This document shows, one piece after another, positions 1 through 32,498 of a DNA stretch of 32,498 nucleotides. The notes under the pieces are model-generated. The model worked only from the letters and a program-made list of their open reading frames with translations, had not been told where the DNA came from and did no database searches. Position numbers and translations under genes: made by a program. The stretch is from the IMG/VR virus record IMGVR_UViG_3300032058_000005, positions 1-32,498 of that record. The stretch is one strand, 5' to 3'. The stretch comes from a virus. Position 1 is the stretch's first letter. Each line of letters begins with the position of its first letter.

Positions 1-345
1 ATAGGCCCTGGAGTAGAAGACGAGGGGAATGATGCCATTGATCCAGCAATGAATGTAGTTATGTCGTTCATCAATATGGCAGATTCACAATCAACATGGA
101 GAGATATCATGACACCACTCAGAAAAGGGCTTAGTAGCATGAGAGCAGACGAGTTCAGAGTAGAACTTCTGAAAGCTACAACACGAGTTCTTGACAGGCC
201 ACCTCGTGTCAAGAATATTCAGCGGTTCAGGAAGATAGTTGCAACACTAGCACAGATCCTGTTATCACCAGTAGAATATCCAGAAAAGACGAACCTCACA
301 CTGCGTCTATATATCGCATACAACAGTATTGTGAGTAATGTATAA
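1..345 (+). CDS. Hypothetical protein, 5'-truncated by the window edge
   Basis: The reading frame is open from base 1 to the TAA at 343-345, so the gene begins upstream of the window and the ATG at 49 need not be its start. The visible 114 residues are charged and probably helical in the second half, with Arg/Lys-rich stretches (for example RPPRVKNIQRFRKI). I see no motif that gives a function. The stop codon overlaps a TATAAT hexamer (341-346) that may serve the next gene. It sits at the head of a plus-strand run of genes leading to sugar enzymes. Confidence 0.6.
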   Translation: MGPGVEDEGNDAIDPAMNVVMSFINMADSQSTWRDIMTPLRKGLSSMRADEFRVELLKATTRVLDRPPRVKNIQRFRKIVATLAQILLSPVEYPEKTNLTLRLYIAYNSIVSNV

Positions 346-346
346 T
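341..346 (+). promoter_or_regulatory. Possible -10 box (TATAAT) before the zinc-ribbon gene
   Basis: A perfect TATAAT lies across the stop codon of the preceding gene, 29 bases before the ATG at 375. The predicted transcript start near 353 would give a leader of about 22 bases, similar to the leaders predicted at 8848, 17342 and 29717. There is no convincing -35 hexamer, and the TG dinucleotide abuts the box instead of being one base away. This could be chance. Confidence 0.3.
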
Positions 347-374
347 GTACATATATCACAAAAAGAGGTGTGCG

Positions 375-842
375 ATGTTTATAGAGCTGTTTGATGATCA
401 GACAGAAACCCCAGATAGCGCTCTCTACGAGACTGCTGCAAAGACAATCACTGCCCTTAAAGAGAAGGACAAAATACTTGGGGCACTCTTGCAATATATC
501 ATAGATAGTGCGGCTGACCAATTCATCGGAGAAGAGTTCTATTCAAGAGCCCCGCATCTTCTTCACTTCTTTGTCCAGTTAGGAACAAACAATGAGGAAG
601 TTTTGTTCCTTGACTTTATCCAGCGACATCAAATTCACTGCAGGAACGAGGAGTGCAACGATCAGCCACTCCTTTTAGGTGGATGCCCGCTTATGTACTG
701 CCCAACATGTGGGAGAAAGTATTTCATAGATGTTCCTACAATATCCGAAACAATATGCAAGAGATGTGCTGCAAGAGATAGAGAATGTTCTGAACGTAGC
801 AGGAAGTATGCATATAGAATATTCTTTACTGAGGGAGCATGA
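375..842 (+). CDS. Cys-rich zinc-ribbon-like hypothetical protein
   Basis: This is a 155-residue protein whose C-terminal half carries seven or more cysteines. There are spaced single cysteines (about C89, C94, C104), then a CPTC knuckle (C109/C112) and a CKRC knuckle (C128/C131), with C138 after it. Paired CxxC knuckles about 16 residues apart are typical of zinc ribbons, so metal binding and contact with nucleic acid or protein are plausible. The N-terminal 80 residues look helical. An in-frame ATG exists at 345, but the start at 375 is preferred because AGAGGTG (364-370) lies just upstream. The TGA overlaps the next ATG (ATGA at 839-842), indicating translational coupling. Function is not recognised. 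Confidence 0.7.
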   Translation: MFIELFDDQTETPDSALYETAAKTITALKEKDKILGALLQYIIDSAADQFIGEEFYSRAPHLLHFFVQLGTNNEEVLFLDFIQRHQIHCRNEECNDQPLLLGGCPLMYCPTCGRKYFIDVPTISETICKRCAARDRECSERSRKYAYRIFFTEGA

Positions 843-1321
843 TAGAAGAAAAGGATCTATTTGACTTTGATGCAGAGGACAATGACAGGTTAGTTGTAAG
901 TCCTCAGGAAATTCACAGAACGACAGAGACGGCTAATATACGGCTTACGAGCAAGGACATCATGGTTTTCGTCAATGAGTATGGCAAGCCAACACCCATT
1001 CTTATAGTAGCACAATGTGAAGTAGATTCAATAGAATATGCTGCTCTTTTTGACACACAAACTGGAAAGAGATACGTTGTAGAACTCGTCCGTGAGAAGG
1101 GTATGATTAAGGGATTTAGAGACCTCGTTACGGAATTTCATGATGAAGAATGGGGAGTCATAACAAACTTCTTCTTGAGAGAGGGTGTCTTTGACATACA
1201 CAGGATAAACGAGTGGTACCGGTCACAAAGGATGAAGCATAATCTGAGCATGGGAAACTACAGGATACCGGGCATAATGCTAAAACGCATAGAAGAAAAA
1301 AGGAAAAGGAAATCTATTTAG
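839..1321 (+). CDS. Hypothetical protein
   Basis: This is a 160-residue protein with an acidic N-terminus (EEKDLFDFDAEDND) and a basic C-terminus (KRIEEKRKRKSI). GAGGGAG precedes its ATG, which overlaps the stop of the zinc-ribbon gene by four bases, so the two are probably translated together. No family is recognised. The middle part (residues about 40-100) reads as a mixed alpha/beta domain, with hydrophobic strand-like segments such as ILIVAQCEV. It precedes the dehydratase gene by 13 bases and is probably in the same transcript. Confidence 0.65.
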   Translation: MIEEKDLFDFDAEDNDRLVVSPQEIHRTTETANIRLTSKDIMVFVNEYGKPTPILIVAQCEVDSIEYAALFDTQTGKRYVVELVREKGMIKGFRDLVTEFHDEEWGVITNFFLREGVFDIHRINEWYRSQRMKHNLSMGNYRIPGIMLKRIEEKRKRKSI

Positions 1322-1334
1322 GGTAGGAGATCGT

Positions 1335-2414
1335 ATGCTAACAATGCAAAAAGAACAACAATCAGCACTCATCACAGGGATTCGTGGGCAGGACGCTGCG
1401 TTTTTAGCGCACCTCCTCCTAAGGGAAGGATACCTTGTTTATGGGCTTGACAGGAGAAGTGGTGAAAGCTCTTTCTGGCGACTAAGAGAACTTGGAATAG
1501 AACAGGACGTAGCAATTGTCCACGCAGATCTTACTGAGTACCACGCTGTGAAGAAGGCGATATCTGGAATAAGACCATCACTCATATTCAACCTTGCGGC
1601 TCAGTCGTTCGTAAAAGCATCATTTGACAATCCTTTCACAACTATCGATGTTAACACAATAGGATTGCTTAATATTCTGGAATCTGTCAGGGAACTCGGA
1701 ATGGTAGATACACGAATCTATCAAGCGTCAACCAGCGAACTGTTCGGTATTCCGCTAGAAGTGCCTCAAAGGGAGACGACACCATTCTACCCAAGAAGTC
1801 CATATGGAGTATCAAAGCTTGCAGCGCATTGGCTTGCTGTCAACTATAGGGAATCGTATGGAATGTTCTGTTGTTGCGGCATACTCTTCAACCATGAAAG
1901 TGAACTCAGAGGAGAAGAATTTGTGACAAGGAAGATAGCAAAAGGAGTAGCTGAGATAGCTTTAGGAAAAAGGAAAAATCCTATAGTCCTTGGGAACCTT
2001 GATGCCATGAGAGACTGGGGCTATGCTGGAGACTTCGTCAAGGCAATGTATAAGATACTAACCGCAGACAAGCCGGCTGACTATGTGGTTGCAACAGGAA
2101 AGACGATATCAGTCAGAGAGTTTGTTGAAATAGCATTTAACACTGTTGGAAAGCACATAGTATGGGATAAAACGAAAGATGGATACGATATTGGCTTATG
2201 TGACGGTAGTATTGTTGTCGAAACATCTGCTGAGTTCTATAGGCCAGCGGAAGTATCTCTCCTAAGGGGCGATTACTCAAAGATAAAAGAAGAACTTTCA
2301 TGGTCACCAGAGTGCGATGTGGTTGAACTAGCACAGAGGATGGTACAGGCCGACATTGAGCGGTTACAATCAGGAACATGCAACATGAGAAGGCTGGTTA
2401 ATAACTATGTCTAA
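1335..2414 (+). CDS. gmd: GDP-mannose 4,6-dehydratase
   Basis: It is predicted to convert GDP-D-mannose to GDP-4-keto-6-deoxy-D-mannose, the precursor of GDP-fucose, GDP-rhamnose and related sugars. The 359 residues match the usual length of this extended SDR family. Visible signatures are the Rossmann loop GIRGQD (residues 15-20), the STSELFG block holding Thr133 and Glu135, the YGVSK block with Tyr157 and Lys161, FNHES at 186-190 followed by RGEEFVTRK, and RDWGYAGDF. The catalytic residues are offset by one from the E. coli enzyme. Deviations from the common consensus are Arg17 in GIRGQD and AAF in place of GSY. GTAGGAG (from 1323) supports the ATG at 1335; a second in-frame ATG lies three codons on. 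The gene overlaps the glycosyltransferase by eight bases. No reductase or epimerase follows, so the final sugar is unknown. Confidence 0.93.
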   Translation: MLTMQKEQQSALITGIRGQDAAFLAHLLLREGYLVYGLDRRSGESSFWRLRELGIEQDVAIVHADLTEYHAVKKAISGIRPSLIFNLAAQSFVKASFDNPFTTIDVNTIGLLNILESVRELGMVDTRIYQASTSELFGIPLEVPQRETTPFYPRSPYGVSKLAAHWLAVNYRESYGMFCCCGILFNHESELRGEEFVTRKIAKGVAEIALGKRKNPIVLGNLDAMRDWGYAGDFVKAMYKILTADKPADYVVATGKTISVREFVEIAFNTVGKHIVWDKTKDGYDIGLCDGSIVVETSAEFYRPAEVSLLRGDYSKIKEELSWSPECDVVELAQRMVQADIERLQSGTCNMRRLVNNYV

Positions 2415-3402
2415 CAACTTTACTCCAGTTATAAACATGTACGGACCTATGGACAGGAGTGGCTATGGGCATGCGTACACTGGTTTTTTGCGGGAACTGA
2501 CAAAGCAGGACAAAGTCAAAATACTATACGATGGCTCAGCTTACTATCAGGAAGCAGACATCTTTTTCATTATGCATATCCCCCCGAGTGTGCGACTAAT
2601 AACAAAAAGAAACTACGGGAAAAGGCTAATCCTTTATACCATGATAGAAGCAGAGTCTATTCCGAAGTCGTGGGAAGTAGGATGCAATCTATGTGATGCA
2701 ATAATGACACCGTCTAGTCACAGCACCAGAGTCTTTAGCAATTGTCAACAAAGGCCGGTTTACACTTCACCGCTCGGCATAGATGAATTCTATTGTGTTC
2801 CTAAGAAAAGGGAGTTTCGTGAACCATTCCACTTCGTAATGAGCGGTTCATTGACAGAGAGGAAAAATGTTTCCACACTTTATAGCGCGTTCAAGAAGAG
2901 GTTCTCTGGAGACAAAAATGTAAAGCTTACACTAAGGTACGCGTTTAAGCCTGATATCGATATAGCGTCTACAGAAAACATATCAGTTGTTGTAGAAGAT
3001 TATACGAAGGAAAAGGTATTAGATCTCTACCTTGATGCTAATTGTTTTGTTTACCCTTCCGGTGGTGAGGGTTACGGTCTACCTGTAATAGAAGCTGTCG
3101 CTACCGGTTGCCCCGTTATAGCGACTCGATACTCAGCGATGTGTGATTATATAGACGATCTTTCCATGATATCGTTGGATAACATAGAGCTCACAAAGGC
3201 TATACCTTATCCACCATATAATGAAACAGCAATGGGAGCAAAGATAGACCCAGACGAACTTATATCCAAGATGGAATATGTAATGGATAATTATGATAAT
3301 GTGAGTGAAGCATCATTCAAAGCTTCCAGCAAGGTTCTGGAAAACTATACCATATCGGTTGCAACAAGGAGTCTTGTTGAGAAGTTCTTAATGCTTATAT
3401 GA
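2407..3402 (+). CDS. GT4-type glycosyltransferase
   Basis: This is a 331-residue GT-B fold transferase that most likely uses a nucleotide-sugar donor. The family signature is in the C-terminal domain: YPSGGEGYGLPVIEAVATG (about 216-234), with the two donor-binding glutamates of the EX7E motif at E221 and E229. Residues 146-153 (GSLTERKN) match the loop that starts the donor domain. The N-terminal domain (GYGHAYTGF) would bind the acceptor. Its start overlaps the dehydratase gene by eight bases and no strong ribosome site is visible, so translation is probably coupled. The pairing suggests it transfers the sugar made from GDP-4-keto-6-deoxymannose, but that is inference. The acceptor (virion protein, modified base or host glycan) is unknown. 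Confidence 0.88.
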   Translation: MSNNFTPVINMYGPMDRSGYGHAYTGFLRELTKQDKVKILYDGSAYYQEADIFFIMHIPPSVRLITKRNYGKRLILYTMIEAESIPKSWEVGCNLCDAIMTPSSHSTRVFSNCQQRPVYTSPLGIDEFYCVPKKREFREPFHFVMSGSLTERKNVSTLYSAFKKRFSGDKNVKLTLRYAFKPDIDIASTENISVVVEDYTKEKVLDLYLDANCFVYPSGGEGYGLPVIEAVATGCPVIATRYSAMCDYIDDLSMISLDNIELTKAIPYPPYNETAMGAKIDPDELISKMEYVMDNYDNVSEASFKASSKVLENYTISVATRSLVEKFLMLI

Positions 3403-4025
3403 AGCCAAAAGATCCCTATACAACATATGCTTCGATAAAAGCCCTCCGAAATCTCTCACTTAAACCATCGCAGAAGCAAGTCGAAGAGATGCTAAACTCG
3501 TTTCTACAGTTCTGTCACAACATTGCAGAACTCAATATGTGTGATAGAAAGGCGTCGACAGAAAGAGCCATAAAAGCACTCGAAAAGCTATCGTTGTCTC
3601 CCCTCGTGGTTAAAAATCTTATACCGTATAGAGACAGGTATGCATTGGCACTGGAAGCGTGTTTCCTGACGATAATGCAGTACTTTGACAGTAGTGAAGG
3701 CACATCTTTATGGAAATATGTGCCAAAGTATACTCCAAGAACCTTTGCCTTGCTGGTACGTGAGATGATCACTACGGATGATGTTGAAGATATACCTGAC
3801 ACGATAGGTGTCGTATATGATCTGGATCCAGACGATGAAATCTCTGTACCGCGGAATCCTGTCGAGTATACTGAGGCTGTAAGGGAAATAGGATTAACAA
3901 ATGTAGCTAGCCTACTGACCCCGCATGCTACAAGGCTTAGTGTGCGCTACATTCTTTTGCCTTTTCTTGAACATCTATCAAAGGCTGAGAATGATTCTCA
4001 TCAGGGATTAGATAGTACTTCCTAA
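3399..4025 (+). CDS. Hypothetical protein, possibly helical
   Basis: The 208 residues, rich in Leu, Glu, Lys and Ala, are probably mainly helical. No catalytic motif or membrane segment is seen. The ATG shares four bases (ATGA) with the stop of the glycosyltransferase, which places it in the same operon and may link it to the sugar pathway. It does not resemble a known reductase or epimerase. Its last 89 bases overlap tail-to-tail with a minus-strand gene, so both C-termini are encoded by the same DNA and no terminator separates the operons. Confidence 0.65.
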   Translation: MKPKDPYTTYASIKALRNLSLKPSQKQVEEMLNSFLQFCHNIAELNMCDRKASTERAIKALEKLSLSPLVVKNLIPYRDRYALALEACFLTIMQYFDSSEGTSLWKYVPKYTPRTFALLVREMITTDDVEDIPDTIGVVYDLDPDDEISVPRNPVEYTEAVREIGLTNVASLLTPHATRLSVRYILLPFLEHLSKAENDSHQGLDSTS

Positions 4026-4365
4026 ACTCGTCAGGATAACTTACTCTCTTCCCGGTAGCCACCCAGTAAGTAACTCCATTCTTGCTACCCTTCCTGATTA
4101 TTTCGGCTGGCGGTCTTAATCTTACATTTAGGCCTTCTACCTCACATTCCTTGATAACGTCTGAAGATATGACAAATATGTTTTCGCACATTTCTATTAC
4201 TGCAATGTCGCCAGATATTAGCTCTTTCGCAAGCAAATATGGTATGAGAAGACCTGCTATCTCATTATCAACAATTTCAAATGTTCTATCATCACCAGTA
4301 CAAACTCCAAACTTCCCATATGCTTCTTTTCCTTCACTTGGTTTCACAATCTTATAACATCTCAT
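3937..4365 (-). CDS. Hypothetical protein
   Basis: A 142-residue product is obtained from the ATG at 4365. This start is preferred over one further upstream (4419) because it forms an ATGA overlap with the stop of the DUF1360-like gene, the same coupling seen elsewhere in this genome. The sequence looks like a compact alpha/beta protein with several cysteines, but no motif is recognised. Its 3' end overlaps the plus-strand gene ending at 4025 by 89 bases. It is the last gene of the minus-strand unit that begins with thymidylate kinase. Confidence 0.6.
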   Translation of the reverse strand: MRCYKIVKPSEGKEAYGKFGVCTGDDRTFEIVDNEIAGLLIPYLLAKELISGDIAVIEMCENIFVISSDVIKECEVEGLNVRLRPPAEIIRKGSKNGVTYWVATGKRVSYPDEFRKYYLIPDENHSQPLIDVQEKAKECSAH

Positions 4366-4661
4366 AACTTGATAACCCCGTTGATAATTGTTGACACAAC
4401 GCTGATAATGCATCCACATCCCACGGCATCAACAATGACAAATCCTGTTCCTATCCCTTGAAAAGCATTGAGAATGTAACCAATGAGCCCAACCCAGAAA
4501 CCGATACACAACGGACAGTAGAGAAATGTCGACACCATTCTCTCTGCAACCCTCGGAGTTGCAACAATTATGCTTGTCTTCACATCATCGAATATTGATC
4601 CGTTAACGATAACTATTGTTATCGCTGAAAACATTACTATATTAAGCAATGTCGTGAACAT
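4362..4661 (-). CDS. DUF1360-like small integral membrane protein
   Basis: This is a 99-residue hydrophobic protein with about three membrane segments (residues about 4-20, 54-68 and 72-95). The central motif C49-P-L-C52-I-GFW matches the CPxCxGFW signature of the DUF1360 family, found in sporulating Firmicutes and in some phages; its function is not known. A further CGC pair sits near residue 82. The ATG at 4661 has an excellent GAGGAGG six to twelve bases upstream. In context it lies with recA and tmk, so a role at the host membrane during infection is possible but not shown. Confidence 0.75.
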   Translation of the reverse strand: MFTTLLNIVMFSAITIVIVNGSIFDDVKTSIIVATPRVAERMVSTFLYCPLCIGFWVGLIGYILNAFQGIGTGFVIVDAVGCGCIISVVSTIINGVIKL

Positions 4662-4738
4662 AAAACCTCCTCTAGCAACCTTCCCGGCAATGTGTGACTG
4701 GTCGCCACATCATCCATTCAACTTTAGGTGCCTTATAC

Positions 4739-4960
4739 CTATTCATCTATTTGCACCACCTTCTGAATATTTAATGGCACTACTTTACAGTATCTCACGT
4801 TGTTCTCACCATACTTATATATTGCGTCACTTATCGCCTGCTGGATAACATCTTTCTCACTGAGTTCGATATCATCAAGAGAAACAATATCAATCTTACC
4901 TGCAAATGTTATGAGCAGGAAGTGAATGTCTGGAGATTCACTTTTCCTCTTGTCCTTCAT
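4739..4960 (-). CDS. Small hypothetical protein
   Basis: This is a 73-residue protein with a basic, polar N-terminus (MKDKRKSESPD), a beta-like hydrophobic stretch (HFLLITFAGKIDIVSL) and a C-terminal alpha/beta part. AAAGGAGG lies about seven bases before the ATG, which strongly supports real translation. It overlaps the end of the upstream 96-residue gene by 23 bases in another frame. No family is recognised. Confidence 0.6.
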   Translation of the reverse strand: MKDKRKSESPDIHFLLITFAGKIDIVSLDDIELSEKDVIQQAISDAIYKYGENNVRYCKVVPLNIQKVVQIDE

Positions 4961-5228
4961 TGTGTCCTCCTTTCTCTATCTCTTTGATCTTACTGTCAAG
5001 TTCTCTCATTTCCTCATGATTGAGCCATCTGGCTCGTTCTTGCTCAATAAGCATTTCAAGCGCCTTTTCAGCTTTTGGATAGATTTCCTTTACCGTTGCT
5101 CGGTAGTCATTCTTTACATTCATACCAACACTGATCTCTCTCCTGACATTACCTATCGTGACCGATTCTTGCCTTGTAATCCATATAGCGTCGGCCCATA
5201 TTTGTCCTTTCACATCACTATCAGCCAT
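4938..5228 (-). CDS. Small hypothetical protein downstream of recA
   Basis: This is a 96-residue protein. The N-terminal half (residues 8-48) looks like a beta-rich domain with well-spaced aromatic residues (IWADAIWITRQ), and the C-terminal half is a highly charged helix (EERARWLNHEE-like pattern, ending KGGHNEGQEEK) with coiled-coil character. GAGGAGG precedes the ATG by four bases. It starts 14 bases after the recA stop and is probably cotranscribed. A recombination or single-strand DNA accessory role is only a guess from position. Confidence 0.6.
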   Translation of the reverse strand: MADSDVKGQIWADAIWITRQESVTIGNVRREISVGMNVKNDYRATVKEIYPKAEKALEMLIEQERARWLNHEEMRELDSKIKEIEKGGHNEGQEEK

Positions 5229-5242
5229 ATAACCTCCTCATA

Positions 5243-6301
5243 TTATATATCATTTTGTTCAAATATCTTCTTTGTAAGTACTTCAGGATCACGCAACTTA
5301 CTGTCTATTTCATTGAATAGATTCTGATCTTCCAGAAGCTTGTTCACTGAACTCATAAGGCCTGATCCCAGTGATATATCTCCATATGTATACCATGAGC
5401 CTTTGCGCTTTATGATGCCAAGCTTCTCTCCAGTACTTATGAGACTCGCGGCAGGAGTCTTCTGTGGATCAAAGAACATGATAAACTCATCTTCACCATA
5501 AGGTGAGTCTACTTTGCTCTTTACCGCTCTAACTCTAACTATGTTAGCGTAGCTTTCAGATCCAGATTTCAGCGTTTCCTTTCTTCTTAGCTCTATTCTC
5601 ATTGATGCATAGAACCTGAGCGCATTTCCTCCAGTAGTTATCTCAGATGGTCCATACTGTGATGCGCTGGATCGTATCTGATTTGTGAACACAAGCGTTC
5701 TTCCTTCTCTACCAACTACTGGATTTGCTTTCCGTAAGAATTTCGACATCATCCTTGCTTGCAAGGCTATGGAGCTATCTTCCATAGTTGAAGAAAGCTC
5801 ACTTGTAGGTACTAAGCCTGCAACGGAGTCTATACAAACTAGATCTGCACCGTTTACTAGCGCATCATATGCCATATCGAGCGCTTCTTCTCCAGACTCT
5901 GGTCTTGCAATAACAACTGATGGATCTATGCCACACGCCTTGAGCCTCTCTCCTGTCAAAGTGTACTCAACATCAAGGATGAGAATGTTCTTTAGACCTA
6001 TCTTCTGCGCAGAATTGACAATATGAAGCATCAATGTGGTTTTCCCTGAGCTTTCAGGACCATATATCTCAGTAATTCTCCCCTTCGGGATACCACCGAT
6101 CCGAGTAGCTCTGTCAACTCCTATGATTCCAGTCGGTATCGCTTCAGATGTGTCTGGAAACTCATCATCCGAAGGATGCACCAGTGCGCTCTCACCGTAC
6201 TTCTCTTTAGCTTTTTTCACAAACTCTTCAAACGCAGATGCTACTTCTTCTGGAGTACTTTCCTTAGATACTACTTCTTGTTGTTTTCTTTTAGATGCCA
6301 T
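5243..6301 (-). CDS. recA: RecA-family recombinase
   Basis: It is predicted to form ATP-dependent filaments on single-stranded DNA for strand exchange. The 352 residues are the usual bacterial RecA length. Visible features are a basic N-terminal helix region, IPTGIIGVD (55-63), Walker A GPESSGKT (81-88), the LDVEYTL segment corresponding to the IDAEHALD block of RecA, an ACIDSVA-like Walker B (LVCIDSVAGL), the FTNQIR loop and the TTGGNALRFYAS signature. The C-terminal domain (KSGSWYTYGD-like) is also RecA-like. The start at 6301 is chosen over 6319 because GAGAGGAG (about 6308-6315) sits just upstream. It overlaps the end of tmk by 11 bases. The LDVEYTL segment departs from the bacterial consensus, so it is a divergent phage RecA and not a recent host capture. 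Confidence 0.95.
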   Translation of the reverse strand: MASKRKQQEVVSKESTPEEVASAFEEFVKKAKEKYGESALVHPSDDEFPDTSEAIPTGIIGVDRATRIGGIPKGRITEIYGPESSGKTTLMLHIVNSAQKIGLKNILILDVEYTLTGERLKACGIDPSVVIARPESGEEALDMAYDALVNGADLVCIDSVAGLVPTSELSSTMEDSSIALQARMMSKFLRKANPVVGREGRTLVFTNQIRSSASQYGPSEITTGGNALRFYASMRIELRRKETLKSGSESYANIVRVRAVKSKVDSPYGEDEFIMFFDPQKTPAASLISTGEKLGIIKRKGSWYTYGDISLGSGLMSSVNKLLEDQNLFNEIDSKLRDPEVLTKKIFEQNDI

Positions 6302-6899
6302 AGTTAAATCTCCTCTCAATGATATTTAAACACTGGGTGATAACATCATCCAGTGATTGTGTTGCGTCGATTATGATCATGCCATGTTCTTTGGCGATTT
6401 CTCTGTATCTCGTTATCGCTCTTTCTATCTTGTCAAACCTTTTGTCGAAAATGTCGCATTTGTTTTCATTCTGCTGGTTTCTCTCGAGTATCCTTTGCCT
6501 AGCAGTATCTATGTCTACATCAAGGAGGAATGCAATGTCTGGAACGGGAAGATGTGCTTCTTCTACTTCTTTCCTGACTACATCTTCGCGTATACCGTTA
6601 AAAATTGGTTGATAGACCAGCGTGGAGTAGAAGTATCTATCAATGATTAAAAGCGGAGCCGACAAGTTTTCGCTTGTGCGCATTACTTTACACATATCTA
6701 ATATAAATGCATCGAGCATTACGAGTGGTGTCATTTCGATATTTCCAGATTTGGCATTGTGAATCATCATCCCATACACTGTCAACTCTGACGGGAAATG
6801 AATGAGCATAGAAGGATGGAAGAAACTAGAAACAGCTGATGACACAGCAGACTTACCACTTCCATCCACACCTTCGAACACAACAATGTGTTTTCTCAT
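6291..6899 (-). CDS. tmk: Thymidylate kinase (dTMP kinase)
   Basis: It is predicted to phosphorylate dTMP to dTDP with ATP, supplying thymidine nucleotides for phage DNA synthesis. The 202 residues match the family length. Visible features are the N-terminal P-loop FEGVDGSGKS (about 8-17), the DRYFYS motif corresponding to the DR(Y/F)xxS signature, LLDVDIDTARQRI, and a LID-like region (RNQQNENKCDIFDKRFDKI). The longer open frame reaching 7139 is rejected because GGAGGT lies just before the ATG at 6899 and homology begins there. It is the first gene of a minus-strand unit followed by recA, and it faces the plus-strand gene at 6987 across a divergent promoter region. Confidence 0.92.
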   Translation of the reverse strand: MRKHIVVFEGVDGSGKSAVSSAVSSFFHPSMLIHFPSELTVYGMMIHNAKSGNIEMTPLVMLDAFILDMCKVMRTSENLSAPLLIIDRYFYSTLVYQPIFNGIREDVVRKEVEEAHLPVPDIAFLLDVDIDTARQRILERNQQNENKCDIFDKRFDKIERAITRYREIAKEHGMIIIDATQSLDDVITQCLNIIERRFNYGI

Positions 6900-6941
6900 A
6901 TTGACCTCCGCTAACTTATTCGCTTGTTCCAGATCCGATAA

Positions 6942-6956
6942 ATTGTATGATACAAT
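6942..6956. promoter_or_regulatory. Palindrome in the divergent promoter region between tmk and the 6987 gene
   Basis: ATTGTAT-G-ATACAAT is a perfect 7+1+7 inverted repeat in the 87-base gap between two divergent genes. It contains a -10-like box on each strand: TATGAT (6946-6951) on plus, with TTGTTC (6924-6929) 16 bases upstream as a possible -35, and TATCAT on minus. It may be two overlapping promoters, an operator, or both. The pairing of a -10 on both strands recurs in the gap at 27955-27966. Confidence 0.45.
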
Positions 6957-6986
6957 CATAGTAATATCACTTTGTGGGGAAAATAT

Positions 6987-7901
6987 ATGGCATTTGAAGC
7001 AACACTCATGGTAGTCAGATCGAAATCTATCAGTTACAGTGACCTTGTCAAGAACATTACCCCTTTGATGAGAAGCCAACTCAATATGCTTGGTCTTGAC
7101 ATTCAAAAGGAGACGACCATACGCGACTATCTGGCTCATACAAAAAGCTCGAACATACCAAGGTACATACGAGTGCTCGAAAAGCGCTCTAAGGATAATC
7201 CCAAGAGATCAATTCCTATAGACAATGATCCATACGAAGGTGGGATCTTTGTCTCGCCGAACTACGCGATGATCATAGCCTGCGGGTCTACAGATACAAG
7301 CGGAAATCACGTTAGCACGGTATGGATAAACTTTTCGAAAAGACTTACAGCATACTTTCCATCACTCACAAATGTTCCGTTTGCCATCGGCGGACTGCTA
7401 TCAGAGAGAATAGGAAGAGAAGTTCATGTGCTCCATGCCACATCATATAGCAGATCAAGTGACCGATATGCACTGTTCTATAATGGTCGCAATGCTAACC
7501 CACTGAGCGGAAAAGGGGCACTTACGACAGTTAAGAACACGTATGGTCTAGATATAAATGTACTCATGGACTCGGTCGACAGGTGCCTTGCTATCTTATT
7601 TGCACCATATGACATCAATGACGCCCAGGTGCAACTTGAGAAACACAAACAGCGAATTGCTGAATTTGAAAGTCAAGCACAGAACCTTATCATAAGAGAT
7701 AAGCAAGACGGTTCTAACATGGTCGAAAGGTTCCGAAAGGAAAACGAGATACTACTAAGTTCGCTCCAGGAACGGTATAACAGCCTCAAGAGCTCGCTTA
7801 CTATGGACCCCGATGGGATTATCTATCCATTCGTGCTGTGTAAGTATGTAGCTCCATCATCCGACATTCGGGAGATAGTTTTCGGAAATCCTAGCGACTG
7901 A
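6987..7901 (+). CDS. Hypothetical coiled-coil protein
   Basis: This is a 304-residue protein from the ATG at 6987, chosen because GTGGGGA (6974-6980) precedes it; a TTG five codons upstream is less likely. Residues about 1-200 look like a globular alpha/beta domain. Residues about 210-265 are heptad-rich and charged (EKHKQRIAEFESQAQNL and following), predicting a coiled coil, followed by a short C-terminal domain. No family is recognised. It stands alone on the plus strand, and its 3' end overlaps the convergent minus-strand gene by 11 bases. Location beside structural genes allows a virion or chaperone role, but this is unproven. Confidence 0.65.
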   Translation: MAFEATLMVVRSKSISYSDLVKNITPLMRSQLNMLGLDIQKETTIRDYLAHTKSSNIPRYIRVLEKRSKDNPKRSIPIDNDPYEGGIFVSPNYAMIIACGSTDTSGNHVSTVWINFSKRLTAYFPSLTNVPFAIGGLLSERIGREVHVLHATSYSRSSDRYALFYNGRNANPLSGKGALTTVKNTYGLDINVLMDSVDRCLAILFAPYDINDAQVQLEKHKQRIAEFESQAQNLIIRDKQDGSNMVERFRKENEILLSSLQERYNSLKSSLTMDPDGIIYPFVLCKYVAPSSDIREIVFGNPSD

Positions 7902-8142
7902 CTTGTTTCAGAAGATACTTAAATGGCTTCCCATCTTTTCTAAGTTCGGCTACTGTGAGACATTCATCAGCATTGTAGTATGACGACTTTGTTTCTCCCA
8001 GAACACAATGATCGCTGAATGAGCCATAGGATGTTGCCTTGATTCCTAGCGTTTTTGCCCTGAATGGTTCAGTATAGGGATCTATTCCCCTCTTGTTCGC
8101 TTCTGCAACAACAACTTCTCTTAATGGTGTTGATTTCATCAC
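7891..8142 (-). CDS. Small hypothetical protein
   Basis: This is an 83-residue protein. AGGAGG (8149-8154) serves either a GTG at 8142 or an ATG at 8139; spacing slightly favours the GTG, but the ATG is also workable. The sequence has mixed alpha/beta character with a basic C-terminus (KPFKYLLKQVSR). No motif is recognised. It lies 34 bases downstream of the exported-protein gene and is probably cotranscribed with it. Its 3' end overlaps the plus-strand coiled-coil gene by 11 bases. Confidence 0.55.
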   Translation of the reverse strand: MMKSTPLREVVVAEANKRGIDPYTEPFRAKTLGIKATSYGSFSDHCVLGETKSSYYNADECLTVAELRKDGKPFKYLLKQVSR

Positions 8143-8176
8143 ATGTTCCTCCTAAACCATATAATATCAAATCTTG

Positions 8177-8788
8177 TTATTTTTCCGTCATTTCTTTTGC
8201 TTTTTTCTCCATTTCTTGTATAGCCCTTTCGTTTTCTTGTTGTTGCCTTTGCTTCTCTTTCGCTTCTTTAAGCTTCTTTAGGGCATTATCATCTTGCATG
8301 CGTGGGAGATTATCTTGGGCAGTACCAGTGTTGGTAACATATTTGCCTGGTCCAAGCAGAGTACCGTGCTTTTTATAGTAAGGATCTCCTAGTTGCATTC
8401 CTGTTGGTCCTACGTCGTATGTATCAATGTGAGTTACATTATTGTTGTCCATTAAGATTACTTTAGTAAAGCCACGTTCATAAAGGAACTTGCCCATTGG
8501 TTGACCGTTAAAAAAGGAAGAGTCCGGCAGTACGTGAAACATAATTATACGGTACTGTGGATCACTTTCAAGGCAGTATATAAGTCGTCCACCATGTGCC
8601 ATAGCGTACGTACCACCTACCTTCCTTAGTGCGTACTCATTCATCCGTGCTGCCCAGTGATACCGCTGACCTTTTGTCCAGTTATACTTATTAAACTTTG
8701 ATCCCGATAGTATAAGGTGTGCATTTGGCTGTGCTATCGCACATCCAACACAAACAATTAGTATAAGCATTAGTCGTAATATCTTCAT
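8177..8788 (-). CDS. Predicted exported protein with N-terminal signal peptide
   Basis: The 203 residues begin with a classical signal peptide: MKILR, a hydrophobic core LMLILIVCVG, then a small-residue cleavage site after A-I-A (about residue 19). A VGC tripeptide at 14-16 resembles part of a lipobox, but the -3 position is Cys, not Leu, so signal peptidase I is favoured. Residues 25-150 form an unrecognised globular domain with several Tyr/Trp/His. Residues about 165-203 are a strongly charged helix (KKLKEAKEKQRQQQENER), a likely coiled coil. AGAGGT precedes the ATG. A secreted phage protein may act at the envelope in lysis, superinfection exclusion or fibre assembly, but no lysozyme or amidase motif is visible. 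Confidence 0.7.
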   Translation of the reverse strand: MKILRLMLILIVCVGCAIAQPNAHLILSGSKFNKYNWTKGQRYHWAARMNEYALRKVGGTYAMAHGGRLIYCLESDPQYRIIMFHVLPDSSFFNGQPMGKFLYERGFTKVILMDNNNVTHIDTYDVGPTGMQLGDPYYKKHGTLLGPGKYVTNTGTAQDNLPRMQDDNALKKLKEAKEKQRQQQENERAIQEMEKKAKEMTEK

Positions 8789-8844
8789 ATCATACCTCTG
8801 TGAAACATTGTCGTTGTTTCCAGACCTAACAGATGGTGATTTAA

Positions 8845-8853
8845 TGGTATAAT
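8845..8853 (+). promoter_or_regulatory. Extended -10 promoter, TGGTATAAT
   Basis: A perfect TATAAT (8848-8853) is preceded by TG one base away (8845-8846), the classic extended -10 arrangement. There is no clear -35. The predicted start near 8860 gives a leader of about 26 bases to the ATG at 8886. It matches the TGGTATCAT motif in front of the two late transcription units on the minus strand. Confidence 0.6.
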
Positions 8854-8885
8854 GTTACTGATTACTATCGAGGAGCGTATAGGGA

Positions 8886-10205
8886 ATGTCAAGCACAATA
8901 ACACTTGATTCTCAACGAAATGGTACTGGAACACGTTTCCTTCCGAAAGAGAACAACGTTCCATTTGGAGACTATATCATTCCAATGCTCTACATATGGT
9001 TCATAGGATCGGGGGGAATGAACAAGGATTACGATATTATTTCAAAAGCCTTTGACTCATTTGTAGAATTTAACCCAGGCGGAGCAGAATCACAGTCTGC
9101 AAAGTCTTTTGTGGTCAATAACGCGACAAAGCTCAAAAGCCTCCTCATTAGCTCCTCATTGAAGAACCAGTCTTTTCTGAGAGCCCTCGTCAGTGCTGCT
9201 ACGCTATCGTGCAGTCAGTATGGTGATAGATTTCCTAAAACAGGTTCGTTCTATAAAGCACCTGACGGTAGTTTCTCTGCTGTTCCACTTTCTTCCGCAT
9301 TTGATGATCCAGAGAAAAAGCTCGCGACAGCCATGGAGATATACTATATTATGTTGTCGGGCGGGCTTATTGACTTTACCGCACAGACAGGGATTAATCC
9401 TATTAATATCTATACCGGTGAGTTCTACACTGAGGACACAACAACCACAACTTCCACCAATGCAAGGATAATAGGCCTCCCATCGTCTGGGATATTCACA
9501 GTAAACAACAGGAAGAAAACAGGGTATTATCAGCGCACGTTCACAGGAGTCGATGCAGTATGCCTTGCATCTACTGGAAATGTTGTTAGCGAATTAAACG
9601 GGTTAACTTCCCTTTCGTGGTCTGTACACCGCGGAAAGTCTACACCAAGGATATTAGGAAAGCCATCACCATCTATACGCTCGCGAGGAGCAAGAACAAT
9701 AGCCGGAACAATGATATTCACAGTTTCTGACCATCACCCTCTTCTAGATCTTATACCTGGTGATATAAGCTCTGTAAGAAGTATGTCTCTTACGATCGGG
9801 CAAAAAGACTGGAGACAGATTATGATGGCAGACCAGCTTCCTCCTTTCGATTTGACGGTCGTCCTCATGAACGAGTATGGTATGTGTTCCATACTCATCA
9901 TATACGGTATCGACGTCGTTGATGAAGGTTCTGTTATATCAATAGACAACCTACTCACTGAAATATCAGTACAGTACGTTGCTGTTGGAATGGATCCTAT
10001 ATATGAAGTGCCGGCAGACGACCTTGCTGGGAACGTAATTGTGGATCCGTACGGTATTGTCAAAGGAAACGGAGAAGAGTTTGCAAGAAGGCGCGATGTT
10101 GTTATGAAAGGATTCGCATATAGCGATTACGAAGCAGCGTATGATGCATACTACAGATCTATAGCTGGGGTATCTGGGGGAGAAACAAGGAGAGTAAAGC
10201 AATGA
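8886..10205 (+). CDS. Virion structural protein paralogous to the tube-like protein at 11134
   Basis: This is a 439-residue protein. Residues about 220-385 align by eye with nearly the whole of the 221-residue minus-strand protein encoded just after the sheath. Shared blocks are F(T/S)GVD, GK-x2-P-x-SxSRG-x-R-x-IAGT followed by a DH-x-PL block, PFDLT/PFDIT, NEYG, and (V/I)NEG/VDEG-x2-IS-(I/M)-D-(N/D)-L. The N-terminal 200 residues are unique to this copy. It is therefore probably a tail component, such as a baseplate, tube-initiator or tube-like protein; the exact place in the virion is unknown. CGAGGAG and AGGGA precede the ATG. It heads a three-gene plus-strand unit with an extended -10 promoter. 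Confidence 0.75.
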   Translation: MSSTITLDSQRNGTGTRFLPKENNVPFGDYIIPMLYIWFIGSGGMNKDYDIISKAFDSFVEFNPGGAESQSAKSFVVNNATKLKSLLISSSLKNQSFLRALVSAATLSCSQYGDRFPKTGSFYKAPDGSFSAVPLSSAFDDPEKKLATAMEIYYIMLSGGLIDFTAQTGINPINIYTGEFYTEDTTTTTSTNARIIGLPSSGIFTVNNRKKTGYYQRTFTGVDAVCLASTGNVVSELNGLTSLSWSVHRGKSTPRILGKPSPSIRSRGARTIAGTMIFTVSDHHPLLDLIPGDISSVRSMSLTIGQKDWRQIMMADQLPPFDLTVVLMNEYGMCSILIIYGIDVVDEGSVISIDNLLTEISVQYVAVGMDPIYEVPADDLAGNVIVDPYGIVKGNGEEFARRRDVVMKGFAYSDYEAAYDAYYRSIAGVSGGETRRVKQ

Positions 10206-10717
10206 GTGCTGTAAAACAGATAGTTTTTGTAAACAACAACTTAGAATCAGGAAAGGATACTTCATACATAGCCCTAGCCAACCCGGGCGAGAGCCTTGTA
10301 ATCAAGGCATACAACTCAGACTCTCTTATCATACCTATAAAAATGAGTGATGGCTTCTACCGGTGCTCATACTTTTCAACAGCATCTGGCGTAGAAGCAT
10401 TTGCCGATAAGATACTCCTACTGCCTAACAACACGCTGTACCCAAAACAGTTCAAAAGTGTAGAGAATGATAAGTATAGGGTAGATGACGGCTTCGTATT
10501 CGGGTGCGGGTTAGGAAGCGGGGAATTGCGTATCTATAATGATGCTAATACGTCAACCAGAATTGTAGATGGTAGCTATATAGTAAGATCGCACGTATTC
10601 GCTATGTCTGCAGTATTCACGTCATTATGGGATAGTACAGAGCGCTGGAATGTGTTCGGACTCATTGCATCACCAGTTCGTGTAAACATTACCATAATCA
10701 TAGAGAGAGTAGCATGA
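10202..10717 (+). CDS. Hypothetical protein, possibly beta-rich
   Basis: This is a 171-residue protein rich in alternating hydrophobic/polar residues, Gly, Asn and Ser, suggesting a beta-rich fold of the kind common in tail or baseplate accessory proteins. No specific family is recognised. AAGGAGAG precedes the ATG, and the start overlaps the previous stop as ATGA. A structural role is inferred only from the upstream tube-paralogue gene. Confidence 0.65.
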   Translation: MSAVKQIVFVNNNLESGKDTSYIALANPGESLVIKAYNSDSLIIPIKMSDGFYRCSYFSTASGVEAFADKILLLPNNTLYPKQFKSVENDKYRVDDGFVFGCGLGSGELRIYNDANTSTRIVDGSYIVRSHVFAMSAVFTSLWDSTERWNVFGLIASPVRVNITIIIERVA

Positions 10718-11046
10718 ACGCATTGTTTAATATTAGCAGAGATAAGATAACATCGATAACTTTTACTAATGATGACAACATTCCCTACAGCAAAACTTAT
10801 ATCTTCACTCCCGTACGGTCACCACATTCATGTATATGGTCACCACACAAAGAACCAACACAAATGTTAAGTCCGATAGAGGTGGCATACAACGTAGCCA
10901 AAAGTAGTATAGAGTGTTTACAGAAAGCGGGCACAATATCCGAAGATTGTGTGAATGTCGCACTCAAAGCTATAAGAAGCTGTTCTACAATGGAATCAGT
11001 CTACGCTATACTCAACTCTTTGGCAATGAACATAACGCGATTATAG
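10714..11046 (+). CDS. Small hypothetical protein
   Basis: This is a 110-residue protein with a beta-like first half (residues 1-45) and a helical, Cys-containing second half (IECLQKAGTISEDCVN and following). The ATG overlaps the previous stop as ATGA, with AGAGAGAG before it. It is the last gene before the bidirectional terminator at 11083-11119. No family is recognised; it may be a chaperone or minor tail component by position. Confidence 0.6.
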   Translation: MNALFNISRDKITSITFTNDDNIPYSKTYIFTPVRSPHSCIWSPHKEPTQMLSPIEVAYNVAKSSIECLQKAGTISEDCVNVALKAIRSCSTMESVYAILNSLAMNITRL

Positions 11047-11082
11047 GAATCATAGACTTCTATTGTTGTTTATAGGACAAGA

Positions 11083-11119
11083 CAGAAAAGGAAGGCAAAA
11101 GCCTTCCTTTCTGCATTTT
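11083..11119. terminator. Bidirectional Rho-independent terminator
   Basis: CAGAAAAGGAAGGC pairs with GCCTTCCTTTCTG around an AAAA loop with a single bulged A, followed on the plus strand by CATTTT. It sits in the 87-base gap between two convergent genes (ends at 11046 and 11134), so it probably stops transcription from both. The minus-strand side lacks a strong T-run after the stem, so the plus direction is the surer one. Confidence 0.75.
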
Positions 11120-11133
11120 AATGCTCAGAATAC

Positions 11134-11799
11134 TTACGGCTGTTGACCCTGAGAAGGTATAACCTGAGGGTTAACAGTATATCCCGTGCGAGAAGCATTA
11201 AAGTTAATGTTAGAGAAACTGTTCTGTTCGAAGTCTACTGTTGACCTATCGTATTCATTGAGTGGTGTCCATGGTGTTCGATGTAGCGCAATGAATGTTG
11301 CCTGACGCTCATTGGTAAGGTCATCCATTGATATACCACCACCTTCGTTGATTATCTCGACACCGATGATAGCACTCCATGCTGCCTGACCGTACTCATT
11401 CTGTGCTATGAGAGTTATGTCAAACGGCCACACCTGGTCCATATAATCTGGAAGAGATTTTACAGAAACGGCCGGTCCTCCATGAACACCCACAGACTGT
11501 GGGTCAAAAAGCCATTTCACTTCATCCTGATGAGCGTAATACTTGTGGTTTTCGTATATATCGTAGAGAGGCTCATGATCAAAAAGAACAAACTGTAACG
11601 TGCCCGCTATACCTCGCTTTCCACGAGATATAGAAACTGGTCTGCTCTTCCCGAAGATGTAAACAGGAACTTTTTCACGTGTTACCGAAACAGCAACGCC
11701 TTGAAGCGTCATTACTGTCATGTCGTCAAACATTGCTGTTATGTCAACACCACTAAATGTTGTGAAAGTTGATACAAAGTGGTCAGAAACTACTCCCAT
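11134..11799 (-). CDS. Putative tail tube protein
   Basis: The 221-residue protein is encoded directly after the tail sheath, the usual position of the tube gene in contractile-tailed phages. It shares most of its length with the C-terminal half of the protein at 8886-10205 (SRGKRGIAGT, PFDIT, NEYG, NEGGGISMDDL), showing a two-member family in this genome. AAGGAGGAAACAC precedes the ATG. It is longer than the roughly 140-170 residues of many tube proteins. Assignment rests on gene order, not on a recognised tube signature; a baseplate protein is the main alternative. It is the last gene of the late unit, with the terminator 15 bases downstream. Confidence 0.65.
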   Translation of the reverse strand: MGVVSDHFVSTFTTFSGVDITAMFDDMTVMTLQGVAVSVTREKVPVYIFGKSRPVSISRGKRGIAGTLQFVLFDHEPLYDIYENHKYYAHQDEVKWLFDPQSVGVHGGPAVSVKSLPDYMDQVWPFDITLIAQNEYGQAAWSAIIGVEIINEGGGISMDDLTNERQATFIALHRTPWTPLNEYDRSTVDFEQNSFSNINFNASRTGYTVNPQVIPSQGQQP

Positions 11800-11820
11800 G
11801 TGTTTCCTCCTTAGTAGTTA

Positions 11821-14229
11821 TTAGTCTTGCCGCAGATTAACGTACGCAATAATGTCTACTCGCCTAATTTCCACAGCTGTGTCAAGAATTAGACGTATTG
11901 CAGTCCTTCCGGTTATATAACCAGTCGGATCTGGGATAAGCTCAACATAGAGATTGCCTATGGCGTCAGGGACAAGAACACTGACAGCCGAGTAGACATC
12001 CTTGCGAAGGCTGGTAAGGTACTGCGGTAGACGTGGTTTACCAATATACGGATTAGCAGCTTCCCTCGCAAGTGACACTGCAAGAAAAGTAGTATCCCTT
12101 ACAAACTGACGAGCGAACTGACTACGAGGTGTAGCAAGCGTAGGTGCATCAGCCCATATAAACTGCTGCATCGCATTCATAACTGCAGCAGTGTATCTGT
12201 TATCATTCAGTGCAGAGATTATTTCTGCGTTGAATATCTTTACTCCGAGATCTCTGACCGAGCCAGGAACCTGCTTGTGAACAGCTGACTCTTTGTAGCT
12301 CAATGACGACTTGAACGCAGCGTAGACAGCACCAGGGTTGGCAAAATATTCTCTACCACCGTTTATGTTGGTATTCCGATAAACGAAACATCCAACAGGT
12401 GCTTCTGCCCTGAAATCGTTGATACCTGCTATAATGTTTGCCGGCCTTGTGTGATCTGTAGCGGATGTAACCGTAAGCTTTTCAATCCATGCATTTATAC
12501 CTGCAGGTGTTAGATCGGTGAGCGGCCGCACTGGAATCTCTACATCGCACTCATTAGCAAGGTTTGAAGATCTCTGGATGTAGGGCAATACGGTGTTAAA
12601 AAGTGCTACCGGAACTGTCTCTGGCAAACCTGTTTCGGCGTTATAACCACTCTCTACATCATCGAGATACATACCCATGATGACGTTGTGTCGACGAGGA
12701 TAGAGGTCTATAGCTTGCAAAGCTTTCTTCAGTGCCTTCCTATACCCTGACAACGTAGCAGGTATTCCGTTACTGCCTCCACTCATAGCTGCTGGCTGAA
12801 CTTGACCTGTTGACATAACTGTGCCAGTTGGTGCAGGTAGTTCCGGTTCATAGTTAACTACAACAGTTACAGTACCGCCGACGCTTGGTAGATCATTTGC
12901 GTCTGAAAATTCGATAATCCCCTTGAACTTGTCTGACAGTGAAACCTTGCTTAGAGGTATCTCCTTCTCAGCTGTAAATGATATTACAACATCAAATGGT
13001 TGTGGCGCTCCAAAAACAATCTGATCACCTGCAACGAAGTACATTCTGTCGTTTCCTTCCTGCAATTCGGAGCGCAGCTTCGCTTCAGTATAACTTACTT
13101 TATACGAATATGATGCGTAGTAGACGTCTCCGATAGAAAGTGGTCCTATGATGGTAACAACTCCAGTTGATTCGTTTACAGTGTAGTGTGTAGTTTCTGT
13201 AAGAGTTGTGGTTGTTGTGGCGCCGTTTCTCTTGACCATTATAACTACATTATCAAGACCATAACCTGAGTTCCAGCCAGGAACGTTCTTACATGACAGA
13301 TTAACAGCATAGTTAGTACTGCCGACAAGAGTAGGAGAAACACTCAGAATGTTCTCCATAGAAACGTTCCTGATAAAGCTTGTTATAGTGTGCTTTGTCC
13401 TTTCCATCGACTTTGGTGGAGTAGCAACAAGCTCTGCAGTCAATTCACCAGCCTTTATAATCTGCTCATTAGTACCGGAAACGTATGCCCTGGTGATGGA
13501 TGAGATTTTGTCTCCCCAGGTGCCATCTGCAATATCATAAACAACCTTCTTTCCACCAACTTCTCCGGACCCTACAGTAATGTTTACAGCTTTCTCTATT
13601 GGTGCATATGATGCAACGAGCTTGGAATTGATGCTAGTCGTAGCGTTGATACGATTAACAAGATCTGAAACTTTGTTGATAACGTTAGCCCCTACCTGGG
13701 TTGGTGATATCTGATATGATACTGATGTTCCGTCAGGAAGTTCGATAGTAAGGTATGCTGGCTCTCCGTTTTCATCCGCAGTTACGCGCACGATTGTTCC
13801 ATTCAGTTCTGCTGACTCATCTAATGATTCTAACACAAGTGAGTATGCTGGATGCTGTGTTCCGTCGTTATCGATAACGATGGTTGCTGCTAGCTCACCA
13901 GACCCGCCTTCATACTCATAGAGCTTTATCCGAGATTTAGAGACTTCTCCTGCACGGATAAGTGCTACTTCAACATTTCCAACAGCAGAGTCTGTAAACT
14001 CATAAAATCCACGCACGAGGGATGTCTCAAAGCCAAGACCGGTGGTTATGACATCTCCAAATATTTCCTTGACATCCATACCCTGTGTTATTCTGACAGG
14101 AGTATCAACAGGGCCACGGGATGCCGTGCCGATGATAAATGTTGCGTCTGGGGATATCCCTGTCGGAACTTGAGGTGTCCCCCTGTCTACTATCTGACTT
14201 CGTACACCATTAAAGCTTTCGTTAGCCAT
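11821..14229 (-). CDS. Tail sheath protein
   Basis: It forms the contractile outer tail sheath. The N-terminus (VPTGISPDATFIIGTASRGP followed by DTPVRIT) is the typical sheath opening. The C-terminal 250 residues contain the sheath core, with RPANIIAGI, GCFVYRNTNI, GVKIFNAEI, QFARQFVRDTTFL and RTAIRLILDTAVEIRRVDIIAYV. At 802 residues it is well above the usual 450-700, owing to a beta-rich middle region (about residues 150-480) that carries Thr-rich strands (GATTTTTLTETTHYTV) and reads like inserted surface domains. AAAAGGAGG precedes the ATG. It is followed after 21 bases by the putative tube gene and preceded by the neck genes. Confidence 0.93.
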   Translation of the reverse strand: MANESFNGVRSQIVDRGTPQVPTGISPDATFIIGTASRGPVDTPVRITQGMDVKEIFGDVITTGLGFETSLVRGFYEFTDSAVGNVEVALIRAGEVSKSRIKLYEYEGGSGELAATIVIDNDGTQHPAYSLVLESLDESAELNGTIVRVTADENGEPAYLTIELPDGTSVSYQISPTQVGANVINKVSDLVNRINATTSINSKLVASYAPIEKAVNITVGSGEVGGKKVVYDIADGTWGDKISSITRAYVSGTNEQIIKAGELTAELVATPPKSMERTKHTITSFIRNVSMENILSVSPTLVGSTNYAVNLSCKNVPGWNSGYGLDNVVIMVKRNGATTTTTLTETTHYTVNESTGVVTIIGPLSIGDVYYASYSYKVSYTEAKLRSELQEGNDRMYFVAGDQIVFGAPQPFDVVISFTAEKEIPLSKVSLSDKFKGIIEFSDANDLPSVGGTVTVVVNYEPELPAPTGTVMSTGQVQPAAMSGGSNGIPATLSGYRKALKKALQAIDLYPRRHNVIMGMYLDDVESGYNAETGLPETVPVALFNTVLPYIQRSSNLANECDVEIPVRPLTDLTPAGINAWIEKLTVTSATDHTRPANIIAGINDFRAEAPVGCFVYRNTNINGGREYFANPGAVYAAFKSSLSYKESAVHKQVPGSVRDLGVKIFNAEIISALNDNRYTAAVMNAMQQFIWADAPTLATPRSQFARQFVRDTTFLAVSLAREAANPYIGKPRLPQYLTSLRKDVYSAVSVLVPDAIGNLYVELIPDPTGYITGRTAIRLILDTAVEIRRVDIIAYVNLRQD

Positions 14230-14242
14230 TATTGCCTCCTTT

Positions 14243-14977
14243 TCATTTATCGATTACAACTGCCTCAATTTCTGGGGCAATTTCACCGAGCGGTCCTATT
14301 ATTGCAAATTCTTGAGTCATGAACCAGTATCGTGTAAGCTTCTTGGAGAGTCCGGTTCTTGTCATATCATTATCGCCCGTTATGAGCCAATCAAAGTGAA
14401 CCATCTTCTCTACGCCGAGTTTCAAGAACTCTCCGAGACAAGATATCATGAACACATCAAACAAATACCGTGTTCTCTCAGCCTCAACAACTGTAGGAGC
14501 ATACACTGTAAACCTGACCAAAGACTCGTAACGTCGCATTCTAATATGATAGTACTTACCGTCATCGCCTTTAACCTCACCAACCTTGTAGAAGCCCCAG
14601 TTCTTTCTTTCTCCGAAAGGAGGATCGACAGAAGCTGGCGACCTCTTCTCGACTTCGAAGACGATTGATCTACCTGGTTTTGGTTGTGGAGATGCATCGG
14701 TCGTTCTACCATCGCTAACATCGCTCGGGTATATAATATCAGGATGTTTGGGAGTTAGCACTATCTTTTCACCACGATACTCATTTTTCCGGAGCCATGT
14801 GTCGAACACTTTTCTGAGCTCATAGAGGAAGTCAATAATATGGATATTTCCAGGTAATCTCTGATACTCTGGTATTAACGACATAGTATCGGTTATCTCT
14901 GGGCCGTAGAGTGCATTCCGCTCAGTTACCCACTCATCATATGAAAAGTTAGGATTAACATATGCACGTATCGTCAT
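14243..14977 (-). CDS. Putative tail terminator / neck protein
   Basis: This is a 244-residue protein. No firm family signature is visible. The segment from about residue 145 (IRMRRYESLVRFTVYAPTVV) to the FDVFMISCLGEFLKLG helix is an alpha/beta pattern like tail-terminator and tail-completion proteins, which sit between head connector and sheath. Position immediately before the sheath gene supports this. ACAAGGAG precedes the ATG. The start overlaps the previous stop by one base (TAATG). The PQPKPGRS segment (residues about 95-105) is a flexible linker. Confidence in the role is modest. Confidence 0.6.
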   Translation of the reverse strand: MTIRAYVNPNFSYDEWVTERNALYGPEITDTMSLIPEYQRLPGNIHIIDFLYELRKVFDTWLRKNEYRGEKIVLTPKHPDIIYPSDVSDGRTTDASPQPKPGRSIVFEVEKRSPASVDPPFGERKNWGFYKVGEVKGDDGKYYHIRMRRYESLVRFTVYAPTVVEAERTRYLFDVFMISCLGEFLKLGVEKMVHFDWLITGDNDMTRTGLSKKLTRYWFMTQEFAIIGPLGEIAPEIEAVVIDK

Positions 14978-15477
14978 TACCAGTCTCCTTGTTTCCTCTC
15001 TGTGAAAAGGAGGAACGCTTCACTTCTCCCGAAGTCTCCGCTCATTTTGTGTACATACTTAACAAACATTCTATCAGTGGCTTTGAATGGAGGTTTTGGC
15101 TGAGTTATAGATGCGTACTTGTCGATCTCATAAACAATATCTCCGACTGCCGGAACTCTTGGAAATCTAGGATTGAACTGAATGGCATAAACATGAGTAT
15201 TGGCAAGATCAAACCCGGCCAGAAAAGATGTATCTTCAAACTGAGTGACAGATGGTCTGCCAGCGAATGATCCCCCTGGTCTGCTTATTGTTCTTATAAC
15301 GAAGTCGTCATAGTTCCATTTCGGACCGCCTACAGCTTCATTTGCCTTAGAGTCCCAGAACTTACTATATTGCCCTATTCTCATAATCCGGAGAACTATC
15401 CACCTAGACTGAGGAATAGTTTTGTTATCACCATCAAAGAGAGCATCAAGCTCATTGCGGAGGTCTATCCATGGCAT
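14977..15477 (-). CDS. Putative head-tail connector (stopper-like) protein
   Basis: This is a 166-residue, probably beta-rich protein. The opening (PWIDLRNELDALFDG) followed by strands such as WIVLRIMRI and DDFVIRTI, and a C-terminal MSGDFGRSEAFLLFTE, fit a small joining protein, but I do not recognise a family. Its place between the presumed adaptor and tail terminator, and its length, match the stopper slot in the usual neck order. The start (ATG at 15477) and the neighbour's stop share one base, so translation is coupled. Confidence 0.55.
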   Translation of the reverse strand: MPWIDLRNELDALFDGDNKTIPQSRWIVLRIMRIGQYSKFWDSKANEAVGGPKWNYDDFVIRTISRPGGSFAGRPSVTQFEDTSFLAGFDLANTHVYAIQFNPRFPRVPAVGDIVYEIDKYASITQPKPPFKATDRMFVKYVHKMSGDFGRSEAFLLFTERKQGDW

Positions 15478-16721
15478 TAGCGGTATACTCCGTAAGTCTT
15501 AGTTTCTCGATTCATCCATACTCTTGACTTTATGCTTGATGTTGTTTGTGACACATTCAGGAGTGATTCCGACTCTTTGATGCAATCGTCTAGTATACTC
15601 CTGGCATCAGAGATGCTATCATAATCATACTGGACTCTTGTAGATAGTAGCTCACGACTGCGGACATAACCATTGAGTGCTCTTCCCATTAGGATCATGT
15701 CCCTAAGAAGGAGGCATGTAATGTAGTTGGCAATTGTAGCTAGCTGTTGCTGATCAACGGATGTTATGCCGATAGTCTCTTGTATAAACAGCGACTTGTC
15801 AAATATGAGTTTTGCAAGCTCGTATGGGCTTAGCGGAAACTCTGAACCAGCCATCATTCCCATATATCTCATACGGACGTAGTCTGGAGTTACATAGAAG
15901 GGAGATAGCATGCCAAGGAAACGCAGTTCTATTCCACTTGTGTCAACATTCTTATCCTGTACACGAATGAACCCCGGAGCTACAGAAACAACTACCTCTC
16001 TGTTTTCCATATCGAGAGGAGTACTCAGCCGAATTGCTATTACATTATCATGGTATATGATAGTTTTCTCGATATCAGGATGACTAAAGAGATTGCTGTC
16101 AACAGGAAGCCCACTATAGAGTATTTCAACAGAACTTTCTGGAAGGCATCCAGAAACGACAGGGCCGTTGCATACTAGCGATACTGTAGAAAGCTTGCTT
16201 AAGCCTATAGACATGTTCTTTGGCATAGTACTTATAATGCACGATACACTGGCCTCTTCAGATGCAGTGAACACATCATATGATGGTGCAAACTCATCAA
16301 GTGAGTATGCCTGGTTAGGCTCACCATCTATAATGTTGACAGAAACTTCTCCAGATATTGTGCTAATAACAGGTGCTACAGGAGCATACGCATTGCCAGT
16401 CCTGAAGTATAAAACGTAGTTTGTTGCAAGAGTGCCACCAGATATACTCTGAACTCCCTGTGCGCCACCTATAATGATTAGTGCATAGTGTGTGTTAGCA
16501 TTGAACGCATACGGTTTTATGAAAACTTCTGTTCTTTTGAGGCTAATGTTTGTTGATATCTGAGTGTAGAACACACTATGATCTTCATTTGTCCTATAGA
16601 GGAGAAAGAATTGTGATGTTGCATAAGAGCCTTCTATCTCTTCATCAAACCTGACAATGATAGAATCATCAAGGTACGCCGGGGAAGCTATGTCTGGAGG
16701 GTAAGTAGAAACTACATTCAT
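15477..16721 (-). CDS. Neck protein with N-terminal Ig-like domain(s), possible adaptor
   Basis: This is a 414-residue protein. Residues 1-110 follow the Big_5/SbsA-type Ig-like pattern: P-P-D-I-A-SP, IIVRFDEEI, strands, then NTHYALIIIGGAQG, and finally LYFRTG. The middle (about 110-280) is again beta-rich and may hold a second domain (a VSVAPGFIRVQDK block near 245-257). The C-terminal 120 residues are helical (SPYELAKLIFDKSLF, IANYITCLLLRDMI) and could be the portal-binding adaptor part. Such a fusion would give a head-tail adaptor decorated by Ig domains; this is inference from order and composition. AAGGAC precedes the ATG at a spacing of about nine. Confidence 0.6.
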   Translation of the reverse strand: MNVVSTYPPDIASPAYLDDSIIVRFDEEIEGSYATSQFFLLYRTNEDHSVFYTQISTNISLKRTEVFIKPYAFNANTHYALIIIGGAQGVQSISGGTLATNYVLYFRTGNAYAPVAPVISTISGEVSVNIIDGEPNQAYSLDEFAPSYDVFTASEEASVSCIISTMPKNMSIGLSKLSTVSLVCNGPVVSGCLPESSVEILYSGLPVDSNLFSHPDIEKTIIYHDNVIAIRLSTPLDMENREVVVSVAPGFIRVQDKNVDTSGIELRFLGMLSPFYVTPDYVRMRYMGMMAGSEFPLSPYELAKLIFDKSLFIQETIGITSVDQQQLATIANYITCLLLRDMILMGRALNGYVRSRELLSTRVQYDYDSISDARSILDDCIKESESLLNVSQTTSSIKSRVWMNRETKTYGVYR

Positions 16722-16736
16722 CTTCGTGTCCTTACG

Positions 16737-17309
16737 TTATGAAAGCTGGTTAAGACGAGATCTCATAACATCTAGAAATTCCTTGCGATTCTTCTCCATC
16801 AATTCTACATCAATGCACCGCACAAGGAAGTCCTTGTTCCGCACACCGGCGACATAGTCTTTGAATCTGTTGATATTTGTTTCAGATACAGCAATTCTAG
16901 CGTTGATCGTAGTCTGATCATTAGCTATTGCGTATGCCAGGCGATTTGATACATCTTGTTTGTCGAGTTTTACTTCTTCATCAGCAAGCACTATCGTTCC
17001 TATCTTTAGGCTTGCAAGGAGATCAGCGCATGCTGCCTTTGGGAAGTCTTTAGGAACCTTGAACGTAACGTCGCCACGGAACGCATTCAGTTCGAAGAGT
17101 ATCTCTTCAGAACCTGTCTCACTATTTATCCAACAAAACCTGTATATGGGAGTCCATGGAGGCAGAGCTATAATCCGCCCGATAAGGTCTTCTGATAACA
17201 TGTGCGTGAGATCGTCCTTGTGATCTCCACTACTCCCCAAGTTTTCTTCTTTGGTATCGTCTTGTAAAACTTCTTCGACTTCATTAGAATGAATGATGTT
17301 CTCTAACAT
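16737..17309 (-). CDS. Hypothetical protein between capsid and neck genes
   Basis: This is a 190-residue acidic protein. The N-terminal 40 residues are highly charged and likely disordered (EVEEVLQDDTKEEN). The middle has a beta-like stretch (RIIALPPWTPIYRFCW), and the C-terminal 90 residues are helical and charged. No family is recognised. AAAGGAG precedes the ATG. It is the first gene after the terminator/promoter pair at 17342-17395, so it leads the neck and tail unit. It may be a minor capsid or neck protein, but that is positional. Confidence 0.6.
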   Translation of the reverse strand: MLENIIHSNEVEEVLQDDTKEENLGSSGDHKDDLTHMLSEDLIGRIIALPPWTPIYRFCWINSETGSEEILFELNAFRGDVTFKVPKDFPKAACADLLASLKIGTIVLADEEVKLDKQDVSNRLAYAIANDQTTINARIAVSETNINRFKDYVAGVRNKDFLVRCIDVELMEKNRKEFLDVMRSRLNQLS

Positions 17310-17341
17310 AGATTTCTCCTTTATATCATAGTCTTTCTATA

Positions 17342-17353
17342 ATGATACCATAT
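17342..17353 (-). promoter_or_regulatory. Extended -10 promoter for the neck/tail unit (ATATGGTATCAT)
   Basis: Read on the minus strand the site is ATATGGTATCAT: a -10 hexamer TATCAT with TG one base upstream. The same 12 bases occur at 27956-27967 in front of the terminase unit. The predicted start near 17335 gives a leader of about 26 bases to the ATG at 17309. The -35 position falls inside the terminator stem and has no consensus. Confidence 0.6.
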
Positions 17354-17361
17354 TGGAAGAT

Positions 17362-17395
17362 AAAGAGAAAGCCGGCTTTTGACCGGCTCTCTTTT
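17362..17395 (-). terminator. Rho-independent terminator after the major capsid gene
   Basis: Read on the minus strand, AAAAGAGAGCCGG and CCGGCTTTCTCTTT form a stem (six GC-rich pairs AGCCGG/CCGGCT, then a two-base bulge and AAAGAG/CTCTTT) around a seven-base loop, ending in a T-rich arm. It lies 41 bases after the capsid stop and only nine bases before the next promoter, dividing the late genes into head and neck/tail units. Because the capsid protein is needed in excess, partial read-through is likely. Confidence 0.75.
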
Positions 17396-17435
17396 ACACA
17401 TCACAGGATGTTACTCTGTGACCGTAGGTCGTCTA

Positions 17436-18854
17436 TTATAGGAACTGATAAGAAGCATTAGGTGCACCAAGAGCTACACTGTTGTTGTTTATGAAACTGT
17501 AGTTCTTGTCAACAACAGCATACTTGATAAGACCAACACCTCTGCCTAGCTCTTGTAATGCCATTCCATATCGCTCGCGAACTTTCATAAAGTTCACTTC
17601 ACGATCAGGATCCTTCCATTCTTCCATTACTGGACGCTCTTTCTGCAAGATCAGACCGCACCTGGTACTGTCTGCAAGAATAATGTTTGTAGCATACTTA
17701 CCATTTGCAGGTGTTACACCTGAAGATGCAGAACCACCAGAAACCTTGAAGAAAGGTACCAATGGAGATGTAACCACTTTAACAGCTGCGCCTGTTATTG
17801 CATTTGTAGCAGAGTAAGTTGCACCAAATGGAGTTAAGTTAGGATATGAGTAGTATCCTATGCCAAGTTTCCCGAAAACTGGGTCAACAGGATAATCAGG
17901 TGTAGTTGCTCCAGAGCCTATACCAGAACCGAATTTCGAGAGTGTTGGACCGAACTGACCGAATGGGTCGCCCCAACCTTCAGCAGTTCCGGGAACATAA
18001 GTGATGTTCCTGAAAGCAAGATCACTTATCTCCTTGTCGCGAGCCAGCATAATCCATGCAAATGGATGTATGACTATTGTATCCACGTTGTACCCGCGGG
18101 TGCTCATCCATGTCATAGCTGCTAATAAGTCTTCTATCGTTAGGGTTCCATTGAATTTCCCATCGATGCCACGGCCTGTAAGGCTACCCAGCTGAGAGTT
18201 ATCAGGTTCGTGGTTGTCTGCAAGTACCCATCCTGCGTTCTCATTTAGCAAGTTAACTCCGAGATATTCCTTCTTGTTCAACAGAGCTAACGCAAGGTTT
18301 TTTAACAGGAATGCTACAAGACCCCAGGAGTCTTCCTCCATCATTTCTGATGTTACAGGAATCTTAGCTCCATATTTCTTGATCTCTATAGCAAGCCTAT
18401 ATGCCTGGTCATTCATTGATGGCGAAGCATCCGGGAATTCAGCACCTTCTGGAACTTCTTCTACATTCGATGGGCCGAATGTTCTGAACACAAACTGTGC
18501 GCCCTTCTTGTTAAAGGGTATCGTAGTGAACAAATTGTCAGTTATAACACGGGCTGGAGCGATAGCTTGTGTCAGAAAGACTTCTACCGCTGCATAGAAT
18601 ATCTGAGAGAAGTCTTTCGACGTAATCATATCGCGGATGCTAACCTTTTCTCCGTCGAAGTTGCCGTAGTGGAAGGCATTGACAACCTTTGTAACAAGCT
18701 CTTCGTCACGTTTTATAACAGCTTCGACGAACTCTGGCTTATATGCTCCGTTTGCATCATACACTTCGAAACCATCCCGCTTAACGAGGTTTGCTTCTGA
18801 TTCTAAAGAATCCTTCACACTGTATGAGTGAAGGTGTGTTAACAAGCTTCTCAT
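17436..18854 (-). CDS. Major capsid protein, HK97-fold
   Basis: The 472-residue protein forms the icosahedral shell. Features of the HK97-type family are a long charged N-terminal arm (residues 1-110), FRTFGPSNVEEVPEGAEFP (about 121-140) as the E-loop region, KKYGAKIPVTSEMMEEDSWG, and a helical A-domain segment leading to TIVIHPFAWIMLARD. The start is put at 18854, not 18860: AGGAGG abuts the ATG at 18860 but is six bases from the one at 18854. It lies after the protease/scaffold and the capsid-associated gene, in canonical order, and is followed by a terminator. The N-terminal arm could be cleaved by the phage protease. Confidence 0.9.
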   Translation of the reverse strand: MRSLLTHLHSYSVKDSLESEANLVKRDGFEVYDANGAYKPEFVEAVIKRDEELVTKVVNAFHYGNFDGEKVSIRDMITSKDFSQIFYAAVEVFLTQAIAPARVITDNLFTTIPFNKKGAQFVFRTFGPSNVEEVPEGAEFPDASPSMNDQAYRLAIEIKKYGAKIPVTSEMMEEDSWGLVAFLLKNLALALLNKKEYLGVNLLNENAGWVLADNHEPDNSQLGSLTGRGIDGKFNGTLTIEDLLAAMTWMSTRGYNVDTIVIHPFAWIMLARDKEISDLAFRNITYVPGTAEGWGDPFGQFGPTLSKFGSGIGSGATTPDYPVDPVFGKLGIGYYSYPNLTPFGATYSATNAITGAAVKVVTSPLVPFFKVSGGSASSGVTPANGKYATNIILADSTRCGLILQKERPVMEEWKDPDREVNFMKVRERYGMALQELGRGVGLIKYAVVDKNYSFINNNSVALGAPNASYQFL

Positions 18855-18875
18855 GTACATCCTCCTAAGGGTAAA

Positions 18876-19979
18876 TTAGTAACCAAAAGCTACGTCTACT
18901 AAACCGTAGACTATTCGACCAGTTAATCCGCTTGCTAGGTTAACAACGCTAAAGAAGCTGGATTTCACGTTTGCTGGCGTCGGCGCAACGCTTGTAAGAT
19001 CGGCGAGAGCACGATAGCCGAAATCAAACAATCTTGTGCTGAGTCCAGCGGTAGCCGTGCCCTGAATCTTGCTTCCGGGGAATGTGTCGGTAATTTCATC
19101 GAGATCCTTCACTGCCTGTGAACGCAGTGCAATTATTTTTCCAAAATTGACATTCCCGCTCTTGATAACAAACTTTCCGCGACCATCAACCTGCAAACTC
19201 GCGCCAGAAGCTAAAACGTTAAGGTCATCACCGCTTGTAAGATCGTGTGCCTGTGGAGCATATACAAACTGATGATATCTAGAAACATCAGCCAGGAAAG
19301 CTGCCACTGCGTTTGCGGTAGCCTGGTTACTGCTGTCGTACGCTATTGATATGAACGGCAGTGTGAAGTATCCTTTTGTACACACAGATATAGCCGGATT
19401 AACCGGGTTGTACATATGGAATCTTTCACGAATGTCGCCAAAAGCCCTGTGTAACAGAACACCTAATGGTTTTGTGCCTGCAGCTATTCTATACTTGTCG
19501 TTTGATGTTGGAACTGTGCCGGATGTTGTAAGCACACCAGCATCGCCGTCTATAGAACTATAAGAGAGATCAGACGCTCCGGTTGTTCCGTTACATGGGA
19601 CTAACAAACCTACTGTATCGGTATCATACAGATAGGTATATGGTTTCTGATACTTGTTCCCATCAACGCCTATAGTTACATACATGTTGCCACTTGTGTC
19701 AATGCCTGTTGGAGCGAGAGTAATGTCAGCAAGCAAAGCTGATGACCCGATAGACACTGCTGCTACAACATCTCCTGCGCTCATAACAACAGGAGCCTGA
19801 CTCTGCTGATCAACATACAGTGCTGGTAAATATTTTACAGGGTAAAACTTACCGATCACATCTTTCTGATCGTAACGGGCAACATCTTCCATTGTCCCAA
19901 GTTTGACAATGGTACTATCTTCCTTAAGGGGCTTAATACCGCTATATGCTCCCCCTGTTGGATTAAATGTAAGTGCCAT
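18876..19979 (-). CDS. Putative capsid decoration or head structural protein
   Basis: This is a 367-residue protein, Gly/Ala/Ser/Thr-rich and probably beta-structured, with few cysteines and a composition typical of virion proteins. It lies between the scaffold and the major capsid gene, where large myophages often encode a decoration or capsid-cement protein. Segments such as LDEITDTFPGSKIQGTAT and RIAAGTKPLGVLLHRA resemble short beta-strands with loops. No family is recognised with certainty. ATAAGGAG precedes the ATG at a spacing of about eleven. It could instead be a second capsid subunit or a head fibre. Confidence 0.55.
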   Translation of the reverse strand: MALTFNPTGGAYSGIKPLKEDSTIVKLGTMEDVARYDQKDVIGKFYPVKYLPALYVDQQSQAPVVMSAGDVVAAVSIGSSALLADITLAPTGIDTSGNMYVTIGVDGNKYQKPYTYLYDTDTVGLLVPCNGTTGASDLSYSSIDGDAGVLTTSGTVPTSNDKYRIAAGTKPLGVLLHRAFGDIRERFHMYNPVNPAISVCTKGYFTLPFISIAYDSSNQATANAVAAFLADVSRYHQFVYAPQAHDLTSGDDLNVLASGASLQVDGRGKFVIKSGNVNFGKIIALRSQAVKDLDEITDTFPGSKIQGTATAGLSTRLFDFGYRALADLTSVAPTPANVKSSFFSVVNLASGLTGRIVYGLVDVAFGY

Positions 19980-19996
19980 ATTCTACAGTCTCCTTA

Positions 19997-20602
19997 TTAT
20001 TTAATTTTGAAAACAACTGCATTCTTCCGAACTGTCTGCTCCTTTTTTGGACTAGAGCTGATATTCATTCTATGTGAGCGAATATACTCTGCAATATCCA
20101 TTTTCGGAGCATTTTGAGCGGAATCAGTTGTATGGTTCTCATTTGTCTGTACATTTTTATGTACATTACTACTATCATTAGCAATCGCGTCAGCAACGCT
20201 TACTTTGTTGTCTGCTTTATCATCTTCAGCCACTGGTTCAGCACTATTCTGTGCTGGAGCACTATCATTAGTTGATACGTTATCATCGCTATTCCCGGTT
20301 GCTTGATCAGTCTCTGCTGAGCTAGCATCGGGATTGACACTATCATCTATATCTACAGTATCGTTGCTGTTGTTAGGCTGCATCATATCTGCCTGAGATG
20401 TCATCTGCGCTTTTCTTAACTTCTCAAGTTCATCGCTAAGTTCTATTACTTTCTCAGATAATGTTATGATGCTTTTAAGTGTGCTTGCCATTGCAACTGC
20501 ATCTTGGGCGGTGATAGTTTGCTGTGCCTGAGGATTTGCGCTAGGAATATTGCTTGAATCTGATACCGAAGCAGTCGAAATGTTAGAACCTCTGATTGTC
20601 AT
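19997..20602 (-). CDS. Nested in-frame scaffold protein (internal start)
   Basis: Within the protease gene the minus strand reads AGAAGGAGATAACACA immediately before an in-frame ATG at 20602 (residue 282 of the full protein). The SD core AAGGAG is eight bases from the ATG, as good as any start site in this window. Translation from here would give a 201-residue acidic, coiled-coil protein ending at the shared stop. Phage lambda uses this scheme (Nu3 inside C), so a free scaffold is expected. The case rests on this ribosome site alone; no experimental support is available. Confidence 0.65.
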   Translation of the reverse strand: MTIRGSNISTASVSDSSNIPSANPQAQQTITAQDAVAMASTLKSIITLSEKVIELSDELEKLRKAQMTSQADMMQPNNSNDTVDIDDSVNPDASSAETDQATGNSDDNVSTNDSAPAQNSAEPVAEDDKADNKVSVADAIANDSSNVHKNVQTNENHTTDSAQNAPKMDIAEYIRSHRMNISSSPKKEQTVRKNAVVFKIK

Positions 20603-21445
20603 TGTGTTATCTCCTTCTGGTAAAATATCGCTTGCTCCTATATCGTTTGAATCATAGATTGCTATAGAGCCTAAGGTTAGATCATGGTCAGATATAGTAT
20701 CTTGCTTCTTATCAAACACTGTGTTTGAATCAGTAACTACTACTGCTAAAATGGCAGCGCCGGCATCTGCGGGACTGGTTACTATAGAAAGCTCTTCGAA
20801 GGAAGGGTCTGACATTGTATAGTAGCATTTTTTACCATCATAGACCATACCAGGAACATGATCACATGGAGCATTATTGTCGCTTAACACTGTCTCAAGT
20901 GGGTTCTTCCCACATATCGTACATTTCACCTTGTCCCGTGGAAAGTATGCTCCTATAGAAACATGCATCAGTTGCCTGCTTTTCAGAGCATCGATAACTC
21001 TTGTTCCGTCTGGAAGTGATGCGGTTTCTGGGATGTACGCACCCACTACTATGCACCCATCAGCTACACCGTTTGGTGTCTCAACCTTTGACTTCCTGAA
21101 CTCTGCTTTGATAACCCTACCAATGGGATATGAGTTGCTATCATAAAAAAATGAGAAGAATTCGCTGGCAGTTTTATGATTGAACATGAGCGGTTTCCAT
21201 GACGGAGTGTAGTATGTTTTGACAGCTTCGTCCATACCTTTGCTCATGTAGATGATATTCTTAGCGTTCGGAACACCGGTATGTGCTGCTTCTATAACAC
21301 AGACGTATCCCTTCGGCAACCCATGGGTATTAGCAATCTGCAACACCTCTTCTACGAGAGCTTCATTCATTTTCTCTTCAGAGCTCTTAGGTTTCCGGTT
21401 AAGTACTAAAGAGTAGTTTGAAACGATAACTTTGTCATTCATCAT
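19997..21445 (-). CDS. Prohead protease fused to acidic scaffold region
   Basis: This is a 482-residue protein. Residues 1-240 are the prohead serine protease: His90 (PLMFNHKT) and Ser163 in MHVSIGA are the expected catalytic pair, followed by C175-x2-C178, C194-x-H196 (zinc-like insert) and the SFEELSIVTSPADAGAAI segment typical of T4 gp21-like proteases. Residues about 245-482 are acidic, low-complexity and partly coiled coil (IIELSEKVIELSDELEKLRK-like), as in scaffold proteins. An internal start at 20602 would give the scaffold alone. AAAGGAG precedes the ATG at 21445, which is directly followed by a second ATG. A TATAAT (21467-21472, minus) may give an extra promoter. Confidence 0.88.
   Translation of the reverse strand: MMNDKVIVSNYSLVLNRKPKSSEEKMNEALVEEVLQIANTHGLPKGYVCVIEAAHTGVPNAKNIIYMSKGMDEAVKTYYTPSWKPLMFNHKTASEFFSFFYDSNSYPIGRVIKAEFRKSKVETPNGVADGCIVVGAYIPETASLPDGTRVIDALKSRQLMHVSIGAYFPRDKVKCTICGKNPLETVLSDNNAPCDHVPGMVYDGKKCYYTMSDPSFEELSIVTSPADAGAAILAVVVTDSNTVFDKKQDTISDHDLTLGSIAIYDSNDIGASDILPEGDNTMTIRGSNISTASVSDSSNIPSANPQAQQTITAQDAVAMASTLKSIITLSEKVIELSDELEKLRKAQMTSQADMMQPNNSNDTVDIDDSVNPDASSAETDQATGNSDDNVSTNDSAPAQNSAEPVAEDDKADNKVSVADAIANDSSNVHKNVQTNENHTTDSAQNAPKMDIAEYIRSHRMNISSSPKKEQTVRKNAVVFKIK
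20611..20618 (-). promoter_or_regulatory. Internal ribosome-binding site for the nested scaffold
   Basis: Minus-strand AGAAGGAG lies eight bases before the in-frame ATG at 20602, inside the protease coding sequence. It encodes Pro-Glu-Gly-Asp codons there, so partial coding constraint exists, but the match and spacing equal those of the genes' own start sites. Confidence 0.65.
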
Positions 21446-21466
21446 AGAACGTATCTCCTTTTCGAC

Positions 21467-21472
21467 ATTATA
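21467..21472 (-). promoter_or_regulatory. Possible -10 box upstream of the protease gene
   Basis: TATAAT on the minus strand lies 22 bases before the protease ATG. The gap of 75 bases to the preceding gene leaves room for a promoter, but there is no -35 or extended -10, and the transcript would start at or within the ribosome site. A weak or chance match. Confidence 0.25.
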
Positions 21473-21520
21473 GTTTCATTTTTACGAAATGGCACACACA
21501 CTGCACACACCAGTATCTCA

Positions 21521-21970
21521 TTACTCTATTATCCCTAATAGCTTCTCAAAACCACGCACGATTGAGTCATTTACAGCACTGCTTATAACAGTTTTTGTTT
21601 TCTCAGCGTCGAAGTTACGTAAGGAGCACAGCTGTACGAGAACAGCAAGGCCTTCAGCTTTGTCGGAGATAAATCCATCCATTGCAAGCAGGTAAAACTC
21701 TCTTATGGTGTCGATAGTTGCGAATGTGTCCTCGGCTTGCCTTCCATCTTTTTGACTCTTGAAGCACCCTAACGATTTAGCTTTCCTATATAAACATGCT
21801 CTTATTTTGTCCTTGTCCCCAGGGCCTTTATATCTTCCAAGTAGCGAGAGCCCGGCTCTAACATGGCCACAGTCGTTAGCTGGAAAACTCCTGTCTGGTC
21901 CACAGAATGCCGAATCTGGCAACTTATCCCTCTCCTTAGCGCTCAGCTTTTTGTCTGTAACATGGTTCAT
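21521..21970 (-). CDS. DUF6582-like prohead-protease-associated protein
   Basis: This is a 149-residue protein. The N-terminal 70 residues (LSAKERDKLPDSAFCGPDRSFP, then ND-x-GHVRAGLSLLGRYKGPGDKDKI, and KAKSLGC) match a domain often found beside or fused to phage prohead proteases; the family name is recalled, not searched. The C-terminal 75 residues are helical. Two conserved-looking cysteines at about C23 and C34, with C59 and C69, could bind metal. AGGAGG precedes the ATG by seven bases. It lies between portal and protease, matching that context. Confidence 0.7.
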   Translation of the reverse strand: MNHVTDKKLSAKERDKLPDSAFCGPDRSFPANDCGHVRAGLSLLGRYKGPGDKDKIRACLYRKAKSLGCFKSQKDGRQAEDTFATIDTIREFYLLAMDGFISDKAEGLAVLVQLCSLRNFDAEKTKTVISSAVNDSIVRGFEKLLGIIE

Positions 21971-21981
21971 GTTTAATCCTC

Positions 21982-23586
21982 CTAGTCTTTTCGTGATCCA
22001 GGCGATAACTTCTTACCGTACTGGTTTACTGGTTGCTGTAGTGTTGGGTTAAAGGTCGCAAAGTCTTCAGGTTTAGACTTTACCAAAGCAAGGGGAATCT
22101 GAACTCTGGCAAGATATGTGTCCTCAGAATCTTGTTTAGACAACGGTCTTCGCTTGAGCACTTTCCTAGCTTCGCTTGTTGTAATAAGATTTGACTGATA
22201 GAGATTGATAGCGTTGTTGGATTTCTCGATCATCCTCGACAATGTCATTTCGTTAAACTCGAACGTTACGATAGGATCCCCCTCATCATCTACTGTGGGC
22301 TTTCCTGCATTTGATAGTATATCGCAAATTAGCTGAAACGTTATGGCATTTTCCACTATGGATGCCATGTATGAGCATCGATCTGCTAGGCTATTGTCAT
22401 GGGATTCACTTGTAGCCCTATTAGCAGTGTCCCCTTCGCCAACTATAACTCCAGATGTGCCTGATCCTATAAATATCCTATCCTTGAAATGTTCAATGTA
22501 TGGTATCATGTTTGATATGCCACTCTGCAACCTTACCGATTCTATTACTACTCTGTGATCAGTAGCAATTATTCCGTTCGGCGCCATCGCGGCTATCTCA
22601 TCAACAATCATTTGAGTTTCCCCCCTTCTACAGGGTGCTTCCGGGGTGCCCACTTTGGCATGGAGGAGCGGTGAACCATACTGGAAAGCAAGCAGTTCTA
22701 CGGTTTCTTCCAAGCTTCTCAAAGTAAGTATGTCATCTATTATCTGTATACAAGGCGGTTCTGGGTAAATTTTTGTCCCAGGGTCGGTAAAGAATCCGAT
22801 GATACAGTCGCTAACTGGGATCTGATCTTGCTTTGCTAGGCCACTAAGCGGTATGTTTCGTACGCCGTTAGTTAAGTTCTCTACGTATACATATCTGATA
22901 GATAAGCTATCATCGACTACAAACGATACATACGGGATGTCGAGAGGAACAAGTCTTTTAATGCTCTTCCCGTATGATGTTTTCTGCCATTCCTTTTTGA
23001 CAACAAAGAATCCATACTTCAGGAGGTCGGTTAATATTCTGGATATTAGGCTAAGGAGCGGGATAACAGAAGATCTCTGATACTCTGACATTACTGCTCT
23101 TACAAACCTCCCGTATACCTCTTCTTCTGACACAAAGTAAAATCCGTTCCTCAGTGTTGTCTCTACTTGCCTTCCTACAGAACGGGAAAAGTAGCTTTCT
23201 ATCGAATAATAGCGATCTATATCTGAGTATTTGTATGGACTCCGGACAATTGTCATGTTGTTGTTGGTCTTTACCATTATCGGAGTGCCGACAAAAGCAT
23301 CTCTGACATTCATGTAGGATGAACCTTCGATAGTCTTGAGTCCTTTTCTAACAACGGAGCTGTAAGACTCGCTCTGTACAAGTCTAAATATTTTCCTATC
23401 CCGGTCAATAGCGTTCTTGAAAAGCTTAATCTGCTTTGTTGCTGGTTTTTGGGAATATCCGTGGTCAGAAAGGATGGCTTCTATACGCCTGTCAATCTCG
23501 GCCCTAAGCTTCTCTTCTATAGTCACATCTATATCATTTTTTAATGCGTTATAGAGAGCGTTTTTCGCTTTCGTGATTATATTCAT
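21982..23586 (-). CDS. Portal protein
   Basis: The 534-residue protein forms the dodecameric DNA-entry vertex, binding terminase during packaging and the neck afterwards. Evidence is position (after terminase, before protease and capsid), length, and the pattern of a basic helical N-terminus, a central alpha/beta region (LLKYGFFVVKKEWQ, VPLDIPYVSFVVDDS) and a long C-terminal helical stem/clip (QLICDILSNAG, MIEKSNNAINLYQSNLITTSEARKVL), with an exposed flexible C-terminus. AAGAGGT precedes the ATG. Its start overlaps the stop of the 882-residue gene as ATGA, so the two are coupled. Confidence 0.85.
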   Translation of the reverse strand: MNIITKAKNALYNALKNDIDVTIEEKLRAEIDRRIEAILSDHGYSQKPATKQIKLFKNAIDRDRKIFRLVQSESYSSVVRKGLKTIEGSSYMNVRDAFVGTPIMVKTNNNMTIVRSPYKYSDIDRYYSIESYFSRSVGRQVETTLRNGFYFVSEEEVYGRFVRAVMSEYQRSSVIPLLSLISRILTDLLKYGFFVVKKEWQKTSYGKSIKRLVPLDIPYVSFVVDDSLSIRYVYVENLTNGVRNIPLSGLAKQDQIPVSDCIIGFFTDPGTKIYPEPPCIQIIDDILTLRSLEETVELLAFQYGSPLLHAKVGTPEAPCRRGETQMIVDEIAAMAPNGIIATDHRVVIESVRLQSGISNMIPYIEHFKDRIFIGSGTSGVIVGEGDTANRATSESHDNSLADRCSYMASIVENAITFQLICDILSNAGKPTVDDEGDPIVTFEFNEMTLSRMIEKSNNAINLYQSNLITTSEARKVLKRRPLSKQDSEDTYLARVQIPLALVKSKPEDFATFNPTLQQPVNQYGKKLSPGSRKD

Positions 23587-26231
23587 GCTGAACCTCTTAG
23601 TATATCAAATATGTGCAACATTGATTCGCGTGCCTCATTAATGCTCACACCGGAGCGGTCCTGGAGAAGCTTTATAAAGTCGTTGAATGTTGCTTTTTCT
23701 CCTAAGTCTGCCTCCTTAACTATGGTACCAAAATTTTTCATTGATTGCACAACAATATCTTCTGCTGTACCGCTGAGTGGACCAAATGAACGGGATATTG
23801 CTCCTGGAAGGTTGTCAATTGCGCTTTTCTCAGATTCTGACACTGGGAACTCGTGATCGGTAAGCGGGTTAATCATTTCAAACATTGACCGCGCTGTTAC
23901 ACCAGACTCATTAAGGAGATCATCAATATCTTTTATCTGGCGATACTGTTCTGACTCTTGGTTCTTGAGTACCTCGTCTACTAGCTCAGATGAATTGTAA
24001 CAGTCCTTAAGACCGATGATAAGGTCTATGAGAGACTTAAGTAGGTTTGAAAGGGCTTCTAGCGTAGCTAACCTTGTTCTGCAAAGGTAGATATCGTTTA
24101 TCAAAACGAGGTCATTTATAGAGAAGTCGATAAGCCGCATGACGCTGTTAACAAGGGAGAACTTTAGGTTATTCAAATTACAGATAAGGAAGTCAAAAAG
24201 TTTGTCTATCCCAAAGCACTCATTGGCTAGCGCAAGCCTTACTTCTGGTATACCCCGAATACCGCTTAGCACCACGTCTATCGGTCCTAGTATGATATCT
24301 ATGAATTGTGCCAATCCATTTGATATTGTTAACTTAATGAGTTCCCACATTTCGTGAAGGGGCAAACGTAAACCCTGAAGGAGTAGTGGACGCTTTAGTG
24401 AGTTTATGTATGTATCAACTATAGCTTTCATTATTTCTAATATTGCAACGAACTTCTTAACTTCTGCGGAATTTTTTATGTCTGAAGCCCATGTAAGCTT
24501 CATTTCGTGTCTGAGATTGTTTGCAAATGCTTGTGAATCTTGAACCTGCCCTGTTCCTACACATGTTTGACAGATATGTCCATCTATATGGCCGGTACCT
24601 TTGCAAGTGTAGCATGGGACCATTTTGTCGTTGCATATTCTTCCGCCAGTTTCTACAAACCTCCTTACTAGTGTTGATGCAAACACAAGCAAATATACCC
24701 AACAACAAAGCTGTCTCGATGACCCCCACAGTGTCAGGTTCGCTGTGTTTGAAACAATTCTGTCAGCAATACCTAATAAATTGCCTACAGCCTGGTCAAG
24801 GTGTATCATAAATTCTCCGATAAACTCAAGGGGGGATGTTCCGGCTTGTGTTATCACGATCGCTGGATCTGCGGTAGATTTGAGCCACTTCCCAGCGTTA
24901 GAGTTTATAGCATTTATGATATCCTCTTCTGGAGTCGTTTTATCATCGCTGGAGTATCCAAAACAGTCGAAAGGACCTTTTCCCCTGGAAAAATTTGTAA
25001 ACGTGTATGAGTTATTTGTCAGAGCACTTTTCACCTGTTGTGACATCAACGTAGCACTGTCGGCAGCACTGATAGCATTGTTTAGCGGTCCAAAGTTCTG
25101 GTAACCATTTACACCATATTTCGATCCCGCTTTCGCAATGAGATAGTCTGCAACCACCTTTGCTTTAGCTTGTTCTTCTGGAGTAGGTTCCCTGTCCTCA
25201 TCTATATTGTCCTCAGCGCAGATATTACCTCTCATGTATCCTTCTGGGTCAAGTTCTGCGTTGATAGCTGCTTGTAAACACGATGTAAAGGAAAAGTTGT
25301 TGCTATAAAATTGCCTATTGTCGAAAAACAGAGGTTTTGTCGTACAACATTCTATATATCTGAAGGAGAACTGCTTCTCTAGATCGTCTGAGCTTTTTAC
25401 CTTTGTGTTGCAATCTTGTGGTGGCTCATTTGGTCCCCTTTTTTTACACCTATACCCTACTATACTCAGCAGTGTTTCCTCTACCCTCACGAGTAGCCCA
25501 GATATCATATCGCCTAACTTGAACTCAAAGCCGAAACGCTTCCCTGCAATTTTCCACTTCTTGCCTATTTTTAGTTTTCCCCTAAAGAAGCCGCAGAGAT
25601 ATCCAATCGTGTAGTACACCATTATTACATAGGACAACTTAAGTACTATGACAAGAAGCTTTATCCCATACATCAATATTCCGTGTTTTCCGAGGTATGA
25701 CTTTCCACTCAGCTTATTGTTGAGATAAAGTGATATAGCGACGTCGTCAAAATCCGATGCCGATTTGAGAAGCTCCTTGTCGTAGTTATTCGTGTAGAAT
25801 CCTGCTACACGGAAGATACATCTTTTTGTCTCATATGATAATGTGTAAACTGGGGACGTTACGTCTTCTGGAAACTCTATGCCTGTAAGGTCAGTTATAT
25901 ACTGAATCACATATGGTGGCGCGTCTCCAATGTAACCATCTATATCAGCAGTTGATACGTCGAGCAGGCGAGATGCTCTTTCTTTTAACTCTTTAGCTAG
26001 TAATTCGTACTTGTCAAATACTACGTACCATCCTTTTAAGATGTCTGGTATTTCCTCTTCAGCTACCTTCTCCACTTTGCCTGCGACTTTTTCGACTGGT
26101 GTTTTCACCTTTTTGCTTGAACGTGGCGCACCTATGGTTTCAAATCCTCTTTCAGGCGAAGGGATATTTGGCTTATAGAGGAAGTCTTCAGTAGTATTAT
26201 CATATAAATGTTCTAGATCGTCTTTGGCCAT
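23583..26231 (-). CDS. Large Cys-rich protein with DnaJ-type zinc motif and hydrophobic segments
   Basis: This is an 882-residue protein of unknown function. The N-terminus is charged and probably disordered (1-60). Hydrophobic stretches at about 184-215 and 508-521 may be membrane-spanning or buried. Residues 540-561 read CYTCKGTG-x6-CQTCVGTG, two CxxCxGxG knuckles as in the DnaJ zinc-binding domain (C540, C543, C554, C557). Many other cysteines are scattered over 138-510. The C-terminal 280 residues are mainly helical. It overlaps the terminase end by 32 bases and the portal start by four. AGAGGG precedes the ATG. A virion, ejection or packaging-associated role follows from position only; no J-domain HPD motif is present. 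Confidence 0.7.
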   Translation of the reverse strand: MAKDDLEHLYDNTTEDFLYKPNIPSPERGFETIGAPRSSKKVKTPVEKVAGKVEKVAEEEIPDILKGWYVVFDKYELLAKELKERASRLLDVSTADIDGYIGDAPPYVIQYITDLTGIEFPEDVTSPVYTLSYETKRCIFRVAGFYTNNYDKELLKSASDFDDVAISLYLNNKLSGKSYLGKHGILMYGIKLLVIVLKLSYVIMVYYTIGYLCGFFRGKLKIGKKWKIAGKRFGFEFKLGDMISGLLVRVEETLLSIVGYRCKKRGPNEPPQDCNTKVKSSDDLEKQFSFRYIECCTTKPLFFDNRQFYSNNFSFTSCLQAAINAELDPEGYMRGNICAEDNIDEDREPTPEEQAKAKVVADYLIAKAGSKYGVNGYQNFGPLNNAISAADSATLMSQQVKSALTNNSYTFTNFSRGKGPFDCFGYSSDDKTTPEEDIINAINSNAGKWLKSTADPAIVITQAGTSPLEFIGEFMIHLDQAVGNLLGIADRIVSNTANLTLWGSSRQLCCWVYLLVFASTLVRRFVETGGRICNDKMVPCYTCKGTGHIDGHICQTCVGTGQVQDSQAFANNLRHEMKLTWASDIKNSAEVKKFVAILEIMKAIVDTYINSLKRPLLLQGLRLPLHEMWELIKLTISNGLAQFIDIILGPIDVVLSGIRGIPEVRLALANECFGIDKLFDFLICNLNNLKFSLVNSVMRLIDFSINDLVLINDIYLCRTRLATLEALSNLLKSLIDLIIGLKDCYNSSELVDEVLKNQESEQYRQIKDIDDLLNESGVTARSMFEMINPLTDHEFPVSESEKSAIDNLPGAISRSFGPLSGTAEDIVVQSMKNFGTIVKEADLGEKATFNDFIKLLQDRSGVSINEARESMLHIFDILRGSA

Positions 26232-27915
26232 GTAACCCTCTAGTTCTATGGAATAGATTTCTGTTATTTGCTATGACTTCGGATGTGAAGTTTTTGTAAT
26301 AGAATGGCTTATCAATTGGATCATTACTTCTTTCAGAAAAGCTTGAGAAAATAGGGGTCGATGCAACTTCTGATCTTATGAGGTTGTCCCTGACCAGACC
26401 AACTTCGCGGACGAATTTATCATATCCATGGATACAGACTTGCAAAGCACTAAGAGAATGTGAGTCGTCACTATAGATGAACCCTCCGTCTCTAGAAAGG
26501 CTTTTCCTGCGGAAGTTTCGTATCTCTAATCCTATCTTTTGTTCTTCTTCTGGAGGTAAGGCTAATATGGTTTCCAGATACTGGCCGAGCAACCCGACTA
26601 TTCTGTACTTGACTCTCACTTTCATGTACTCTCGATGTTGAACTTCGCCACTCTCAGTCTGATAATCGAGGGTTATCGTATCATAAAGGTTAGAGTCCAC
26701 CACATTTATAAGTCTTTCTGGATCGAACCCTTTCGTAGATAGTTCTAGCTTTAGCATCTCAATCTGTGTTGCCCCATACCCTGCGTCGACACTGACTACC
26801 GCATACTTATTCTCTTCAATAAGATTTATGATATGCTTAACTGCACTCAGCTGGGTGTACTCTTCATATGCAATCTTATCATTTCTCGTAAGCAGGAGTT
26901 TGTTCCACATGTATGCTACTTCAACTATTCTTACCCCATTCTGTGGTGTGTTCCAGTCCACACCGAGGAATTTCTGAGCGTTTCGATATTCTGATGTTTC
27001 TCTTACAGATTCTACGGATGGAAAAATGCCGTCCATCCCCCATCTTTCAAAAGCGGCGTCGATAACCTCTTTCTTATATACGGCACCTTTTGGTTCAACA
27101 AACTCGGCTAAAACTTCTAGCTTCCAAGTTACTTCATCATGAATAACTGCCCTTAATCTCGGTTCTAGAGCATCCCAGTTTTCGTCTAGAGTCGATGGTA
27201 TGTGAAACTCAGCAGCATCTTTGGTATACTCCGCTCGGCATTTTTTGCAGAACTTTTCGAACCAGCTTCCTGTCTCGCCACTTGGTGTAGAAGACGCCCA
27301 CAACCTGATAGATGGATTTCCCTTCAGTATGCCAGTGATTACCGGCCAAGCTTTGTCTGGCATGTAATCTGCTTCGTCTACGTAAACATGTGTTGCGTAT
27401 TGCCCACGGGCTTTGTCGGGATCCTTGTTCATCGCAAAAAAATAGACAACGTTTCCGTTGCTAACAAAAAGAGAATGGTCGTATGGTATGTTCACGGAGT
27501 CCTTATTCCTGTTGTGTTGTCTCATACTCAACATCATGGCTATGTCTGTTCCGCGTACAAGATTGGATATGATTTTGAGCATGCGGTTCATGAGCGGAAT
27601 ACTTGTTACAAATACCATAGCTACAACATTCTTCTTGAAGCACAGTGTATGTAGAATGTCTACACAGAGGTGAACAGTCTTTCCACTCTGACGTCCAACG
27701 CGGACAGCTCTATCTTTACACGGCGACCGCAAGAGCTCATAGAATGCTCTTTTTACCTTGAAATTGGATTCTCCGGTATCTGGGTGTTTAAGGTGAGACT
27801 CTGCCCACAGAACCGGGTCGTCTGCTTCTTCAATAATTTTGATAGCATCACCATTCCCAGTCTCTATGGCTGCCTGTATCAGCGATTGTTTTGTTTTCTC
27901 ATCTATTCTGTACAT
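26200..27915 (-). CDS. terL: Terminase large subunit
   Basis: The 571-residue protein is the packaging motor: an N-terminal ATPase pumps DNA and a C-terminal RNase-H-fold nuclease cuts concatemers. Walker A is GRQSGKT (74-80), Walker B is YVDEAD (178-183), and SSTPSG (208-213) is the coupling motif. The nuclease acidic residues are probably D320 (GVDWN), D377 (SVDAGYG) and D484 near SDDSHSLSALQ. Only a weak ribosome site (GGAAC) precedes the ATG, which suits a protein needed at low copy number. It heads the minus-strand late unit, under an extended -10 promoter at 27956-27967. No small subunit is found immediately upstream. Confidence 0.93.
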   Translation of the reverse strand: MYRIDEKTKQSLIQAAIETGNGDAIKIIEEADDPVLWAESHLKHPDTGESNFKVKRAFYELLRSPCKDRAVRVGRQSGKTVHLCVDILHTLCFKKNVVAMVFVTSIPLMNRMLKIISNLVRGTDIAMMLSMRQHNRNKDSVNIPYDHSLFVSNGNVVYFFAMNKDPDKARGQYATHVYVDEADYMPDKAWPVITGILKGNPSIRLWASSTPSGETGSWFEKFCKKCRAEYTKDAAEFHIPSTLDENWDALEPRLRAVIHDEVTWKLEVLAEFVEPKGAVYKKEVIDAAFERWGMDGIFPSVESVRETSEYRNAQKFLGVDWNTPQNGVRIVEVAYMWNKLLLTRNDKIAYEEYTQLSAVKHIINLIEENKYAVVSVDAGYGATQIEMLKLELSTKGFDPERLINVVDSNLYDTITLDYQTESGEVQHREYMKVRVKYRIVGLLGQYLETILALPPEEEQKIGLEIRNFRRKSLSRDGGFIYSDDSHSLSALQVCIHGYDKFVREVGLVRDNLIRSEVASTPIFSSFSERSNDPIDKPFYYKNFTSEVIANNRNLFHRTRGLHGQRRSRTFI

Positions 27916-27955
27916 CTATTTTGTTCCGATAAAACCTTTGCTTTCGTTAACTACT

Positions 27956-27967
27956 ATGATACCATAT
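27956..27967 (-). promoter_or_regulatory. Extended -10 promoter for the terminase unit (ATATGGTATCAT)
   Basis: On the minus strand the 12-mer ATATGGTATCAT holds TATCAT with TG one base upstream; it is identical to the site at 17342-17353. The predicted start near 27949 gives a leader of about 34 bases to the terminase ATG. The plus strand shows a TATGAT (27955-27960) that could serve the divergent gene at 28004, so the 88-base gap is probably a divergent promoter. No -35 is seen. Confidence 0.6.
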
Positions 27968-28003
27968 ATAGAGCACACCTTCTGCGTTAGAAAGGAGTGA
28001 ATA

Positions 28004-28357
28004 ATGAACAAACAAGGCGATATTGGAGAAAGGATAGGTAATACCTTGAAAAACCTAATCTCTGGTCGATCAGGGTACGGAATGACAAACATTACTACGT
28101 CTTCCATTGTAGGGAAGTCTAAAGTCAGTAATCTGTCAAGGAACCTCTTATATGGGAGTATAGGAAGCTCTACGGTCCTTGGAATAGGAAGCTACTTAAC
28201 TAACAAATCGCTACAAACAGGAATGAAAGCTGCGATGATTTATCAGGATAGCATCCCACAGAGCAGGGGGAGATTCGGGTTCAGATCCACATACCAGACT
28301 CAGCAAGCAGGTATTAGCGGTCTAAAGTTTTCGTTTAGAGGGAGGAAATCCAGTTAA
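28004..28357 (+). CDS. Small basic Gly/Ser-rich hypothetical protein
   Basis: This is a 117-residue protein, basic, with many Ser/Gly/Arg. A central mildly hydrophobic stretch (LLYGSIGSSTVLGIGSYLT, about 48-66) could be a weak membrane or amphipathic segment. The C-terminus is Arg-rich (RGRFGFRS, SFRGRKSS). AAAGGAG precedes the ATG at a good distance. It diverges from the terminase gene and its stop shares a base with the next start (TAATG). Small basic proteins here may be virion-associated or DNA-binding; no family is recognised. Confidence 0.6.
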   Translation: MNKQGDIGERIGNTLKNLISGRSGYGMTNITTSSIVGKSKVSNLSRNLLYGSIGSSTVLGIGSYLTNKSLQTGMKAAMIYQDSIPQSRGRFGFRSTYQTQQAGISGLKFSFRGRKSS

Positions 28358-29664
28358 TGGACTATTCTTCGTATCTCAACTCCATATCAAGATTGTATGA
28401 AGAACCATATTACAGTGACGACTATCAGGGTACGTATCAACAACTGACTACAGGTGACATATTCAGAAAGGTTATAAAAGCTGAGATCGCACTTAATGCT
28501 TTGAGGTTTGGATATGGTGCTGCTGGGGCACTTGGTCTGACTACAAGATTGAGCGCTACAACAAACAGAACAAAGTATTCGTTCTACATGCGCTCACTCA
28601 TGTATCAGAAAACAGTTCTCCCCAAGCCTTTTGTTCCAGGGTATGGTTTGTTTGCTAGTCTTATAGAGTCTTTTGACCCAGTTAGAAGCAGAGAGATAAG
28701 AGAGTTCTACAAAGGTCATGCTACTCATCTTGCTAATGTTATAAGAAGAAAAGAAAAGTTCGACTGGAGAAAGCTCACAGGAACACCGAAATTTACCCCT
28801 AGACCGTATGATTCTATCCTCGGCAGTAAGGAGGCATTCGAGAAATTCTCAAAAAATAGATATATGGACTTCTTAAACAACCGGCTCATAAAGCCAGCAG
28901 AAATGCATAACCTCTTCAGAGACATTCTGCCTGATGATTTATACCATGCTTATTATGATTCTATGGATGAGTTGGTTGTCAGCAAACTGAGAAAACTGCG
29001 AAAACCCAATCTTATAGAGAGAATGCTAGGAAAAGTTAGTAAAGAGTACCAAAAACTAGAGGACGACATTAGGTTGGTTAAGGAAGGAAAGATATCCCCT
29101 CTAACAGTCATTCCTCAAGAAGAGGTATTAGAAAGACTGAGAGGAAAAGGATTATTCTCAATTATTTCGAAAGAGACCAAGGTGCCTAGGGCTATAGCAA
29201 GAGTGAGAACACTGGCCGAAAAAGTGACGTTTCGTATTCCATGGAAACTTGCTGCAGTAACTACTGGTAGATGGAAAACACATGAAGCGAATGCCATGAA
29301 CCGTGCACTCTTGCAAGCATATGAAGATATGACAAAAGGAACTGTACCTTTAGGAGAATTTGGAAAACAACAGATACGAGAATTTTCATCACAATATGTA
29401 AATAGACTAGGCTATGCAAGGCTGGTTAAGGCAACAGCAGCCGCGTTCATACTTCCTGACTTGGCATTAAGAACAGTGGCTACAGCAGCTCGTGGAATCC
29501 TTTCCATACCAAAAAAAATAAGGAGTATTGTTAATCCTCTTCCGAAAGAGCCCATCATGACATCAAGGATGGCGACGGAGAGGCAACGCGCGGTCATGGC
29601 CATCCAAGATTCCCAGTACAATGCGCGTTACCTCTTAGGGAATGAGGCTTCCCTGTACCATTAG
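28357..29664 (+). CDS. Large basic hypothetical protein, possibly virion-internal
   Basis: This is a 435-residue protein, strongly basic (many Lys/Arg) and mainly helical. Two Ala/Leu-rich segments (about 42-65 and 364-392) look amphipathic or membrane-active. The C-terminus (MATERQRAVMAIQDSQYNAR, then LLGNEASLYH) is a distinctive tail that may be a packaging or cleavage signal; I do not assign a family. Its coupling to the small basic gene, by a shared TAATG, suggests the two proteins work together. A DNA-ejection or internal head role is a guess from charge and helicity. No peptidoglycan-hydrolase or polymerase motif is visible. Confidence 0.6.
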   Translation: MDYSSYLNSISRLYEEPYYSDDYQGTYQQLTTGDIFRKVIKAEIALNALRFGYGAAGALGLTTRLSATTNRTKYSFYMRSLMYQKTVLPKPFVPGYGLFASLIESFDPVRSREIREFYKGHATHLANVIRRKEKFDWRKLTGTPKFTPRPYDSILGSKEAFEKFSKNRYMDFLNNRLIKPAEMHNLFRDILPDDLYHAYYDSMDELVVSKLRKLRKPNLIERMLGKVSKEYQKLEDDIRLVKEGKISPLTVIPQEEVLERLRGKGLFSIISKETKVPRAIARVRTLAEKVTFRIPWKLAAVTTGRWKTHEANAMNRALLQAYEDMTKGTVPLGEFGKQQIREFSSQYVNRLGYARLVKATAAAFILPDLALRTVATAARGILSIPKKIRSIVNPLPKEPIMTSRMATERQRAVMAIQDSQYNARYLLGNEASLYH

Positions 29665-29713
29665 TTAGGAGGGTTAAATAATTTCAATACGTATAGCAGA
29701 AAATGTTTATATA

Positions 29714-29722
29714 TGATATACT
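29714..29722 (+). promoter_or_regulatory. Extended -10 promoter (TGATATACT)
   Basis: TATACT (29717-29722) with TG one base upstream (29714-29715) sits in an AT-rich 93-base gap. The predicted start near 29729 gives a leader of about 29 bases to the ATG at 29758. No -35 consensus. This is the same extended -10 layout as the sites at 8845, 17342 and 27956. Confidence 0.5.
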
Positions 29723-29757
29723 AATCATAATATATTTCATATACAAGGAGAATAATT

Positions 29758-30048
29758 ATGAATGCAAAGAAACTAGACAAAGCAACTTTACACGACATTG
29801 AGCGAGAAGATGACATTGAGACTATTTCCTTTTCAGATGATGATCTTTCTTCCATTGGCTCTTATGTTGTTTCCCTTATCATCTCATTTATCATCATGAA
29901 GGAAAAGGAGAAAGAAAAAGAGAAGAAAGAAAAAGGAAAAAAAGTAAAAAATGATGAAAAGAAGAAAAGAGGGCGAAAGCCAAAAGATGCAGAAAAAGAT
30001 ATCAAAAGTGGCACAAGGCATAAAAATTTTATAAAAGTCGAGGGGTAA
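29758..30048 (+). CDS. Lys/Glu-rich protein with AT-hook-like motif
   Basis: This is a 96-residue protein. Residues about 1-30 are acidic. Residues about 32-47 are hydrophobic (IGSYVVSLIISFIIMK), long enough for a short membrane or amphipathic helix. Residues 48-82 are almost wholly Lys/Glu/Asp. KKRGRKPKD (about 69-77) resembles an AT-hook core, which binds the minor groove of AT-rich DNA. AAGGAG precedes the ATG. It could be a DNA-binding or membrane-anchored scaffold, but low complexity makes this uncertain. It starts the last plus-strand gene set and has its own promoter candidate. Confidence 0.6.
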   Translation: MNAKKLDKATLHDIEREDDIETISFSDDDLSSIGSYVVSLIISFIIMKEKEKEKEKKEKGKKVKNDEKKKRGRKPKDAEKDIKSGTRHKNFIKVEG

Positions 30049-30052
30049 AGCA

Positions 30053-30364
30053 ATGGATAAAAGCTCTCTTCCAACAGTGGAATTTGTTACTATACACCCA
30101 GTAACAAGATCAGCAAAGATACTGTATAAAGATGTCAACGGAGTGGAGGTAATGGAGATATCAGAATATACGTTCAAACAGTTGTTCAAAAACTGGGACA
30201 CAGAAAAACTTGGTCCTATGCTCGACAAGCAAAAGCGCTTTAAGCGTATCATTGAAGAATCGATTAAAGATCCGATATCTTGGTTCGAACAAGAGGCAAA
30301 TAACTGCGAAAAAAAGCGAGCTCAAATGACCAATGCAAGAAAAGCCAAGGAAACAGAAATCTAA
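30053..30364 (+). CDS. Small hypothetical protein
   Basis: This is a 103-residue protein. The N-terminal half is strand-like (EFVTIHPVTRSAKILYKDV) and the C-terminal half is a charged helix (FKRIIEESIKDPISWFEQEANN). GAGGGG precedes the ATG, four bases after the previous stop. No family is recognised. Its last 32 bases may overlap the next gene if that gene starts at 30333. Confidence 0.6.
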   Translation: MDKSSLPTVEFVTIHPVTRSAKILYKDVNGVEVMEISEYTFKQLFKNWDTEKLGPMLDKQKRFKRIIEESIKDPISWFEQEANNCEKKRAQMTNARKAKETEI

Positions 30365-31160
30365 GTTAAAGATGATAACAGAAGCATCGCCACTAGAGGA
30401 TCCAATAACGGTGTCTATCGAGAGCGATGCTCCTGTAAGCTTTCTGAAAGATCCAGAAGAAGTAGTTAGTCATGACGAAATTCCAGAACAGCTTAAGTCA
30501 GCTATTGTCAACACATATGGAGAAGAGTTCTTTAACACGACAAAATGGACCCGCGGGAAACTACGGAGGCTTTACAAAGCTATAGTCAAACCGAGGGAAA
30601 ATCTTACCAACACTATTGCGCAGATATGCTCACCATCATGCATGCAGAAGGATCGTTGCCCATATGACATTGTCGGCAGAGCTCCTGTTGGTGAACGTTG
30701 TCCTATAGAGCTTCAGATAGCACGCATATCATATGATGAGTATGTCAAAGCTGTTGCTATACGTCTTAACATAGCTGAGAACGATGTGCGTCAGGACATA
30801 ATCCTTCATAATCTCATATCAGGCCTGGTTGAGTCAGACATGATAGAAGCTAGGCTTAACGCACAAATAGCAAAGAATGGACTCTTTACCGATGTTCCAG
30901 TAGTAGTAAACCAACAAACCGGCGAAGTATATATGAAAGAGGATGAAGCCGTAGCTGTCCGTATCAAAGAGCGAATATCCAGAAGAAAGGATCAACTCTA
31001 CAGACAACTGCTTGCAACTCCTGAAATGGAAGAACGCTATAGAAGGAAAACTACAGATGATAGTTCACAAAGAGCGGCAGATGCTCTGGAACGTCTTATT
31101 GCTATCGTAGAGGAGAAAAAAAGGCTAGCGGAGGAGAATAAGAAGCTATCCGATGGATAA
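30333..31160 (+). CDS. Cys-motif protein with C-terminal coiled coil
   Basis: This is a 275-residue protein. Residues 99-123 contain a four-Cys motif (C99-x3-C103-x5-C109-x13-C123; CSPSC, RCPYD, ERCPIE) that probably binds zinc. It is followed by helices (about 128-185) and a C-terminal charged coiled coil (about 245-272). The start is uncertain: an ATG at 30333 gives a basic leader, while one at 30372 avoids overlap with the upstream gene; neither has a good ribosome site. I recall similar Cys/CPIE proteins in large phages next to packaging genes, so a terminase-small-subunit-like role is possible but unproven. Its last eight bases overlap the nuclease start. Confidence 0.65.
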   Translation: MQEKPRKQKSKLKMITEASPLEDPITVSIESDAPVSFLKDPEEVVSHDEIPEQLKSAIVNTYGEEFFNTTKWTRGKLRRLYKAIVKPRENLTNTIAQICSPSCMQKDRCPYDIVGRAPVGERCPIELQIARISYDEYVKAVAIRLNIAENDVRQDIILHNLISGLVESDMIEARLNAQIAKNGLFTDVPVVVNQQTGEVYMKEDEAVAVRIKERISRRKDQLYRQLLATPEMEERYRRKTTDDSSQRAADALERLIAIVEEKKRLAEENKKLSDG

Positions 31161-32498
31161 GAAAAGGACTTCTATTTCAAGAGTTTCCCCATACAGCAGA
31201 TCTATATCTCCAAGCGCTCTGAAAACAGCGTCTAACCCTATTAACTTTATCCTGAAAAGGACGATCTATCAACAACCAAAAACCGGACCTGTAATAGAGA
31301 TCGGCACATCTATTCACAGTGTTCTCGAAGAAGCGTTTAAAACTATATCGGAAAAACAAGAGTACTTTAAGCGTAAAAACATTACTCCCGGCGGAAAAGA
31401 GATAGAAAAAATCGTATCAAGAGTAGCATCTGTTGCGAGAAGTAAGCTCGCTCCTATGAGTGGCGACTTCAGGATGAGTGAGTTCAAGTATGCAAAAGAC
31501 ATGATAGAGAAGTATGGGAGCATGATCTTAGAGGATCCGACACTCTCCGTCTTTGTCGAAACACCAATGTCCTCGAAAATGTTCTCGGACCAGTTCCTTG
31601 TCAGGGCTGTACCAGACCTCATGATAGTCAAGAATCTGAGAAAAGAGCAAGGCAAAGCAGTTGCTGATGCAGTGTCTATAGTTGACTGGAAAAGCTTTGC
31701 CGACGAATTGCACACAGACTTCGTCCACCTTGGCCAGGATCCACAGAAAAGAATTCTCACAACACTTGCATCTCAGACGTTTAACACCGAAAGGGTTGAT
31801 TTCACCTTTGAGATAAACAAGCAAGCTCTAGAAATATTTGCAACAAGAGACAAGAATATCAAAGAGTTCCTTGAGTTCAATCTTCGAGAAAATATCAACT
31901 CTAATTCGGTAAACTCTGTTGGTAGAAGATTCCACCTAATTGATATTAACGAAGAGATAGATAGGATACGGTATGATGTCGAACAGTATGAAGAGCTGCT
32001 GAAAATAACGCAAGACTACTACCAAGCATTTGGGAGTGAAGGAATACCATTCTTACTAAAAAGGATGACCGAGGGTCCTATCTACGACTTTCCTTGTGGA
32101 CGACAATGCAGAACGTGTTATGTTCGCGAGTTGTGTCCCTACAGTGATTTCATACAGAGCAGAATAGAAAGAGGATACATAGGAGAACCGGGAGTACCAG
32201 GTTTCAAGTCAGAAACGAAAAGGTCAATAGAAAGTGACGAATTCAAGGCTTTCCTTGAGCGGACTAAGAAATCTACAGAATTCGGGCTTCATGATGCAGC
32301 AAAGAAATTCTCTCAGCGCGTTTTCGAAACAGCTAAGAACCAAAGGCTTTCAATGGATCAGTATAGGAACATGCGTCCTATTCTGATGGAGTCATACAAA
32401 AAGTTGGAAAACTATTCCCGCAATGCGTTCATGCATAGGTTTGTGACAGAAGGATCTGAACTGCCACCACTTATGCCATTCTCAATAACAGACAGGGC
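31153..32498 (+). CDS. PD-(D/E)XK nuclease with four-Cys cluster (RecB/Cas4-like), 3'-truncated
   Basis: The frame runs unbroken from ATG at 31153 to the window end (448 codons visible). The nuclease core is recognisable: SPSALKTASNPINF (about 19-32), GTSIHSVLEEAF with H55, D155 in VPDLM, D178-W-K180 in IVDWKS, and Q198 in GQDPQKR. These are the H, D, D-x-K and Q positions of RecB/Cas4-family exonucleases. A Cys cluster C315-x3-C319-x2-C322-x5-C328 follows, like the iron-sulfur cysteines of Cas4/AddB, though all four lie together C-terminally. The role may be DNA end resection in recombination or packaging. The C-terminal 120 residues are helical and not identified. Confidence 0.85.
   Translation, partial: MDKKRTSISRVSPYSRSISPSALKTASNPINFILKRTIYQQPKTGPVIEIGTSIHSVLEEAFKTISEKQEYFKRKNITPGGKEIEKIVSRVASVARSKLAPMSGDFRMSEFKYAKDMIEKYGSMILEDPTLSVFVETPMSSKMFSDQFLVRAVPDLMIVKNLRKEQGKAVADAVSIVDWKSFADELHTDFVHLGQDPQKRILTTLASQTFNTERVDFTFEINKQALEIFATRDKNIKEFLEFNLRENINSNSVNSVGRRFHLIDINEEIDRIRYDVEQYEELLKITQDYYQAFGSEGIPFLLKRMTEGPIYDFPCGRQCRTCYVRELCPYSDFIQSRIERGYIGEPGVPGFKSETKRSIESDEFKAFLERTKKSTEFGLHDAAKKFSQRVFETAKNQRLSMDQYRNMRPILMESYKKLENYSRNAFMHRFVTEGSELPPLMPFSITDR

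Follow-up and report, generated by a model that had tools for sequence, protein, structure and literature searches.

Tailed-phage head modules are generally regarded as well catalogued. The locus described here is placed in the lineage around phages 0305phi8-36, ME3, KLEB27-3 and MTATph1. In 0305phi8-36, gp117 is the terminase (PMC4168068), mass spectrometry identified 55 virion proteins, and one of two indels with candidate curly-fibre genes consists of orfs 119-121 (PMC2147016). In the record of Acinetobacter phage ME3, terminase and portal are traced by homology to 0305phi8-36, with YP_001429612 named as the portal relative. Bacillus phage KLEB27-3 gp011 (484 aa, no cysteine) and Moorella phage MTATph1 CDS0002 (322 aa, one cysteine) occupy the same post-terminase slot as the protein studied here and carry N-terminal YxP-like motifs (INYRPRF and LDYNPEL, respectively), but have no detectable cysteine core.

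The window is the whole stretch of viral DNA that was analysed (32,498 nt; IMG/VR record IMGVR_UViG_3300032058_000005). An 882-residue ORF, which a first-pass annotation had placed at 23583-26231 without giving the strand, is real and lies on the minus strand. As that annotation had stated, the gene is flanked by the terminase and portal genes and overlaps both: its start shares 32 nt with the terminase gene and its stop shares 4 nt (ATGA) with the portal start. An SD-like AGAGG is found 5' of the starts of both the 882-aa gene and the portal gene. The features of the region are as follows.

26200..27915, minus strand, terminase large subunit (PHROG terminase, E 2.6e-25; Pfam Terminase_6N, 2.8e-12)
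23583..26231, minus strand, 882-aa portal-coupled Cys-rich protein, the window protein (ORF call and homologues L135, L087/L136, L137, L138, L139 and L146)
26163..26183, minus strand, N-terminal motif FLYKPNI (hxYxPxh), residues 17-23, common to other post-terminase proteins of the lineage
25593..25658, minus strand, hydrophobic helix 1, residues 192-213 (dG -0.59; range across the family of seven, -0.6 to +1.4)
24963..25595, minus strand, Cys-rich stretch, residues 213-423, with eight invariant Cys (213, 262, 274, 295, 296, 318, 338 and 423)
24654..24710, minus strand, hydrophobic helix 2, residues 508-526, holding the invariant CC (C509 C510)
24549..24614, minus strand, double CxxCxGxG, residues 540-561, which may form one zinc site and occurs in 2 of 7 members
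23988..24470, minus strand, helical core, residues 588-748 (C672, C684, C744), common to a remote superfamily
21982..23586, minus strand, portal protein (PHROG portal, E 7e-19)

Several other genes of the window were noted. A 482-aa gene (19997-21445) matches phrog_16951, of unknown function, and is a candidate protease/scaffold gene by position only; in 0305phi8-36 the scaffold gene is nested in the protease gene (PMC2147016). Between this gene and the portal gene, a 149-aa Cys-rich product (21521-21970, minus strand; 3.4% Cys; phrog_16160, unknown function) carries FCGPDRSFPANDCGHVRAGL, and its relatives are similar. The likely major capsid gene is located at 17436-18860 (Pfam Phage_capsid_4). 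The 'major head protein' family phrog_9206 is matched by two genes in opposite orientation, 8886-10205 (plus strand, E 1e-28) and 11134-11799 (minus strand, E 6e-35), which resemble paralogues of each other; the label given by PHROGs is open to doubt. Farther away, a GDP-mannose 4,6-dehydratase gene (390 bits) and, after it, a gene for a group 1 glycosyltransferase (1335-3402, plus strand) are possibly involved in phage sugar modification, and a RecA-like recombinase gene with a TTG start overlaps a thymidylate-kinase-like gene (5243-7139, minus strand).

Relatives of the window protein were collected by portal-guided fetching from IMG/VR, followed by further scans. Six were obtained (L135, L087, which is the same as L136, L137, L138, L139 and L146), of 819-873 aa as called and at 31-47% identity, and all of them sit between terminase and portal. 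Together with the window protein they form the seven-member family W. The homologues keep the frame from end to end, so an assembly artefact, which the first-pass annotation had allowed for, was rejected; no sign of assembly errors was seen in the frame. Pfam, PHROGs and NCBIfam contain no entry for this family. The window protein itself gave no PHROGs match beyond its cysteine segment, no PDB sequence match, and no match in 50,697 phage records or genome contigs. Its description as unrecognised stands: these searches returned no match to a characterised family, and fold searches with the model of a relative gave no significant match.

The pre-portal proteins of related loci were sorted into groups A to F, a superfamily defined in this analysis. 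HHalign connects group A with B, D, E and F, and group B with C. When W (six sequences) was compared with pooled A+D+E+F, the match reached a probability of 95, an E-value of 2.8e-8 and a score of 75, against a score of at most 28 for 30 column-shuffled decoys. Pooled profiles alone gave strong matches, those to single-group profiles being weak, and the link between W and the superfamily is therefore good but not beyond doubt. The superfamily is marked by a CC...C...C pattern in a helical core, represented in the window protein by C509 C510, C672 and C744. Its last spacing measures 72-77 residues in groups A, D and F and in W; in groups B and C, C-x9-C takes the place of CC. The window protein thus combines the pre-portal slot, the CC...C...C core and a significant pooled profile match. 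ME3 gp18 (ME3_18, AND75179.1; a hypothetical protein of 554 aa) belongs to group C. It resembles the window protein in lying 3 nt before the portal and in having conserved cysteines and one membrane-capable helix, but it is undetectable by BLAST, has C-x9-C in place of CC, lacks the zinc insert, and is related to W through pooled profiles only.

An AlphaFold2 model of the window protein (six W sequences) had a pLDDT of 41, and that of the group A relative L007 (18 sequences) a pLDDT of 61. All fold matches of the L007 model in the PDB had E-values of 1 or more, and its VIA-align rows were generic helical (Z up to 8.2, rmsd about 50), and no fold is assigned on this basis. In BFVD, the group A model came closest to A7KUP1, a viral protein of 431 aa (E 0.015, probability 0.99); this match is not significant by E-value and has a TM-score of 0.30 and an rmsd of 23. 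A7KV18 has been assigned to phage 0305phi8-36 (PMC3175470); A7KUP1, from a nearby accession block, probably comes from the same phage and is taken as a lead only.

The first-pass annotation had viewed the gene as inserted between two normally adjacent genes. This proved wrong for the lineage. In 66 non-redundant related loci with both genes present, terminase-portal adjacency was never observed (0/66) and the gap was never below 1355 nt (smallest 1.36 kb); with the slot always occupied, the insertion reading is unsupported. At 40 of these loci the portal is immediately preceded by a superfamily member, whose end lies between -37 and +71 nt relative to the portal start. Because terminase and portal profiles were used to collect the loci, this proportion is not an unbiased census. 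Additional proteins of 780-836 aa with 16-18 Cys occur in the slot at L088:2979-5489 and L096:1178-3520, the latter with a weak beta-helix/G8 match. Intein-like long inserts were also seen in the terminase large subunits of L139 (6979-10017), L146 (1-2652), ME3 and KLEB27-3.

The window protein diverges in step with the portal. Between the window and the six relatives, protein/portal identities were 47/45, 40/42, 38/38, 39/40, 34/34 and 34/35% (for instance 47/45% with L135, 40/42% with L087 and 34/34% with L139), and the supported branches of the two trees are compatible. Core genes behave in this way, unlike extras picked up recently. The result also bears on the idea that the slot is variable and encodes a fibre or head appendage, comparable to orfs 119-121 of 0305phi8-36. 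Such an origin would fit the extra genes found in the slot at some loci and the post-terminase (gp117) genes of 0305phi8-36, which include the orfs 119-121 indel (PMC2147016, PMC4168068), with the relative of the ME3 portal, YP_001429612, five numbers on. However, the remote relatives of W hold a fixed position at 40/66 loci, W itself evolves together with the portal, and its core is helical, making an appendage unlikely.

At the level of sequence, these comparisons establish a conserved family with a fixed pre-portal place, gene overlap, divergence equal to that of the portal, separable modules and invariant cysteines. On this basis the window protein is an undescribed core protein of a poorly known large-phage group; the proposal that it is an undescribed, well integrated component beside the portal is borne out by the gene overlaps, by relatives in the same place and by the want of a characterised family. 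Its fixed pre-portal place (40/66), portal-like divergence and fixed cysteines make it a probable component of the DNA-entry vertex of the head, and not a chaperone inserted there. We estimate a probability of about 0.5 that it acts as a low-copy partner of the portal vertex, either an assembly factor or an internal, possibly ejected, head protein. Against this reading, KLEB27-3 gp011 is annotated as hypothetical, and several of its neighbours are called structural.

The window protein contains 20 cysteines (2.27%), where more than fifteen had been announced; the other head and tail genes of the window have 0-1.6%, bar the 149-aa gene. Outside the double-motif insert, 15 of 16 cysteines are invariant across the seven W proteins. 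In the seven-way alignment, 15/20 cysteines are invariant compared with 121/882 residues overall (14%; Fisher p 4e-10), and no invariant histidine was found. The hydrophobic segments noted earlier correspond to two computed membrane-capable helices (508-526 and 192-213), kept in all seven members with dG values of -1.2 to +1.4. Six other head and tail proteins of the window had no membrane-capable segment (dG 1.9 or more). Glycophorin A (-1.8) and these six proteins served as checks of the dG scale. Strongly basic residues follow helix 1, so that by the positive-inside rule the Cys-rich stretch would be kept in the cytosol, and disulfides of the secretion type are not favoured.

These helices bear on the two forms that a portal-vertex partner could take. 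The T7 proteins gp14/15/16 and the P22 proteins gp7/16/20 are ejected proteins that enter the host inner membrane and aid DNA entry. That the window protein is likewise packaged at the portal vertex and ejected is possible but tentative: it is a large helical protein encoded beside the portal, diverges like a structural gene and has two membrane-capable helices in 7/7 members, one with the invariant CC, but most of group A lacks these helices. Moreover, no known ejection protein was matched in Pfam, PHROGs or the PDB, fold searches with the relative's model gave nothing significant, and such a pore is less clearly needed by contractile-tailed phages. In the other form, the protein would remain outside the virion and start prohead assembly on the portal while associated with the membrane, in the manner of T4 gp40, a membrane-associated helper of this step. 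The gene overlaps, the SD-like sites and the hydrophobic helices are consistent with this role, as is KLEB27-3 gp011, which is in the same place without a structural label. The window protein is, however, far larger than T4 gp40 and shows no detected homology to it, and the KLEB27-3 labels may rest on incomplete proteomics; this form is about as tentative as the first.

The annotation had also drawn attention to a CxxCxGxG-x6-CxxCxGxG motif without a J-domain. The motif is genuine (CYTCKGTG-x6-CQTCVGTG, 540-561) and is more than chance, since the homologue with 47% identity keeps it; Pfam finds no J-domain at E<=1. In the seven-way alignment, the segment is an insert of about 34 residues restricted to the window protein and L135, the relative closest to it; the two pair in the tree with a support of 100/98. 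CxxCxGxG was found in none of the other terminase-portal slot proteins checked in related loci, and the double motif is absent from the wider superfamily. Gain of the segment in this pair is the more economical reading, and it is probably a late, dispensable addition.

DnaJ/Hsp40 chaperones are recognised by a J-domain with HPD and by four CxxCxGxG repeats forming two zinc sites, whereas the window protein has two repeats. Pfam DnaJ_CXXCXGXG (PF00684) scored 18.0 bits, below its cut-off of 32.7. The best model for the segment was that of anti-TRAP (RtpA, NCBIfam NF058604), a small protein of about 53 aa with a zinc domain (E 4.9e-6 in L135 and 1.2e-4 in the window protein). Its scores of 22-27 bits are far below the curated cut-off of 65, and the window match (22.1 bits, local, 538-564) covers 27 residues of an 882-aa protein, which is neither small nor above the cut-off. 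A DnaJ-like zinc chaperone for portal or packaging would account for the double motif and for both sub-threshold matches. Nevertheless, the motif is peripheral, being missing in 5/7 family members and in the superfamily and nearer to anti-TRAP than to DnaJ; there is a single zinc-type module and no J-domain, and the family functions without need of the motif. The chaperone reading is thus unsupported and very improbable.

The N-terminal module and the Cys-core are separate adjacent genes in L094, L101, L131 and L103, and remotely in L107 and L020. They are fused as one protein in L105 and L110 (BLAST E 1e-42 to 1e-115), which suggests that the two modules touch. At many loci the first long protein after terminase carries an N-terminal hxYxPxh motif, the Cys-poor KLEB27-3 and MTATph1 proteins among them, compared with 23/825 other ORFs; this enrichment is descriptive, as the regular expression was drawn up with examples already in view. 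The 367-aa gene that precedes the capsid gene (18876-19979, minus strand) starts with MALTFNPTGG, and its homologues keep DLFYNPTGG/ELYYQPSGG, a form similar to the YxP motif. A lineage-wide extension of the portal-partner reading is speculative: a short N-terminal docking peptide might recruit interchangeable bodies to the portal vertex, the Cys-core version being a membrane-inserting, thiol- or metal-held conduit or an initiator of head assembly.

As a portal-vertex partner, the window protein would be a vertically inherited head or packaging protein of the lineage around 0305phi8-36, ME3, KLEB27-3 and MTATph1, and its production would keep step with that of the portal. Its YxP peptide would dock onto the head machinery, and metal or thiol bonds of the cysteines would hold the helical core. 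Through its hydrophobic helices the protein may touch the inner membrane, either during portal-initiated prohead assembly or upon ejection at infection, and the CxxCxGxG insert would add one local, dispensable zinc clamp. Taken together, the portal-like divergence, the place beside the portal and the lack of a database entry point to a component of the DNA-entry vertex that has been missed, in a large and mostly metagenomic lineage where the gene lies beside the portal in most members.
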